A stretch of 64,000 bases of DNA, taken from Terriglobales bacterium. GTDB taxonomy: Bacteria > Acidobacteriota > Terriglobia > Bryobacterales > Bryobacteraceae. The stretch lies in assembly GCA_021372245.1 (NCBI GenBank), contig JAJFUV010000135.1:1-64000 (forward strand), in the 5' to 3' direction. The translations under genes were made by a program, and so were the position numbers. Below, one piece after another: positions 1 to 64,000 of the stretch (within the stretch, counting starts at the first letter, position 1; each line of letters opens with the position of its first letter). The notes under the pieces are model-generated. The model had not been told where the DNA came from and made no database searches. It worked only from the letters and a program-made list of their open reading frames with translations.

Positions 1-71
1 CGCGCTATGCGCTCCCGGCAGGTTCCAAGATCCAGCGGGGGCCGGAAGACTGCAACGCCTGTCACAGGTAG
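1..71 (+). CDS. actA: C-terminal end of an ActA-like multihaem cytochrome c (partial)
   Basis: Only the last 22 codons lie in the window, open at the left edge, ending DCNACHR-stop. The CNACH hexad is a CxxCH haem c binding motif four residues from the end. It sits 23 bp upstream of actB in the same direction. In alternative complex III clusters the gene before actB encodes the pentahaem/multihaem cytochrome ActA, so the identity is inferred from this haem motif plus position. Confidence 0.6.
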   Translation, partial: RYALPAGSKIQRGPEDCNACHR

Positions 72-94
72 ATACGAAGCAAGAGGGGAAAAGG

Positions 95-3000
95 GTGAGC
101 GACGATCTCGAAAATCCCGGATCACAGGCTGCTCGGCAACGCTTCTACCGGGCCTTGGAAGATGCAGCGCTTGAAGAGCGGCAGGGGCCTTTGGAAGCAA
201 CCGCGGACGGCTTGTCGCGCCGCAGGTTCATGAGCCTCGTTTCTGCTTCCGCCGCCCTTGCACTGGGGCCCTATGGGTGCAGCAGAATCGACCGGGGAAA
301 GGTCGTTCCGTACACGAAGAGGCCGGAGGGAGTCATCCCGGGCGCCGAGACCTACTATGCCAGCACGTTCCAGGAGGGGCTCGTCACGCATGGCGTCCTC
401 GTGAAGACGCGCGAAGGAAGGCCTATCCATCTGATGGGCAATGCCGAGCATCCTATTTCGCAAGGTCACACAAGCCTCCGGGCCCTGGCGGATGTCCTGG
501 GGCTCTATGATCCCGACCGTCTGCGGCAACCAGTCCGGGACGGCGTCAACTCGACCTGGGACAAGGCCACGGAGGAAATCGTTAGCTCTCTAAAGGGAGC
601 GCGTGATGCAGGAAAGCCGATCCTCCTGCTCACCGATGCCGTCGTCTCTCCCACGAAGAAGGCACTCATCGGCGACCTCAAACGAGCTCTGCCGACGTTG
701 CGGCACGCTGCATGGGAACCGGCGGCGCCCCAAGCTGACATCCTCGCCGCGCAAGCCCTGTACGGCGAATTCCTGAAGCCGCGGTTACGACTTGACCGCG
801 CGCAGGTGGTCCTTTCGATTCAAGGCGACTTCCTTGGCGCCGACGGCGATGCGCCGACCTTCATGTCCGACTTCGCCGCCGGCCGGAACATCACCAAGCC
901 GGGCGATCCAATGAACCGGCTCTGGGTCGTTGAGGGCGGCATGACCCTCACTGGGGCGAACGCGGACCACAGGATTCAAGTGTGTCCCTCGAAGACCGCC
1001 CCACTCGTCTTCGCCCTGGCGCGGTTTCTCAACGATCAATACCGCGTGCCGCTTCCTCCGGGCTTGACGGTCGAAAGTCTGAGGCCGTTTGAGCTGAACT
1101 CGGTCGCAAAGAACGTCGGCGTCGGGCTGGATATCTTAAAGGGGCTGGCGGCGAATCTGAACCGGGCCAGGAAGTCGGCGCTGGTAGTTGCCGGAGCTGC
1201 TGTGCCCGAGGAGACGCATGTTGCCTGCCAGCTTCTGAACTCAATGCTCGGCGCGGAAGGTTACACGGTAGACGCTTCGCTGGCTCCTCCGGGCCCGGAA
1301 CTTCTGACCTTCGCGCAGCTCAGGGATCTGCTCCAGGAGATGGAACAGGGAGTGTTTGCCGCGGTTGTCTTTTGGGGCGTGAACCCTGCTTACGCTTTCC
1401 CGCAAAGCGCGGCCTGGACCCGCGCCGTGGTGAAGATACCGATGGGGGTAAGGATCGGTCTCTACGAAGACGAAACCGCGCGCGACTGCCGGTGGAGACT
1501 TCCCGAGCACCACTGGCTTGAAGCCTGGGGCGACTTCGAGCCTGCCGCCGATCTGCTTAGTTTGCGCCAGCCGTCAATGGGCGCCATCTTCGATACTCGG
1601 CAGGGGGAAGACGTCGTTCTTTCCTGGCTGCGCGCTCTGGGAGCAGGCACCGCGCGAGATTACGTCGACTACCTGAAGGCCCGATGGCACAAGGATGTGT
1701 ACCCGGCTGGAAGTCAGGTTCCTTTTGAAACCTTCTGGAGTGCGGCGCTGCACGATGGCGTGCTTCGGCGCGATGTCCGGCCGCGTCCCCCGAGGGTGAT
1801 GCGTACGGCGGCGCTTACGAAGGCGATCCAGGCGGCGGCCAATGTCAAAGTAGCAAGGAAGCCGGACGAACTCGAGTTGGCGATTTGCACCGATACCGCC
1901 GTGTACGACGGGCGATACGCCAACAACGGTTGGCTCAACGAGCTTCCGAATCCGGTAACCAAGGCGACGTGGGGGAATCCGCTTCTCGTATCCATAGCGG
2001 ATGCCGAGCGGCTTGGACTCAAGGATGAGGACGTGGTCAAGGTCGCCGTTGGAGGGGCGAGCATTGATGTGCCAGTGATCGTCCAGCCGGGACAAGCTGC
2101 CGGGGTGATGAGTCTCGCCCTTGGATACGGGCCCCGTACGGGCAACGTGGCTTCTGGAAGCGGGGTGAACGCTTATCGCTTGATGGACGTTGCTTCCGCC
2201 TGCCCTGGTCTTCGGGAGGGTGTCAGGCTTACGCGTACCGGGGTGAAGCGAACGGTACCGGTCACGCAGACGCATTACCGCATGGAAGGCCGCGATCTGG
2301 CGCGATCCTGGACAGTCAGTGAGTATGCCCGCGCCGTCGAGGAGAGAAAGAAGAAAGCAGGGACCGAGTTGTTCTCCCTGATTCCGGCCCAACAATTTAA
2401 GACAAACAAGTGGGGGATGGCCATTGACCTCTCGGCCTGTACCGGGTGCAGCGCCTGCGTCATCGCCTGCCAGTCGGAGAACAACATTGTTGTGGTGGGA
2501 CCGGAGCGCGTGCATGAGGGCCGCGAGATGCACTGGCTGCGGATCGATCGCTACTACGAAGGGGATCCACGGGATCCCCGCGTACTACATCAGCCCATTC
2601 CCTGCCAGCACTGCGACGATGCGCCTTGCGAGACCGTTTGCCCGGTCAACGCTACAACCCATAGCCCGGACGGTCTGAATCAGATGACCTATAACCGGTG
2701 TGTCGGAACACGTTACTGCTCGAACAATTGCCCATACAAGGTCCGGCACTTCAATTTCTTCGATTACAGTTCCTTTATCAAGGACCCCGCCAGGCTGGTG
2801 TTCAATCCCGAGGTGACCGTGCGCCCGCGTGGCGTGATGGAGAAATGCACCTTCTGCATTCAGCGCATCCAGAACGCGCGACAGAAGGCCAATATCGAAG
2901 GCAGAACCGTCAGGGACGGGGAGATCACGCCAGCGTGCGCCGAGGCGTGTCCCGCGCGGGCGATTGTGTTTGGCGACCTGAACGACCCTCAGAGTAAGGT

Positions 3001-3118
3001 CTCCAGGATGGCAAAGGTGGACCGTGGCTATTGCATACTCACGGAGCTTGGCGTAAAGCCTTCGGTGACGTATCTCGCGGACATCCGCAATTCCTTTACA
3101 GGAGAGGGCCGGTCGTGA
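95..3118 (+). CDS. actB: Alternative complex III subunit ActB (molybdopterin-like domain plus ferredoxin domain)
   Basis: This is a large peripheral subunit of the quinol:cytochrome c oxidoreductase, 1007 aa, starting at GTG behind a purine-rich AGAGGGGAAAAGG. A twin-arginine-type segment RRRFM (residues 42-46) followed by a hydrophobic stretch ending in Cys62 suggests export across the membrane. Residues roughly 70-760 resemble the molybdopterin oxidoreductase fold, which in characterised ActB carries no cofactor. The C-terminal third is NrfC-like with four cysteine clusters: CTGCSACVIAC (about 782), CQHCDDAPCETVCP (about 836), CVGTRYCSNNCP (about 869) and CTFC/CAEACP (about 918-952). These fit three 4Fe-4S centres and one 3Fe-4S centre as known for the family. 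It overlaps actC by 4 bp. Confidence 0.93.
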   Translation: MSDDLENPGSQAARQRFYRALEDAALEERQGPLEATADGLSRRRFMSLVSASAALALGPYGCSRIDRGKVVPYTKRPEGVIPGAETYYASTFQEGLVTHGVLVKTREGRPIHLMGNAEHPISQGHTSLRALADVLGLYDPDRLRQPVRDGVNSTWDKATEEIVSSLKGARDAGKPILLLTDAVVSPTKKALIGDLKRALPTLRHAAWEPAAPQADILAAQALYGEFLKPRLRLDRAQVVLSIQGDFLGADGDAPTFMSDFAAGRNITKPGDPMNRLWVVEGGMTLTGANADHRIQVCPSKTAPLVFALARFLNDQYRVPLPPGLTVESLRPFELNSVAKNVGVGLDILKGLAANLNRARKSALVVAGAAVPEETHVACQLLNSMLGAEGYTVDASLAPPGPELLTFAQLRDLLQEMEQGVFAAVVFWGVNPAYAFPQSAAWTRAVVKIPMGVRIGLYEDETARDCRWRLPEHHWLEAWGDFEPAADLLSLRQPSMGAIFDTRQGEDVVLSWLRALGAGTARDYVDYLKARWHKDVYPAGSQVPFETFWSAALHDGVLRRDVRPRPPRVMRTAALTKAIQAAANVKVARKPDELELAICTDTAVYDGRYANNGWLNELPNPVTKATWGNPLLVSIADAERLGLKDEDVVKVAVGGASIDVPVIVQPGQAAGVMSLALGYGPRTGNVASGSGVNAYRLMDVASACPGLREGVRLTRTGVKRTVPVTQTHYRMEGRDLARSWTVSEYARAVEERKKKAGTELFSLIPAQQFKTNKWGMAIDLSACTGCSACVIACQSENNIVVVGPERVHEGREMHWLRIDRYYEGDPRDPRVLHQPIPCQHCDDAPCETVCPVNATTHSPDGLNQMTYNRCVGTRYCSNNCPYKVRHFNFFDYSSFIKDPARLVFNPEVTVRPRGVMEKCTFCIQRIQNARQKANIEGRTVRDGEITPACAEACPARAIVFGDLNDPQSKVSRMAKVDRGYCILTELGVKPSVTYLADIRNSFTGEGRS

Positions 3119-4503
3119 ATTCCGAAGCCATGCTGCCCGAGATTCTCAGGACTCCACCCGTCCTGGCCGGCGCGGTCAGTCCCGGGAGTCTGGACGATCA
3201 GGTGCTTGCCGTCGTCGAGCGCAAACCGCCGCGCGCCTGGTTTCTCGCCCTGGCGGTTACGTCAACCTTAATGCTCATAGGACTGGCCCTCCTGGGGTAT
3301 ACGGTTGCCACGGGCATCGGGGTCTGGGGAAACAACATCCCCGTGGCCTGGGCCTTCGACATTATCAACTTCGTCTTCTGGATCGGGATTGGACATGCGG
3401 GCACTTTAATATCCGCGATCCTGCTGCTCTTCCGGGCGCGTTGGCGGAACGCCATTTCAAGGTTTGCGGAAGCGATGACGATCTTCGCGGTCATGGTCGC
3501 CGGCCTGTTTCCGTTGCTCCATGTCGGAAGGCCGTGGCTGGCCTTTTGGCTGTTTCCCTATCCGAACCAGCGCGCGATCTGGCCGAATTTCCGCTCTCCT
3601 CTTATTTGGGACGTCTTCGCGGTGAGCACGTACTTCGGTGTCTCGCTCCTGTTTTGGTACATGGGGCTCGTTCCCGACCTTGCGTCGCTGAGGGACCGCA
3701 CGAAGAGCGGGATCCGGAAGTTCATTTACTCGATGCTGTGCGTTGGATGGCGCGGGTCGGCCTCGCACTGGCGGCATTTCGAAAGAGCGTACCTGATCAT
3801 CGCCGGGATCGCCACGGGGCTCGTCTTGTCAGTGCATAGTGTGGTCTCGTTTGACTTCGCGGTGTCCCTGGTTCCCGGTTGGCACATGACCATCTTTCCG
3901 CCCTATTTCGTGACCGGGGCGATCTTCGCCGGCTTCGCGATGGTCGTGATGGCGATGGTGGTGGTACGCACGACGATGAACCTGGAACACATTATCACCA
4001 TGTATCACCTGGAGGTGATGAACAAGATCATCCTGACCTGCTCGTGTCTCATGGGTTACTCCTACCTCATGGAGGCATGGACGGCCTGGTACAGCATGAA
4101 TGAGTATATTCATCATACTTTCTGGTCCTATATAGCCGGGAGTTACGCCTGGGCCGGGTGGCTGACGATCACCTGCAATATCCTGATCCCGCAATTATTG
4201 TGGCTGCGCCGATTGCGCCGAAGCTATCCGGCGATGATCTTCGTGGCGATCGCGGTGACGATTGGAATGTGGTTCGAACGCTTCGTGATCATCGTGAGCT
4301 CACTGCACCAGGATTTCATGCCGTCGGCCTGGCACATCTACAAGCCCACCCTGGTGGACCTGGGGATCCTCCTCGGTTCTTTCGGCCTCTTCTTTACCCT
4401 GGTTCTACTTTTTGCGAGGGTCCTGCCCGTCATCTCCACCAGCGAGACGAAGGCCGCATTGCCAGGGGCGCAACCCAGGCATACCGGAGGTTCCTATGAA
4501 TAA
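3115..4503 (+). CDS. actC: Alternative complex III subunit ActC (NrfD/PsrC-like quinol-site membrane protein)
   Basis: This is a polytopic membrane protein of the NrfD/PsrC family, about 462 aa, with many hydrophobic helices. In alternative complex III this subunit and its paralogue ActF form the quinol-oxidising membrane core. I place the start at GTG 3115, inside the actB stop (GTGA overlap), because GGAGAGGG lies just upstream; a longer frame from 3031 would overlap actB by 88 bp. The first 40 residues are a soluble N-terminus and helix 1 begins with WFLALAVTSTLMLIGLALLG. Conserved-looking charged residues sit between helices (for example HVGRPW). It overlaps the next gene by 8 bp. Confidence 0.93.
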   Translation: MNSEAMLPEILRTPPVLAGAVSPGSLDDQVLAVVERKPPRAWFLALAVTSTLMLIGLALLGYTVATGIGVWGNNIPVAWAFDIINFVFWIGIGHAGTLISAILLLFRARWRNAISRFAEAMTIFAVMVAGLFPLLHVGRPWLAFWLFPYPNQRAIWPNFRSPLIWDVFAVSTYFGVSLLFWYMGLVPDLASLRDRTKSGIRKFIYSMLCVGWRGSASHWRHFERAYLIIAGIATGLVLSVHSVVSFDFAVSLVPGWHMTIFPPYFVTGAIFAGFAMVVMAMVVVRTTMNLEHIITMYHLEVMNKIILTCSCLMGYSYLMEAWTAWYSMNEYIHHTFWSYIAGSYAWAGWLTITCNILIPQLLWLRRLRRSYPAMIFVAIAVTIGMWFERFVIIVSSLHQDFMPSAWHIYKPTLVDLGILLGSFGLFFTLVLLFARVLPVISTSETKAALPGAQPRHTGGSYE

Positions 4504-5641
4504 TCCGGCATTCTCCGTCCTGGGTCTGTTCGATAGCTCACAGCAGTTGATGGATGCCATTCCTCATGTGAGAGGCAAAGCGTTGGGGCGGTTGGAGGCT
4601 TACACCCCTTACCCGGTTCATGGAATGGAAGAGGCCCTTGGACTCAGGAAGTCCCCGGTGGGTGGGATGGTGTTCATCATGGGCTTGATAGGCGCCATCG
4701 CTACCATGGCCTTCACGCTATGGGCCGAGGGCATCGACTATCCGTTGGTGACAGCCGCGAAGCCTCCTTTCTCATGGCAGGCCTTCGTTCCCATCATGTT
4801 CGAGGTGACGGTCCTCTTCGCCTGCTTCACCTCGGGGCTGGGAATGCTTTTCCTTTTGAACCGGCTCCCGTATTTCCGGCATCCGATGCTGCGGTCGAAG
4901 TCGATGCCGCTCATCACTCGCGACAAGTTCGCTCTTGCCGTCGAATATGACGGGAAGGCGCTCGATGTGGATGCCATCACGGACGCGCTCCGTCAAGCCG
5001 GCGCACAGACGATCGAGGTCCTTGAGCAGCCGGCGCGGTTGGGCCTGCTTTCCCCCAATTTCCTGATGAGAGTCGTGCTCGGCATCGGCATCTCCTGTTT
5101 CGTGGCGGGGTATCTCACTTACTGGGGAGTGAAGCTCTTTCCGGTCACGATTCCCGTGGTGCACATGCTCGATCAACCGCGGCTCGATCCCTTACGCGAA
5201 GACAGCTTTTTCAAGGAAGGCACCGGAATGCGCATGCCGGTTGCGGGGACCGTGGCCCGGGGCGAACTGCCGTTCACCATCGCGAAGGAAGAGGATGCGG
5301 CCATCCTGGTGAATCCGCTTCCCAGGACGCAAAGCGTATTGAAGACTGGCCGGCAAGTTTTCAATACTCACTGCTCCGTATGTCACGGGCTGCTTGGGAA
5401 TGGCAAGCCGTCGCTGACAGCGGCCTACGGCGCCAAGCCCGCGAATCTGGTGGAGGGCCAGATCGCTCAGCTCTCCGACGGCGAGATCTACTACGTGATT
5501 ATGAGGGGGAAGAACGCCATGCCATCCTATGCGGCTGACCTGAGCCAGGACGAGCGCTGGTCGGTCGTGAACTATGTTCGCGTGTTGCAGCGCGCGATGA
5601 ATGCCAAGGATTCGGATCTCTCCGGGGAGGCACGGAATTGA
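4496..5641 (+). CDS. Alternative complex III ActD-ActE fusion (DUF3341 domain plus monohaem cytochrome c)
   Basis: The 381-aa protein joins two Act subunits that are separate in the best-studied complex. Residues about 1-175 form the DUF3341 (ActD) part with two transmembrane helices (about 60-80 and 95-115) and a cytoplasmic domain. A third helix lies near 197-217. Residues about 265-375 form a class I-like cytochrome c domain with haem motif CSVCH at 293-297 and a distal Met candidate in GKNAMPSYA. The start is ATG 4496, preceded by GGAGG; longer frames begin inside actC. The fused cytochrome would accept electrons from ActB/ActA on the outer face. The stop overlaps the TTG start of actF (TTGA). 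Confidence 0.88.
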   Translation: MNNPAFSVLGLFDSSQQLMDAIPHVRGKALGRLEAYTPYPVHGMEEALGLRKSPVGGMVFIMGLIGAIATMAFTLWAEGIDYPLVTAAKPPFSWQAFVPIMFEVTVLFACFTSGLGMLFLLNRLPYFRHPMLRSKSMPLITRDKFALAVEYDGKALDVDAITDALRQAGAQTIEVLEQPARLGLLSPNFLMRVVLGIGISCFVAGYLTYWGVKLFPVTIPVVHMLDQPRLDPLREDSFFKEGTGMRMPVAGTVARGELPFTIAKEEDAAILVNPLPRTQSVLKTGRQVFNTHCSVCHGLLGNGKPSLTAAYGAKPANLVEGQIAQLSDGEIYYVIMRGKNAMPSYAADLSQDERWSVVNYVRVLQRAMNAKDSDLSGEARN

Positions 5642-6783
5642 ACGAAGGCGGCGTCACGAAGATGTTGACCTTGGGCGCAGTCGCCGGCTTTGTGGGCGTT
5701 GCGGCCACGGCTTTTGCTGCCGGTTGGGAGCGGTTCTGGGTGAACTGGATCTTGTGGCTATTGTTCGTGTTGACGATCGGCTTGGGTTGCCTATTCATCG
5801 TGGCCCTGGAACACGTGGTAGGGGCCAAATGGAGTGTGCCGTTGCGCCGTGTCCCGGAACGGTTATCGAGTCTGACGCTGCTGATGGGCCCCGCGCTGCT
5901 CATTGCGCTGTTCGCGCTGCCGGTACTCTATCCATGGACCAGGCCGGAAGCCCACAACGATCCGCTCATCGCCGGCAAAGCGGTGTGGCTCAACGTGCCG
6001 TTTTTCTGTGCACGCGTGGCGGCGTGCCTCGGCCTCTGGCTGATTTCTTACAGGCTCCTGGTGAGCGGGTCCATCCGGCAGGATCGCGACAAGGACTTCC
6101 GTTTCAATGTGCGCGCCCGCCGTTTTGCTCCCGTTTTTATGGTCATCTTGGGGATCACGATCACCATCGTGGCCTTCGATTGGATCGCCGGACTTGAACC
6201 AACGTGGTACAGCGATGTGTTCGGTGTCTACCTCTTTGCGGGCACGTTCCTCGCTGGTTTGTCGGCTGCCACCCTGGTCGTCCTTCACCTCTTTGCCCGG
6301 GGGAGACTGCCCGGTGTGCAGAGGGACCACATCTATAACCTGGGAGGCTTCCTGTTCGCGTTTACCGTGTTCTGGGCTTACATCGGCTTCGCCCAATATC
6401 TACTCATGTGGTATGCCAACCTGCCGGAGGAGGTCTTCTGGTATAAAGAGCGTCTGGAGGGGCTCTGGGGGCTCCTGGTGCTGGTTCTCGCTGTGTTTCA
6501 TTTCTTCGTGCCGTTCATCGTGCTTATCCCACGCGACGCGAAGACCGAATCCAAGCGGCTGGTTTGGGTGGCTGCCATCATGCTGATGGCCCACTGGCTG
6601 GACCTGTATTGGATGGTGTTTCCGGTCTTGGGCAAAGGGCCCTTGTTCGGCTGGCCAGAGCTGTCTTTTGCGGTCTTCTTCCTGTCCGCAAGTGCTATGT
6701 GGGTCCGGCGCCTGACGGCCCGCGGTGAAACGATGCCCGTCGGAGATCCTTTCCTGCAGGAGGGCCTGGAGTTCCGCCTATGA
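5638..6783 (+). CDS. actF: Alternative complex III subunit ActF (NrfD-like membrane protein)
   Basis: This is a highly hydrophobic 381-aa protein with about ten predicted membrane helices, matching ActF, the second NrfD-like core subunit of alternative complex III. The start is TTG at 5638, overlapping the previous stop by 4 bp, with GGGGAGG about 9 bp upstream; the same overlap pattern recurs throughout this operon. It contains loops with charged residues, such as the RARRFAPVF segment, and an aromatic-rich HWLDLYWMVFP segment near the C-terminus that is typical of this family. It overlaps the following cytochrome c gene by 4 bp (ATGA). Confidence 0.88.
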   Translation: MNEGGVTKMLTLGAVAGFVGVAATAFAAGWERFWVNWILWLLFVLTIGLGCLFIVALEHVVGAKWSVPLRRVPERLSSLTLLMGPALLIALFALPVLYPWTRPEAHNDPLIAGKAVWLNVPFFCARVAACLGLWLISYRLLVSGSIRQDRDKDFRFNVRARRFAPVFMVILGITITIVAFDWIAGLEPTWYSDVFGVYLFAGTFLAGLSAATLVVLHLFARGRLPGVQRDHIYNLGGFLFAFTVFWAYIGFAQYLLMWYANLPEEVFWYKERLEGLWGLLVLVLAVFHFFVPFIVLIPRDAKTESKRLVWVAAIMLMAHWLDLYWMVFPVLGKGPLFGWPELSFAVFFLSASAMWVRRLTARGETMPVGDPFLQEGLEFRL

Positions 6784-7694
6784 TCGAGAAATATGTCAAC
6801 GCGGAGGAACTCAGGCGCCTGCTCTCGACGCTGGTAGTCTTACTCGCGGCGCTGGCCATCGGCGGCCTCTTCGCCATAATCGTTGTCCCGGGGCTGCGCA
6901 ACGCGAACAGGCCCAATTTCCCCACACCCATGGATGCCATCGTGAGCGAGCCCGGCTGGCTTGATCCAACCGAATTCCCACCAGAGCGTGGGAGAGTAAT
7001 TCCTGCCGTTGATCCCAAAACGCTCATCGAATCATCTCCTAAGTTGGTGGCTAGAGGGAAGGAGCTTTTCGAGGCAGATTGTGTTCAGTGCCACGGCACG
7101 CGGGGGGAAGGGAACGGTCCGGGCGCGACAACCATGAATCCGCGGCCACGCAATTTCACGCGGCCTGACAACTGGAAGAACGGTTACGACCTCGCGGCGA
7201 TTTATAGGACTTTGAACGTGGGCGTTCCGGACACATCCATGACCTCTTTCAGCTATCTGTCCAGGGATAGCCGGATGGCCCTGGCCCACTTTGTCCAATC
7301 CCTTGGTGCCTTTCCGCACGGAACGGGGATCCCCGGCGCGATGGAGGCCCTGTCGAAGGAACTGGCGAGGCCGGGAGAGAAGACCTCCAATAAGATCCCC
7401 GTGAGCATGGCCATGGCCAAGGTGGAGCAGGAGTTCACCGCCGCCAGGCCGCTGGCGGTTGCTATCGACGATCGCCGGCCGGGAGCGGAGGTCCTTCGAA
7501 GGATAGTCAAAGATCCCGGCCGCGCCTCGCAGGTCCTAGCGGGGTCCAAAAAGTGGCACGAAGGGCCCGTGCAACTCGCGGCCAGCATCTTGCCCGGTGT
7601 TCCCGGCAATGGGTTCTCGGTCAGTGCCGCGACTCTGAGCGATGAGGAGTGGAAGCAGTTGCACGCCGAGCTCCTCGGTTTGGCAGGAAGATGA
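6780..7694 (+). CDS. Membrane-anchored monohaem cytochrome c
   Basis: The protein is 304 aa with an N-terminal helix (about residues 16-38) that anchors it with the bulk outside the membrane. It has one haem c site, CVQCH at 101-105, in an NGxGxCxGC-type cytochrome c fold, and a plausible distal Met near TSMTSFSYLSRD. A C-terminal extension of about 120 residues has no recognised domain. It lies between actF and sco, so it is either an additional ActE-like subunit or the soluble-side electron carrier linking alternative complex III to the oxidase. Because the DUF3341 protein upstream already carries a cytochrome domain, this cluster encodes two monohaem cytochromes. Confidence 0.85.
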   Translation: MIEKYVNAEELRRLLSTLVVLLAALAIGGLFAIIVVPGLRNANRPNFPTPMDAIVSEPGWLDPTEFPPERGRVIPAVDPKTLIESSPKLVARGKELFEADCVQCHGTRGEGNGPGATTMNPRPRNFTRPDNWKNGYDLAAIYRTLNVGVPDTSMTSFSYLSRDSRMALAHFVQSLGAFPHGTGIPGAMEALSKELARPGEKTSNKIPVSMAMAKVEQEFTAARPLAVAIDDRRPGAEVLRRIVKDPGRASQVLAGSKKWHEGPVQLAASILPGVPGNGFSVSAATLSDEEWKQLHAELLGLAGR

Positions 7695-8503
7695 TGCGAA
7701 CGAATCTGCAGTGGCTGCCGATGGTCTTGGCCGCAGTAATGCTCTCGGGTACGGCTTCGGTCGCGCGGGGCCAGGGAGGCGGCGCTCTGGGCGAAGCCGG
7801 CATCGATGAAAAGCTGGGCGCGCAGGTTGCCATCGATTCCGTCCTGAAGGACGAGGAAGGTAAGGACATCACCCTGCGCCAGCTCATCGCAAGGCCCACG
7901 ATCCTTACTCTCAACTACTTTACGTGCACGGGGATATGTTCTCCTCTCTTGAACGGCCTTGTGGATGCGCTGAACCAGGTTGGGCTCGAGCCGGGCAAGG
8001 ACTTCCAGGTCATCACCGTGAGCTTTGATCCCAATGACACGCCCGAAGTGGCAAGCGGGAAGCGGCTCAATTACTTAAAGCAGATCAAGAGACCGTTTCC
8101 CCCGGAAGCCTGGCGCTTCCTGACAGGAAATGGGCCAGCCACGAAGGCGGTAGCCGATTCCGTGGGCTTCCATTTTCGAGTGGCCGGCAATGGGTATATT
8201 CACCCCGGAGCGATCATGGTGATCACTCCGCGGGGGATCGTGAGCCGGTACCTGTACGGCATCACATTCCTCCCCGCCGACATCCAGATGGCGCTGACAG
8301 AGGCCGCGGCGGGGAAGGTCCGTCCCACGGTAGCGAGAATCCTCGCTTTGTGTTACAGCTATGATCCCCAGGGCCGGCGCTATGTGGTGAACGTAACCCG
8401 TCTGACGGGGGCTGCGGTCCTGCTCTTTGCGGCCGGCTTCATCTTCTTTCTTGTGAAGGGAAAGTCTCCGAGCAAAAACGACAGGGCGAGGTTGTCTCGA
8501 TGA
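7691..8503 (+). CDS. SCO1/SenC copper chaperone for cytochrome oxidase
   Basis: This is a thioredoxin-fold copper protein needed to load the CuA site of subunit II. I start it at ATG 7691 (MMRTN, overlapping the previous stop as ATGATG) because a signal peptide follows directly (LPMVLAAVMLSGTASVARG); a longer frame from 7649 would lie in the cytochrome gene. The Cu-binding CxxxC motif is CTGIC at residues 79-83, and the third ligand is likely the His in GYIHPGA. Unusually for a minimal SCO, the C-terminus carries a second hydrophobic helix (about residues 238-258) followed by a basic tail, which would fix it at both ends. It directly precedes the oxidase subunit I gene (4-bp overlap). Confidence 0.9.
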   Translation: MMRTNLQWLPMVLAAVMLSGTASVARGQGGGALGEAGIDEKLGAQVAIDSVLKDEEGKDITLRQLIARPTILTLNYFTCTGICSPLLNGLVDALNQVGLEPGKDFQVITVSFDPNDTPEVASGKRLNYLKQIKRPFPPEAWRFLTGNGPATKAVADSVGFHFRVAGNGYIHPGAIMVITPRGIVSRYLYGITFLPADIQMALTEAAAGKVRPTVARILALCYSYDPQGRRYVVNVTRLTGAAVLLFAAGFIFFLVKGKSPSKNDRARLSR

Positions 8504-10128
8504 CTACGTCAACTTGGGGCGATTCTGTACCATCCCAAAGCTACCTCGAAGCGGGTGGCCGCAAAGGGATCCTGTCATGGGTTCTCTCCACGGATCACAA
8601 AAGAATCGGTATCCTCTACCTCGCCACCATGATGTCCCTCTTCCTCGTCGCGATGGTGATCGGCGTCTTAATGCGGGTCGAGCAACTGACGCTGGATCCG
8701 CCTCTGTTCGCACCCGAGGTTTATAACGCTTTCTTTACCGTGCACGGCGTGATCATGATTTTCATGTTCGTGCTCCCTGGCGCCTCGTCCGTCTTCGGCA
8801 ACTTCTTCCTGCCGATTATGATCGGCGCCCGCGACGTGGCCTTTCCCCGCTTGAATCTGCTGTCCTGGTACTTCTTTGTGGGCGGGGTGGCGGTGGTCAT
8901 TACATCCCTGTTTACCGGCAGCGGCCCGCCCGATACGGGTTGGACGTTCTATGTGCCGTATAGCTTGCGCACGGGTGCAAATATATCTCTGGGTGTCTTC
9001 GGTGTATTCCTCCTGGGATTCTCCTCAATCCTGACGGGCATCAATTTCATCACAACGGTGCACCGCCTGCGCGCGCCCGGGATGGGCTGGCACCGCATGC
9101 CGCTGTTTGTATGGGCCACGTACGCGACGGCGTGGATTCAGGTGCTCGCGACTCCGGTGATAGGAATCACTCTTCTTCTGGTGATTGCGGAGCGCGTGTT
9201 CGGAATCGGTGTCTTCGACCCGGCCATGGGGGGCGATCCGCTGCTCTACCAGCATCTGTTCTGGATCTACTCGCACCCGGCCGTCTACATCATGATCCTG
9301 CCCGCGATGGGCGCCATCACCGAGATCATCCCGACCTTCGCCCATCGGACGATCTTTGGTTACAGAGCGATCGCATATTCCTCGATTGGTATTGCGGCAC
9401 TCGGGTCGCTCGTATGGGGGCACCACATGTTCACGAGCGGCATGGCCGATGCCGCCAACGTCACCTTTTCGTTGCTGACCTTCCTGGTGGCTGTTCCCAG
9501 CGCGATCAAGGTCTTCAACTGGACGGCAAGCCTCTACAAGGGGTCCATCGAGGTCAAACCGCCCATGCTTTTCGCGCTCACGTTCATCTTCCTGTTTTCC
9601 ATTGGAGGTTTGACCGGACTGATTCAAGGGGCCCTCAACGTCAACGTGCACCTCCATGACACGTATTGGATCGTTGGGCATTTCCATTACGTGATGTTCG
9701 GGGGCACCGGCATGGGATTTTTCGCGGCCCTGCTTTACTGGTATCCCAAGATGTTTGGCAAAATGTACAACGAAAAGGTGGCCGCGATGGCATGGCTACC
9801 GATCTTTGTTGGTTTCAACATGCTCTATGGCGGCATGTTGGTGCTGGGCTACATGGGCATGCCGAGGCGATACTACACCCACTTGCCCCAGTTCCATGAA
9901 GGCCATGTTATAGCCTCCATAGGCGGCTTCATCCTGGCGGGAGGCCTTGTCCTCTTTATCGCCAACCTTGTCGTTGGACTCTTCAAAGGCAGAGAGGCTG
10001 AAGCAAACCCCTGGGGAGGGGTCACCCTCGAATGGCAGACTCCATCGCCGCCGCCTCTTGAGAACTTTGCGGAGATTCCGATGGTTACGGATCGTCCTTA
10101 CGTATTCAATCCGACGGCGACGAGATGA
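8500..10128 (+). CDS. ctaD: Cytochrome c oxidase subunit I (haem-copper oxidase, A2-type motif)
   Basis: This is the catalytic subunit of an aa3/caa3-type oxidase, 542 aa with about twelve helices. The haem and CuB ligands are visible: the His in FFTVHGVIMIF for low-spin haem, H259 in YSHPAVY (257-263), the HH of WGHHMF, and the two His in HDTYWIVGHFHYV. The canonical helix-VI glutamate (GHPEVY in A1 enzymes) is absent. The YSHPxV signature instead marks the A2 subfamily, in which Tyr-Ser is thought to replace the glutamate in the proton path. The gene overlaps sco and ctaE by 4 bp each, so translation is probably coupled. Confidence 0.97.
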   Translation: MTTSTWGDSVPSQSYLEAGGRKGILSWVLSTDHKRIGILYLATMMSLFLVAMVIGVLMRVEQLTLDPPLFAPEVYNAFFTVHGVIMIFMFVLPGASSVFGNFFLPIMIGARDVAFPRLNLLSWYFFVGGVAVVITSLFTGSGPPDTGWTFYVPYSLRTGANISLGVFGVFLLGFSSILTGINFITTVHRLRAPGMGWHRMPLFVWATYATAWIQVLATPVIGITLLLVIAERVFGIGVFDPAMGGDPLLYQHLFWIYSHPAVYIMILPAMGAITEIIPTFAHRTIFGYRAIAYSSIGIAALGSLVWGHHMFTSGMADAANVTFSLLTFLVAVPSAIKVFNWTASLYKGSIEVKPPMLFALTFIFLFSIGGLTGLIQGALNVNVHLHDTYWIVGHFHYVMFGGTGMGFFAALLYWYPKMFGKMYNEKVAAMAWLPIFVGFNMLYGGMLVLGYMGMPRRYYTHLPQFHEGHVIASIGGFILAGGLVLFIANLVVGLFKGREAEANPWGGVTLEWQTPSPPPLENFAEIPMVTDRPYVFNPTATR

Positions 10129-10745
10129 CCACTGCACCCATCCATACTCATCCGGTCCACAAGGATTACCAGGGCGCCAAACTCGGGATGTGGCTTTTTC
10201 TGTTTACCGAAATCCTGCTGTTTGGCGGGCTGTTCCTCCTTTACTCTGTCTACAGGGCCAAGTTTCCGCTTGATTTTCATACCGGCGGCCAGCACCTCAA
10301 CACATTCATCGGGATTGCCAACACAGTCATCCTGCTCAGCAGTAGCCTGACCGTCGCCGTGGCCGTCTCCGCGATGCAAAAAGGCAATCGGAAGCTGACC
10401 ATGACGTGCCTGGGAATTACCGTCGCCTTCGGTCTTCTGTTTCTGGTGAACAAGTACATCGAGTGGATGGGGGAGATCGGTCGTGGAATCTATCCGAAGG
10501 GGCCGGCGCTGCTCAAGCTTCCAGACGGCGAAAAGATCTTCTATGGACTTTATTACTGCATGACGGGTTTACATGGCTTGCATGTTGTGGCCGGTGTCCT
10601 CGCGTTGTCGATCATATGGGACTTCGTCCGCAGGGCGAAAGTCACGAGCGCGGACTTCACCAAGCTGGAGAACGTCGGCCTCTACTGGCATCTTGTCGAC
10701 GTGATTTGGATTTTCCTGCTGCCGCTCTTGTATCTTGCGGCTTAA
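10125..10745 (+). CDS. ctaE: Cytochrome c oxidase subunit III
   Basis: The protein is 206 aa with five predicted membrane helices, the short bacterial form. The helix containing GMWLFLFTEILLFGGLF carries the conserved Glu of subunit III. A second family signature is YYCMTGLHGLHVVAGV, and the C-terminus WHLVDVIWIFLLPLLYL is typical of the family. Subunit III stabilises subunit I and its proton uptake. Start and stop both overlap neighbours (ATGA at the start and TAATG at the stop). Confidence 0.95.
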   Translation: MTTAPIHTHPVHKDYQGAKLGMWLFLFTEILLFGGLFLLYSVYRAKFPLDFHTGGQHLNTFIGIANTVILLSSSLTVAVAVSAMQKGNRKLTMTCLGITVAFGLLFLVNKYIEWMGEIGRGIYPKGPALLKLPDGEKIFYGLYYCMTGLHGLHVVAGVLALSIIWDFVRRAKVTSADFTKLENVGLYWHLVDVIWIFLLPLLYLAA

Positions 10746-11047
10746 TGGAGCGCGATATGGACCACGTGGAAGAACAAGGTCACATAACTCCCTATGGGAC
10801 TTTCGTCAAGGTCTGGCTGTTGCTGCTGGTTCTCACGGCCACCCTGGTATTCGTCAGCACTGTCTTCCATGACCTCCTGTCCGTGCCGGCCCTGCTCACG
10901 ATCACCCCGCTGAAGGCCGGCCTGGTCTTCTTCTATTTCATGCACTTGAAGTACGAAAGGCCCTTCTTGAAGGGCCTGGTGCTGCTCGTGTTAGTAGTGC
11001 TTATCATCTTCATCGGGCTGACCTTCTCGGACATCGCGAACAGGTGA
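10745..11047 (+). CDS. ctaF: Cytochrome c oxidase subunit IV (CtaF-like)
   Basis: This is a small membrane protein of 100 aa with three hydrophobic helices, placed between subunits III and II as in many bacterial oxidase operons. The helix WLLLLVLTATLVFVSTVF and the motif KAGLVFFYFMHLKYE are characteristic of the COX4_pro family. Two starts are possible: ATG 10745, which overlaps the ctaE stop (TAATG), and ATG 10757, which has GGAG at a good distance. The longer form is given. A frame reading back to 10406 lies inside ctaE and is not used. Confidence 0.9.
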   Translation: MERDMDHVEEQGHITPYGTFVKVWLLLLVLTATLVFVSTVFHDLLSVPALLTITPLKAGLVFFYFMHLKYERPFLKGLVLLVLVVLIIFIGLTFSDIANR

Positions 11048-11053
11048 GAAACC

Positions 11054-11755
11054 ATGCCATTCTTCACACAAGCGTCAAGCGCCGCCGGCCAGGTCGACTC
11101 GGTGTTTCTTGCTATCGTCGCCCTGTGCGTGCTCTTCCTGGTTTCGATAACCACTTTGATCGTATATTTCGCCGTCAAGTACCGCAGGTCGCGGCACCCG
11201 AAGGGCGTGGATATCGAGGGGAACAAGTGGCTTGAGGTCGCCTGGACTGTCACGCCGACGGTTCTGTTCCTGTTGATGTTTTATTACGGCTGGACCAACT
11301 TCGAATACCAACGCAACGTGCCACGGGACGCCATGGTAGTACACGTGACTGCGCGCCAATGGGCATATTCTTTCAGGTATCCCAACGGGAAGACAACGAC
11401 AGAACTGTACCTCGCGCTCGGCAAGCCCTTCAAGATGGAACTGCGCTCCTTGGACGTGATCCACGGATTCTATGTACCCGCCTTCCGGATCAAGCAGGAT
11501 GTCGTCCCAGGGAAGAACAACTACACGTGGTTTACGCCGACAATGCTGGGCACCTTTGACATCGAGTGTACTGTCATCTGCGGTGCCGGGCATGCAAAGA
11601 TGCTCTCCAAAGTGAGAGTGGTGCCGGTGCCGGATTTCGAGGCGTGGTACTTCGGGGACGAAAACGCGCCGCTGCCGGGGCAGACCACCGCGGCTCCTGC
11701 CAAGGCGGCCGATCTGTCCACCGCAGGCGCCTGCCGGCATGGAGACGGCCACTGA
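11054..11755 (+). CDS. ctaC: Cytochrome c oxidase subunit II (CuA subunit)
   Basis: The protein is 233 aa with two N-terminal membrane helices (about 14-40 and 55-78) and an extracytoplasmic cupredoxin domain. The CuA ligands are visible: H137, then C172 and C176 (CTVIC), then H180 and a Met (GHAKM). It receives electrons from cytochrome c and passes them to subunit I. There is no cleavable signal peptide and no C-terminal cytochrome c domain, unlike true caa3 subunit II. The cytochromes encoded upstream are therefore probably the donors. Confidence 0.95.
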   Translation: MPFFTQASSAAGQVDSVFLAIVALCVLFLVSITTLIVYFAVKYRRSRHPKGVDIEGNKWLEVAWTVTPTVLFLLMFYYGWTNFEYQRNVPRDAMVVHVTARQWAYSFRYPNGKTTTELYLALGKPFKMELRSLDVIHGFYVPAFRIKQDVVPGKNNYTWFTPTMLGTFDIECTVICGAGHAKMLSKVRVVPVPDFEAWYFGDENAPLPGQTTAAPAKAADLSTAGACRHGDGH

Positions 11756-11770
11756 AGGGAAACATATTGG

Positions 11771-12610
11771 ATGGGGATGCGAGACTTCATTGAACTCACT
11801 AAGCCGAGAGTGACATGGCTCATCCTGATGAGCACGGCCGCGGGCTACCATGTCGGCGGAGGCCCTTGGCATTTCAGCGTGCTGTTCCACACGTTGCTCG
11901 GTACGGCGTTGCTGGCTTCCGGCACGGCCGTGCTGAATGAGTGGTACGAGCGTGAGGCCGACGCCAAAATGCTTCGAACCCGGCAGCGTCCGATCCCTTC
12001 CGGGAGAATTACGCCGCGTAGGGCATTGCTTTTCGGACTGGTTCTGTCCGCGTCCGGTTTCGCCGATCTCGCCTTGAAGGTAAATGCGACCGCAGCGTTG
12101 TGTGGACTCCTGACGCTGACCATTTACCTCTTTCTCTACACGCCCCTGAAGCAACGCACCTCTTTTTCCGTCACCGTGGGTGCGTTGGCTGGGGCCATGC
12201 CACCGTTGATTGGTAATGCCGGAGCGCATGGCACGCTGACGCGGGAGGCATGGGCAATGTTCGCGATATTGTTTCTCTGGCAATTCCCCCACGTTCTTTC
12301 CATCGCGTGGAGGCACAGGGAGGATTATAGGCGCGCCGGCATCGTCTTCCTGCCCGTGCTGGAAGACGATGGGAAGTCCACGGCAAGACAAGTGCTTATT
12401 GCCACGTTGTTGTTGATTCCCGTCAGCCTTCTGCCGGTCTACTTGTCGATGGAAGGGTGGGTCTACGGGATAGGCGCGCTACTGCTTGGATTGGGGTACC
12501 TGTGCGCCGGACTGCGCTTTTTCGTGGATCGAACCGCGTCGCGCGCGAGAGAGGTCCTGCTGGCATCTGTGATCTACCTTCCGCTGCTTTACGGCCTGCT
12601 AGGTCTCTGA
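11771..12610 (+). CDS. ctaB: Protohaem IX farnesyltransferase (haem O synthase)
   Basis: This is a UbiA-family polytopic enzyme of 279 aa that adds the farnesyl tail to haem B, the first step to the haem A required by the oxidase encoded upstream. It shows the first Asp-rich motif NEWYEREADAKMLRTRQRP (the NxxxExxxDxxMxRTxxRP family signature) and a second conserved region around HREDYRRAGI. ATG 11771 and ATG 11777 are both possible. It is the last gene of the respiratory operon. No ctaA (haem A synthase) is present in the window. Confidence 0.95.
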   Translation: MGMRDFIELTKPRVTWLILMSTAAGYHVGGGPWHFSVLFHTLLGTALLASGTAVLNEWYEREADAKMLRTRQRPIPSGRITPRRALLFGLVLSASGFADLALKVNATAALCGLLTLTIYLFLYTPLKQRTSFSVTVGALAGAMPPLIGNAGAHGTLTREAWAMFAILFLWQFPHVLSIAWRHREDYRRAGIVFLPVLEDDGKSTARQVLIATLLLIPVSLLPVYLSMEGWVYGIGALLLGLGYLCAGLRFFVDRTASRAREVLLASVIYLPLLYGLLGL

Positions 12611-12615
12611 CCGTG

Positions 12616-12645
12616 TTGAGCACCGCCTCAAATTTTTCTCATACT
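12616..12645 (+). promoter_or_regulatory. Candidate sigma-70-like promoter before the PD40 kinase
   Basis: TTGAGC at 12616-12621 and CATACT at 12640-12645 are separated by 18 bp and match four of six positions each of the -35 and -10 consensus. A start near 12652 would leave a leader of about 26 nt before the kinase ATG. This is the only gap (67 bp) between the respiratory operon and the kinase, so a promoter here is reasonable but unproven. Confidence 0.3.
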
Positions 12646-12677
12646 TCCTAGTCAAGATCTGCGAGAATGTAGCTTGT

Positions 12678-15254
12678 ATGACCCCCTCCCCTGGAGGCAA
12701 AGTCGGTCCCTACGAGACCCTTTCGCCGATCGGGCAAGGCGGAATGGGGGAGGTGTGGAAAGCCCGGGACACGCGTCTCAACCGCACGGTAGCCATCAAG
12801 TTCTGTAAGCAGGACTTCGCGGACAGGTTCGAGCGCGAGGCCCGCGCGGTGGCCGCACTGAACCATCCGCATATCTGCACAATTTACGACGTGGGGCCCG
12901 GCTACCTGGTGATGGAATTCCTTCAGGGAGCCCCGCTTCACGGTAAGTTGCCCTTCAATAAGGTCATCGTCTACTCCCTCCAAATCCTCGACGCGCTGGA
13001 GGCGGCACATCGTAAAGGAATCGTCCACCGTGATCTGAAGCCGGCCAACATTTTCGTCACGCGGGATGGAATCAAACTCCTCGATTTCGGACTGGCCAAA
13101 CAGAGCCTCGGCGTGGGGGAGAACGAATCGACTGTTACGAACGCCCTGACCGGTCAGGGACAGATCGTGGGCACACTGCAATACATGTCGCCGGAGCAGT
13201 TACAGGGTAAGCCGGCGGACGCGCGCAGCGATCTGTTCTCCTTCGGCTGCGTGCTATATGAAATGTTGACGGGGAAGCGCGCGTTCGACGGCCAGAATGC
13301 GGCCAGCGTCATCGCGGCTATCCTGGAGCGCGAACCAGCTCCGACACAGGAGGCGCCCCCGCTCGAGCGCATCGTTCGCACCTGCCTGGCGAAGGATCCG
13401 GACCAGCGTTTTCAGACTGCTTCCGACCTGAAGCGCTGCCTCCGATGGGTAGCCGAAGGACCGCAGGAAGTCCGGCAACGGAAGCGGCTTCGCTGGTTCT
13501 CCGCCGCATTGGGGACTGCTGGTGTGTTCGCTGGTCTGGTTTTGGGATGGGTGCTGATGAGCTCGGGACGGCCTCAGGCTCTGCCGTTCTCCCGCAATGT
13601 CCGCATCACGCATGACGGACAGTCCTTCACTCCGGCTTTGTCCCCGGATGGGAGACTAGTGGCTTACGCCTCCAGCCGTTCCGGAAGCGCCGATCTCGAT
13701 ATCTATGTCCAGCAGTTGAGCGGTAAAGGCACGGTGCGGCTGACCGATCATCCGGCCCGCGATTCGGATCCCGCGTTCAGCGCGGACGGCTCAAAAGTCT
13801 ACTTTGTTTCATTGCGCGAACCCGAAGGCATTTACGAGGCTCCAGCTCTCGGCGGCGATGCTCACCTCGTGGTGGCGAAAGGAATCTCCCCCTCGGCCTC
13901 ACCGGACGGTAAATGGCTCGCCTACCTACAGGCTAGAAAGCTTGTCATTCGGCCCGTCGAAGGCGGTGAGGGACGTGCCGTTGCGGGATCCAAGTACGAA
14001 GAAATTCGACCGGTCTGGTCACCCGACAGCAAGCGGCTGGCAATCATCGCGCCGGGTAATGACGACGTCAATGTGGTCCATATTGATGGCTCGCCGGCAA
14101 GCATCATTCCGCTCGTGCAGAACTTGCGCCGTCGTGGGATGTTCGCCCAAGGCTCGAGTCAGGTGCAGGGGTGGACCTCCAAGGACGAACTGCTCTTCTC
14201 TTCGCCATTAGGAGATGCGGTCAACCTATGGCGAATCCCGGTGCGTGACGCAGGGCGTGGGGAACCCGTGCCGGTGACACTGGGCAGCTCGGTACTCACG
14301 CCGAACGTCGATGTCCGTGGCGGGAAGCTGGTGTACACGGCCAACAATAGCATCCAGGCACTTTGGGGCCTTCCCTCGGATCTGGACAGCGGGACGGTCC
14401 TGGGACCATTGCGTGAATTTCCCACCGAGAAGTCGGACGCCTTCCACCAGGACCTGACGGCGGACGGTAAACGCCTTATCTACGCTTCCCGGAAAGGGGG
14501 CACACACGGAATCTGGTTGATGGACTTGACGACCGGGCGGGAGCGGCTTGTCGTGCAGGCTGCCGACGGAAGCGACAGTTACGCCCACTTGCAGTTCAGT
14601 CCGGATGGCTCCCATATAGCCGCCGCATTCTTGCACTACCAGAGCCGGGACAAATTGCCGGACTACAACATACGCCTGTTGGATGTAAAAACGGGGGAGG
14701 CGCGGCAGATTGCGAATCGTGGCGCGCGGATTCGGGGCTGGTCGCCCGATGGCCGCTACCTGGTGATCTGGGGAAGCTCGCAGCCCAGCATTGTAGAAAT
14801 AGTAGATGTACAAAGTGGCGTATACGCGCCGATTCTCAAACAGGAGGGCGTTTCGATTGCCCAACCCCGGCTTTCGTTGGACGGCCGGTGGATTGCTTTC
14901 CTGTCGGGCAGCACGCTCTGCGTAGCGCCCTTCCGTGGGAACCAACCGATTGAGAAAGGCGCTTGGGTACGGATAGCGGAACGCGCGGGATTCCCTTTCT
15001 GGTCCCCGAACGGGCGGAATCTCTATTTTTCGACAGAGATGCGCACCGGAGCGAGCTCTGCCGTCTTAATGCGGCAGCCCTTCGATCCAGTCGCGGGCCA
15101 GCCTAAGGGCCCCGCCGTAATCTTTCATTCGCTCGAGGGCAGGACCATGGGTGGCTCAGTCTCCAATCAGGTCATTGGAGCCCGCGGTTTGGTAGTGCTG
15201 GGTCTGAAGGACATGGTGTCCGACATATGGGCGCTTGACTTTCCCGACCGCTAG
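12678..15254 (+). CDS. Transmembrane Ser/Thr protein kinase with PD40/WD40-like sensor domain
   Basis: The 858-aa protein has a PknB-type kinase domain (residues about 12-265) followed by one transmembrane helix (about 272-292) and an extracytoplasmic beta-propeller made of PD40/TolB-like repeats (for example SPDGRLVAYASSRSGSADLD and SPDGSHIAAAF). Catalytic residues are all present: glycine loop GQGGMGEVW at 19-27, Lys41, HRDLKPAN with Asp119, DFG at 136-138 and a PEQL motif in the activation segment. It should therefore be active. This architecture is common in Acidobacteriota. It stands before an FHA-containing phosphatase, a natural reader of phosphothreonine, so the two may form a signalling pair. 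Its ligand and substrates cannot be read from sequence. Confidence 0.92.
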   Translation: MTPSPGGKVGPYETLSPIGQGGMGEVWKARDTRLNRTVAIKFCKQDFADRFEREARAVAALNHPHICTIYDVGPGYLVMEFLQGAPLHGKLPFNKVIVYSLQILDALEAAHRKGIVHRDLKPANIFVTRDGIKLLDFGLAKQSLGVGENESTVTNALTGQGQIVGTLQYMSPEQLQGKPADARSDLFSFGCVLYEMLTGKRAFDGQNAASVIAAILEREPAPTQEAPPLERIVRTCLAKDPDQRFQTASDLKRCLRWVAEGPQEVRQRKRLRWFSAALGTAGVFAGLVLGWVLMSSGRPQALPFSRNVRITHDGQSFTPALSPDGRLVAYASSRSGSADLDIYVQQLSGKGTVRLTDHPARDSDPAFSADGSKVYFVSLREPEGIYEAPALGGDAHLVVAKGISPSASPDGKWLAYLQARKLVIRPVEGGEGRAVAGSKYEEIRPVWSPDSKRLAIIAPGNDDVNVVHIDGSPASIIPLVQNLRRRGMFAQGSSQVQGWTSKDELLFSSPLGDAVNLWRIPVRDAGRGEPVPVTLGSSVLTPNVDVRGGKLVYTANNSIQALWGLPSDLDSGTVLGPLREFPTEKSDAFHQDLTADGKRLIYASRKGGTHGIWLMDLTTGRERLVVQAADGSDSYAHLQFSPDGSHIAAAFLHYQSRDKLPDYNIRLLDVKTGEARQIANRGARIRGWSPDGRYLVIWGSSQPSIVEIVDVQSGVYAPILKQEGVSIAQPRLSLDGRWIAFLSGSTLCVAPFRGNQPIEKGAWVRIAERAGFPFWSPNGRNLYFSTEMRTGASSAVLMRQPFDPVAGQPKGPAVIFHSLEGRTMGGSVSNQVIGARGLVVLGLKDMVSDIWALDFPDR

Positions 15255-15362
15255 GATATTGCCGCGATGTTGATTCCCCCGAAAGCCGCACAACTGAATA
15301 CGGCCAGGCGATTGGCAGGAAGACGGCCTCTGGCGACGGCGTAAGATGTTCGAGAGGTTTCC

Positions 15363-17021
15363 ATGCATGAGCTAACGATTCACCTGCCCGGGGGAGAGGT
15401 CAGCACCGTGGCTCTCGAGGGGAAACGTTACGTATTGGGCCGCTCGACCTCTGTTGAGCTCTGCTACCCTGACGTAGCCGGATTGTCACGGAGCCATCTT
15501 GCATTCGAGTGGAACGGCGCGTCGTGGACAGTTGCCGACCTCGGAAGCAAGAACGGCACATTCGTGAACGGCGCCAAGTTGACTGCACAGCACGTGCTCG
15601 TGCCCGGCGATAAGATCACAGCCGGCCATCTGTCGATCGATTTCCACGGGGAATCGACAGGTGCGTCCGAGAACACCGTGATGTTCGTGCAACCGGCCCG
15701 CGATACCGCAAGCTCCACCGTGGCTACCAACCTCCAGCAGGTTCTGGAGCACCGCGATGCGGAATCAGCACTCAAGAGCACTCAGCACATGGACGCGCTC
15801 GTCAGGGCGGGTAGAGAATTGGCGAGCCATAGGCCCCTGAACGAACTGTTCGAGGTAATCCTGGGGCTGTCCATTGAAGCGGTACACGCTTCGCGTGGGG
15901 TTCTGATGACTGTAGAGAATGGGGACCTGGTGGTGCGGGCTAACCGTGGAGAAGGCTTCAGGATCAGCGCCGCGGTGCGAGACCGGGTGCTGAACGACAA
16001 GGCGTCGCTGCTGGTACTCGATGCGCAAATGGAAGAGGCCTTCCGGAGCCAAATGAGCATTGTGCAGCAGCAGGTGCGGAGCATGATCGCGGTGCCGTTG
16101 GAGACTGGCGACAAGATCATCGGATTGATTTACGTAGACTCGCCAACCCTGCTGGCGCCATTCACCAAACAGGATCTAGGTCTACTCACGGTTATGGCAA
16201 ATGTGGCGGCCATCCGCATCGAACACGCACGTCTGGTCCAGGTGGAGCAAGCCGAGCGCATGATGGCTAAGGATCTTGAGCAGGCCGCCGAGATTCAGCG
16301 CCGGCTCCTGCCTGAAGCTCCACCGGCTGTCCCGGGCCTGGAGGTGGCAGGCTACAATTCTCCATGCCGCGGAGTCGGAGGCGACTACTTCGACTTCTTT
16401 GCGTACGCGGATGGCCGTGCCGGTTTGCTGGTGGCGGATGTGGCGGGAAAAGGGATGCCGGCAGCAATGATGATGTCCAACCTCCATTCCCGTGTCCAGA
16501 TCCTGGCTGAGGAACCGTGCAATTGGGCCGAAATGACTTCGCGCCTGAACCGCGCGGTGACCAAGAACAGCCCCGAGAACCGATTCATCACGTTTTTCTT
16601 CTGCCTGCTCAACCCTTCGACAGGTGAGTTGCAGTACTGCAATGCCGGGCACAATCAGCCGTTCATCGTGCGCGGAGACAGGACGGTAGCTCGCCTGGAG
16701 GTGGGCGGGTTGCCTCTGGGCCTCTTTCCACATGCGGAGTACGAACAGAAGTCGGCCACGATACATGAGGGCGACGTGCTGGTCCTGTTCAGCGACGGGG
16801 TTTCAGAGGCTCCGCGCCCGGACGACGACGAGGAGTTTGGCGAAGACCGGCTCGCCGGAATCGTGCAGGAGAACTCCGGGGCCCCAGTCTCAGAGGTGAT
16901 ATCGAGTGTCATCCGCGCGGTTGCGGAGTGGACCAGGGGTGCACCACCAGCGGACGACATCACGCTCGTCGTCGCGCGCCGGAAGCCGGGCCCAAGATTG
17001 GGTCTTGAGAGCGTTCTGTAG
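15363..17021 (+). CDS. FHA-GAF-PP2C (SpoIIE-type) serine phosphatase
   Basis: Three domains are visible in 552 aa. The FHA domain (about 20-90) carries GRSTSVELCY, SRSHL and SKNGTFVNG, the phosphothreonine-binding signature. A GAF-like sensor domain covers about 140-285. A SpoIIE/RsbU-type PP2C phosphatase domain (about 310-545) carries metal-binding aspartates in GGDYFDFF, VADVAGKGMPAA and PADDITLVV, plus AGHNQPF and LFSDGVSEA. Such enzymes dephosphorylate STAS anti-anti-sigma proteins. The GAF and FHA parts suggest control by a small ligand and by a phosphorylated partner, plausibly the kinase just upstream. STAS proteins encoded at 20965-22572 and 38886-39218 are possible substrates. The gap to the kinase is 108 bp without an obvious terminator. 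Confidence 0.93.
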   Translation: MHELTIHLPGGEVSTVALEGKRYVLGRSTSVELCYPDVAGLSRSHLAFEWNGASWTVADLGSKNGTFVNGAKLTAQHVLVPGDKITAGHLSIDFHGESTGASENTVMFVQPARDTASSTVATNLQQVLEHRDAESALKSTQHMDALVRAGRELASHRPLNELFEVILGLSIEAVHASRGVLMTVENGDLVVRANRGEGFRISAAVRDRVLNDKASLLVLDAQMEEAFRSQMSIVQQQVRSMIAVPLETGDKIIGLIYVDSPTLLAPFTKQDLGLLTVMANVAAIRIEHARLVQVEQAERMMAKDLEQAAEIQRRLLPEAPPAVPGLEVAGYNSPCRGVGGDYFDFFAYADGRAGLLVADVAGKGMPAAMMMSNLHSRVQILAEEPCNWAEMTSRLNRAVTKNSPENRFITFFFCLLNPSTGELQYCNAGHNQPFIVRGDRTVARLEVGGLPLGLFPHAEYEQKSATIHEGDVLVLFSDGVSEAPRPDDDEEFGEDRLAGIVQENSGAPVSEVISSVIRAVAEWTRGAPPADDITLVVARRKPGPRLGLESVL

Positions 17022-17065
17022 CGCAGTAGACCGAAGCCGTTACGGTACTCCGAAGGAGGCGCCTG

Positions 17066-18145
17066 ATGACAGAGTCCCTGAAAGATGTGCGGCGGTTGGC
17101 GCTGGGATTGGTGCTTATTGCAGTCTCGGCGGGTGTGCTGCTCCTCTCCGACTCGCAGCGCGGGACCAAGACCGCAGAGCGTCTCCCCCGCGTAGCCGTC
17201 TTCCAGTTCAGTTCGCAAGCGATCTTGGACGAGGGTGTTCACGGCATGCTCGATGCCTTGCGCGATCACGGGTATGAAGACGGGCGCACGATGGCGCTGC
17301 AGCGGTTCAACGCAGAGAACGATCTCCCCACAGCCGATTCGATTGCGCGAGAACTCACCGGCGGAAGATTCGACTATATCCTCACCGTAAGTACCAACTG
17401 CTTGCAGGCCGTTGCCAAGGCCAATCGGGAGAGACACGTAAAGCACGTTTTCGGCGTAGTAGCGAACCCAGTCGAGACCGGCGTGGGGATCAGCGCGACA
17501 GATCCGCTCGTTCATCCACGAAACATGGCCGGCATCGGCACTCTCGCACCAATCGTCGAATTGATGGAAACGGCAAAACGAATGAATCCTCGATTGAAAC
17601 GGATTGGCCTGCCGTGGAATCCGTCACAGTCCAACTCGGAAACATATACGCGCATTGCCAGGGCAGCGGCACCCCGGCTCGGCATCGAGCTGCTGGAAGG
17701 AACCGTGGACGCCACACCAGCGGTTGGCGAGGTGGTTGCGTCGCTAGCGGGACAAGGTGCGGATGCCATCCTCACTACTGGCGACCTGACGGTTTCGCTC
17801 GCCATGGGCACTGTCGTCGCCGAAGGCCACCGGGCTGGAATTCCCGTGTTTGCGACGCTGCCTTCCGCCGCAAAGCAAGGTGCTCTTTTGGCGATGGGAG
17901 GCGATTACTACTTGATCGGACGCGAGACCGGCGACCTGGCGGCGCGTGTTCTTGGTGGTGAGGACATGAGTAGGATCCCGATTCTGTACCGTCTCCCGAA
18001 GATACTGGTCATCAATCGCGCCGCCTTGGACAAGCTGAAGGCTGTTTGGACGTTTCCACCCGATATCCTTGCCGTCGCTAAAGATGCGAGTGCATCCGCT
18101 CCGGCCAATACAAGTGCCGTCCCCGCAGTCCCGCCGAAGAAGTAG
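17066..18145 (+). CDS. Membrane-anchored ABC transporter substrate-binding protein (ABC_sub_bind family)
   Basis: The 359-aa periplasmic-binding fold protein belongs to the ABC_sub_bind (TrpX-like) family. The N-terminus has one hydrophobic helix (about 12-30, LALGLVLIAVSAGVLLLSDS) with no lipobox Cys, so it is probably an uncleaved anchor. The body reads RVAVFQFSS, ENDLPTADSIARE and ILTVSTNCLQA, then KRIGLPWNPSQSNSE for the second lobe. It begins 44 bp after the FHA phosphatase behind AAGGAGG, so it may be co-transcribed. It is clearly similar to the N-terminal half of the tandem protein at 34755-36740. The transporter it would serve is encoded on the opposite strand at 19228-20968. The substrate is unknown. 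Confidence 0.9.
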   Translation: MTESLKDVRRLALGLVLIAVSAGVLLLSDSQRGTKTAERLPRVAVFQFSSQAILDEGVHGMLDALRDHGYEDGRTMALQRFNAENDLPTADSIARELTGGRFDYILTVSTNCLQAVAKANRERHVKHVFGVVANPVETGVGISATDPLVHPRNMAGIGTLAPIVELMETAKRMNPRLKRIGLPWNPSQSNSETYTRIARAAAPRLGIELLEGTVDATPAVGEVVASLAGQGADAILTTGDLTVSLAMGTVVAEGHRAGIPVFATLPSAAKQGALLAMGGDYYLIGRETGDLAARVLGGEDMSRIPILYRLPKILVINRAALDKLKAVWTFPPDILAVAKDASASAPANTSAVPAVPPKK

Positions 18146-18162
18146 CGGATCCGCCTGATCCG
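18146..18162. terminator. Hairpin filling the convergent gap between two substrate-binding protein genes
   Basis: CGGATC-CGCCT-GATCCG forms a perfect 6-bp stem with a 5-nt loop and occupies almost the entire 19-bp space between two converging genes. There is no T-run on either side, so it is at best a weak or Rho-aided bidirectional terminator. Confidence 0.35.
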
Positions 18163-18164
18163 GG

Positions 18165-19157
18165 TCAGCGGTCGGCCTCAGCCAGTAAGGCGGGCGGGAG
18201 CGTAATGCCAAGTTCGCGGCTCAACTCTCGGTTCACCACTAGTTTCTTGACGGCGAGCTCTTCGATTGGTATGTCGCGCGGCTTTTCGCCGCGCAGTACG
18301 CGGGCGGCCAGAAGCCCCGCGGCGTAACCGCTCTGATGCCACCCGATGCCGATGGCGACGATCGCTCCCTGTGATACAAATTCCGGATCGTTGATGATGA
18401 GGGGAAGACGCGCGGCGCGGGCCGCCTTAGCGATGGCGGCGAAAGCCTGCAGCGCGGTATTGTCGCCGGTCACCCACAATGCCTGGATGTTGCGCGTGGA
18501 CAGCACTTGAGCGGCCTGGAAAGCCTCACTGGTGGATGTAATGGTCACTTCCTCGAGACGCCATCCGGCTTCACGCACCAGTTTGCGAGCTTCGCTCACC
18601 ACTTTGCGCGAGTTGGCTTCCGAGCTATTGTAGAGTGTTCCGAGTGCGCGGAGCCCCGGAACAACCTTCCGCACCGTGTCGAATGTATCCTGAAGCGGGG
18701 GGAAGGAACCCACACCAGTGATGTGTGGCAGGTGGTCCTGCCGTGAACGTCCGGCGCCCGCCGCCAATGGGTCATACACGTAGGTGAAGACCACCGGTTT
18801 CTTTTTCACCATGCTGCAGGCGGCGGCCAGGCATGGCGTCGTGAAGGGAACGATCAGATCGAGATCCTGACCGTCGAAGTTCTGGAGCATGGCGGGAATG
18901 TTGCTGATCTCGGCTTGGGCGTGTGCGCGCCGCACCTCCAGATTGCGGCCCTCGACAAAGCCTTGGTCCCACAGACCGTCGAGTACGCCCCTGATGCAGA
19001 TGTCGGCGCCCTCTTCGGGAGCGAAGTATGCAAGACCGATCTTGTAGACCTTTTCTCCACTACCTTCACGGCCGGTGTTGCGATCGGAGAAAAGGAGGAC
19101 ACCGGCGGCGAGCGCAATCAGCGCCAGCCCGAGTGAAAGACGATTCACAAGCCTCAT
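18165..19157 (-). CDS. ABC transporter substrate-binding protein (ABC_sub_bind family), last gene of the chemosensory cluster
   Basis: The protein is 330 aa. I place the start at ATG 19157 (MRLVNRLSLGL) because AGGGTGG lies directly upstream and a membrane segment follows at once. Longer frames to 19349 would run into the ATPase gene. The N-terminal anchor [20 protein letters not shown] has no Cys after it and closely resembles the anchors of the two other binding proteins flanking this locus. The rest is a two-lobe binding protein (TTPCLAAACSMVKKKPVVF, LGTLYNSSEANSRK). It follows the ATPase by 70 bp and is the likely ligand receptor of that transporter. Its sequence resembles the C-terminal half of the tandem protein at 34755-36740. 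Confidence 0.9.
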   Translation of the reverse strand: MRLVNRLSLGLALIALAAGVLLFSDRNTGREGSGEKVYKIGLAYFAPEEGADICIRGVLDGLWDQGFVEGRNLEVRRAHAQAEISNIPAMLQNFDGQDLDLIVPFTTPCLAAACSMVKKKPVVFTYVYDPLAAGAGRSRQDHLPHITGVGSFPPLQDTFDTVRKVVPGLRALGTLYNSSEANSRKVVSEARKLVREAGWRLEEVTITSTSEAFQAAQVLSTRNIQALWVTGDNTALQAFAAIAKAARAARLPLIINDPEFVSQGAIVAIGIGWHQSGYAAGLLAARVLRGEKPRDIPIEELAVKKLVVNRELSRELGITLPPALLAEADR

Positions 19158-19227
19158 AGGTATCCACCCTGAAAACCGCGCGCGTCCCTCTTCTACATCC
19201 GGGCCGCCGTCTCGCGCACTGGCTCGA

Positions 19228-20040
19228 TCATACGTAACACCGGTGCAGCATTTCGGCGGCGCTCTCATCCAGCAGTTCGGCCCGCCGCAACTCCTGGAAG
19301 CGTTCGAACAACTCCTCGGCGCGCACGCGCTTCTTCCTGTCGCCGTCAAGGTCTTCGATCACGTTGCCACGGTGCATCATGATCAAGCGGTCGCCGAAAC
19401 GCGCGGCCTGCTGCATCGAGTGCGTCACCATGAGAGCGGTCAGCCGATCGCGGTTCACGATCTTGTCAGTCAGCGTGATGACCTGATCCGCGCTCTTGGG
19501 ATCGAGTGCCGCTGTGTGCTCGTCAAGTAGCAGCAGCCTTGGCTTGAGCCACGATGCCATGAGCAGCGTCAATGCTTGCCGCTGCCCGCCACTCAACGTG
19601 CCGATGGGCGTGTTTAGACGATTCTCGAGCCCCATGTCGAGTTGCGAGACCACGTCCTGGATTTGGCGCCGCAGCTTGCCGTTCACCGCCCACCCCAGCC
19701 CGCGCCGGAAACCGCGCCGCGATGCAAGTGCGAAGTTCTCGGCGATGGTGAGTGCCGGAGCCGTTCCCGTGAACGGATTCTGGAAGACCCGGCCCATCAT
19801 CCGGGCACGGCGGTGCTCCGCCCAGCGCGTGATCTCCCGGTCAGCCAGAAACAGTTTGCCTTCGTCGACGAAGAACGATCCTGCAATGGCGTTGAGCAGT
19901 GTCGATTTGCCGGACCCATTCGTCCCAATCACCACCGTGAACGACCCTTCCCGGACACTGAGCGTTACGCCCTGCAGAGCCCTAACCTCGTTCACGCTTC
20001 CGGCATGGAAAGTCTTACGGATTCCCTTGATTTCAAGCAT
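19228..20040 (-). CDS. ABC transporter ATP-binding protein
   Basis: The 270-aa nucleotide-binding subunit has Walker A GTNGSGKSTL, signature LSGGQRQALTL, Walker B LLLLDEHTAALD and an H-loop around VTHSM. It pairs with the permease encoded just upstream (8-bp overlap) and belongs to the family that serves ABC_sub_bind importers. Tryptophan, tyrosine and other small organic ligands have been suggested for such systems. The C-terminal tail of about 40 residues is slightly longer than the minimal domain. Confidence 0.93.
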   Translation of the reverse strand: MLEIKGIRKTFHAGSVNEVRALQGVTLSVREGSFTVVIGTNGSGKSTLLNAIAGSFFVDEGKLFLADREITRWAEHRRARMMGRVFQNPFTGTAPALTIAENFALASRRGFRRGLGWAVNGKLRRQIQDVVSQLDMGLENRLNTPIGTLSGGQRQALTLLMASWLKPRLLLLDEHTAALDPKSADQVITLTDKIVNRDRLTALMVTHSMQQAARFGDRLIMMHRGNVIEDLDGDRKKRVRAEELFERFQELRRAELLDESAAEMLHRCYV

Positions 20041-20968
20041 TGACCAGCCTCCGGCTGCGGAACTTCAGTTTTGCCAGCACCTTGGGCACAATCAGTGCCA
20101 GGAAAACGAAACTGGCAGTGATTAGCTTCAGGTCGTTCGGATTGAGTCCCCAGCGAAGTGCAATGGCTACCAGAAGGCGGAACAAGACCGAGCCCATCAC
20201 GGCTCCCGTGATGGCATAGCCCAAGTCCCGGGTGCCTACCAGCGCCTCGCCGATAATAACGCTCGCCAGACCCCACACCACCATGCCGATGCCCATCTGG
20301 ACATCCGCGAAGCCCTGATACTGCGCCAGCAGCGCGCCCGACGTCGCGATCAGCCCGTTTGACACCGCAAGGCCAAGGATGGTCATGGTTCCATCGTCCA
20401 CGCCCTGAGCACGAATCATCTGTGCGTTATCGCCAGTGGCGCGCATCGCAGTGCCAAGATCGGTGCGGAACAGCGCATAGAGAATCAGCCCGGCTACCGC
20501 GATCACGATCGGGCACAGGATCAACAGCCCGAGGTCGCGCGCGGAGACCTCCCATCCCCACAGGTGGATAGCCGCCGCGCCAAAAACCTTTTGCCCGATC
20601 GACTCGACCTGCGAGACCAGTGTCTTCTCGTTCATCAGTGGAATGTTGCTGCGGCCAATGATGCGGAGGTTGACCGAATAAAGCGCGGTCATGGTCAGGA
20701 TGCCGCTCAGCAGCCGGTTGATCTGGAAACGCATCGCCAGGATACCGGTGACCGCTCCGGCCAACGCTCCGGCGAAGAAGGCAACAGGCGTGGCGATCAA
20801 TGGATTCCATCCGTTTACCAGCAAGACCGCCGCACAGGCCGCACCCAGCGTGATGGAGCCTTCGGCCGTGATGTCGGCGAAATCGAAAATACGGAAGGAG
20901 ATGTAGACGCCCACAGCCAGCAGCGACAGGATAAATCCAATGGTTAAAGATCCTATTAGCAGACTCAT
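20033..20968 (-). CDS. ABC transporter permease (TrpX/branched-chain type)
   Basis: The 311-aa protein has about eight to nine membrane helices of the LivH-like permease family. The motif DITAEGSITLGAA near the start is close to the DLTVEGSF motif of permeases that pair with ABC_sub_bind receptors. The gene overlaps the STAS gene upstream (ATGA, 4 bp) and the ATPase downstream (8 bp). The import machinery is thus translated as a continuation of the signalling genes, which is unusual. Confidence 0.92.
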   Translation of the reverse strand: MSLLIGSLTIGFILSLLAVGVYISFRIFDFADITAEGSITLGAACAAVLLVNGWNPLIATPVAFFAGALAGAVTGILAMRFQINRLLSGILTMTALYSVNLRIIGRSNIPLMNEKTLVSQVESIGQKVFGAAAIHLWGWEVSARDLGLLILCPIVIAVAGLILYALFRTDLGTAMRATGDNAQMIRAQGVDDGTMTILGLAVSNGLIATSGALLAQYQGFADVQMGIGMVVWGLASVIIGEALVGTRDLGYAITGAVMGSVLFRLLVAIALRWGLNPNDLKLITASFVFLALIVPKVLAKLKFRSRRLVNA

Positions 20969-22230
20969 AGGGTTTCTCCCGCGGTTACAAACCGATCAAT
21001 AGGGCCGAACCAGCAGGCGCCGCGCAGGAACTCGCTTTCCCCGGCGCCGGCGGCCGGCCGGTCGTCGCGCAACAAATGCACGATGCCCTGTAAGCCACCT
21101 GTGTCAAAGAGCTTCGAGACGGTGGTGGCAAGATCGATGCGGCCCTTCTGCAGCGGGTGATAACCGAATGCGGCTGCGTGGAAATGTCCCATCAGAGCGC
21201 CGTCCGATGTCACGGGCCGCAGTAGGGGGCTCACCTGCGGCGGTGGCGAATCGGAGGCGACGCCGGCGATGACCGCCACCGAACGTGTGTAAGTGCGCTC
21301 GGGCGAAAACGAAAGCCAATTACGGATCTCCGGATGCTGAAACACGTGCACGGGTCCGCCGCCCGCCACCGGCGGCCGCTTCAGGCTCGCGCCGAGCAGT
21401 CCTGCCGACTCCGCCATCAGAACCACGCCCATAGCCCGGCCCTCGCATCGCCGGCGCATTTGCGCGAGCAGGGCGCCAAACCCGACCGGCGCCCCGGAAG
21501 CCGGACCCTCAAAGCGCATCAACTTCTGGAATCCGCCGCGGCAGACGACGCTGTACAACGCCATGACCTTGGGAATCAGCGAGCCCGATGTCACCATGTA
21601 ATCCGGGTAGTTGGTGTTGTCCGTCGGCTGGCAAGCCGCGTTGCCGGCAACCGCGAGGAACTCGCCGAAACGTTCGCGGCAGGCAGAGAATCCGTCACCG
21701 AGCGCGCCGAGGCCCAGCGCAAAGACGTCTTTACCCAGCGAAAGGACCTCGCATCCATCTTCGGTGAAGGCGGCATCCGCCAACTTTTCCGGCTGCCCCG
21801 CAGTTCGGCAGGCGAGCGTCGCCGAGGCTTCGTAAGTGTATGTCTCAAAGACAGCGCCGTCCACCTCCTCGCGGTCGGCCTGGACTTCGGGAGCCGCCAC
21901 CGCCGCACCGCTGCCGGCTGGCGCGCATAGCAGCGGGCCCATCCCGGCCAGGTCGAGCACCTGCTTGACGCCGGGCGACGGATGCACTACAACGAAGCTC
22001 CCGTCCACACCCGCAAATTCCTTGTAGGCTTCGACCAAGACACGAATACCCGCCGAGCTGAGATACGATGTCTGGGACAAGTTCAACCGCAGATGGTGGA
22101 CGCCTTCGCGCAAGACGTCGCGAATGGCGTCCGCGAGATGATTTGCCCAATATCCGTCGAGCCGGCCGCTCACCTTCAGCTCCAGCTCATTCAAGCGTCT
22201 CTCCCTGGTGATTTCCAACGCTCCTGCCAT
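20965..22230 (-). CDS. STAS domain protein with a large uncharacterised C-terminal domain
   Basis: Of 421 aa, residues about 5-110 form a STAS (anti-anti-sigma) domain. They include LSQTSYLSSAGIRVLVEAY, whose SSAG holds the usual phosphorylatable serine. Residues about 135-421 form a domain I do not recognise. It is rich in Gly and Ala, with notable stretches TDNTNYPDYMVTSGSLIPK, GRAMGVVLMAESAGLLGASL and GHFHAAAFGYHPLQKG. No membrane helix is evident. It is encoded between the single-domain STAS gene (10 bp away) and the permease (4-bp overlap). It may be the effector of the partner switch, its second domain being released or activated by the phosphorylation state of the STAS part; this is inference. 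Confidence 0.75.
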   Translation of the reverse strand: MAGALEITRERRLNELELKVSGRLDGYWANHLADAIRDVLREGVHHLRLNLSQTSYLSSAGIRVLVEAYKEFAGVDGSFVVVHPSPGVKQVLDLAGMGPLLCAPAGSGAAVAAPEVQADREEVDGAVFETYTYEASATLACRTAGQPEKLADAAFTEDGCEVLSLGKDVFALGLGALGDGFSACRERFGEFLAVAGNAACQPTDNTNYPDYMVTSGSLIPKVMALYSVVCRGGFQKLMRFEGPASGAPVGFGALLAQMRRRCEGRAMGVVLMAESAGLLGASLKRPPVAGGGPVHVFQHPEIRNWLSFSPERTYTRSVAVIAGVASDSPPPQVSPLLRPVTSDGALMGHFHAAAFGYHPLQKGRIDLATTVSKLFDTGGLQGIVHLLRDDRPAAGAGESEFLRGACWFGPIDRFVTAGETL

Positions 22231-22239
22231 ATTCTTCTC

Positions 22240-22572
22240 CTAGAAGCTTTCCAAGGCCTCCTCGGCCGAGGCATAGACAGAAAAGATGGCGTCGAATTTC
22301 GTCATCTCAAAGATCTCACCGAGATTGCGGCGCAGGCGACAAAAGACTATGCGGCCGCTTTTGCTTTCGGCAAGCTGGCCGGCCACCAGAAGCACCTGGA
22401 GCCCTGCGCTACTCACGTAACGCAGCCGTTCGCAATCCAGAACAATACGCGTGGCGCCGCGCGCCCAACTCTCACTCAGAGCCGTTTCGAGAACCTCCGA
22501 CGTATGGCTGTCCAGCCGTCCATCGAGTTCCAGTACCGTCACCGGTCCCGATTCCCGCCGGCTAACCTGCAT
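22240..22572 (-). CDS. STAS-domain anti-sigma factor antagonist
   Basis: The 110-aa single STAS domain is of normal length for SpoIIAA/RsbV proteins. The phosphorylation site region is CERLRYVSSAGLQVLLVAG. It overlaps the RsbW-like kinase gene upstream by 11 bp, the classic kinase-antagonist pairing. The expected role is to bind and sequester the RsbW-like kinase when dephosphorylated by a PP2C, most simply the REC-PP2C protein encoded two genes upstream. Confidence 0.92.
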   Translation of the reverse strand: MQVSRRESGPVTVLELDGRLDSHTSEVLETALSESWARGATRIVLDCERLRYVSSAGLQVLLVAGQLAESKSGRIVFCRLRRNLGEIFEMTKFDAIFSVYASAEEALESF

Positions 22573-23014
22573 CCTTCGCTCCTGAAATCCGTTTGGTTAA
22601 CCGAAAACGGTTGCGTCCTTCCAGTCGCTCATATTCAACCCGGTCCATGAGGCTGCGCACCAGGTGCACACCCAGGCCACCGATCTTGCGCTTCGCGATG
22701 TCGGCATCAAGCTCCGGCGTCGGCACGTCCAATGGATTAAAGGGCACGCCGGTGTCGAAGACTTCGATCTGGAGTTCATCTCCGGCGAGCGTGAGATTTA
22801 CCTCGATGGCGCCGGCCTGCGGATGGCAGCGGCCGTGCTTGATTGCGTTGATGACCACTTCCTCCACTGCCACGTTGATGTGGTAATGCATGGCGTCGTC
22901 CACGCCATGTTTCTCACAGAAGGAGTCTAGCCACCCGGTGAGCCGCTCAAGCTCGGCCAGGTCCGCATCGAGCCGTAAGTGATCATGCGCCGGGATTGCC
23001 GGGTCACTTGTCAC
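22562..23014 (-). CDS. RsbW/SpoIIAB-like serine kinase (HATPase_c_2 anti-sigma type)
   Basis: The 150-aa GHKL-fold protein has N-box AVEEVVINAIKHG, G1-like FDTGVPFNPL and G2-like GGLGVHLVRSLMD. In partner-switching systems this kinase phosphorylates the STAS protein and binds the final target, often a sigma factor. No sigma factor gene is nearby, so the target is not defined. It lies 11 bp downstream of the REC-PP2C gene and overlaps the STAS gene, giving the phosphatase-kinase-antagonist order. Confidence 0.92.
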   Translation of the reverse strand: MTSDPAIPAHDHLRLDADLAELERLTGWLDSFCEKHGVDDAMHYHINVAVEEVVINAIKHGRCHPQAGAIEVNLTLAGDELQIEVFDTGVPFNPLDVPTPELDADIAKRKIGGLGVHLVRSLMDRVEYERLEGRNRFRLTKRISGAKDAG

Positions 23015-23025
23015 CGCCGCCCCTC

Positions 23026-24237
23026 CTATTCGAAGTCCACCCGTACCATGGAGAAATCGTCCTCCAGGATTTCACTCGCGTGCATCTGTTGCAAGGACTT
23101 GTAAAGCGCATCCATTTCCGCTCCTCCGGCCTCGGGAGGCTGTTCGCCCAGGTATTGCTGCAGTTCTTCCAAACTCCACATGCTCTCGTCGGGGCGTTCC
23201 ACCTCATAGACGCCGTCAGAAAAAAGGTAAAGATGCGAGTTTGGCCTCAACTCGACGTCGGACGCCGTGTACTCCACCCTGGGAAATCCGCCGATGAAGA
23301 AGTTCTTGGTCATGAGTTGGACAGGCTCTTGCGGTTCCCCGAACAAGAGCGCGGGCGGATGGCCGGCGCTGCAATAGCGCAAGCGCCTGTTGCGCCGGTT
23401 GAACACGCCGTACCAGAGGGTGAAGTATAGGTTGTTGTGCTTGCTCATCTGGAAGGCGAGATTCATCGCGCTAAGCACGGCGACCGGGTCCCGGAAGTCG
23501 ATGCCGGCAAGCGACTGGGAGCGCAACACATTTAGCGCCGAGACCGATAGCAGCGCGGAGCCCACGCCATGGCCGCAAACGTCCAGCAGATACAACGCGA
23601 AGTGGTCCTCGTCGACCCAGTGGTAGCCGAATGAGTCGCCACCCAGCGTGGCGGATGGCGCGTAGCGCCACGCGGTGCGGATATCGCCCTCCCCAACCGG
23701 CTTCGGAAGCAAGGAGAGCACGTACTTCGCCGCCTGAGCGACTTCCTCGGCCAGCTTGCGCTGGCTCTCAAGAAGTGCCTGGTAGGCTTCGTTGCGCTGT
23801 AAGAGGTTGATGTAGCCTTTCGAGTGGTAGCGGATGCGGGCGACCAGTTCAATCCGATCGGGCAGCTTGACCAGATAGTCGTTCGCGCCGAGTGCAAAAG
23901 CCTCTGCTTTGGTGACCGCTTCCTCCTTGCTCGAGAGCACGATGAGGGGAATGTCCTTTAGCTTGGGATGCGCCCGGAAAAACCGCACCAGGTCCAGGCC
24001 GTTCACTTCCGGCATGACCAGATCCTGCAGAATGACGGTGGGTTGCCACTCGACGGCCATGGGAAGCGCGCGGGTTGGATCCTGGCAATACTCAAGGACG
24101 ATGCCGGCCTCGGGCGCGAGCATCCGGCGCACCGTCTCCCCGACCATAGCTTGATCGTCAATGAGGAGGACCCGGATCTGATACTCAGTCAGCGAGGGCG
24201 TAAAGGCTTGACTCTCACTTGCGGACAATGTGGTCAT
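23026..24237 (-). CDS. Response regulator with SpoIIE/PP2C phosphatase output (WspR-like receiver)
   Basis: The protein is 403 aa. I start at ATG 24237 because AAAGGGAG precedes it and it overlaps the cheB stop (ATGA). Residues 22-135 are a receiver domain with phosphoacceptor Asp72 (TVILQDLVMP) and acidic pair Asp27/Asp28. Residues about 136-170 form a helical linker (LLQRNEAYQALLESQRKL). Residues about 175-403 form a PP2C domain with Asp201 (GGDSFGY), Asp219 (LLDVCGHGVG), AGHPPALL, LFSDGVYEV and EDDFSMV. The receiver and linker closely match what I remember of WspR, including GANDYLVKLPD and IELVARIRYHS, but WspR ends in GGDEF. The predicted role is a CheA-controlled phosphatase for the STAS protein encoded downstream. 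Confidence 0.93.
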   Translation of the reverse strand: MTTLSASESQAFTPSLTEYQIRVLLIDDQAMVGETVRRMLAPEAGIVLEYCQDPTRALPMAVEWQPTVILQDLVMPEVNGLDLVRFFRAHPKLKDIPLIVLSSKEEAVTKAEAFALGANDYLVKLPDRIELVARIRYHSKGYINLLQRNEAYQALLESQRKLAEEVAQAAKYVLSLLPKPVGEGDIRTAWRYAPSATLGGDSFGYHWVDEDHFALYLLDVCGHGVGSALLSVSALNVLRSQSLAGIDFRDPVAVLSAMNLAFQMSKHNNLYFTLWYGVFNRRNRRLRYCSAGHPPALLFGEPQEPVQLMTKNFFIGGFPRVEYTASDVELRPNSHLYLFSDGVYEVERPDESMWSLEELQQYLGEQPPEAGGAEMDALYKSLQQMHASEILEDDFSMVRVDFE

Positions 24238-25256
24238 CTCCCTTTGTTCATCTGGCGCAAAATGGCTGCCGGAATCTGATTGATGGACAACGTTTCCGCG
24301 GCTGCACCGAGTTCCACCGCGGCGCGCGGCATGCCGTAAACAACCGAAGTCGCTTCGTCCTGTGCCAGAGTCCACCAGCCTGCCTTGCGGAGACCGAGCA
24401 ACCCCTCTGCACCGTCACGTCCCATTCCGGTCAGCAGGCACGCCACTCCGGGCTCCGGCCAAAATTGACCCAAGCTGTAAAAGAACTCATCTACTGAAGG
24501 GCGATACGGGTAATCCTCGGGTTCGCGCGTGTAGTGAAACGATTGGTCGGCCCCGATCACCAGATGGTCGCTGGTTCCCGCCACATACACCCGTCCCGGT
24601 TCGGGCTTCTCACCATCACGGGCCAAGGCGACAGGAAGTTCGGTCTGCTCGCCAAGCCAGTCCGCAAGCCCGGTGGCGAACTGGGCGTCGAGGTGCTGCA
24701 CGATTGCCACCGCGGCGTCGACTCTCGGAGGCAATCCCCGCAAGACCGCGGCCAGCGCCTTCGGGCCTCCCGTAGATGCTCCTATCCCGATCAGCCGCTT
24801 TCCGCGCGACACCGCCACTGGTGGCACAGACGGCTCGGGGACAGGCGCGGACAGTTTCGTTTGCCCGATGATCCTGCCGATAACCGCGATCTTGCGAAGC
24901 AGGTCTTCGCCGCCCTCGATGCCACCGGTCGAGCCGAAGACGGGCGTACACACCGCATCCAGCGCCCCGCAGCCCATAGCCTCGAAGACTTTCGATGCGT
25001 TGCCCGAAACCGTCGCCGTGACCACCAGGATGGCGCACGGCGACTGTTTCATAATCGAGCACGTCGCCTGCACGCCGTCCATAACGGGCATGATCAGGTC
25101 CATCAGAACCAGATCCGGGCGATCGCGCACACACTTTTCTACAGCTTCAACACCATCGGCCGCGGTCCAGGCGACCTGGTAACCGGGTACGCTCCGAACC
25201 AACCTGCGTAAGACCTCGACGGCAAGAGGCAGGTCGTTCACGATGGCGATGCGCAT
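24234..25256 (-). CDS. cheB: Chemotaxis-type methylesterase CheB (WspF-like)
   Basis: The 340-aa protein has a receiver domain (1-120, phosphoacceptor Asp53 in VLMDLIMPVMDG) and a CheB methylesterase domain (about 152-335). The catalytic triad candidates are Ser161 (GASTGGPKA), His188 (QHLDAQF) and the Asp in GMGRDGAEG. It removes methyl groups from the receptors and so resets signalling. In the Wsp system the homologue WspF sits at this position, between the CheA hybrid and the output regulator. It shares its start base with the cheA stop. Confidence 0.95.
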   Translation of the reverse strand: MRIAIVNDLPLAVEVLRRLVRSVPGYQVAWTAADGVEAVEKCVRDRPDLVLMDLIMPVMDGVQATCSIMKQSPCAILVVTATVSGNASKVFEAMGCGALDAVCTPVFGSTGGIEGGEDLLRKIAVIGRIIGQTKLSAPVPEPSVPPVAVSRGKRLIGIGASTGGPKALAAVLRGLPPRVDAAVAIVQHLDAQFATGLADWLGEQTELPVALARDGEKPEPGRVYVAGTSDHLVIGADQSFHYTREPEDYPYRPSVDEFFYSLGQFWPEPGVACLLTGMGRDGAEGLLGLRKAGWWTLAQDEATSVVYGMPRAAVELGAAAETLSINQIPAAILRQMNKGR

Positions 25257-27898
25257 CAGCTTTCGGCCTCCTCTATGAGGTCCCGGACCGTCTCCACCAG
25301 AGTTTCATCATGGAAGCTGCTCTTGGTCAGGTAGCACGCCGCGCCGGCCTCGAGTCCCTTCAGCCGGTATTCTTCCTGGTCCTTGTAAGAAACGATCACC
25401 ACCGGAATCGCGGCAGTGTGCGGCGCACCTTTGATCCGCTTCACCAGTTCGATGCCATCCATGCGGGGCATGTCGATGTCGGTCAGCACCAGGTCGAAGT
25501 GCGAATTCTGGGCTGCGTTCCACCCGTCCATTCCGTCCACAGCCACTGTGACGTCATAGCCTCGATTCTCCAGCAGACGCCGTTCGACTTCGCGTACGGT
25601 CAGCGAATCGTCGACCACCAGCACGCGCCGGCGCCGCGACGTCTCCGCCTTCTCCCCTTTGTCCAGCTTCATCAGACTTCCACGCGTGAGCAGGTTGTCG
25701 ATGGACCGCACGAGATCCTCGCTGTCCAGAATAGCGATGGGTGAGCCGTTTTCCAGAATCGCGCCCGCTGAAACGTTGGGGACTTTGCCCAGGCGGCTCG
25801 GCAGCGGGATCACGACCAAATCGTGTTCTCCGATCAGCTTGTCCACCACCAGGCCGTGGCGATTGAGCCGGTCGCTGAGTACCACCACCTTCAAATCGCC
25901 GGCTGTCCTTGGTGCACCCGGCATATCGAGCACCTGGGAAGCTTCCACCAACCCGATGTTCAGGTCGCCCATGCGGATGTACTGCCGCCCTTCGACCACC
26001 AGGATGTCCACCGGTGTCACGTTCATTACGCTGTCCACGCGCGTAAGCGGCAGCGCGTATGGCTGCCCCTTCACGTCGAACATCAGGGTTCGGATTACCG
26101 ATAGGGTAAGCGGAAGCTGCATGATAAAGCGCGTGCCCTGGTTCAGCCGAGTTTCGATTCGTACGCTTCCGCCGACCTGCCGCGCCATGATCTGCACGAC
26201 GTCCAGGCCCACGCCGCGGCCCGAGATCTCCGTCACGCCCGAGCGAGTTGAAAATCCCGGCAGAAAGAGAAAGTCGAGCACTTCGCTCTCGCTGAGCTTG
26301 GAGGCCATCTCCGCCGTCGCATGGCCGCGCTGGGCTACCTGGCCACGGACACGTTCGACATCGATGCCGCCGCCGTCATCGGTCACCACGATCTCGAGCA
26401 CGCCGGAAACGTGTCGTGCGCTCAACTTGAGCAGCCCTTCGGGCGGCTTGCCGGCCGCGACTCGCGCCTCGGGCGATTCCAGCCCGTGATCCACGGCGTT
26501 GCGGAGGAGGTGCGTCAGCGGAGCTTCGAGTTTCTCCAGGATGTCCCGGTCGACGCGCGTTGCCTCGCCTTCGATCTCGAATCGCACCAACTTCCCGAGC
26601 GACTTCGCCAGGTCGCGAACCATGCGCGGGAATCCATGCAAGCCGTCCGAGAAAGGCCGCATTCGACTGGCCACGGCTTCGTCGTAGAGCCGGTTGGCCA
26701 GGTGCTCCAACTTGCGGGAAAACCGTTCGAACTCGGTCAGGTATCCGGGGATCGCACGGTGAATCCACGCGGCCTGTTGGAATGCTTCTTCCAGGCGCGC
26801 CACAGCCTCGGCGATCCGCTCTTTTCGCAGCGCCTCCATGGTCTGTTCGACCGCGTTGCCCAGCGCCGTGTGGTGCTGCTTGATCCGTTGTACTGTCTGC
26901 GTGAGCGGACGCAGGCTCTTCACTTCTACCAGGCACTCACCCGCATATCCGGTCAGCCGGTTCAGGTTCTCCACCGACACGCGCACCGATGCCACGTCGG
27001 ATTTTTCAACGGTGGCCTTGGGCGCAGGCGTAGGTGCCTGAACTGGAGCCGTGGCAGGAGCCGGGCCGGATGCTGGCGCAGGCGATGGGCTTCTGAAGCA
27101 GCCGATCAACTCTTCAATCCGCTCGGATTGCTCGGCCAACGCGTCCGGGATTCGCTCCGGCTCGCAGGCGGCCAGACCCAGGAAGACATCGTTCGAACGG
27201 AGCAGTAGATCGAAATCCGCCTCCACCAGCCGCCGGCTCCCCTTCTGTGCCGCCGACAGCAGGTCCTCCATGGCGTGAGCGAGTCTTACAGCGCTGTCCA
27301 GACCTATGATCCGGGAAGCGCCTTTGAGCGAATGAGCCGCCCGCATCAATGGCTCGATCTTTTTCGGGTCCTGACTGGTTTCGGTCTCCACCAGTCCGGC
27401 CTCGATCACCCGCGAGTGCGTTTCGAGTTCCGTGCGGAACAGACCGAGCAGAAAGGAATCGACCGGCGCGGCCGCCTTAGCGGCAGGTTCCACTCGCACA
27501 GGCTCCGGCGGAGCAGGTATTTCGGCCATCTCCTTCGACAACCGCTCGATGTCGTGCGCCCGGCCTTCCAGCGCGTTAGGGATTTCCGCTGCTTCGCACG
27601 CTACTAGTTCCCGAAACAACACCGCTGACTCAAGCAACCGCGCGCGCGTCGCCGGGCCCATTGAGCCCGCGCTCAGCGCCTTTTCCATCGCCCCGGCGAG
27701 CGCGGCAGCATGGTTCAAACCCACGATCTTCGCCGCACCCTTTAGCGAGTGCGCCGCGCGCGTCATGGCTTCAATCCTACGGGGATCCTGGCACGACGGC
27801 TCGTCCGCCAAGCCGGACTCCAACACGCGCGAGTGCGTTTCCAGCTCAGTGCGGAACAGGTCCAGCAATGTGAGATCCGTGCCAGGATCGTTCACCAT
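25256..27898 (-). CDS. cheA: Hybrid histidine kinase CheA with two Hpt domains and a C-terminal receiver (WspE-like)
   Basis: The protein is 880 aa. Two Hpt domains (about 1-125 and 148-265) carry His50 and His189 in AAHSLKGA. They are internal duplicates sharing the 12-residue string LFRTELETHSRV. A Pro/Ala linker follows, then the dimerisation region and a GHKL kinase core with HLLRNAVDHGLE, DDGGGID and GRGVGLDVVQ. A CheW-like regulatory domain and a receiver domain (about 755-880, Asp807 in LTDIDMP) complete it. There is no P2 (CheY-binding) domain. The domain order fits the WspE class, in which the receiver modulates the kinase and the REC-output protein is the real target. It overlaps the CheW gene upstream by 7 bp. 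Confidence 0.95.
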   Translation of the reverse strand: MVNDPGTDLTLLDLFRTELETHSRVLESGLADEPSCQDPRRIEAMTRAAHSLKGAAKIVGLNHAAALAGAMEKALSAGSMGPATRARLLESAVLFRELVACEAAEIPNALEGRAHDIERLSKEMAEIPAPPEPVRVEPAAKAAAPVDSFLLGLFRTELETHSRVIEAGLVETETSQDPKKIEPLMRAAHSLKGASRIIGLDSAVRLAHAMEDLLSAAQKGSRRLVEADFDLLLRSNDVFLGLAACEPERIPDALAEQSERIEELIGCFRSPSPAPASGPAPATAPVQAPTPAPKATVEKSDVASVRVSVENLNRLTGYAGECLVEVKSLRPLTQTVQRIKQHHTALGNAVEQTMEALRKERIAEAVARLEEAFQQAAWIHRAIPGYLTEFERFSRKLEHLANRLYDEAVASRMRPFSDGLHGFPRMVRDLAKSLGKLVRFEIEGEATRVDRDILEKLEAPLTHLLRNAVDHGLESPEARVAAGKPPEGLLKLSARHVSGVLEIVVTDDGGGIDVERVRGQVAQRGHATAEMASKLSESEVLDFLFLPGFSTRSGVTEISGRGVGLDVVQIMARQVGGSVRIETRLNQGTRFIMQLPLTLSVIRTLMFDVKGQPYALPLTRVDSVMNVTPVDILVVEGRQYIRMGDLNIGLVEASQVLDMPGAPRTAGDLKVVVLSDRLNRHGLVVDKLIGEHDLVVIPLPSRLGKVPNVSAGAILENGSPIAILDSEDLVRSIDNLLTRGSLMKLDKGEKAETSRRRRVLVVDDSLTVREVERRLLENRGYDVTVAVDGMDGWNAAQNSHFDLVLTDIDMPRMDGIELVKRIKGAPHTAAIPVVIVSYKDQEEYRLKGLEAGAACYLTKSSFHDETLVETVRDLIEEAES

Positions 27899-28554
27899 CG
27901 CAAGCTCCCATCCAGGGTCTCGAATAGCTTCCGTTCGTAAATCAGACCGACGTGCCGCCCGTCTACCTCAAAGCATGACGCAGTCTGCGCCGCAGGCGAC
28001 TTGGCAAGCGTGGCCGGTACGGTCTGTAGACGTGCAGCCGGTACGCGCCTGACACCCAGGATCTCGTCGGCGCGGAAAACATACCGTTCCCGTCCCGTGC
28101 CTATTACACACAAGCGTGGCCTGCCTTCCGCTCCGGAGGCCTCAGCCCGATCCACCTCCAGGATTCGTTCGAGCGAAACGTACAAAAGCAGCTCGCCGTT
28201 CACGTTCGCCAGGCCCGCAAGAATTCCGTTGCATCGGTATGGCAGGCGGTACGGCGGCTGATCTTCGGCGATTTCGTGAAAGACTACGCTGCGCAGGGCG
28301 AACCATTCCGATGCCAGACGGAATACCAGAACCGAGACGGCGTCCTCCTCATGGGCGGCTTTGGCTGCCGCCAAGTCCTTGGATATCTCGCGCCGGTAGT
28401 TGGCCGGCATCTCCCGATCAAAGAGTGTCCGGCCAAGCAGAGAATATTCCGGGCAGTTGCGGCAATGTACATGCCGGCGAAGCTCCGGACACGAACGGTC
28501 CCCCTCGATGCCGATTTCGCGCCAGCACAAGACGTCGTTCTTCGAGGCCATCAT
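27892..28554 (-). CDS. CheW-like adaptor with cysteine-rich N-terminus (WspD-like)
   Basis: The protein is 220 aa. The start is ATG 28554, which overlaps the cheR stop (ATGA); a longer frame to 28653 lies in cheR. An N-terminal extension has Cys10, Cys22, Cys31 and Cys34 in CWREIGIEGDRSC and HCRNCPEYS, a pattern I associate with WspD-type adaptors. It may bind a metal. A CheW fold follows (about 80-220, VLVFRLASEWFALRS). It should couple receptors to CheA and is the second of two adaptors in the cluster. Confidence 0.9.
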   Translation of the reverse strand: MMASKNDVLCWREIGIEGDRSCPELRRHVHCRNCPEYSLLGRTLFDREMPANYRREISKDLAAAKAAHEEDAVSVLVFRLASEWFALRSVVFHEIAEDQPPYRLPYRCNGILAGLANVNGELLLYVSLERILEVDRAEASGAEGRPRLCVIGTGRERYVFRADEILGVRRVPAARLQTVPATLAKSPAAQTASCFEVDGRHVGLIYERKLFETLDGSLRW

Positions 28555-29768
28555 GCAGTCTCCATGGCGCCATGCAATTGCTGCCACTCGAACGCCCTGC
28601 CCGCACGTGCGCGATAGCGCCTGCTGCCGTCGGCATCTCCCCGGCGGTCGCAAAGGAGGCTCATGTGCAGCAGCGACTCATAGTGGTGCGGATCCAGATA
28701 AAGCGCTGTGCGGAACATCTCCTCGGCAGGCTCGAACTGGCCATTGGTTTGATCGATCACCCCGAGTAAAGCGTAGGTCTCCGCTTCCTGTATTCCTTGC
28801 GCGACCAGGCGTTCGCAGATGGCGGCTGCCGCGGCGAGATCTCCCCGGTCGGCCAACTCTTTCGCACGCACAAGCTCCTCGGTGGGTTCCACCCGCTGAA
28901 CGGTGGCGTGCGCATGCAGGTGCGCGCGCCTGACCTTGCGCTGGGCGTGCCTGTGGACTTCCGGGTGAACCGCCTCGGACGATGCTGCGCCCTTCATGCA
29001 AGCGAAGCCGCGCTCATGCTCCACACGGAACCAACCCGCCTCCAGGAAAAGCATCAACTCGGAATGTCCCACAAACAGCAGTCCGTCATCGCTCACCAGA
29101 TCGCGGAGTTCGGTGATCGCGTGGCGCCGGGCGACGGTCGTGAGGTAGATAAGCGCGTTGCGGCAGAAGACAGCGTCGTAAGGACCGCGGCTCCGGTAAG
29201 CGCTGAGATCCAGCAGATTGGCCTGCTCGAAGCGCACTAATCCGGAGACTTCAGGCCGGATTCTCAGGCCGTCCTTACACGGCTCGAAGTAGCGAAGAGA
29301 GGCGGTTTCGTCCAGCCGGTTGCGGAACGACGTCTTGCGGTAAAGCCCTTGGCGGGCCTGTTCGAGGGCTGCACCGCTCACGTCAAGCGCATCGATCCGG
29401 ATGCGATCTGCCGGCAGGGCGGCTTCGAGCAGCGTGATAGCTACCGAGAATGGCTCTTCTCCTGTCGCGCACGCGACCGACAGCACTCGAAAAGGTCCCG
29501 CGGGGTTCGCTGGCAACCATTTGCCGGTCACATGAGCCGCCAGCAGCCGGAAAGGCTCCACATCGCGGAAGAACCAGGTTTCCTGCACCGTAACTTCGTC
29601 CACAAGACGCTGCCATTCGGCGCTGTCCGCGTCGAGCGTTCCGACGCTCTGCTCCCGCTTCCCGAAGATAGAATCCAGGGCGCGCTTCACCAGCTGTTCG
29701 TTCAGCAGTTCGGGCAGCAGCCCCAGCCGCTCATCGAGCAGCGCAATCGCCCTGTCCGCGGGTTTCAT
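28551..29768 (-). CDS. cheR: Chemoreceptor methyltransferase CheR with C-terminal TPR repeats (WspC-like)
   Basis: The protein is 405 aa with start ATG 29768, overlapping the upstream CheW stop (ATGA). The methyltransferase domain covers about 1-260, with ETWFFRD, the SAM-binding VACATGEEPFSVA and the CRNALIYL motif. A basic linker is followed by TPR-like repeats (about 310-395; ELADRGDLAAAAAICERL, EAEEMFRTALYLDPHHYESL). CheR-TPR proteins are typical of Wsp and other alternative-function chemosensory systems. The TPR part probably mediates contact with the receptors or the adaptor. Confidence 0.94.
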   Translation of the reverse strand: MKPADRAIALLDERLGLLPELLNEQLVKRALDSIFGKREQSVGTLDADSAEWQRLVDEVTVQETWFFRDVEPFRLLAAHVTGKWLPANPAGPFRVLSVACATGEEPFSVAITLLEAALPADRIRIDALDVSGAALEQARQGLYRKTSFRNRLDETASLRYFEPCKDGLRIRPEVSGLVRFEQANLLDLSAYRSRGPYDAVFCRNALIYLTTVARRHAITELRDLVSDDGLLFVGHSELMLFLEAGWFRVEHERGFACMKGAASSEAVHPEVHRHAQRKVRRAHLHAHATVQRVEPTEELVRAKELADRGDLAAAAAICERLVAQGIQEAETYALLGVIDQTNGQFEPAEEMFRTALYLDPHHYESLLHMSLLCDRRGDADGSRRYRARAGRAFEWQQLHGAMETA

Positions 29769-30226
29769 CTCGCCTCCGGTTCGGGGAACAGCCGCGCCTG
29801 TACGTCCGCCGGGAGTAGCTCGCGCACCGTCATTCGGTGTATCAGGCGTCCTCCCGCGTCGCACGTGCCGATGAGGTACGGCGCCTCCGGTATGACGACC
29901 TTGGGCGGCGCCATTCCGGATTCATCCAGATCGATGGTCTCCACGGCCTTCTCCGCCACCAGCCCGAGCGGACATGTCTCTCCGCCCGGCCTCGCATATT
30001 CCACGACAATCAATCTTGTGCTCAGCAAAGCCGGCGCCGGTTTATCTGTCAGAAGGGCCGACAGATCCACAACGGGGATCGTAAGCCCGCGCCAGATAGT
30101 CAGCCCGGCAGCCCACCGCGGCGCGTGCGCAAGCGGCGTGCAGTCCGGGTAGGGAGCAACCTCGAGCACAGAGCGTACATCAAGCCCGTAGGTTTCGTTG
30201 CCGGCCTGGAATACCAAGAACAGCAC
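29765..30226 (-). CDS. CheW-like adaptor (WspB-like)
   Basis: The protein is 153 aa. The start is placed at GTG 30226, giving MLFLVFQAGNETYGLDVRSV, the normal beginning of a CheW domain, 8 bp after the MCP stop. A longer frame to 30376 would overlap the receptor gene by 140 bp and adds no recognisable sequence. The upstream ribosome site is weak, so the exact start is uncertain. It overlaps cheR by 4 bp. Its position directly after the receptor matches wspB. Confidence 0.88.
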   Translation of the reverse strand: MLFLVFQAGNETYGLDVRSVLEVAPYPDCTPLAHAPRWAAGLTIWRGLTIPVVDLSALLTDKPAPALLSTRLIVVEYARPGGETCPLGLVAEKAVETIDLDESGMAPPKVVIPEAPYLIGTCDAGGRLIHRMTVRELLPADVQARLFPEPEAR

Positions 30227-30233
30227 GTTCGTA

Positions 30234-32309
30234 TCAGGACGCCGTTGAGAAGCGTCCCACCTCCGCCTGCAGTTCGCCGACGGCCCTATGCAAATCCTCG
30301 GCGACCTTGCGGAATTCAGCGAGTGCAACCCTGGTTTGGCTCGCCGCATCGCGCAAGTGCAACATAGACTCGGCAATCTGGCCGGCTCCCTGCGACTGCA
30401 TCTGCATGCCCATGTTCACCGACTCGAACTCCGGCCCAAGCCGCGTGGTGCCCTCGATGACTTTGCCCAGTCCTTCGCTCAGCTCAGCGACCGCCGCCGA
30501 GCTGGCTTCAGTTCTCCGTGTATAGGATGCGATGCTCGCCATGCCATCCCCCACCGCATGCTGCATATCGCGTATCTGCCTTTCGATGTCCAGCGCGGCG
30601 ACCGCTGTCTGATCGGCGAGACGCCGCACCTCGAGTGCCACCACGGAGAATCCGCCTGCCTTGTCTCCTGCCTTCTCCGCCTCGATGGCGGCGTTGAGCG
30701 ACAACAGGTTCGTACGGTTGGCGATCTTGGTGATGCTGGTAATGACTTTGTCAATGTTCCCGGCCTTCTCCTGGATAGCCTCGAACGAACGCATCATGGA
30801 CTGGCTGGTTTCGACCAGCATATCGATCGCGGCGTGAATGCCCTGCAAGCTGCCGACCCCGCCGTGGGCTGTCTCGGCCGCCTCCGTGGCCATCCCGGTC
30901 ACCGACTGCATGGTTTTGGCCAGGTCGCGGGCTGTAACGTGGATCTGCTTGCTGGTTGAGCTCACTTGGTTGGTGGAGGCAGCCTGCTCGGCCACGGCCG
31001 CTTCGAGCTCGCTGACGGTGGAAGAGGTCACGTTGGCGCTGCCTGCCACCTGGCCGCACGCCGCGGTCACTTTGGCCAGCAGCGTGTTCAAGTTTCCGGT
31101 CATGGTGTAGACCGATTGGATTAGCCCGAAGGTCTCGTCACGCACCTCCTTGCTCGCTTTCTCGATAGCGAACAACTCGCGGAAATCGTCATCGTGAAAC
31201 CGGTCCATCGCCTCCTTCACGCGGCCGGCCGCAATGCGGGTCGTCAGATCCACTACTTTCGCCAAGGGACTCGTGATGTTACGAACGACGAGCGCCATCA
31301 CCCCCGCCGCAAGTGCAACCGAAAGCAGGCTTAGCAGAAGCGCCAGGGCTCGGCTGCGGCGGCTGTCCGAAATACGCTTTTCCAGCAGTGTCCGTAATTC
31401 CGGAATGGCCGCGCCCGCGAACGCCGTGCCGTAACTCTCAGTCTGGGCGGCGGTACGCACAATCTTGTCCGTGGTGAGATTCGAGTCCGTCATATCGGAG
31501 AAGCGGCTTAATTGATCTGACAGCTCGGTCAGCGAACTGAGGTAACGCTCGCATAGTGGAGGGAGCACTTTCTGCAACGTAGGACTGAGCCCGTGGAACG
31601 TGGCGTCCTCTTGGAGGGCGATCGCCAGAGCCCTGCGCATGCGCGGGACTAATGTCCCACTCAATAGCTCACCCTGCGTTTGCAGCACGGCCAGATCGCG
31701 TTGATCGATGCGGCCTTCCACACCGCTGCGCAAGGCGACTAACCGGGCCTGTGCAGTCGCTGTCTGCGCCCGTGCCAGGAGCAATCCGGTGAGCTCTACC
31801 AGATAGTAAGTGTCCATCTCAGGGTCCGTCACCAACCGATACTGGTCGAGTGTCACCGGAACAAGCTGGTTGGAGGTCTCGATCAACAACCGGTAGGTCA
31901 TGGCGCGCTCGCGGACCGTCATGGCCCGGTTGGGATCGCGGAATTGCTTCCACAGCCCCGCCATCTTTTCGACAAGCTCTTTGACGGTGGGGTCGGAAAA
32001 CCGGTCAAGGGCCTTGATAGTGCTGTCTACGCGCTTGCTCGCATCCTCCAAACCGCTGTCGGTCACGCGGGCGCCTTCATTGGCGAGGTATGACCACAAC
32101 TGCAGCCGGCGCAGGTCGGCCAGCAGAACCGGAAGCCGCTCAAGTGCGTGACTGCCGACAATCTCGTGCTCGGTGGTGCGAATCCCCTGGCTGAAGCTCG
32201 CCACGGAAAAGTACAACAGAACCGCGATAGGCAGGGCAAAGACAGCGCTGCTGAGAATCAGTTTGTGCGCGATCTTGAGGCGCGCAAGATACAGGTTGAT
32301 GCGGTGCAC
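30234..32309 (-). CDS. Methyl-accepting chemoreceptor with large helical periplasmic domain (WspA-like position)
   Basis: The protein is 691 aa. Helix 1 is near 15-36, followed by a periplasmic region of about 280 residues that looks mostly helical with no Cache signature. Helix 2 lies near 325-345, then a HAMP segment ([21 protein letters not shown]) and a long cytoplasmic signalling coil. The kinase-contact hairpin is [20 protein letters not shown]. The C-terminal end resembles that of the second receptor ([20 protein letters not shown]), so both belong to one receptor class. There is no C-terminal pentapeptide for CheR docking, consistent with the TPR-type CheR. It is separated from the upstream receptor gene by 11 bp. 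Confidence 0.93.
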
Positions 32310-32320
32310 GTCGCCTCCCG

Positions 32321-34534
32321 TCAGCTGGCCGTCCGGAATCGGCTCACTTCGCCCTGAAGCCCCTGCACCGCGCCGGTCAACTGACCGGTCGCCTGCTGAA
32401 ATTCGCTCAGCAGAGCCTTGGTCGATTCGGCCGTTTCCGCCAATTGCTTCATGGCTTCGTTGATTTGCTGCGCGGCCTGGGTTTGCGAGTTCATCCCATC
32501 TTTGGCCGTCTCAAATTCCGGTCCGAGCGTCTGCACCTTCTCGATCATTCTCCCAAGCGCGCTGGCGATGGCATTCACTTCGCTGACCCGCCGGCGCACC
32601 TCTTCGCTGAACTTGTCCATCTCCATCACGCCGCTCGACACGGCCGACTGCATCTCTTTTACCACCGAGTCGATGTCCTGCGTCGCCACCGCGGTTTGAT
32701 CCGCCAACCTGCTGACTTCGCGCGCCACGGCCGAGAAGCCCTTGCCAAATTCGCCAGCCTTTTCAGCTTCGATAGCAGCATTCAGCGAGAGCAGTGCGGT
32801 CTGATCGGAGATCTTGTTGATGGTGGTCACTACAGTCGAAATCTTGCTTGCACGGTCGCTAATCACGCCCAGGCGCGAGGAAATCGAGCCGGTGGCCTTC
32901 ACCAGTTCACGCATGGCATTTTCCATTTCACTCAGTTCGCTCTGGCCCGATTCCGCCTGTTCGACCGCTTCCCCCATGGCATCGCTCGCGCCGGACATCG
33001 TCCGCATCAGATCGCGCGATGTCGCCGAGATCTGACTGCTGGTGGCGGAAACCTCACGCGTGGCGGCCGCCTGTTCGGCCACGGTGGCCTCCAATTGCTT
33101 GGCTGAAGCCGTGATCTCCGTGGCGGAGGTGGTCACCTGGATGCCGGACCGCTGCACCTGCCCGATCAGGCCGCTCAGGTTCTTGGTCATGTCCTCGAAA
33201 GAGCACATCAGGTCTTCGCTTTCGTCTGGGAAGTCGAAGCGATTCCAGCGCGAAGCTTCCCTATGGGAGCGGTGGACCGAAAACTCCGCCTGGGCGCCCT
33301 GCAAATCACCTCGCGCGACCTGTCCGGCGATCTTCGTCGCCAACTCGATGGGGCGCGAAACGCGGCTGCCCATGACGAACGCGATAATGATCGCCGCGCC
33401 TAACGAAAGAATCCCGCCTCCGGTCACACCCCAGAGCAGGCTTGTAAGCGACGATTCGACCTGATTGACCGCCCCGAAGTACTCGTCGTCATAGGCGCTC
33501 GCGTTGATCAGCCAGTCCCACGGTTCGAAATAGATGAAGGCCGCGCGTTTCATCCGTTCTTGTGTCTCGCCGGGGTTCTTCCAGAAGTAGGAGGCGTGGA
33601 AAACCTCTCCATTGCCCAGCGATAGCGCCTTCTGAATGTGCGGCTGGACTACCGGCTGACCTGAGGCGTCCCGGGCCTCCCAGATGTTTTCACCATCGCG
33701 TTTACCGTCCTTCGAAATGATGTAGCGGCCGCGGCGAATGCCCTTGCATCCGAGGACGATGATGTGTCCCGTACGGCCGACCGTAGTGTCGAGGATCGTG
33801 CGGCGCAGCGCCTCCGCCGAAGAGATGCGCTCGCCCACAGCGATCAGACCGATGACCTTGCCACCGCCGTCACGCAGAGGCTCGTAGGCGGCGACATACC
33901 AGTCGTCAACCACAAGGGTGCTGCCACGGAAGGTCTCGCCGCGCAACACTGCGGACACCATAGGCGAGGGTGTCCCGTCTGGACCGATGGCAGGTACGTA
34001 AGTGCCGACCGCGCGGCCGCCAGAGGGCGTGCGCACGGTGGAGGCCACCCGCAACATGTCGCCCTGTTCGTTCATCCGCTGAAAGACGGAGATCACACCG
34101 CCAGTGACGCGGGTGACTTCGTCTACCATCGGGGACTCGCCTTGCGCGCCTCGGTCCGGCGTGGCCGGCGTGCCGCCGATCGTCATCCGCGGCAACGATA
34201 CCGCCGCGGTTTGCTGCGTCGCCTGGTTGGTTACCTGCCATGTGACCTGCCCGCCCCCAACCACAACTCCGCCCCTCTGCCCCACCAGCCTGCGCGCGAT
34301 CAACAGATTCTGGTTTACCTGGCGCTGCAACAGACCGTTAGCCGTTTCGCACAGGCCGTAGATATCCTTCGCCGTTTGCTCAACGTTCGCAAAAGCCAGC
34401 GCGGTAAGCTCCTTGCTCGCCTTTCGCGTGACGCTGGCGCGGAACTGGATTGTTAACAGCAGTAGAACAATAACCGGCAGGACCGCTGCCACTGCCGCCA
34501 AGCCGTATATCTTATTGCGTAGCAAGATTCTCAC
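32321..34534 (-). CDS. Methyl-accepting chemoreceptor with Cache3/Cache2-type sensor, first gene of the cluster
   Basis: The protein is 737 aa. I start at GTG 34534 because GGAGGGGAACC is positioned right before it and the membrane helix ([16 protein letters not shown]) follows directly; a frame to 34618 adds a basic 28-residue tail. The periplasmic part (about 35-370) resembles the Cache3-Cache2 fusion sensors ([40 protein letters not shown]). A second helix, a HAMP domain and a signalling coil follow, with [20 protein letters not shown] at the kinase-contact tip. Cache domains usually bind small molecules, so this receptor may read a soluble ligand, unlike classical WspA. Confidence 0.93.
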
Positions 34535-34654
34535 GGTTCCCCTCCGCGTCCTGCTGGAACGCTGTGGACTTCTTCGCCGCCGGGGCGATGCAGATACAAG
34601 CGACTCATCAGGTCCCATGCACCTAACATTGGTGGCCGTCCTCAGGCTTCGGCC

Positions 34655-34683
34655 ATTATACGCGGAACTCTAGTAACTGAACA
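34655..34683 (-). promoter_or_regulatory. Candidate sigma-70 promoter driving the chemosensory/partner-switch cluster
   Basis: On the minus strand, a perfect -10 TATAAT (34655-34660) lies 17 bp from TGTTCA (34678-34683), which matches three of six -35 positions. A start near 34648 gives a leader of about 114 nt before the receptor GTG. The 220-bp divergent gap between the receptor and the tandem binding-protein gene at 34755 must also contain a plus-strand promoter, but I see no convincing one. Confidence 0.4.
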
Positions 34684-34754
34684 GACCGGCCGCTTGTTTC
34701 TTGACTGGTTTCGGGCGATTATAGCTTGGTGCGTTGGCGTGATCAGCCGCCAGG

Positions 34755-36740
34755 ATGAATGCCATGACAAATTTCCTCCGACGTCTCTCGCTAGGGATAG
34801 TCTTGATTTGCCTGGTTTCCGCCATTTTGCTCGTGTCCGACTGGAACCGGAGGTCGGCGGGCAAGCAGAAGTTACCCCGCGTTGCCCTCTTTCAGTTTGC
34901 CAGCCGTCCCTTGCTAGATGAGGGTTCTGCCGGGGTCATCGAGGCCTTGAAGAGCCGCGGATTTGTTCCGGGCCAGAGCATCCAGATCGATCGTTACAAT
35001 TCCGAAAACGATCTTCCCACCGCCAACAGTATCTCGCGGGCTATCGTTGACGGGGGTTACGACCTGGCTATTACTGTCAGTACTCCCTGCTTGCAGTCAT
35101 TTGCCGCCGCCAACAAAGCCGGCAAGGTGACTCACGTCTTTGGCTTGGTCACCGACCCGTTTGCCAGCGGAGTGGGCCTCGACCGCGAGCACCCGGATGT
35201 GCACCCCCGCCACCTCGTCGGGATCGGGACGTTCCAGCCGGTACGCGACGCTCTCACTTACGCCAAAAGATCCTTCCCGGCGCTGCGCCGCGTGGGAACG
35301 GTTTGGAACCCGGCCGAAGCCTGTTCGGAAGCTTGCATGAGGGTGGCGCGAAGGACTTGCAAGGAACTGGGCATAGAACTCTTGGAGGCGCAATCCGAAA
35401 GTTCCACGGGTGTCGCGGAGGCGACGAACTCGGTAGTATCCAGGGGTGTCGAGGCGATCTTCATCGGCGGCGACAACACCGTGGAGATGTCCATCAAGTC
35501 CGTAATCAGGGCCGCTGATGAAGGCCGTATCCCGGTCATTGGTTGCGCGCCGGGACACGCGGAACTGGGTGCTTTGATCGGTCTGGGAGCAGACTACTTC
35601 GAGGTCGGCCGGACCGAAGGAGAGATAGCGGCTGACGTGCTCGCCGGCAAGGATCCCGCCAAGATACGCATCGGTGACGTGATGCCGCAGAAACTTGCGC
35701 TCAACCTTTCCGTGATCTCCCGGCTGCGGAACCGCTGGTCGGTTCCCCAGGACGTAGTGGATCGGGCCGTCATTCGCATCGAACCTGATGGCCGGCGTTG
35801 GGAGAAAGGCCGGACGGCGCCGGCTGCCGCGCAGGCTTCGGGCCCCATCGCAAAGAAGTGGAAGATTCACCTGATCGAGCTCATCAACGCGCCGTCCATC
35901 GATGAGACACGCGACGGCATCCGCCAGGGCCTCAAGGAGGCCGGCCTGATGGAAGGGCGCGACTATGAGCTGAAAGTCGGCAATGCGCAAGGAGATCTCC
36001 CCACTCTCAGCGGCCTGGTCGACGCGGCCATTACACAACAGGCTGATATGGTCTACACCATCACCACACCGGCCTTACAGACGGCCATGCGGAAGATCCA
36101 GGACCGCCCGGTGTTGTTCGCGCTGGCGCTCGATCCGTTGCTGGTAGGGGATCGCGGCACGCACGACAAGCATCGCCCAAACGTGGCGGGCGTTTACGAC
36201 CGCAGCCCGTTCGAAGAGATGCTGAAGCTCGTTCGCGAGTGCCTCCCGAAAGCTCGCTCAATTGGCACGCTCTATGCCCCGTCCGAATCCAACTCGGTTC
36301 AGTTTCGCGCCGAGTTGGAGAAGGCCGCGAGGACAGCCGGGCTGCAACTTGTGGCGCTCTCCTCCAACTCCGCGACCGAGGCAGCGGATGCAGCCGCCGC
36401 CCTGACCCAACGCGGCATCGACGCTATTTGCCAGATCAACGACAATCTGCACGGCGCGGCGTTCCCGGCCATCGTGGCTGCGGCGCGCCGGGCCAAGTTG
36501 CCGGTGTTCAGCTTCAGCACGGGCCAGATCTCGCAAGGCGCCGCCGTCGTGCTCTCCAACGACCACTTCGATGGCGGCCGGGAGTCTGCGCTGATCGCCG
36601 CGCGGGTGATGCGCGGCGAAAGCCCCTCGTCGTTCCCCTACCGCGGGATCGCGAAAACCCGCCTTCTCATCAACCGCGAAGCCGCCTCGCTCGCCCGGTT
36701 GACTATTCCGGAATCCGTCGCGCGCCGCGCCGAAAAGTAG
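34755..36740 (+). CDS. Tandem (two-domain) membrane-anchored ABC_sub_bind protein
   Basis: The 661-aa protein contains two complete substrate-binding domains. The N-terminal anchor LSLGIVLICLVSAILLVSDW (no lipobox Cys) matches those of the proteins at 17066-18145 and 18165-19157. Domain 1 (about 40-345) is closest to the 17066 protein (RVALFQFAS, ENDLPTANSISR, ITVSTPCLQ). A linker of about 25 residues rich in Ala/Gly/Pro is followed by domain 2 (about 370-655), which is closest to the 18165 protein (IGTLYAPSESNSVQ, ISQGAAVVLSNDHFDGGRES, LLINREAA). It looks like a fusion of the two single-domain types. It is transcribed divergently from the receptor genes. It could present two ligands to one transporter or act as a sensor co-receptor; both ideas are inference. 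Confidence 0.9.
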   Translation: MNAMTNFLRRLSLGIVLICLVSAILLVSDWNRRSAGKQKLPRVALFQFASRPLLDEGSAGVIEALKSRGFVPGQSIQIDRYNSENDLPTANSISRAIVDGGYDLAITVSTPCLQSFAAANKAGKVTHVFGLVTDPFASGVGLDREHPDVHPRHLVGIGTFQPVRDALTYAKRSFPALRRVGTVWNPAEACSEACMRVARRTCKELGIELLEAQSESSTGVAEATNSVVSRGVEAIFIGGDNTVEMSIKSVIRAADEGRIPVIGCAPGHAELGALIGLGADYFEVGRTEGEIAADVLAGKDPAKIRIGDVMPQKLALNLSVISRLRNRWSVPQDVVDRAVIRIEPDGRRWEKGRTAPAAAQASGPIAKKWKIHLIELINAPSIDETRDGIRQGLKEAGLMEGRDYELKVGNAQGDLPTLSGLVDAAITQQADMVYTITTPALQTAMRKIQDRPVLFALALDPLLVGDRGTHDKHRPNVAGVYDRSPFEEMLKLVRECLPKARSIGTLYAPSESNSVQFRAELEKAARTAGLQLVALSSNSATEAADAAAALTQRGIDAICQINDNLHGAAFPAIVAAARRAKLPVFSFSTGQISQGAAVVLSNDHFDGGRESALIAARVMRGESPSSFPYRGIAKTRLLINREAASLARLTIPESVARRAEK

Positions 36741-36749
36741 CAGCTTAGG

Positions 36750-37403
36750 CTAGCTCCAAAACTTGAGGTAGGGCTGGGGATCGGGAAAGTCCTGCTGCAA
36801 CGAGCTACACGCGGCAGGGGGGCCATATCCGTCGAGTTCGTGGAAACGCTCCAGCAGGATTTCGTGGAACAAGCCCGACCGAATGCACTGCACGTGCAGG
36901 TGCGGATGCCAGTTGCCATTGTCTGGTGGGCCGCCTACCTCAGTGAAGACTTCGCCAGGCTCCAGGGCCTGGCCGGGACGCACTTCCACGTTCTGCAGGT
37001 GGGCATAGATCAACACCAGCCCTTCGGTGGCGAGGAAGACGCGTGTTCCCCAGCCGCCGTCGCGGTCGGGGTCATGGTCAACCAGTATGACTTTGGCCGG
37101 AATATCCACCGCTACCCGAGTCCCTTGTGGGACCGTGCAATCGACACCCAGGTGCAGGAAGTTCCCGGTAGCCTTCAGATAGCTTTCGCGCAACAGATGG
37201 CTGCGGTCTTCCAGATAGCCGCCACAAGACCACACTACGCCGCAACGTCTGTGAACCTCGTCCATCATGCGCTGGCAGACGGTGGGGTCCAGAAGCGGGT
37301 TCCCCTCTCCGGCGAACAAATCGGGATGCTCGAGGTTCCAGCGGACTGCCTCGGCATCCAGATTCACGTAACAGTATGTCTGGCCCCGCAACTCGGGAAA
37401 CAT
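36750..37403 (-). CDS. M23/LytM-type metallopeptidase-like protein
   Basis: The protein is 217 aa. Metal-binding residues of the LytM fold are visible: HLGVD (the HxxxD motif), an HLQ segment and the late HPHLHVQ motif with its catalytic HxH. Family members cleave peptidoglycan cross-bridges. Here there is no signal peptide or membrane segment, so either export is unconventional or the domain has another role. The start codon overlaps the upstream stop (TGATG), so it is translationally coupled to the RsbW-GNAT protein. The coupling of a cell-wall-type hydrolase to a partner switch is unusual. Confidence 0.8.
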   Translation of the reverse strand: MFPELRGQTYCYVNLDAEAVRWNLEHPDLFAGEGNPLLDPTVCQRMMDEVHRRCGVVWSCGGYLEDRSHLLRESYLKATGNFLHLGVDCTVPQGTRVAVDIPAKVILVDHDPDRDGGWGTRVFLATEGLVLIYAHLQNVEVRPGQALEPGEVFTEVGGPPDNGNWHPHLHVQCIRSGLFHEILLERFHELDGYGPPAACSSLQQDFPDPQPYLKFWS

Positions 37404-38899
37404 CAGATCGTGCTGACCGGATCGAGCGCCCGGATGTACGCCAAAAGTTCCTTGGCCACCTCAGAATACGCCGCAATCTTGCTGTAGTCGAGATCGACGT
37501 TGTTCAGATACTGCAGGATCAGGGTGTCGCCAACGCGTGCGCACGGCAGGATACCGGCGAAGAAGAAACCCAGCTTTTCGAATTCCTGCGTCAGGAAGAA
37601 GGTGGCCGGATCCTCCAGATTCAGGAACAGGTTGATAGCCGCTACCTGCTGAAGGCAGAATCCACGGAGCAGTTTGCGAACCTCCTGGACTACACCTTCG
37701 CCATAGCGGGCCACGAAGATCTCGGCGCAGCCTTCGGCCGGGTTGACACTACTCAGAACTTTCGGTTCGCCGGTTACCGGCGGCTGTAACGCTGGCGTTT
37801 CAAACTCGTGCTCCGCGCCCAAGGTGCGATAGAGCTTGGCCACCATGTCGCGATGATGGGCCGGCGGGTATAACGTCAGGGATCGGGGCGTTTCCATGTA
37901 CCTGAAGGCCAGTACCACGCTAATGCGCTGCGATGGGTCCCCAGGGATGCCTTTGAATTTCCAGCTTCTCGGGCTGGTAGCCAGCAGGATGCCGATGTCG
38001 TTGAAGCCCCCCCGCACCAGGGCCTTCTGAGTAAAGACGTGGTTGGCGACCGCGTAGGCATAGACTCCGGCGAACTCGCGGGATTTCCGTGTGGTGACGA
38101 GGAAATCGTTGAGTCTGGTGAGAGCTCCGTGCCCGCGGTACTCCACGTTCACAAAGGCGAACGTCAGTTCAGCGATGCGGTCCTCCGGGTACTGGTACAG
38201 GAGCGCGGCATGGCCCATGAACACGTTGCCCTCGGTGACCGCCACCGCGGAGATCATGTCACCTTTCCGGTTCAACTCCACCAGGCGCTCCGGGTAATAG
38301 ATGTGGTCGTCAAAGAAGGTATACCCGTGCGATTTGTAAGCGCATCGGGAGATCTCGATGGCTTCCTCCTCCCGCATGAGCCGCACGCTGTAATTGATCT
38401 TCTCCGTAATTGCGGCGGGTTCTGCGATGGGATGCGGTTCGACAACCGTTGTTTCGCCGGGGGCCTCGGCCAAATACTTGACAAGGTGCGTCTCCTTGCC
38501 AAGGGGACCGAGGTTGTGGAACGAGCACTCGTCCATCATGGTCTTCATCAGGAAGACGCCCATGCCGGCCGACTCGCCCGGCCGGTACTTGGGTATGTGG
38601 GTAGGATCGAAAGGCATGCCCGTTTCATGGATGATGATCCGGATGCCACCCGGAAGCCGTTCGCAGATGATATCGAAGGTCCGGCTTTCTTCGGCGTCAT
38701 AGCCGTGCTGCATCACATTGGTGACGGCTTCTTCCACGGCCAGTTCGATCTGGCTCAGGCTGGGGCCCTCAAAGCCGAACTGGGTGGCCGATCCCCGGAC
38801 GAACGACTGCGCCAAGGGCAAGTACGGCATCTCGTTGGGCAGGGTCAGCTTCAGCGACGCTGACCGCGGTTCGGCAACGGCGGCATCAGCGTGGCTCAA
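37403..38899 (-). CDS. RsbW-like ATP-binding domain fused to a GNAT acetyltransferase-like domain
   Basis: The protein is 498 aa. I use TTG 38899, which has GGAGG six bases upstream and overlaps the STAS gene by 14 bp; the frame to 39028 adds non-conserved sequence. Residues about 10-140 are an HATPase_c_2 anti-sigma-type domain (LAVEEAVTNVMQHGYD, HETGMPFDP, AGMGVFLMKTMMD). Residues about 165-330 look like a GNAT N-acetyltransferase (MREEEAIEISRCAYKSHGY, AFVNVEYRGHGALTRLNDF). Residues about 330-498 form a further region that may be a second degenerate GNAT-like domain. It likely phosphorylates or binds the STAS protein encoded just upstream, perhaps controlling acetyltransferase activity. Confidence 0.82.
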   Translation of the reverse strand: MSHADAAVAEPRSASLKLTLPNEMPYLPLAQSFVRGSATQFGFEGPSLSQIELAVEEAVTNVMQHGYDAEESRTFDIICERLPGGIRIIIHETGMPFDPTHIPKYRPGESAGMGVFLMKTMMDECSFHNLGPLGKETHLVKYLAEAPGETTVVEPHPIAEPAAITEKINYSVRLMREEEAIEISRCAYKSHGYTFFDDHIYYPERLVELNRKGDMISAVAVTEGNVFMGHAALLYQYPEDRIAELTFAFVNVEYRGHGALTRLNDFLVTTRKSREFAGVYAYAVANHVFTQKALVRGGFNDIGILLATSPRSWKFKGIPGDPSQRISVVLAFRYMETPRSLTLYPPAHHRDMVAKLYRTLGAEHEFETPALQPPVTGEPKVLSSVNPAEGCAEIFVARYGEGVVQEVRKLLRGFCLQQVAAINLFLNLEDPATFFLTQEFEKLGFFFAGILPCARVGDTLILQYLNNVDLDYSKIAAYSEVAKELLAYIRALDPVSTI

Positions 38900-39218
38900 G
38901 GGCCGCCTCCACGGAATCATAAACCTTGAAGAGGGCCGAGAAACCGGCCATTTCGATGACGTCCTTGACGGTACCGCGCAAACCACTGAAACCAAGGACC
39001 CCGCCAACTGACTGGATCGTCTTACCAACCAGAAGGATAGCCCGGAGTCCGGCGCTGCTTATATACTCCACACCCTCAAGATCCAGTAACGCTTTCCGCG
39101 TGTCAGGTTTGATGCACTGCTGGCACGTCTTCTCGAATTCCGGCGACGTGATGGCGTCCAGGCGGCCGTCAACACGGAGCACCACAGCATCGCCGGCATA
39201 GTTCGATGTTATCGTCAT
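38886..39218 (-). CDS. STAS-domain anti-sigma factor antagonist
   Basis: This is a 110-aa SpoIIAA/RsbV-type STAS protein. I start at ATG 39218, preceded by GGGGGAGC; a longer frame to 39431 crosses the likely promoter. The phosphorylation-site region is LEGVEYISSAGLRAILLVG. It is the first gene of a three-gene unit with the RsbW-GNAT fusion and the M23-like protein. It is related to the STAS gene at 22240, which raises the chance of cross-talk with either PP2C phosphatase in the window. Confidence 0.92.
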   Translation of the reverse strand: MTITSNYAGDAVVLRVDGRLDAITSPEFEKTCQQCIKPDTRKALLDLEGVEYISSAGLRAILLVGKTIQSVGGVLGFSGLRGTVKDVIEMAGFSALFKVYDSVEAALEPR

Positions 39219-39252
39219 TGTGCTCCCCCGTAACCTTGGAATTACGAGACCG

Positions 39253-39281
39253 ATTATATGCCGCTGGTGCTCATCCGGCAA
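39253..39281 (-). promoter_or_regulatory. Candidate sigma-70 promoter for the STAS/RsbW-GNAT/M23 unit
   Basis: On the minus strand, -35 TTGCCG (39276-39281, four of six matches) and a perfect -10 TATAAT (39253-39258) are separated by 17 bp. Transcription starting near 39246 would give a leader of about 28 nt before ATG 39218. Confidence 0.5.
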
Positions 39282-39414
39282 TAAGAAAGCGAAAGTGTAT
39301 GAACCGCGTCCCGCCGCATCGTCCGCAACACAGCAATCCGCCGGCTGAGGGCCGGGTAAAGGTCCAAGTATCCGTGAACTTGATTCAGAGTTACACTTAC
39401 TTAACTGTCCGGAC

Positions 39415-39423
39415 TGGTATACT
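39415..39423 (+). promoter_or_regulatory. Candidate extended -10 promoter for the GPP34-oxidoreductase gene
   Basis: TGGTATACT fits an extended -10 element (TGn followed by TATACT). No good -35 is seen 16-18 bp upstream, as is common for extended -10 promoters. The predicted start near 39430 leaves a leader of about 42 nt before ATG 39472. Confidence 0.35.
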
Positions 39424-39471
39424 GACGCCAAACAGGATGCGCTCCAGCTCTTTTCAGAGTGAGTTCATGCG

Positions 39472-42381
39472 ATGAGTAAGCAGCTCTCTTTTTCCGAAGA
39501 ACTGATCTTACTGATGGTGGACGACAGCACTGGGCACCTGCGTCCTCTTCCCGAAAAGATCCTTGCGAGCGCGCTGGGAGGCGCTTTTTTGCTTGAGTTG
39601 GCTTTCGCCGGCCGTATCGACAACGATGCCGAAAGCGTTTTTCTGGTGGACACTGCCCAGACGGACAACGCGGTGCTGGATGCCGTACTGGAAGACCTTG
39701 CGGCGGAAGGTTCCCCGCTCTCTTTGGCGCGCGCACTGACTCTGGCGTGCACAGAGGCTCCCGCCGGCGTGAAGTTCGTGTTGGACAACCTCATCGCAGG
39801 CGGCACGCTCCGCGAGATTTCGGCGCCGGAATGTCCAGCCGACAAGCGCCGCTACCAGAATACCGATCCGCGCGTCGTGGAGGACCTACGCCAGCGTGTG
39901 CGCCAGCTTGTACTGTCCGCGGACGCGCTCCCCGATCCCCGCGATGTCGTGTTGCTCGGCCTGGTGGAGGCTTGTGAGTTAGCCCCTCAGCTCTTCAGGC
40001 CGCAGGAATTGTCGTCGTCGGCTGAGCGCCTCCGCCGGCTGGCCGGCCTGGAGTTTTTCAACCAGGCTGTGTTCGCCGCGTTACGCAGTTTTCAGGAGGC
40101 ACCGTACGAGCAGATCGCCGAATGGCTGATCGGCACGCGCTACGAGACGCCGCGCGTGGTAGCGGGGGGGCGCGAGGCTGTCCTGGCCGCTATAACGAGG
40201 ATCTATGAGGAAGCTGGCTGGATGCGTGGCTCAGCGGCACTCACGAGAATCAATCAAGTAAACGGATTTGACTGTCCTGGCTGCTCCTGGCCGCATCTGG
40301 GGGACAAGCGCAGCCGTTTCGAATTCTGTGAGAACGGTGCCAAGGCGCTGGCATCGGAAGCGACCCTCCAGCGTATTGGTGCCGAGTTCTTCCAACGCTG
40401 GACTCTCGCCGAGTTGGCGGACCAGCCCAACGAGTGGTTGGAACGGCAGGGACGGTTGATGCAGCCACTTTTGCAGCGCCCCGGCGCGGCGCATTATGGG
40501 GCGATCACCTGGGAAGCGGCATTCGACATCATCGCCAGAGAGCTGAATAATCTGAATGCGCCCGATGAGGCCGCCTTCTATGTGTCGGGCCGCACCAGCA
40601 ACGAGGCGTCTTTTCTGCTACAGCTCTTTGCCCGGCAGTTTGGCACTAATAATCTGGCCGGAAGCGCCAACCTCTGTCACGAGGCTTCGGGGATGGCCTT
40701 GCAGCAGGTGCTGGGCTCCGGCAAGGGGACGGTGCAACTGGAAGACCTGGAACACTCCGACCTCGTGCTCATCTTTGGTCACAACCCCGGATCGAACCAT
40801 GCCCGTATGCTGGAGACTCTCCAGCAAACTGTCCGAAACGGCGGCCGGATCGTAGCCATCAATCCGCTCCCCGAAGCGGGACTGATCGGTTTCGCCAACC
40901 CGCACGAGGTCCTGGGGATACTGGGCCGAAGCACATCCCTGGCAGCGCGGCGCCTGCCGGTGCATATCAACGGGGACCTGGCACTGGTCAAAGGCGTGAT
41001 CAAGGCCGTCCTGGATGAGGAGTCGCGCGCGCCGGGCACTGTGCTCGACCACGATTTCATCCGGCGCTACACGACGGGGTTTGAATCGATGCAAGCCGCG
41101 CTGGCCGGCATCAGTCGCGAACGGATCGAGGCGCAGAGCGGCATTGCGTGGGCACAAATCCAGGAACTGGCGGGCTGGTACATCGAAGCGCGCTCTGTTG
41201 TGGCCGATTGGGGCCTCGGTATCACACAGCAGAGCAATGGCGTGGCCACGATCCGCGAGATCGTCAATCTTTTGCTGCTGCGCGGAAACCTTGGCAGGCC
41301 CGGCGCGGGAGTCTGTCCCGTGCGCGGGCACAGCAATGTTCAGGGCAACCGCACCATGGGAATCGGTGTTCGTATGTCCGTCGAGTTCCTTGACGCACTG
41401 GGCACCGCTTTTGACTTCCAACCGCCTCGCCACACGGGCCTGGGAGCCATCGATGCCCTCCAAGCCATGCACTCGGGCAACGTGAAAGTCTTCATCTCCA
41501 TGGGAGGTAACCTCCTGTCTGCAGCGCCGGACGCCGGATTCGTGGCGGAAGCGATGCGGCGATGCCGGCTGACAGTGATGGTTTCCACCAAGTTGAACCG
41601 GAATCACGCCGTCACAGGTGAGCAGGCGCTCATCCTGCCGTGCTTGAGCCGGAGCGAGATGGATCGGTGCGATGGCGTCGAGCAGTGGCTAACCGTGGAA
41701 GACACCACGGGACACGTCCACCGGTCCCACGGCTGTCTAGAACCGGCCGGCCCGGAACTGCGTGGCGAGCCCTGGATCGTCGCCGCGATGGCCCGAGCCG
41801 TGCTCGGGGATCGTTCCCGGGTGCCGTGGAGCCGGTTGGGTTCAGACTACCGGTTGATTCGAGAGGAGATCGCCCGCGTTGTTCCAGACTTTGCGGACTT
41901 TAACCGCCGTGTAATGGAGCCCGGAGGTATGTGCCTTTCCAATCCTGCCCGAGAGCGTCGCTTCAACCTGCCCGGTGGCCGGGCCCGGTTCACGGTACAA
42001 ACAATGGACGAAGGGCGCCTCGCATCCGGTCAATTCCTCCTGACGACGCTGCGGAGCCACGATCAATTCAACACCGCGGTTTTCGGCCTGAACGACCGTT
42101 ATAGGGGGATACGCGGCGAGCGGCGCGTGGTGTTCATGAATCCCCAGGACATGCAGCAACTGGGGATTGTTCCGGAGCAGTTGGTTGACTTGGCAGGCGT
42201 GGAACCAGGGCGGCCAAGGTGGGGCCGGGGCTTCCACGCGATACCTTACAATATTCCCCGCGCCTGCGCAGCCGCTTATTTCCCGGAAGCGAACACCGTC
42301 ATTCCGATCTGGAATGTTGATCCCGAAAGTGGTACGCCTGCGAGTAAAGCGGTACCCATAACCATCCGGCCTGCCGGATAG
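39472..42381 (+). CDS. GPP34 (GOLPH3-like) domain fused to FdhF/YdeP-type molybdopterin oxidoreductase
   Basis: The protein is 969 aa. Residues about 5-210 match the GPP34 (GOLPH3/Vps74-like) pattern: LSFSEELILLMVDDSTGHL, ALGGAFLLELAFAGRID and the helical region ending DVVLLGLVEACEL. From about 225 it is a YdeP/FdhF-like oxidoreductase, with the family start LTRINQVNGFDCPGCSWP (Cys268, Cys271), FCENGAKA, NLCHEASG (Cys402), DLVLIFGHNPGSNH, RGHSNVQGNRTMG and a C-terminal molybdopterin-dinucleotide domain (TTLRSHDQFNT). YdeP proteins are normally about 760 aa, so the extra length is the GPP34 part. There is no Tat signal, so it is cytoplasmic or membrane-peripheral. The substrate is unknown. The reading frame is continuous across the junction. 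Confidence 0.87.
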   Translation: MSKQLSFSEELILLMVDDSTGHLRPLPEKILASALGGAFLLELAFAGRIDNDAESVFLVDTAQTDNAVLDAVLEDLAAEGSPLSLARALTLACTEAPAGVKFVLDNLIAGGTLREISAPECPADKRRYQNTDPRVVEDLRQRVRQLVLSADALPDPRDVVLLGLVEACELAPQLFRPQELSSSAERLRRLAGLEFFNQAVFAALRSFQEAPYEQIAEWLIGTRYETPRVVAGGREAVLAAITRIYEEAGWMRGSAALTRINQVNGFDCPGCSWPHLGDKRSRFEFCENGAKALASEATLQRIGAEFFQRWTLAELADQPNEWLERQGRLMQPLLQRPGAAHYGAITWEAAFDIIARELNNLNAPDEAAFYVSGRTSNEASFLLQLFARQFGTNNLAGSANLCHEASGMALQQVLGSGKGTVQLEDLEHSDLVLIFGHNPGSNHARMLETLQQTVRNGGRIVAINPLPEAGLIGFANPHEVLGILGRSTSLAARRLPVHINGDLALVKGVIKAVLDEESRAPGTVLDHDFIRRYTTGFESMQAALAGISRERIEAQSGIAWAQIQELAGWYIEARSVVADWGLGITQQSNGVATIREIVNLLLLRGNLGRPGAGVCPVRGHSNVQGNRTMGIGVRMSVEFLDALGTAFDFQPPRHTGLGAIDALQAMHSGNVKVFISMGGNLLSAAPDAGFVAEAMRRCRLTVMVSTKLNRNHAVTGEQALILPCLSRSEMDRCDGVEQWLTVEDTTGHVHRSHGCLEPAGPELRGEPWIVAAMARAVLGDRSRVPWSRLGSDYRLIREEIARVVPDFADFNRRVMEPGGMCLSNPARERRFNLPGGRARFTVQTMDEGRLASGQFLLTTLRSHDQFNTAVFGLNDRYRGIRGERRVVFMNPQDMQQLGIVPEQLVDLAGVEPGRPRWGRGFHAIPYNIPRACAAAYFPEANTVIPIWNVDPESGTPASKAVPITIRPAG

Positions 42382-42437
42382 GTTGTCGGCTTCCGAATAC
42401 CTCGGTCCTGCCGATCTCTCGTCGTGTGACGCAGGAG

Positions 42438-42791
42438 TTACTTTCTCAAGTAAGCATCCTCGCCGCGAATCCAGTCCAGCCGTCCTGGTGCGAACAGGTC
42501 TATGGCGACGCAGTCTTCGATCGCGACGAACTTGTGCGCGGTGTTGGATGGAATCCGGATCACCTGCCCAGCGGCGATCAGCTTTTCCTCGCCGCCGATC
42601 GAGAGGCGAGCTTTCCCTTGTTCGAGCAGAAGAAACTCCTCGCTGATGTGGTGGTGCTCCGCCACGACGACGCCCGCCTCGATGCATATGCGGGCGACTG
42701 TCATGTTCTCACCGTAAATCACCTGCCGCGTAAGTTGAGGGGTCATCTGCTCTGCTGCAATCTGGCTCCATTCGTAGATCGCAATTGCCAT
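42438..42791 (-). CDS. Small cupin-domain protein
   Basis: The 117-aa protein is a single cupin barrel with the metal-binding motifs EHHHISEEFLLLEQG and PSNTAHKFVAIED (His, His, Glu, then His). It is the size of stand-alone cupins that act as isomerases, dioxygenases or sugar-binding regulators, and the exact function cannot be told. It is encoded 89 bp downstream of the alcohol dehydrogenase gene in the same direction. Confidence 0.85.
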   Translation of the reverse strand: MAIAIYEWSQIAAEQMTPQLTRQVIYGENMTVARICIEAGVVVAEHHHISEEFLLLEQGKARLSIGGEEKLIAAGQVIRIPSNTAHKFVAIEDCVAIDLFAPGRLDWIRGEDAYLRK

Positions 42792-42880
42792 ATCAGTCTC
42801 CTCATTACAATGCTCAGCACGAATCGAACGGTCTCCATCGGAGCTACCGTTGGTTCACGGAATTGTCTGGAACTTGTCAA

Positions 42881-43945
42881 TCAGACGGCCGCTGCCTGCC
42901 AGCTTGTGATCACATGGAAGCCTCGGGTCTGGAAGCCGGTCATGGCCGTAAGCACACCGTTGACCTCCGTGATGTTGACCGCGGCCTCCACCAGACGGGC
43001 CGGCTTCAGCTTGCCCGATGCGACCATCGCCAGCATCCCGGCGTAACTGGTCATTGGGCAACCAAGACTGCCCGCAATGCGAATCTCTTTCACAACAACG
43101 AGGTCCATCGGAATGGCAATCTTGCCGGCATCTTCGATGCCTGTCATTCCGAGTTGAACGTGCCGGCCTGCCCTGGCCAGGGAAAGAATGGCGGGTATGG
43201 TCGTCGTACTGGCACCCAAAGCATCCACGGTTACCGCCGCACCGCCTTTGGTGATTTCGGTTATCTCCGCGGGCGCGTTCGGCCCTGCTTTCACGGTTGC
43301 CTCTGCTCCTTCCTCCCGCGCCATGGCCAATTTCTCATCACTGCGGCTTACAGCAATCACACGGGCGCCGATGGCGGACGCAATCTGAACCACGGACAGT
43401 CCAACGCCGCCTATACCGAACACCGCGACCCACTCGCCCGGCCGAACGGCAGCCCTGTCGACCACGCCATGGTACGCCGTCATGAAACGACATCCGAGCG
43501 CGGCGGCCGTGAACCCGTCCACACCTTCGGGCAGTCGAACCAGAGTTGAATCGGCGCTTGGCACACGCACGAGCTCGCCGTACCCGCCGTCATGATGGAC
43601 GCCGATGGCGCCGTAAGCAAAGCAGAGATTGTAGCGCCCGTTCCAGCACTCTTCGCACTTGCCGCACCCCAGGTGGAACGGTACCGTCACGCGATCGCCC
43701 CGCTTGAAGCGGGTCACTTCCTTGCCGCACTCCACGATTTCACCGCCAAATTCGTGTCCCGGTACACGCGGTAGGTTGAGTTCCATTCCGATCCAGGTCC
43801 ATTCGTGCTGCCACAGGTGCCAATCTGTCCTGCAGACTCCGCATGCTTCCGTGCGGATGATGGCATCCCCCGGTCCGGGTTCGGGGTCGGGCATGTCTTG
43901 GATTACCAACGGTTGCTTGTATTCAACAATCGCCGCAGCTTTCAT
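42881..43945 (-). CDS. Zinc-dependent alcohol dehydrogenase (MDR family)
   Basis: The 354-aa medium-chain dehydrogenase has catalytic zinc ligands in GVCRTDWHLW and GHEFGGEIVECG, structural zinc cysteines in CGKCEECWNGRYNLC, and an NAD(P)-binding Rossmann motif GIGGVGLSVVQIA. It oxidises alcohols or reduces aldehydes; the substrate is not evident. The cupin gene follows in the same direction. The upstream side opens on a stretch without recognisable genes. Confidence 0.92.
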   Translation of the reverse strand: MKAAAIVEYKQPLVIQDMPDPEPGPGDAIIRTEACGVCRTDWHLWQHEWTWIGMELNLPRVPGHEFGGEIVECGKEVTRFKRGDRVTVPFHLGCGKCEECWNGRYNLCFAYGAIGVHHDGGYGELVRVPSADSTLVRLPEGVDGFTAAALGCRFMTAYHGVVDRAAVRPGEWVAVFGIGGVGLSVVQIASAIGARVIAVSRSDEKLAMAREEGAEATVKAGPNAPAEITEITKGGAAVTVDALGASTTTIPAILSLARAGRHVQLGMTGIEDAGKIAIPMDLVVVKEIRIAGSLGCPMTSYAGMLAMVASGKLKPARLVEAAVNITEVNGVLTAMTGFQTRGFHVITSWQAAAV

Positions 43946-44597
43946 GCGCGCCTCCTCAGGTAGGCTCAGAATAACTCAAGACGCGACGTATCGGCGGAAC
44001 ATTCTGGGCTATTCCTGCTGTCTCGCCACGATGGAGTTGTCTGGCATAGGATCCCTCCACAGCCTCCGGACCAGGCTGATCATGCGCCCGGATTTGGCGT
44101 TCTCCTCCAGTCCTTCCTGCTCGTGTACTTCTCTTCTGGATATGTGCCAGCCTTGTTTCACGCCCGGTGTTACTATCCCCTGTAAGCCGGCAGGAGACAC
44201 TTTTCCTGCATCCTCCGGCGTGTGAACGCTTGTCCGGCGGCCGCGCTGGTTGCTGGCTGCATGCTTTCCGGACGTGAAAGCAATTCAAGGCCTTGAACTC
44301 CAGTGTTCGGCTTTCTCGATTTCGTGGAGGGCGATACTCTGGCCAAAGCGCGGCAAGGACTGATTTCGAGGCACCCAGGCCGATTGCCACGTGCTCTACT
44401 CTCTGCCATTGTGGCGTCCCAGCGGACGAGGGACATCCCGGTTCTAATGCTGGTCTCGCCGGTACCGGGAGTGCCCTTCACACGAACCTGCTCAGGGCAT
44501 ACGAGACTCTGGACTACCTAAAAGCAGGCCTGAAAACGCGGCCGGTGAGCTAGCCGCCGGATGATATTATTGGGCTGGCAGGAGGTAAACCGATCCG
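43946..44597. other. About 650 bp without a recognisable gene
   Basis: The stretch separates two divergently transcribed dehydrogenase genes. Open frames here are short, overlap on both strands and match no family I know. A plus-strand frame ending near 44553 (tail TNLLRAYETLDYLKAGLK) could be the eroded end of a lost gene. A 10-bp palindrome CCGGTACCGG lies near 44458. AGGAGG before 44598 is the ribosome site of the next gene. Confidence 0.4.
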
Positions 44598-45710
44598 ATG
44601 CTAAGTGTGTTCTGTTCACCAAGTCGTTATACCCAAGGGAAGGACGCCACGCAGTATCTTGGGCAGGAAATGGCGATCCTGGGTCTTGCCGGACCTGCGC
44701 TGATCGTGGCTGGCAGGTCCGCGATCGCCCTGCTTTCCGAAACCTGGGCGCGGACTCTTTCCGAGGCCGGGTATGCCTATCAGATCGCCCGTTTCGGTGG
44801 AGAGTGTTCCATCGCCGAGATAGAGCGCTTAAAGGCGGAAGCTCACCAGCAGCAAGCTAGAGTCATAGTAGGCGCAGGAGGGGGCAAGGCGCTCGATGCG
44901 GCGCGCGCGGTGGCTTCTGACATGAAACTTCCGGTGGTGAATTGTCCCACCGTCGCCTCCAGCGACGCGCCTTGCAGCGCACTCTCCATCGTTTACACCG
45001 ACGAAGGCGTTTTTCAGGAATGCCGGATTTTCCGGAAGAATCCGGACCTCGTCCTTGTGGATACCCAATTGATTGCCCGCAGTCCGGCGCGGTTGCTGGT
45101 GTCCGGAATGGGTGACGCACTCGCCACATGGTTTGAGGCGAAAACCTGCGTGGAGGGTTGCGTCCGCAATGTGAGAGGCGGTGCCTCTACTCGAAGCGCC
45201 CTGGCGTTGGCGCAGTTGTGCTACCGGACCCTTCTGGAGGACGGGGCGGACGCCCTGGCGGCAATCCACGTCCAGTCCGTGACTCCGAGTCTGGAGCGTA
45301 TCGTCGAGGCGAACACCCTTCTCTCCGGCCTCGGCTTTGAGTCGTCCGGGTTGGCGGCGGCGCACGCCGTGCACAACGGTCTGACTGCCGCGCCGGAAAC
45401 TCGCGCCTACCTTCACGGCGAGAAGGTGGCATTTGGGCTACTTGTCCAATTGATACTGGAAGGCCAACCTCACTCGGTGCTTGAGGAAGTTCTCCGTTTT
45501 TCGACCTCCATCGGGTTGCCGGTCACACTGTCCGAAATCGGGCTTGGCCAGATGACGGCCGAGGTGCTTGACCGGATTGCCGTTAGAAGCACCGTCAAAG
45601 AGGAAACGATCCATAACGAACCCTTCGAAGTCTATCCGGAGATGGTGGCGGACGCCATCCGGACAGCGGATGCGTTAGGGCGCAGGTGGCAAAGCACCTG
45701 TCCCCGCTAA
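44598..45710 (+). CDS. gldA: Iron/zinc-containing glycerol dehydrogenase-like enzyme (GldA family)
   Basis: The 370-aa protein is typical in length for the family (group III, metal-dependent). It has the NAD-binding motif VGAGGGKALDAARAVA, the substrate-binding region TVASSDAPCSALSIVY and metal-binding residues in SGMGDALATWFEAK (Asp) and later His residues (GLAAAHAVHNG, LHGEKVAFG). The predicted reaction is interconversion of glycerol and dihydroxyacetone, or a related polyol. An AGGAGG ribosome site lies about 12 bp before the ATG. Confidence 0.88.
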   Translation: MLSVFCSPSRYTQGKDATQYLGQEMAILGLAGPALIVAGRSAIALLSETWARTLSEAGYAYQIARFGGECSIAEIERLKAEAHQQQARVIVGAGGGKALDAARAVASDMKLPVVNCPTVASSDAPCSALSIVYTDEGVFQECRIFRKNPDLVLVDTQLIARSPARLLVSGMGDALATWFEAKTCVEGCVRNVRGGASTRSALALAQLCYRTLLEDGADALAAIHVQSVTPSLERIVEANTLLSGLGFESSGLAAAHAVHNGLTAAPETRAYLHGEKVAFGLLVQLILEGQPHSVLEEVLRFSTSIGLPVTLSEIGLGQMTAEVLDRIAVRSTVKEETIHNEPFEVYPEMVADAIRTADALGRRWQSTCPR

Positions 45711-45737
45711 GTTTGCGGTACAGATTGCACTGTTGGA

Positions 45738-45814
45738 TGGTGGGCGCGACAGGACTCGAACCTGTGACCTCCTGCGTGTGAAGCAGGCGCTCTAACCAAC
45801 TGAGCTACGCGCCC
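45738..45814 (-). tRNA. tRNA-Val (anticodon CAC)
   Basis: A complete cloverleaf reads on the minus strand. The acceptor stem pairs GGGCGCG with CGCGCCC, and the D arm is GCTC...GAGC. The anticodon stem pairs CCTGC with GCAGG around loop TTCACAC (anticodon CAC), and the T arm is ACAGG-TTCGAGT-CCTGT. Discriminator A is followed by an encoded CCA (45738-45740). A minus-strand TATAAT at 45881-45886 could be its -10 box, with a weak -35. Confidence 0.97.
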
Positions 45815-45892
45815 CTGATGCGGGGGGCCTCCGAACTTTGCGGCACGCGTTTGCGGCGCGTCGCCAAGTCCGAATTCGCTATTATAGCAGTA

Positions 45893-46861
45893 ATGACCCA
45901 GCGGGAAACAATAGACGCTCCCCCGGTCGCTGGGCCCAAGCTCGGATTGCTCGAAGCGAACCTCGCGCTGGCGATCCGCGGCAAGCCCGAAGTCATGCGG
46001 TTGAGCTTGGTTTGCCTGCTCGCCCGCGGCCATCTGCTCATCGAGGACGTGCCGGGCGTAGGCAAAACCACGTTGGCCCACGCGCTGGCGCAATCGGTCG
46101 CCTGTGGCTTTCATCGCCTTCAGTGCACCAGCGACATGCTGCCCAGCGACATTCTCGGCGTCACCATTTACAACGCCCACAAGCAGGACTTCGAGTTCAA
46201 GCAGGGCCCCATCTTCACGAATTTTCTGCTGGCCGACGAAATCAACCGCGCTACGCCAAAGACGCAGTCGGCGCTGCTTGAAGCCATGAACGAGCGGCAG
46301 GTTACCATCGACGGGCACTCTTACCCGCTCGCCGAGCCCTTCATGGTAATGGCCACGCAGAACCCGGTTGAACATCACGGCACATACCCGCTTCCGGAAT
46401 CGCAGCTCGACCGTTTCCTGATGCGCCTGCGCATGGGGTACCCCGATTCCGTGAGCGAGCGCGAAATCCTGCGCAATCCGGATACGCCCGGCGCTTTGAA
46501 CTTGAAGCCGGTGCTGACGGCTTCCGACGTGCTCGAACTGCAGCGGGCCGTTCACGAAGTTCGCGTGGACGATGCGATCGTCGATTACCTGATGGCGATT
46601 GTCGAACACACGCGTGCGCACGAGAGCCTGGCGCTGGGCGTCAGCCCGCGAGGTTCGCAAGCACTGTACCGGGCCGCGCAAGCGCTCGCACTAGTGGAGG
46701 GCCGCGACTACGTGATCCCGGAAGACGTCAAGCGCCTTGCCGTTCCGCTGTTCGCCCACCGCGTGGTCATCAACAGCCGGGTCGCGCTGGCGCAGCGTTC
46801 CACGGAAACCGCCGAGCGCATCCTGCAGGATATCCTCGCCCTAATCGAGGTTCCGCTCTGA
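45893..46861 (+). CDS. MoxR-family AAA+ ATPase
   Basis: The protein is 322 aa. I use ATG 45893 (MTQRETIDAP); an earlier frame start at 45818 would overlap the leader region of the tRNA. Walker A is EDVPGVGKTTLA, Walker B is LLADEINRATPKTQSALLEAM, and sensor 1 is ATQNPVEHHGTYPLPESQLDRF. MoxR proteins are chaperones that help mature or insert cofactors into partner complexes, often with a DUF58 and von Willebrand A protein encoded next. Here those partners are absent and a YchF-like GTPase gene follows after 19 bp, so the client is unclear. Confidence 0.93.
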   Translation: MTQRETIDAPPVAGPKLGLLEANLALAIRGKPEVMRLSLVCLLARGHLLIEDVPGVGKTTLAHALAQSVACGFHRLQCTSDMLPSDILGVTIYNAHKQDFEFKQGPIFTNFLLADEINRATPKTQSALLEAMNERQVTIDGHSYPLAEPFMVMATQNPVEHHGTYPLPESQLDRFLMRLRMGYPDSVSEREILRNPDTPGALNLKPVLTASDVLELQRAVHEVRVDDAIVDYLMAIVEHTRAHESLALGVSPRGSQALYRAAQALALVEGRDYVIPEDVKRLAVPLFAHRVVINSRVALAQRSTETAERILQDILALIEVPL

Positions 46862-46880
46862 GAAAGCCGAATTCCACAAC

Positions 46881-47954
46881 ATGAGAACCGCAATCATCGG
46901 CCTGCCCATGACAGGCAAGACATCCTTGTTTACCATCCTCACCGGCGTGCGTGAGACCGCGCGGATGGGAACGCTCGAAGCGCGCATGGGCATAGCCAAA
47001 GTGCCGGACGCGCGCCTGGACGCGCTGGCCGAGCTCTATCAACCGCCCAAGATCACCCACGCCACCGTTGAGTACCTCGATTTTCCTTCCATCTCGAAAG
47101 AGGCCCTGCGCGATCCGAGCTGCCTTGCCAGCCTGCGCGTCGCCGACGCCTTGGCGCACGTGGTGCGCGTGTTTGAGAGCGACACCGTGCCGCACGAGAA
47201 GGGCACCGTCGACCCGATGCGCGACATCGAAGACGTCGGCATGGAACTCATACTCAGCGACCTGGTGGTGGTCGAAAAGAGGCTGGAACGCCTGGAAAAG
47301 GACCGCAAGAAGATCAAGGACCCGGAACTGGATCACGAGGCGGCGCTGCTAGAAGAGGCCAAGGCGCTGCTCGAATCCGGCAAGCCGCTGCGCGAGATGA
47401 CGCTCAATCCAGAGCAGGAGAAGCGCCTGCGCGGGTTCCAGTTCCTTTCACAGAAGCCTGTGTTGTTCGTGCTGAATCTGGGCGAGAACGATGCGCCGCG
47501 CCTGCGCGAAGTCGAAGCCGAATACCGCAACGGACCGCTGGCCGGGCGCCAGGGGACGGCCGTCGCCGCGGTATGCGGGAAGATCGAAGCTGAACTCGCC
47601 GAACTCCCGCCCGAAGAAGTTGGCGACTACCTGGAGAGCTACGGCCTCAAAGAGTCCGGCCTGGAACGGTTGATCTCCGCCACCTACGCGCTGCTGGGCC
47701 TGATGAGCTTCCTGACGGCCGGTGAAACCGAAGTGCGCGCCTGGACCATTCCGATGAACTCCACCGCGGTGAAGGCCGCCGGAGCGATCCACACGGACTT
47801 CGAGAAGAAATTCATCCGCGCCGAAGTGGTGAATTGGAAAGCGCTGATCGAGCACGGCGGCTATCCGGGTGTGCGCGAAAAGGGCCTGCTTCGCCTGGAG
47901 GGCAAAGAGTACATCGTCAAGGACGGCGACGTCCTGGTCATCCGCCACGGGTAG
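46881..47954 (+). CDS. Divergent YchF/OLA1-like GTPase or ATPase with TGS domain
   Basis: The 357-aa protein has a P-loop GLPMTGKTSLF near the N-terminus where YchF proteins have a GxPNVGKSTLF form. It also has a coiled-coil-like insertion (about 130-190; VEKRLERLEKDRKKIKDPEL), an NLGEND segment in the position of the YchF nucleotide-specificity motif, and a C-terminal DUF933/TGS region (FLTAGETEVRAWTI, HTDFEKKFIRAEVV, GLLRLEGKEYIVKDGDVLVIR). YchF is a ribosome-associated ATPase involved in stress and translation control. The altered P-loop suggests a paralogue rather than the canonical housekeeping copy. Confidence 0.82.
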   Translation: MRTAIIGLPMTGKTSLFTILTGVRETARMGTLEARMGIAKVPDARLDALAELYQPPKITHATVEYLDFPSISKEALRDPSCLASLRVADALAHVVRVFESDTVPHEKGTVDPMRDIEDVGMELILSDLVVVEKRLERLEKDRKKIKDPELDHEAALLEEAKALLESGKPLREMTLNPEQEKRLRGFQFLSQKPVLFVLNLGENDAPRLREVEAEYRNGPLAGRQGTAVAAVCGKIEAELAELPPEEVGDYLESYGLKESGLERLISATYALLGLMSFLTAGETEVRAWTIPMNSTAVKAAGAIHTDFEKKFIRAEVVNWKALIEHGGYPGVREKGLLRLEGKEYIVKDGDVLVIRHG

Positions 47955-47955
47955 C

Positions 47956-49848
47956 CTATTCGTACTCGATCCTCACCGTGTCCACGCCTGCGAGCTTGGC
48001 CGTGAATGTTGCATAGCGGCTGCGATCCATCTCCGTCTGCGAGAACTTGACCGGCTGCCCTCCGACGATTACCGCTTTCGCGCGGCGTCCTTCAGGCAAA
48101 AGCACTCGAAACTCCGCCGACTCTCCCGAGCCTGTAAACTCCATCTCGACCCGTTTTGCCGCCTGATCCAGCGTCATGCGATACGCCGCGTAGCCGTCGC
48201 TGACGGCATAGCGCGCTATCGCTCGAACGCGCGCCGTGCCCGTCGCGACCCAGCGCGGCGCGATCTCCACCTTGCGCATTCTCGCTTCCAGGTCGTTGAT
48301 ACCGGCCAGGCCGCCTACCAGCGCGTCCACCCACTGCGCCATGCCCCAGCCAGCATAGGAGACTTCGTTGGTCGTGCGGAACCCCGGCGTCCCGTCAGGC
48401 CAATACCATACTTGCGCGCCACCTGTCCGCCGCAAGTGCCCCGCGTATTGCCGCAGGAGTTCGACACCGTAGGACTCTCGTCCGAACAGAAACGCGGAGC
48501 GGCACAACTCGCCGCCTACCCACGGCATCAGACCTCCATTGGCGTACGCGCCCTGAAGTTGATGCGGCTGTTTCCAATAACCCAGGCGATCGGGGTAGCC
48601 CGGCTGCAGGCTCCACCACGGGTAGGCGTCGCCGGTCTGCTTCCGCCGCCGCTTATACTCACCGATGATGCTGCGCGCCTGCGCGTCCGTGGCCAGGCCG
48701 CGCGTCATGGCCCAGGTGTTGCCCATGGCCAGTTGCGCGCGTTCGTCGAAGTCTCCGTGCTCGATGGTGGGGTCCAGGTGCACGTGGTGCAGGAACTTGG
48801 TACCGTCCCAGAGCAGCTCCGCCGCACGGGCGCGATACGCGCCGGCTTCCGAGGCCCAGCGCGCGGCCTGCTCGGGTTTTCCGAGCGCCTCGTACATCTT
48901 CTGCATGGCGCGGAAGGCCAGGTAATAGCCGCTCTGATCGCACGTGGCGACGACGTGGCGGCTGGTGCCGCGGTCGCGCGCGCCGTCGATGTCGTAGTCC
49001 CAGGTGTCGCAACTGTGCTGGCGTTTGACCAGCTGATTCTTTTCGTCCCAGTGCTTGGGATCGGTGCGTATGTAGTTGAGCGCGCGCTCCAGTTTCGGCA
49101 TCGCCCGTTCCAGCCAGGCGTTGTCGCCCGTGGCCTGCCAGGTCTGCCACACGCCCAGCGTCATGATGTACTCGACGTCGGATTCGAGGCCCACGCGCCA
49201 GGTGCGCCCGTCGCGCTCGATGCCGTCGGGGACCTGCCCATTCTCTTTCTGCTGTTCCAGAAAACGGTCGATGCCGCAGCTCATCTCAGTTTCCCAGTAG
49301 CGGTAAGCGGGCAGTCCGTAAATCCAGTCGCGCAGCCAGATGCCGTCGAAGTGCCACGTGTCGGCCGAGATGTAGCCGACAAAGCGGCCGCGGTTCGATT
49401 CATACTGACGCCGGCCGAGCCGCATGGCCTCGCGCGTGAACGGGTAGAGCTTGTCGAAATCCGCGTCGCCCGACTCGATGGCGGTCTCGGCCTCGAGCTG
49501 AAAGTTCAAATACCGGCTGTAGCGCTTCTCGCCGGGAAACCAAAGGTAGATGTAGTGCGCGCCCAGCGGACCACCGGCCATGAAACTGGTCTCGCCGCGG
49601 TTATTCGTCAGCGCGGCCCCGGCTTCGAAGTAGATGCGCTGGTTCGGGTCCGCGACTTTGATGCGGCACGCGGCATCACCCTTGGCGCGTCCTTCGATGT
49701 GTACCGTGACTTTGTCGAGCGGACGGTAGACGCGAGCGTCCGTAGTCAATCGCCCATAGGCGCCTTCGGTAGCGGCGGGTTGTACTTTCGCGTGCGAGAC
49801 GGTCAGGAAGACGGTGACCAAACCAACGGCAAATCGAAACATGAACAC
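47956..49848 (-). CDS. Secreted six-hairpin glycosidase-like protein
   Basis: The 630-aa protein has an N-terminal signal peptide (MFMFRFAVGLVTVFLTVSHA). A beta-rich N-terminal domain (about 25-130) is followed by an alpha/alpha barrel-like region (about 135-520) with repeated Trp/Tyr-rich helices (GIWLRDWIYGLPAYRYW, DTWDYDIDGARDRGTS, GGLMPWVGGELCRSAF). A C-terminal beta domain closes it. The fold resembles glycoside hydrolases of the six-hairpin superfamily; the exact family and sugar are not clear. Acidic residues in LRDW and TWDYDIDG are catalytic candidates. It begins 3 bp after lnt in the same direction. Confidence 0.75.
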   Translation of the reverse strand: MFMFRFAVGLVTVFLTVSHAKVQPAATEGAYGRLTTDARVYRPLDKVTVHIEGRAKGDAACRIKVADPNQRIYFEAGAALTNNRGETSFMAGGPLGAHYIYLWFPGEKRYSRYLNFQLEAETAIESGDADFDKLYPFTREAMRLGRRQYESNRGRFVGYISADTWHFDGIWLRDWIYGLPAYRYWETEMSCGIDRFLEQQKENGQVPDGIERDGRTWRVGLESDVEYIMTLGVWQTWQATGDNAWLERAMPKLERALNYIRTDPKHWDEKNQLVKRQHSCDTWDYDIDGARDRGTSRHVVATCDQSGYYLAFRAMQKMYEALGKPEQAARWASEAGAYRARAAELLWDGTKFLHHVHLDPTIEHGDFDERAQLAMGNTWAMTRGLATDAQARSIIGEYKRRRKQTGDAYPWWSLQPGYPDRLGYWKQPHQLQGAYANGGLMPWVGGELCRSAFLFGRESYGVELLRQYAGHLRRTGGAQVWYWPDGTPGFRTTNEVSYAGWGMAQWVDALVGGLAGINDLEARMRKVEIAPRWVATGTARVRAIARYAVSDGYAAYRMTLDQAAKRVEMEFTGSGESAEFRVLLPEGRRAKAVIVGGQPVKFSQTEMDRSRYATFTAKLAGVDTVRIEYE

Positions 49849-49851
49849 ATT

Positions 49852-51327
49852 CTATCGGGGCCGGCGGTAGCGCGGGATCTGGCGCTCGATAATGGCGGTA
49901 GCAGCCACCAGTGCGCAGAGCCATATGAACCAATCGCCATGCTGCGTGTAGAAGGTCCGCGCGCTCACATACGAGTAGCTTGTCCGCGCGCTGAGTTCGG
50001 CGTATGGCGGCAGTTGGTGGACGATGCGCCCTGCCGGATCGACAGTCGCGGTGATGCCGTCGTTCGTGGCCCGCAGGAGCCAGCGCCGGTTCTCCGCAGC
50101 ACGCATACGCACCAGGATCAGGTGCTGCTCGCGCGCGGCGCTCCGCCCGAAGTACCCGTCGTTGGAGAGGTTGACCAGCAGCTCCGCTCCCTGGGCCGGA
50201 AATTTCCGCACCAGGTATGGGAAAGCCGATTCGTAGCAGATGAAAACGCCGGTGGCGCGGCCCGCGGCGCGCAGGACCGTCAGCTTCTCGCCGGGTGTAA
50301 AGTCGCCCGCTTCCTGCGTGATGCGGTTGACCCAATTGAAGAACGGGGGAACGTACTCGCCGAACGGCACCAGATACAGCTTGTCGTAGCGGCCTGCCAG
50401 GTTGCCGCGCTCGTCCACCAGGATCGCCGAGTTAAGCGGCGCTCCGGCCTCGGTGTGCGCCACCACGCCTAAGAGCACGCTCGTGCCGGTCGTCCGCGTC
50501 AGGTTCGTCACCAGTTCGCGCGCCCGTGCGTCCTCCTGGTAGTAGATCGGCATGGGCATTTCGGGCCACAGGATCAGGCGGGGCCGCGCCTGTCCCGCCG
50601 CCAGCGCGCTGCGTAAGCTCAACGTCGCCAGACGCTGCTGCGCTTCGTAGACCGAGTCCGTCGTCCAGCGTTCCGTCGTGGAAAGGTTCGGCTGCACAAT
50701 TACCGCGTCCTGGTTTCCGGGCACGGGTTCCGGAAGCGGCGGCAGTAGAAAGGCCAGCGGCGCGGCCAGGATCCAGGCCAGTTCCTTACGGCTCCGCCGG
50801 AGCGCGACCAGCGCGATAGCCACGTTCATGGCCGCCACCAGGAACGACACGCCGTAGACGCCGGTGTATGGCGCCAGACGCATCGGTACGCCCATATCGA
50901 CGGCCGCGTCGCCCAGCGTGAGCCAGGCGAATCCCAACGGTCCGTGTAAGCGCTCCACCACCACCCACAACGCCGCCACCACGGGGATGGCGTACCAACG
51001 GCGGATGGCGGTTCCGGCCAGCCATGCGAACGCGCCCATGTGCAGCGCTTTCGCCAGGACGAACAGGCTGAAGGCGCCGTAACTGCCCAACACGCCCATC
51101 TCGCCGTGCACTTCGAGAACCCAGCGGATCCAGTAGCACACTCCCGCCCAGTAGACGAGCCCGGTCACGTACCCCCACAGGAATCGCAGGGCCGGGCGGT
51201 CCTCACGCGCCACGGCTACCAGCAGCGGCGCCAGGGCGAAGGGCGCCAACGCGGTCCAGCCGGGACTCGGATACAGCGACACCAGCAACGCGCCGGCTGC
51301 CAGTGAAAGAAGTAAGTTCAGAATCAT
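49852..51327 (-). CDS. lnt: Apolipoprotein N-acyltransferase
   Basis: The 491-aa membrane enzyme N-acylates the N-terminal Cys of lipoproteins. I prefer ATG 51327, which overlaps the lipA stop (ATGA), over GTG 51336. The first ~190 residues hold about six to seven membrane helices and the rest is a nitrilase-like domain with the Glu-Lys-Cys triad: LWPEMPMPIYY (Glu), GRYDKLYLVPFGEYVP (Lys) and FICYESAFPYLV (Cys). A membrane helix lies at the C-terminus. The presence of Lnt fits a diderm organism. Confidence 0.94.
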   Translation of the reverse strand: MILNLLLSLAAGALLVSLYPSPGWTALAPFALAPLLVAVAREDRPALRFLWGYVTGLVYWAGVCYWIRWVLEVHGEMGVLGSYGAFSLFVLAKALHMGAFAWLAGTAIRRWYAIPVVAALWVVVERLHGPLGFAWLTLGDAAVDMGVPMRLAPYTGVYGVSFLVAAMNVAIALVALRRSRKELAWILAAPLAFLLPPLPEPVPGNQDAVIVQPNLSTTERWTTDSVYEAQQRLATLSLRSALAAGQARPRLILWPEMPMPIYYQEDARARELVTNLTRTTGTSVLLGVVAHTEAGAPLNSAILVDERGNLAGRYDKLYLVPFGEYVPPFFNWVNRITQEAGDFTPGEKLTVLRAAGRATGVFICYESAFPYLVRKFPAQGAELLVNLSNDGYFGRSAAREQHLILVRMRAAENRRWLLRATNDGITATVDPAGRIVHQLPPYAELSARTSYSYVSARTFYTQHGDWFIWLCALVAATAIIERQIPRYRRPR

Positions 51328-52199
51328 GGTTGACACGCCCTTGTGAACACGTCATCCGCCATATAGGAACTGCGCACCAGCGGACCGCTGAACACCATTT
51401 TGAACCCCAGGCGCTCGCCGGCGGCGCGATAGGCGTCGAACTGCGCCGGGGTGACGTATTCCGCGACGGGCAGGTTATGCCGGGTGGGGCGCAGGTATTG
51501 GCCGATGGTCACCGCATCCACGCCGGCTTGGCGCAAATCCGCGAGCGTCTGCTCAACTTCGGCGCCCGATTCGCCGAGGCCCACCATCAGGCCGGACTTC
51601 ACGATGGCCTCGGGACGATATTCGCGCGCGAAGCGCAGCACTTCGAGCGACCGGGCGTAGCCGGCCTGGGGGCGGACGCGCGGGTACATGCGCGGCACCG
51701 TCTCGATGTTGTGGTTGAAGACGTCGGGCGAGGAGTCCAGTACCTCGCGGATGGCGGCACGGTCACCCTGGAAGTCCGGCGTCAGGATTTCGATGCGTGC
51801 TTCCGGCAGCGCGGCGCGAACCGCTCGCACCGTGCGGGCGAAGTGCGCGGCGCCGCCGTCACCCAGGTCGTCGCGCGTCACGCTGGTGATCACCACGTAG
51901 CGCAAGCCGAGTTTCGCGGCCATACTCGCGACCTCGGTGGGTTCGTCGGGATCGGGTGGAAGCTGTCCGCCTCCGGCACCCTTAGGGACCGAGCAGAAAC
52001 CGCAGCCGCGCGTGCATAGATTGCCCAGAATCAGGAACGTCGCGGTGCCGCGATGAAAACACTCGTGTATGTTGGGGCAGCGGGCCGATTCACATACGGT
52101 GTGCAGTCCCCGCACGCGCAGACCACTCTTTAGGACGTGCAGCGATTCATGATGCGCGGCGCGCTTCTGTACCCATTCCGGCAGACGGACCGGCGTCAC
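51324..52199 (-). CDS. lipA: Lipoyl synthase
   Basis: This is a radical-SAM enzyme of 291 aa that inserts two sulfurs into octanoyl groups on lipoyl domains. It shows the auxiliary-cluster motif CESARCPNIHECF and the radical-SAM motif CTRGCGFC, both close to the consensus, plus GQYLRPTRHNLPV near the C-terminus. No lipB or lipoyl-dependent enzyme gene is nearby. It is coupled to lnt by a 4-bp overlap and follows the SPOR-protein gene by 3 bp. Confidence 0.96.
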   Translation of the reverse strand: MTPVRLPEWVQKRAAHHESLHVLKSGLRVRGLHTVCESARCPNIHECFHRGTATFLILGNLCTRGCGFCSVPKGAGGGQLPPDPDEPTEVASMAAKLGLRYVVITSVTRDDLGDGGAAHFARTVRAVRAALPEARIEILTPDFQGDRAAIREVLDSSPDVFNHNIETVPRMYPRVRPQAGYARSLEVLRFAREYRPEAIVKSGLMVGLGESGAEVEQTLADLRQAGVDAVTIGQYLRPTRHNLPVAEYVTPAQFDAYRAAGERLGFKMVFSGPLVRSSYMADDVFTRACQP

Positions 52200-52202
52200 G
52201 GA

Positions 52203-52853
52203 TCAATACTTCCGGGCCATGGATTTGAAGTTCGCGGCCTCCAGATCCATCTTGGTCTTCGCAAGAGCCGCCGCATCCTTGAGCGGTCCCACCAGCACGC
52301 GGTAAAGCGCGTCGCCCGGTACCGGCACGACAATAACTGTAAAACCTTTCTTGCGCAAGATGCCGGCGGTCAATTCCGCGTCCGCTTTCTTCACGGCCAT
52401 GACCTGCAGATACGTGTGGCCGGGAAGCGCCTGGCCGTTAGACTGCACCGTTTTCCGGTCGTTCGTTTCCGGCGCCGGGACCTTGGCGGGAGCCGCGGCA
52501 GCAGGAGCGGCGGGAAGAGGCCGCGTCGTGACAGGCGCCGCCGCCGGCGGTTCTGTGGCCTGGACCGGCGCCTGGGCGGGCATGGTGCCGGTGGGCTGAG
52601 CGAGCGGCTCGATCTGGTTCACCTGCACCTGGCCGGGGGAGAGCGGAGGTTCATTGGCGGCCGGCTGCTGGCTCACCGCAGTAGTGACCTGGCCGCTAGC
52701 AGGCACGGCCGCCGCCACCGGCGCCGAGTTGCGTCCCACGATGTATCCCATTGTGAAGGAGACACCCAGCAAAATCACGACAATGAAAAACACGCTCAAC
52801 AACTGCCGGTGCCCCAGCTCCAGAATGAACTCGCCTTCTTCGCTTCTCGGCAT
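52203..52853 (-). CDS. SPOR-domain membrane protein
   Basis: The 216-aa protein has a short cytoplasmic start, one membrane helix (about 18-40, LLSVFFIVVILLGVSFTMGYIVG), a long Pro/Ala-rich linker (about 45-140) and a C-terminal SPOR domain (about 145-216; YLQVMAVKKADAELTAGILRKKGF, YRVLVGPLKD). SPOR domains bind denuded peptidoglycan at division sites. It is predicted to sit in the inner membrane with the SPOR domain in the periplasm. Confidence 0.9.
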   Translation of the reverse strand: MPRSEEGEFILELGHRQLLSVFFIVVILLGVSFTMGYIVGRNSAPVAAAVPASGQVTTAVSQQPAANEPPLSPGQVQVNQIEPLAQPTGTMPAQAPVQATEPPAAAPVTTRPLPAAPAAAAPAKVPAPETNDRKTVQSNGQALPGHTYLQVMAVKKADAELTAGILRKKGFTVIVVPVPGDALYRVLVGPLKDAAALAKTKMDLEAANFKSMARKY

Positions 52854-52861
52854 ACACTCCC

Positions 52862-53644
52862 TTACGAGTCTTTAGCTATTTTGCCGGATTCCGCCAACAT
52901 CCGGCTCACTGACGAGAATATATCGATGGGAATGGGGAACACAACCGTCGTGTTCTTTTCCGCACCGATCTCGACCAGTGTTTGCAGGTAGCGCAACTGG
53001 ATAGCGGCCGGCTGTTTCTGGATCACTTCGGCGGCCATGCTCAGCTTTTCGGCGGCCACGTACTCGCCCTCGGCGTGGATGATCTTGGCGCGGCGTTCGC
53101 GTTCGGCTTCGGCCTGTTTGGCGATGGCGCGAATCATTTGCTCCGCAAGGTCCACCTGCTTCACTTCCACCATGGTGACCTTCACGCCCCAGGGCCCGGT
53201 GTGCTGGTCGAGCACCGATTGCAGCCGCACGTTCAGCTTTTCGCGCTGGCTGAGCAGTTCGTCGAGTTCGACTTCACCCAGCACGCTGCGCAGGGTGGTT
53301 TGCGCGAGCTGCGACGTGGCGTAAAGGTAATTGGCGACCTCGATCACCGCGCGCGTGGGTTCTATGACGCGGAAGTAGATCACCGCGTTCACTTTCACCG
53401 TGACATTGTCCCGCGTCACCACGTCCTGCGCCGGAACTTCGAGGGTCTCGATTCGCAGCGACGTCCGCACCATGCGGTCTATGGGAGCGAAGACGAGAAT
53501 GATGCCCGGTCCTTTCGGTTTGGGCAGCACGCGTCCGAGGCGGAATATGACGCCCCGCTCGTACTCGGCCAGAATCTTGATGGAGCTCAACAGGTAGATG
53601 ACCAGGACAATCAGTGCGATCGTCATTGGGCTGATCGGCAGCAT
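52862..53644 (-). CDS. SPFH/band 7 slipin (stomatin-like protein)
   Basis: The 260-aa protein has an N-terminal hairpin membrane segment (about 5-22), then an SPFH domain ([53 protein letters not shown]) and a coiled C-terminal part ([21 protein letters not shown]). It forms large membrane rings together with NfeD-type proteins. The NfeD-type protease gene is directly upstream (24 bp), the standard pairing. Confidence 0.95.
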
Positions 53645-53668
53645 ACACTCCTCCTCGATGTTTTTTTC

Positions 53669-54946
53669 TTAAGGCCGCACGTCGGGCTCGACTCGCAGTG
53701 TGAGCCCGTCGACGTCCACAACACGTACACGCGCGCCCGCGTCCAGCTTCGTGGAGCAGATTGCGTCCCAAAGCTCTCCGTGGACAAAGATCTTACCTTC
53801 CGGTTCCAGCGCCGTGCGCGCGACGCCCCTTTCCCCGATCATGCCGGCCTCACCCGTCACCACTTTGTTGGCGCGTGCCTTCAGCACCAGCGAGACCAGG
53901 AAGACGGTAATCAACGCGAAAGGCAGTGTCACGCCGATGGCCGTTCCCAAATGGATGCGCATCTCCGGGGGACCTTCCACCAACAGCAAAGCTCCAAGCA
54001 CCATGGCCACCGCTCCTCCCGCGCCCAGGATACCGTGCGAGGCGAATTTCGCCTCCAATATGAACAAGGTAACCGCCAGAATCAGTAGCGCGACACCGCC
54101 CCAATTGATGGGCAGCACCGATAAGGCCGCCAAGCCCAGCAGCGCCAGGATGCCGCCGGCCACGCCGGGCAGAATGAGTCCCGGATGGGTAAACTCCAGA
54201 TATAGGCCCAACGCTCCCAGGATCAATAAAATGAAGGCGATGTTGGGATCGCTGATCGAGGAAACCAGGGCCTCCCGAATGGTCTCCTGGTAGGCCACAA
54301 TCTCCGCGCCGGCCAGGTCGAGTTTCACTTTCGTGCCGTCGAAGCGCGTGATTTCACGGCCATTCAGCGCGTCGAGCAGCGCGCGGTCGTCCTTGGCGAT
54401 CAGTTCGATCAGGTTGTTGTCGAGCGCTTCCTTTTCGGTGAAGCTCTTTGCTTCCAGAACCGTCTTCTCCGCCAGGGCGCTGTTGCGGCCGCGCTTCGCC
54501 GTGAGGCTGCGCAAGCTGGCCGCGGCATCGCTTTCCACCTTGCGGCGCATCACCTGGTCCATCTCGACGCCGATGGCCACCGGCGATGCCGCGCCGGTGT
54601 TGGTCCCCGGAGCCATCGCGGCCACGTCGCCGGCTTCGAGCAGGAAGAACCCGGCTGAGGCGGCGCGCCCGCCGCTGGGCGTGACGAAAGTAGCTACCGG
54701 AACCGGCGAGGCGACGATCTTCTCGATCGTGTGCCGGGAGGCCTCCATCAAGCCGCCCGGGGTGTTCAGGCGGATCAGCACCAGCCGTGCGCCTTCCCGC
54801 TGGGCCTGTTCGATGGCGCGGGTCACGATTTCCACCGTGATCGGGTGGACTACGCCATCCACGCTCACGGCCACCACCCTAGGCTTGGCGCACAGCACGG
54901 TCGCGAGGCACAGCCACAAGCCGGCAATCGTCCAGACCCGTTTCAA
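53669..54946 (-). CDS. NfeD-type membrane-bound serine protease (ClpP-class plus OB domain)
   Basis: The protein is about 425 aa. I place the start at TTG 54946, giving the signal peptide MKRVWTIAGLWLCLATVLCA. A TTG at 55006 would add 20 residues and leave only 2 bp to the divergent gene. No strong ribosome site supports either choice. A ClpP-like domain covers about 25-215, with nucleophile Ser in TPSGGRAASAGFF and Lys in EAKSFTEKEAL. Four to five membrane helices follow (about 235-345), then a C-terminal OB-fold NfeD domain. It works with the SPFH slipin encoded next, cleaving membrane proteins. Confidence 0.88.
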   Translation of the reverse strand: MKRVWTIAGLWLCLATVLCAKPRVVAVSVDGVVHPITVEIVTRAIEQAQREGARLVLIRLNTPGGLMEASRHTIEKIVASPVPVATFVTPSGGRAASAGFFLLEAGDVAAMAPGTNTGAASPVAIGVEMDQVMRRKVESDAAASLRSLTAKRGRNSALAEKTVLEAKSFTEKEALDNNLIELIAKDDRALLDALNGREITRFDGTKVKLDLAGAEIVAYQETIREALVSSISDPNIAFILLILGALGLYLEFTHPGLILPGVAGGILALLGLAALSVLPINWGGVALLILAVTLFILEAKFASHGILGAGGAVAMVLGALLLVEGPPEMRIHLGTAIGVTLPFALITVFLVSLVLKARANKVVTGEAGMIGERGVARTALEPEGKIFVHGELWDAICSTKLDAGARVRVVDVDGLTLRVEPDVRP

Positions 54947-55008
54947 GCCACATTCAATATAACACTCAGCGGTCCTCAGGATGCGCCTAAAATGAGGAGA
55001 ATCCAACT

Positions 55009-56298
55009 ATGCGCATCTCATTCATCTCATTCGGTGCAATGGCCATCCTCGCCGCCGTAGCGGCGGGCCAGAAGCCAGTGGTCAACTACGACGAATCGAA
55101 AGCCGGCTCTTACACGCTGCCGAATCCTTTGGTGATGTCGAGCGGCGAACCGGTGCGCGACGCCCGCGCCTGGCGCGAGAAGCGACGCCCGGAGATCCTT
55201 CACCTGTTCGAAGAAAACGTCTACGGGCGCACCCCCACGGGTCGTCCGCCCGCCATGCACTTCAAGCGCGTCGAACGAAGTGCCAGCGCCCTCGGTGGCA
55301 AGGCTGTTCGCAAACAGATCACCGTCTATTTCAAGCGCGATGAGAGCGGCCCGGCTATCGACCTGCTCCTGTACCTGCCCAAGAACGCGCGCGGCCGCGT
55401 ACCCGTCTTCCTGGGCCTCAACTTCAACGGCAATCAGGCCATTCACGCCGACCCGGGCATTCGACTTTCGCGCGCCTGGATTCGCGAGAACCGCCCAATG
55501 GGCATCGTGAACCACCGCGCCACCGAAGCCGCGCGCGGCGTCGAGTCCACACGATGGCAGGTGGAAGAGATCCTTGAACGTGGTTACGGCGTGGCTACCG
55601 CCTGCTATGGGGACATCGACCCCGATTTCGACGACGGCTTCCAGAATGGCGTCCAGCCTCTGTTCTACAAACCCGGCCAGACGCGCCCGGCACCCAACGA
55701 GTGGGGCGCCATCGGTGCCTGGGCCTGGGGGTTAAGCCGCCTGCTCGACTACCTTGAGACAGACAAGGACGTTGACGCGCGCCGCGTGGCCGTCCTGGGA
55801 CATTCGCGCCTGGGCAAGACCGCGCTGTGGGCCGGCGCTCAGGATGAACGCTTCGCCATGGTTATCTCGAACAACTCGGGAGAGGGCGGCGCTTCCCTGG
55901 CGCGACGCAATTTCGGCGAGACCGTCGAGATTCTGAATCGCAACTTCCCGCACTGGTTTTGCGCGAACTACCGCCAGTACAGCAAGAACGTCGCGGCCCT
56001 GCCCGTGGATCAGCACATGCTGATCGCGCTCGCGGCCCCGCGCCCGGTTTACATTGCCAGCGCCGAGGAGGACCGTTGGGCCGACCCGCGTGGCGAGTTC
56101 CTCGCCGCCAAGGCCGCCGATCCGGTCTACCGCCTGCTGGGAACCGACGGCCTGGCTGCCAGCGATTGGCCACCTGTGGGGCAGCCGGTTTCGAGCCGCA
56201 TCGGTTATCACATTCGCTCCGGAAAGCACGACGTCACGCTCTACGACTGGCAACAGTACCTCAACTTCGCCGACAAGTACCTGAAAACAGGCCGGTAG
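55009..56298 (+). CDS. Secreted CE15-like (glucuronoyl esterase) alpha/beta hydrolase
   Basis: The protein is 429 aa with a short signal peptide ([20 protein letters not shown]). The nucleophile elbow is [14 protein letters not shown] and a conserved active-site region is [13 protein letters not shown]. The acidic residue of the triad may lie in [14 protein letters not shown] and the His in [11 protein letters not shown]. The arrangement fits bacterial CE15 glucuronoyl esterases, which cut ester bonds between lignin and glucuronoxylan; related acetyl-ester hydrolases remain possible. It is transcribed divergently from the NfeD gene with GAGGAG before the ATG. Confidence 0.8.
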
Positions 56299-56305
56299 CG
56301 GGCGC

Positions 56306-56326
56306 TTCGGACCGTTCAGGTCCGAA
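56306..56326 (+). terminator. Perfect 8-bp hairpin after the CE15-like gene
   Basis: TTCGGACC-GTTCA-GGTCCGAA forms an 8-bp stem with a 5-nt loop, beginning 8 bp after the stop codon. It is followed by AT-rich ATTAACCTATTGATAAT but has no clear T-run, so it may act as a weak or Rho-aided terminator. Confidence 0.45.
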
Positions 56327-56358
56327 ATTAACCTATTGATAATGTGGGGAATGCTCCG

Positions 56359-56388
56359 TTGACAGGGGTCGGCGAGCAGGTGTACACT
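56359..56388 (+). promoter_or_regulatory. Promoter of the isc operon
   Basis: A consensus -35 TTGACA (56359-56364) is followed after 18 bp by -10 TACACT (56383-56388, four of six). It lies about 38 bp upstream of the iscR-like ATG, making it the strongest promoter match seen in the window. Confidence 0.6.
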
Positions 56389-56395
56389 GGATACA

Positions 56396-56419
56396 GGACT
56401 GAATGAGTCCAATATTGGA
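56396..56419 (+). promoter_or_regulatory. Inverted repeat and palindrome, candidate operator of the Rrf2 regulator
   Basis: Two symmetric elements lie just downstream of the -10 box. The first is GGACT-GAATG-AGTCC (56396-56410) and the second, overlapping it, is the 12-bp perfect palindrome TCCAATATTGGA (56408-56419), which reaches the ribosome-binding site. Rrf2/IscR proteins commonly repress their own operon, so an operator here is plausible. The sequence does not obviously match the E. coli IscR type 1 or type 2 sites. Confidence 0.4.
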
Positions 56420-56425
56420 ATCCGG

Positions 56426-56896
56426 ATGCTGAAACTCACCAAGAAAGCGGACTACGGACTGATCGCCCTCCGGCACTTGGCGCTGAAACAGCACAGCGCA
56501 AGCGCCAGCGCCAAGGAGATCGCCGCCCATTACGGCATCCCGCTGCCGCTGCTGGCCAAGATCCTGCAGAAGCTGGCGCGGTCGGGGTTCCTCAAGTCGG
56601 TGCACGGGACCAACGGCGGTTACATGCTGGCGCGCGACCCGGGCCGGATCAACGCTCTCGAAGTGATCCGAGCCATCGACGGTCCGGTGATTTTGGCCAG
56701 TTGTCTCACCGAACGCGGCGTTTGCGGGCACACGCAGCGCTGCTCGGTGCGCGAGCCGTTGCGCCGGGTGCATGAAGGCATCCTGCGGTTGCTGGAAAGC
56801 ACAACAATCGCGGATCTGTCCCGGGACGAGGAGCCCGTCACGTCGATCGAGCCCATGCGGTTGCCGCGCAACTTCGAGGTGCTGCCCGGAATCTAA
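56426..56896 (+). CDS. iscR: Rrf2-family iron-sulfur regulator (IscR-like)
   Basis: The 156-aa protein has an N-terminal winged helix-turn-helix ([35 protein letters not shown]) and three cysteines Cys93, Cys100 and Cys106 (spacing C-x6-C-x5-C), close to the 2Fe-2S site of E. coli IscR (C-x5-C-x5-C). It is expected to sense cluster status and repress the isc genes that follow. It is encoded 13 bp before iscS. Confidence 0.9.
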
Positions 56897-56909
56897 GGAG
56901 GAGAATAGG

Positions 56910-58124
56910 ATGAAAACGCCCATTTATATGGATTATCACGCCACCACGCCGGTAGACCCGCGCGTGCTCGAGGCCATGTTGCCGTACTTCACGGAGCGTT
57001 TCGGCAACGCGGCCAGCCGCAACCACAGTTTCGGCTGGCAGGCCGAGGAGGCGGTCGAAAAAGGGCGTAAGCAGATCGCCGAACTGATCGGCGCCAACTC
57101 CAAAGAGATCGTCTTCACCAGCGGCGCCACCGAGAGCGACAACCTGGCCATCAAGGGCGTGGCCGAGATGTATGCCGAGCGTGGCAACCACATCATCACC
57201 GCCGCCACCGAGCACAAGGCCGTTCTCGATACGTGCAAGAAGCTGGAGAAGCACGGTTTCCGGGTCACCTATCTGCCTGTGAAGGGCGACGGGTTGGTCG
57301 ACCTGGACATGTTGCGCGAGGCGATCACGGACAAGACCATTCTGATCTCGATCATGCGCGCCAACAACGAGATCGGCGTGCTGCAGCCGATCGCCGAGAT
57401 CGGCCGGATGGCCCGTGAGCGAGGGGTGCTCTTCCACACCGACGCCGTGCAGGCGGTGGGTAAGATCCCGGTCAACGTGGACAAGGACAACATCGACCTG
57501 ATGTCGATTTCGGGCCACAAGATTTACGGACCCAAGGGCGTGGGAGCGCTTTACGTACGGCGCAAGAATCCGCGCGTGCAGTTGACTGCGCAGATGGACG
57601 GCGGCGGGCACGAGCGCGGCATGCGCTCAGGCACTTTGAACGTGCCGGGCATCGTGGGCTTGGGCGAAGCCTGCGAGCTGTGCGGCAAGGAGATGGCCGA
57701 GGAGTCCGCTCGCCTGGGAGCGCTGCGCGACAAACTGCGGCATACGCTCGAATCGGCGCTGGACGAAGTTTACATCAACGGCAGCATGGAGCACCGCCTG
57801 CCGAACAACCTGAACATGAGCTTCGCCTACGTCGAGGGCGAATCCCTGCTGATGGGCTTGAAGGACATTGCGGTTTCGAGCGGTTCGGCCTGCACGTCGG
57901 CCACGCTCGAACCTAGTTACGTTTTAAAGGCGTTGGGCGTGGGCGACGATCTGGCCCACACGTCCATCCGCTTTGGTCTGGGTCGCTTTAATACTGAGGA
58001 AGAAGTGGACTATACCGCCCAGCGCGTGATCGAAACCGTGAAGCGGCTGCGGGAGTTGAGTCCACTTTACGAGATGGCTAAGGAAGGCGTGAATTTGAAG
58101 AAGGTGGAGTGGGCTTCCCATTAG
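56910..58124 (+). CDS. iscS: Cysteine desulfurase IscS
   Basis: The 404-aa PLP enzyme supplies sulfur for cluster assembly. It starts at ATG 56910 after AAGGAGGAG; a longer frame lies in iscR. PLP lysine is Lys204 ([12 protein letters not shown]) and the catalytic mobile-loop cysteine is Cys328 in [16 protein letters not shown], the same position as in E. coli IscS. The full group I loop makes it IscS rather than SufS. The C-terminal tail KKVEWASH is the IscU-contacting end. Confidence 0.97.
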
Positions 58125-58154
58125 TTCATAGAGGGGGAAGAAAGGAGCCGGCAA

Positions 58155-58565
58155 ATGGCGTATTCGAACAAAGTCCTCGATCACTACAACAACCCGCGCA
58201 ACGTGGGATCGCTCGATAAGGCCGATCCCAACGTGGGCACCGGCATGGTGGGCGCCCCCGAATGCGGCGACGTCATGAAATTGCAGTTGAAGGTGAATCC
58301 CGATACCGGGGTCATCGAGGACGCCAAGTTCAAAACTTTCGGCTGCGGCAGCGCCATTGCCAGCTCATCGCTGGCCACCGAGTGGGTGAAAGGCAAGACC
58401 GTGGATGAAGCGCTCCAGATCAAGAACAGCGAGATCGTCAACGAGCTGAGCCTGCCGCCCGTGAAGATCCACTGCTCGGTGCTTGCCGAGGACGCCATCA
58501 AGGCGGCCATCGACGATTACAAGAAGAAGCAGGCGGCCCACCCGGCCGAGGAATTAGTCTCTTAG
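58155..58565 (+). CDS. iscU: Iron-sulfur cluster scaffold IscU
   Basis: The 136-aa protein has the three ligand cysteines Cys37 (PECGD with Asp39), Cys64 (TFGCGSAIASS) and Cys107. Before the last lies LPPVKIHC, which contains the LPPVK motif recognised by HscA. This motif fits with the hscB-hscA genes downstream. Closest in type to proteobacterial IscU. Confidence 0.97.
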   Translation: MAYSNKVLDHYNNPRNVGSLDKADPNVGTGMVGAPECGDVMKLQLKVNPDTGVIEDAKFKTFGCGSAIASSSLATEWVKGKTVDEALQIKNSEIVNELSLPPVKIHCSVLAEDAIKAAIDDYKKKQAAHPAEELVS

Positions 58566-58573
58566 GAGGCAGC

Positions 58574-58600
58574 GGGGGCCGGCTTCGCGGCCGTTCCCCC
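58574..58600 (+). promoter_or_regulatory. GC-rich stem-loop between iscU and iscA
   Basis: GGCCG-GCTTCG-CGGCC forms the inner stem, and flanking GGG and CCC runs extend it around a small bulge. There is no T-run. A stable element after iscU could protect or attenuate the message and so set the ratio of scaffold to downstream proteins. Confidence 0.4.
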
Positions 58601-58604
58601 AAGC

Positions 58605-58931
58605 ATGGCAATGATTCAAGTTACACCGAAGGCGGTCGAGAAGATCCGCCAGGCATTCATGAAGCAGGGCGTAAGCGGTGGTTTGCGTTTGGGCGTGCAA
58701 GGGGGCGGCTGCTCCGGCTTGAGCTACCTGATCAAGTTTGAGCCGCAGGCGCGCCCGGCCGACAAGGTGTTCGAGTTCGGAGGCGTGAAGATCTTCGTCG
58801 ACCCGAAGAGCTTGCTCTACCTGGATGGAACGACGCTGGATTACACCGAGACGCTCATGCATTCGGGCTTCTCGTTCCACAATCCGCACGCAAAGACGAG
58901 CTGTGGTTGCGGCACGTCGTTCACAGCCTGA
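58605..58931 (+). CDS. iscA: A-type iron-sulfur carrier IscA
   Basis: The 108-aa HesB/IscA family protein has conserved cysteines in GGGCSGLSY and the C-terminal SCGCGTSF. ATG 58605 and ATG 58611 are both usable. It transfers clusters to target proteins. Its stop overlaps the hscB start (ATGA). Confidence 0.95.
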   Translation: MAMIQVTPKAVEKIRQAFMKQGVSGGLRLGVQGGGCSGLSYLIKFEPQARPADKVFEFGGVKIFVDPKSLLYLDGTTLDYTETLMHSGFSFHNPHAKTSCGCGTSFTA

Positions 58932-59548
58932 TGGAATCCCACAATTGCTGGCACTGCGGGAAGCAGGCCGCGGAATCCCTGTTTTGCAGATACTGTAATT
59001 CCCTCCAGCGCCCCAAACAGGATTATTTCCGCTTCATGGGTCTGGAGCCGCGTCTCAACCTGGACGCGGCGGAGTTGCAGAAGCGCTTCTATTCCTTGAG
59101 CCGCCTATTGCACCCGGACCGTTTCAATCGCGCCTCCGCCACCGAGAAGCAATACTCGCTGGAGGCTACGGCGATCCTGAATGACGCTTACCGTACCCTG
59201 CGCGATCCGGTGACGCGCGCCGAATACATGCTCCAGGAAGAAGGGTTCGAGAACGGCGTTCACAACAATAAGGAAGTTCCTCCCGAGCTGCTGGAGGAGG
59301 TCTTCGATCTGAACATGGCGCTCGAAGAGTTGCGCGGCGGCGACCATGGCGCGCGGCCACAACTCGAACGGGCGCGCGAACGCTTTCTCGGCCTGCGCCG
59401 CGAGGTGGACGAGTCGCTCAAGAAGTTATACACCGCTTACGATGCGACCAAGGACCGGCAGCGGCTGGTGGAAATCCGCGGCCTGCTGAACCGGCGCCGT
59501 TACATACAGAATCTCGTCAGCGAGGTGGAAAAGGAACTGGCTCCCTGA
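58931..59548 (+). CDS. hscB: Co-chaperone HscB with N-terminal zinc-finger-like motif
   Basis: The 205-aa J-protein works with HscA and IscU. I start at ATG 58931, overlapping iscA. Residues 6-22 hold two CxxC pairs (CWHC at 6-9 and CRYC at 19-22). These are absent from E. coli HscB but resemble the N-terminal tetracysteine finger of eukaryotic HSC20. The J domain follows with HPD at 61-63 (SRLLHPDRF) and the C-terminal IscU-binding helical domain (about 110-200). The N-terminus makes it longer than the 171-aa E. coli protein. Confidence 0.93.
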   Translation: MESHNCWHCGKQAAESLFCRYCNSLQRPKQDYFRFMGLEPRLNLDAAELQKRFYSLSRLLHPDRFNRASATEKQYSLEATAILNDAYRTLRDPVTRAEYMLQEEGFENGVHNNKEVPPELLEEVFDLNMALEELRGGDHGARPQLERARERFLGLRREVDESLKKLYTAYDATKDRQRLVEIRGLLNRRRYIQNLVSEVEKELAP

Positions 59549-59551
59549 CCC

Positions 59552-61405
59552 ATGGAACCGCTCTTACAAATCGACTTCGGCGCGGCGAAGAAGCGCCGCG
59601 TGGTAGGCATCGACCTGGGCACTACTAACAGCCTGGTAGCTTACATGGACCTTGCCACACCCAAGGTCCTCGCCGGTGCGGATGGTTCGCGCCTGTTGCC
59701 GAGCATCGTCAGTTACACGGAAGCGGGCGACATCGTGGTGGGCAACCCGGCGCGCGAAATGCTGCTGACCCATCCCGAACGCACAGCTTACTCAGTGAAG
59801 CGGCTGATGGGCCGAGGCGTGGCCGACGTCGCCGATGAGATGAAGCTGTTTCCGTTTCATCTGACCGGCGAAGAGGAAGGTGTCATCCGCATCCAGCTCG
59901 GTGGCCGCACCTTTACCCCGCCCGAGATTTCCGCTTATGTGCTGATGCAGCTTCGCCGCAACGCCGAGTTGGCTCTTGGGGAGGAAGTACACCAGGCGGT
60001 CGTCACGGTGCCAGCTTATTTCAACGATGCGCAGCGCCAGGCTACCAAGGACGCGGGACGCATCGCGGGCCTCGAAGTGTTGCGGCTGGTAAACGAGCCC
60101 ACGGCGGCGGCTCTCGCCTACGGGCTGGACAAGCGCAAGGAAGGCATTGTCGCCGTCTACGACCTGGGCGGTGGCACCTTCGATATCTCGATCCTGCGCC
60201 TGCACGAAGGCATCTTCGAGGTCATGGCAACCAACGGCGACACGCATTTGGGCGGCGACGACATCGACAATCTCCTGATGCGCATCGCGCTCGAGGATCT
60301 CGCCAGCGAATGGGGCGAGGATCTGTCGTCGAATAACGAGGCAGTGCAACTGCTGCGCCGCGCCGTGATCGCGGCCAAGGAGCAGTTGAGCTTCGTGCCG
60401 CAGACCAACATCGAGTTGGAATACCGCGGCAAGCGCTATCAGCGCGAGATAACGCGCGAGCTGTTCGAGAAGCTCATTACCGGGATTGTGGACCGCACCC
60501 TGGGTCCCTGCCGCAATGCCATCCACGACGCCGGCGTGAAGGTGGAGGAGATCGACGAAGTCGTGCTGGTGGGCGGCTCCACGCGCATCCCGCTGGTGCG
60601 CCGCGCGGTGGAGATCTTATTCCGTGCCAAGCCGCACACCGAGTTGAACCCGGACGAGGTGGTGGCGCTCGGCGCAGCCGTGCAAGGCGCTATTCTTTCG
60701 GGCGACGTCACCGACAAGCTGCTGCTCGACGTGACACCGCTTTCCCTCGGCATCGAAACCATGGGCGGCGTGGTGGCCAAGCTCATCCACCGCAATTCGA
60801 CGATTCCCGCGAGCGCCACGGAGACGTTCACCACGGCCGTCGAGGGGCAGCGCAACGTGCTGATCCACGTCGTGCAGGGAGAGCGCGAGCTGGCGAAGGA
60901 TTGCCGCAGCCTGGCACGCTTCGACCTGAAGAACATCGAGCCGATGCCGGCCGGCATGGCCCGCATCGAGGTACGTTTCCTGATCGACGCCAACGGCATC
61001 TTGAACGTGACGGCGCGCGACCTGCGCACCGGCAAGGAACAGAGCGTCGACGTCAAGCCCTCCTATGGCCTCACAGACGCCGAAGTCGAGGGCATGGTCC
61101 GCGAATCGCTCGAGCTGGCCGAGGAGGATTTCAAAGAGCGGCAGGTGCGCGAGGCTCGCGTGGAAGCCGATGCCATCCTGACCGCCGTCGATAAGGCGAA
61201 GCAGAGCGAAGCTTACGCCGCGTTGAGCGACGAAGAGCGCAAAGCGATCGACCTGGGCGTGAACCGGCTGCTGATGGTCTACCACGGCGAAGACTATTTG
61301 CTAATCCGCTCTGAAATCGACGCGCTGAATCAAGCCACCATGCGCTTGGCCGAGACCATGATGAATTCGGCCATGCGCACAGCGCTGAAGGGAACCAAGA
61401 TCTGA
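59552..61405 (+). CDS. hscA: Hsp70-type chaperone HscA
   Basis: The 617-aa length is almost the same as E. coli HscA (616). The ATPase domain has [27 protein letters not shown] and [12 protein letters not shown]; the substrate domain has [14 protein letters not shown]. It binds the LPPVK motif of IscU and is stimulated by HscB encoded 3 bp upstream. It overlaps iscX by 1 bp. Confidence 0.95.
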
Positions 61406-61617
61406 TGCCTGGTATGGACTGGAACAACGCGGAAGACATCGCGCTGGAGCTTCTGGAACGGCATCCGGATACGGATCCGCTCACGGTCCGGTTCACGGAC
61501 TTGCGCCAGTGGGTGGTCGAGCTGCCCGGTTTCACGGGAGACCCGGCGGCCTCGAACGAAGGCAAACTCGAAGCCATCCAGATGGCATGGCTGGAAGAGT
61601 GGCGCGATAACCAGTAG
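61405..61617 (+). CDS. iscX: IscX (small acidic ISC protein)
   Basis: The 70-aa acidic protein has the family pattern MDWNNAEDIALELLERHPD, LRQWVVELPGF and WLEEWRDNQ. IscX modulates IscS and interacts with iron and IscU. In E. coli an fdx gene lies between hscA and iscX; here iscX follows hscA directly. Confidence 0.95.
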   Translation: MPGMDWNNAEDIALELLERHPDTDPLTVRFTDLRQWVVELPGFTGDPAASNEGKLEAIQMAWLEEWRDNQ

Positions 61618-61656
61618 CGGCGGCCTCTACCGTCGCGACGTTACAATGGTGGGGGC

Positions 61657-62508
61657 GTGAACACCGCAACTCTGCTCATCAGCTGCCCCGACCAGAAGGG
61701 TTTGGTCGCGACCATCTCGAATTTCCTTTACACCCACGGCGCCAACATTCTGCACGCCGATCAGCACCAGGACAACGACGTCGGCATGTTCTTCATGCGC
61801 GTCGAATGGGACCTGGACGGGTTCGAACTGGCCGAGGAGGCTCTCCGCGACCAGTTCGCTCCCATCGCCGAACGCTTCCAGATGCGCTGGCGGCTGCATT
61901 ATTCCGCAGTCAAGCCGAAGATGGCGATCTTCGTCTCTCGTTACCTGCATTGCCTCGCGGACCTGCTCTACCGCCACCAGATCGGCGAGCTGGCCTGTGC
62001 GATTCCCCTGATCGTCAGCAACCACGAGGACGCCCGCGCGCTGGCTGAATTCCACGGCGTCGAGTTCCGTCACATGCCGGTCAACGCGGCGACCAAAGGC
62101 GAAGTCGAGCGCGAGCAGGTGGCCCTGCTCAAGGAGCGCGGCGTGGACGTGGTGATACTGGCGCGTTACATGCAGGTGCTCGCGTCCTCCTTCGTGGAGG
62201 CGTTTGAAGGGCGGATCATCAACGTGCACCACTCTTTCCTGCCGGCTTTCAGCGGCGCGCGCCCTTACCAGGCGGCGTTCCAGCGTGGTGTGAAGCTCAT
62301 CGGCGCCACCAGCCATTACGTTACGGAAGTGCTCGACGACGGGCCCATCATCGAGCAGGATGTGGTGCGCATCTCCCACCGCGACCAGGTGTCCGACCTT
62401 GTGCAAAAGGGCCGGGACCTGGAGCGCATCGTGCTCTCAAGGGCCGTCAAATGGCACCTGGAACATCGCATCCTTCGTTACGCAAACAAAACGGTCGTCT
62501 TCGACTAA
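61657..62508 (+). CDS. purU: Formyltetrahydrofolate deformylase
   Basis: The 283-aa protein has an N-terminal ACT domain (about 5-80; LLISCPDQKGLVATISNFL) and a formyl-transferase domain (about 88-283). The catalytic Asn-His-Asp set is visible in NVHHSFLPAFSGARPY and VLDDGPIIEQD. It releases formate from 10-formyl-THF. It starts at GTG 61657 after a G-rich site and follows iscX by 39 bp, though it is functionally separate. Confidence 0.96.
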   Translation: MNTATLLISCPDQKGLVATISNFLYTHGANILHADQHQDNDVGMFFMRVEWDLDGFELAEEALRDQFAPIAERFQMRWRLHYSAVKPKMAIFVSRYLHCLADLLYRHQIGELACAIPLIVSNHEDARALAEFHGVEFRHMPVNAATKGEVEREQVALLKERGVDVVILARYMQVLASSFVEAFEGRIINVHHSFLPAFSGARPYQAAFQRGVKLIGATSHYVTEVLDDGPIIEQDVVRISHRDQVSDLVQKGRDLERIVLSRAVKWHLEHRILRYANKTVVFD

Positions 62509-62562
62509 CGCCCTGAATCAGAAATACGTTGATTAATGAGCCGGATGGGCGCCTGCGGAGGT

Positions 62563-62667
62563 ATGGCCACCGGACGACCCAAGCCGTTTGTGTGGACAGC
62601 GGACGCCGATGTGATCCTCAGCAAGGATGAGCTTCTTTGTAAACGCATTTCTGGCTCAGCACATTAG
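62563..62667 (+). pseudogene. IS630-family transposase remnant (C-terminal fragment)
   Basis: A 34-codon frame reads PKPFVWTADADVILSKDELL and ends SGSAH-stop. The PKPFVWT-x-x-AD-x-IL pattern is the familiar C-terminal tail of IS630-type transposases. No catalytic DDE region or terminal repeats were found nearby, so it is a small relic of a former insertion in the 231-bp gap between purU and the phosphatase gene. Confidence 0.5.
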
Positions 62668-62739
62668 AGGAAGAGCTGGCGTAACGATATTCATAGATCA
62701 AGAAACGCCCGACGGCTGTATACTTTGGGAAATCCCATA

Positions 62740-63894
62740 ATGGAAATCCCGGTCATGATGTTACTCCTCGCTTCGTTGCTTATGGCTCCGGCCGCACTGC
62801 CGGCGGAGCACGCCGTCATCCTGATCATCGACGGCCTTAGCTACAAGGCCGTGGACCGTCTGGATTTGAAGAACCTCCGGAATCTCATCGCGAACGGCAC
62901 CTACTACGAGAAGTCCTACAACATATTACCGGCCGACCCGCGAAGCGGCGAATGGACCCGTTACCATTCGTCGTCTATTCCAAACCCCGTGATCCTGGCC
63001 GGCACCGTTCTGTTGCGTAGCGACCAGAGGTACGTGCAGGAGTGCTTCTATCCGGACCGGATCACGGCACATGCCGCCAACGACATTGCTTACAGGCGCA
63101 TCAACATGGGTTTTCACTTGAGCTTCCTCAAGGGCTCCGACGAGAAACCCACACACGACGATGAGACTATGCATTGGGCCCTGGCGTTCCTGCGCAAAGA
63201 GCGTCCTGCGTTCATGAAGATTCACCTACAGGACACCGGAAGTGCCGGTTACCTTTGCTATCAGGAAAAGAACCCCGCCACCCCGTGGCGCCACAACATC
63301 TGGGCCGAGGGTTCTCCCTATCTCACGGCAGCCTTGCGCGCGGATGAGTACCTGGGACGGTTCCTGGATGAACTTGGCAAGTTAGGGATGCGTGGGAAGA
63401 CCGTGCTCTTCGTCACTTCCGATCATGGGCAAGCGGACAAGGGATGGCACCCCTCTGATGACCCTGAAGCATGGCCCATGCCGTTGGTGGTCTCAGGCCC
63501 GGGCGTCCGTGCGGGCCAGCGTTTCGACTACGCGGAGCAGATCGACATCGTGCCCACGCTTTGCCATCTGATGAACGTCAAACCTCCAGCTAACAGCGAC
63601 GGCCGGATTCTGGCTGAAGCTCTGCTCTCGGCCCCCGCCGATGTGCCTCCGCGCAGGCAGAGGATCAAGGAGCTGAACGCTTTGATCCTGGAAGGCGACG
63701 CGCTGCTGAACGAACTGCGAACCAAGGCGAAGAGTTCACCTGCCCTCAAGGAGAAACTGGCGGATACTGAGCGTGACTACTACGGACTCGACCGCATCTT
63801 GGAGTGGAACCGCTTCGGCACGGTCGACAAACTGATGGCCCACAACCGGGCCGTGCTGAAAGAGCTGTCCGGTCCCACCCACACAGGCCGGTGA
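62740..63894 (+). CDS. Secreted alkaline-phosphatase-superfamily hydrolase
   Basis: The 384-aa protein has a signal peptide (MEIPVMMLLLASLLMAPAALPA). Metal-site segments of the alkaline phosphatase/phosphodiesterase superfamily are present: LIIDGLSYKAVD near the start and TSDHGQADKGWHP further on, then DIVPTLCHLMNVKPP as in sulfatases and phosphoglycerate mutase-like enzymes. There is no obvious sulfatase CxPxR motif, so a phosphatase or phosphodiesterase role is more likely. The start is uncertain (TTG 62725, ATG 62740 or ATG 62755). Confidence 0.75.
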   Translation: MEIPVMMLLLASLLMAPAALPAEHAVILIIDGLSYKAVDRLDLKNLRNLIANGTYYEKSYNILPADPRSGEWTRYHSSSIPNPVILAGTVLLRSDQRYVQECFYPDRITAHAANDIAYRRINMGFHLSFLKGSDEKPTHDDETMHWALAFLRKERPAFMKIHLQDTGSAGYLCYQEKNPATPWRHNIWAEGSPYLTAALRADEYLGRFLDELGKLGMRGKTVLFVTSDHGQADKGWHPSDDPEAWPMPLVVSGPGVRAGQRFDYAEQIDIVPTLCHLMNVKPPANSDGRILAEALLSAPADVPPRRQRIKELNALILEGDALLNELRTKAKSSPALKEKLADTERDYYGLDRILEWNRFGTVDKLMAHNRAVLKELSGPTHTGR

Positions 63895-64000
63895 ACCGAA
63901 GAGGGAACTGCGGGACACGCTTGACCCTATCCAGCGCATTCGCGATACGGCCGGCCGGAAGATGCAGGTCGCCGCGCGCTATCGCGACAGCATCAAAGTC
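63895..64000 (+). other. Right edge, possible start of another gene
   Basis: A frame open to the right edge reads ELRDTLDPIQRIRDTAGRK followed by MQVAARYRDSIKV. It looks protein-like but has no clear start codon or ribosome site and no recognisable family, so it is not called as a gene. Confidence 0.25.

Follow-up and report, generated by a model that had tools for sequence, protein, structure and literature searches.

The window, a stretch of 64,000 nucleotides from a Terriglobales bacterium, contains an open reading frame in which a GPP34 domain is joined to a molybdopterin oxidoreductase of the FdhF/YdeP type (Table 1). The frame begins with ATG and has zero internal stops. In the Pfam search the N-terminal domain passes the gathering cut-off of PF05719 along the whole profile (105.6 bits against a cut-off of 29.1, E 4.6e-30, profile positions 3-195 of 201), and no further GPP34 occurs in the genome. 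The remainder of the protein matches the NCBIfam model TIGR01701 over positions 2-743 of 744 with 813.7 bits (cut-off 582.15). Within this half Pfam identifies Molybdopterin (PF00384, residues 328-706) and Molydop_binding (PF01568, residues 855-960). The original prediction, which placed GPP34 over about the first 210 residues and a full YdeP/FdhF-like enzyme behind it in the same frame, is borne out on both points. Both partners are complete and meet at a short linker. Nothing at the junction points to a frameshift or chimera, which the original prediction had named as a risk, because G+C and GC3 are equal on either side (0.622/0.731 and 0.622/0.721), the frame stays open, and the contig continues to 78.3 kb. 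The fusion is a real and new domain combination, known from a single genome, which is a draft assembly of 368 contigs with a contamination estimate of 5.28%.

Table 1. Features of the fusion gene and its surroundings (coordinates in the window)
Feature	Coordinates	Strand	Basis or remark
Double ABC_sub_bind protein	34755..36740	+	Relative (35% identity) in GPP34/STAS cluster of locus L132
RsbW-like HATPase_c_2 protein, 541 aa as longest ORF; true start probably later	37403..39028	-	Pfam
STAS anti-sigma-factor antagonist, divergent neighbour of fusion gene; start approximate	38886..39224	-	TIGR00377
Intergenic region between divergent STAS and fusion genes	39225..39471	.	One sigma-70-like match, facing STAS
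Fusion CDS, N-terminal GPP34 + FdhF/YdeP-type molybdopterin oxidoreductase, 969 aa	39472..42381	+	ORF, Pfam, NCBIfam
GPP34 domain PF05719, residues 9-201	39496..40077	+	Pfam
Region of GOLPH3 membrane/dimerisation beta-hairpin, approximate limits	39808..39849	+	Alignment
Short inter-domain linker, ~17 residues (about residues 206-222)	40087..40137	+	Domain limits; free homologues of the enzyme start near residue 217-233
TIGR01701 Fdhalpha-like oxidoreductase, residues 231-967	40162..42372	+	NCBIfam
Cys268, Cys271, Cys286 (CxxC...C), probable iron-sulphur ligands	40273..40329	+	Inferred
Cys402-His403, aligned with Sec140-His141 of E. coli FdhF	40675..40680	+	Alignment
Arg618, aligned with Arg333 of E. 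coli FdhF	41323..41325	+	Alignment

The genes of an RsbV/RsbW-type module, a STAS antagonist and a HATPase_c_2 kinase, adjoin the fusion gene directly upstream on the opposite strand. The STAS protein scores 79.8 bits with TIGR00377 (cut-off 53.45), and the HATPase_c_2 match lies above the Pfam cut-off and below the RsbW equivalog cut-offs. At its C-terminus the latter protein is extended by about 350 residues, which are GNAT-like to the eye but have no Pfam or NCBIfam match. STAS has seven matches at about six places in this genome, so the chance that the fusion gene adjoins one is roughly 12 in 5,500, or about 0.2%, by a simple count of two neighbours per STAS place that assumes about 5,500 genes. 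A chemosensory cluster, identified by reading, occupies positions 23026-34618 of the minus strand and includes a response regulator with a phosphatase-like part, CheB, a CheA hybrid, a CheW-like protein, CheR, and two methyl-accepting proteins. It sits between two groups of STAS, HATPase, and ABC_sub_bind genes (17-23 kb and 34.7-39.4 kb).

The oxidoreductase half retains all of the formate dehydrogenase H-type catalytic residues. In the alignment Cys402, His403, and Arg618 stand opposite Sec140, His141, and Arg333 of E. coli FdhF, the catalytic residues of its active site. The three cysteines near the start of the enzyme are probable iron-sulphur ligands, and Cys286 is common to close homologues only. 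The protein scores 628 bits with NF007406, the equivalog model for E. coli-type YdeP, and does not reach its cut-off of 1473. The wider FdhF/YdeP family of TIGR01701 includes E. coli YdeP and the P. putida proteins PP_0256 and PP_4596, which have been tied to formate oxidation and tolerance (PMC10308882). The fusion protein resembles this family in its full-length profile match above the cut-off and in the Cys, His, and Arg residues. It differs in having GPP34 at its N-terminus, which none of the other members searched has, and in that its genome has no match to FdhD. FdhD is missing from six of the nine genomes that have relatives of the enzyme, suggesting that it is not strictly required. 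In G018, G279, and G622 fdhD adjoins an FdhF/YdeP-type gene, while FdhD was not found in other genomes with a close enzyme relative (G085, G135, G326, G256, and G572), including some that are 97-100% complete.

The GPP34 domain belongs to the GOLPH3 family but lacks the features with which GOLPH3 binds membranes. A profile of 19 bacterial GPP34 domains, including that of the window, matches human GOLPH3 with an E value of 6e-25 and yeast Vps74 with one of 6e-23; the match to GOLPH3 places the family assignment well beyond chance. GOLPH3 is a peripheral membrane protein that binds PI4P through W81, R90, R171, and R174 and inserts a hydrophobic beta-hairpin (residues 190-201) into the bilayer (PMC12494035, PMC13408441). 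When these residue roles are transferred by alignment, the window domain has P, G, P, and V at the four positions, so all four PI4P-binding residues are substituted. The hairpin is shortened and polar (SAPECPADK), while other bacterial GPP34s have a hydrophobic LWVF-type strand there. The domain thus has neither of the two characters of a GOLPH3-type PI4P effector, so that it is unlikely to bind membranes in the known GOLPH3 manner. The phosphoinositide-style recruitment put forward in the original prediction is not upheld, although recruitment of the fusion to the membrane by a route other than PI4P is possible. Compared with GOLPH3 and Vps74 (PDB 3kn1 and 2zih), the window domain also differs in being the N-terminal part of an enzyme. 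AlphaFold2 models had low confidence and were unfit for a fold search, with a mean pLDDT of 39.5 for GPP34 alone and 46.9 for the whole fusion with five homologues.

A second fusion of GPP34 to a molybdopterin enzyme was found in none of the genome sets searched. GPP34 was searched in 297 genomes of the phylum, 250 of the order, and 399 of the class. Searches with the full fusion protein covered 60 relatives, 396 genomes of the phylum, and 237 of the family; all these sets overlap. Close homologues of the enzyme (46-54% identity) have alignments that begin at about query residue 217-233 or later, with the sole exception of G645, which aligns from residue 198 on and has an N-terminal extension without a match to GPP34. 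In G535, G645, G461, and G018 long frames upstream were considered as further fusions of this kind and rejected, since no GPP34 match lies inside them. A scan of viral contigs gave no GPP34 relative, and a tblastn search of plasmids with the window GPP34 domain gave no matches. The same plasmid search with an operon-type GPP34 found actinobacterial and cyanobacterial free-standing copies. In two of these plasmid neighbourhoods that were read no STAS gene adjoins GPP34, and one of them has a STAS gene about 4.6 kb away.

Free-standing GPP34 genes in the window's own family are part of what is, from its gene order, a conserved partner-switching operon of HATPase_c_2, STAS, and GPP34. In each of the 15 own-family genomes whose free-standing GPP34 is of the typical kind, the stop codon of a STAS gene overlaps the start of GPP34. 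This rule covers the operon clade; a divergent family copy in G455 (L146) lacks a neighbouring STAS gene. In 12 of the 15 there is also an adjoining RsbW-like HATPase_c_2 gene. The same overlap, mostly following an RsbW-like HATPase_c_2 gene, was seen at L122, L132-L145, L151, L173, and L174. Outside the family STAS and GPP34 are adjacent in G081 (11 bp), in one f53 genome, and in the f7 genomes G722 and G710. The window resembles the own-family operons (for example L134 and L137) in that GPP34 adjoins STAS and an RsbW-like kinase. In the operons, however, GPP34 stands alone and overlaps STAS, whereas in the window it forms part of a fusion and runs divergently from STAS.

Three GPP34 architectures were found in the phylum, namely the free-standing form, a fusion to cytochrome P450, and the fusion of the window. 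The P450 fusions carry GPP34 at the N-terminus, and the P450 assignment of representatives was checked with Pfam. Their 34 GPP34 domains form one clade, lying on one side of a branch with support of 99/97 in the maximum-likelihood tree. The clade spans several families of the phylum (L047, L048, L052, L059-L066, L069, L072, and L118-L131). Among the loci examined, genes for KshA-like Rieske oxygenases were found at three (L060, L061, and L069) and efflux-system genes at L069, L061, and L131. The window domain lies outside the clade, beside the free-standing GPP34s of G081. By the AU test its joining the P450 clade is rejected (p 0.011), while its joining the own-family operon clade is not rejected (p 0.25). 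Its branch is long (1.5), so its exact position is uncertain. These results support the window fusion as an event separate from the GPP34-P450 fusion. The P450 fusions (for example L059 and L069) are like that of the window in having an N-terminal GPP34 on an oxidoreductase. They differ in catalytic domain and in GPP34 clade, and none of them has a STAS neighbour. Searches of open-access literature turned up nothing relevant on GPP34 with P450 or with anti-sigma factors; mention elsewhere is possible.

The gene order and the fusions point, tentatively and with a little less than an even chance, to GPP34 as an N-terminal docking or regulatory module on a formate dehydrogenase-like enzyme, linked to STAS/HATPase partner switching. 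The gene would encode a cytoplasmic enzyme of two modules. The C-terminal three quarters would belong to the FdhF/YdeP group as a bis-MGD oxidoreductase with molybdenum (or tungsten), and would most likely oxidize formate or another small acid by way of Cys402, His403, and Arg618. The GPP34 domain would carry out no chemistry itself and would keep the enzyme docked to a partner, which the adjoining STAS/RsbW-type pair most likely controls. Docking may occur on the membrane's inner face, though not through PI4P. The docking reading is favoured because of the STAS-GPP34 operons, the STAS/HATPase neighbours of the fusion, and the GPP34-P450 fusions. It is weakened in turn by the divergent orientation of the STAS gene, which is not in an operon with the fusion, by the P450 fusions having no STAS neighbour, and by the long branch and eroded hairpin of the window domain, which may be losing its function. 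The formate dehydrogenase part is weakened by the lack of an FdhD match in the genome. As no second genome among those searched has the fusion, selection on it cannot be shown. In the best reading, the GPP34 module has been recruited at least twice onto oxidoreductases.

Direct lipid tethering ranks first among the rival explanations, ahead of a decaying passenger and then an artefact. GPP34 could bind lipid headgroups or membrane proteins directly and place a soluble dehydrogenase within reach of the quinone pool, with the STAS genes nearby reflecting co-regulation only. GOLPH3 is itself peripheral to membranes (PMC12494035, PMC13408441), and the KshA-like Rieske oxygenases beside GPP34-P450s at three loci suggest hydrophobic substrates. 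The window domain, however, has neither the PI4P residues nor the hydrophobic hairpin, and no transmembrane segment was found in the fusion protein (best 19-residue hydropathy average 1.5). Tethering is an unlikely explanation, if a credible one. It is improbable that the fusion is an evolutionary accident, in which read-through united two genes and left GPP34 on the enzyme as a decaying passenger without a role. The fusion is a singleton with a long GPP34 branch and an eroded hairpin, in keeping with such an accident, but a passenger of this kind tends to become truncated or lost, and the domain still scores 105.6 bits across the profile in an intact frame with a GC3 equal to that of the enzyme half. 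An assembly or binning artefact that joined two genes from different places is very unlikely. It would fit a single draft genome of many contigs with some estimated contamination, but the join is in frame between two complete domains of equal composition, and it lies inside a 78-kb contig beside the STAS/HATPase genes expected for GPP34.

Bacterial GPP34 proteins are widespread but almost unstudied, and fusions and operons are the usual way to a first functional hypothesis for a domain. The sole experimental paper found in the open-access literature is on Streptomyces coelicolor, where the GPP34 protein SCO4440 affects peptidoglycan and wall-deficient cells (PMC12402492). SCO4440 differs from the window protein in that it stands alone, without an oxidoreductase, beside a D-Ala-D-Ala carboxypeptidase gene (PMC12402492). 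The original prediction stands in its domain assignment, in the fusion, and in its relevance to bacterial GPP34 function, and falls in its phosphoinositide mechanism. While the molybdopterin fusion was found in this genome only, GPP34-P450 fusions and STAS-GPP34 operons recur in relatives, and they tell more about bacterial GPP34 than the window fusion itself. Fusions and operons agree in presenting GPP34 as an N-terminal module with ties both to oxidoreductases and to partner switching of the stress type. They further suggest that the GPP34 family as a whole does not share GOLPH3's function of binding PI4P. A doubtful but broader idea is that GPP34 is the output domain of RsbV/RsbW-type partner switching, a phosphorylation switch setting the location of the proteins that bear it. 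If this were true, fusion to a molybdenum dehydrogenase or a P450 would place redox enzymes directly under the switch.
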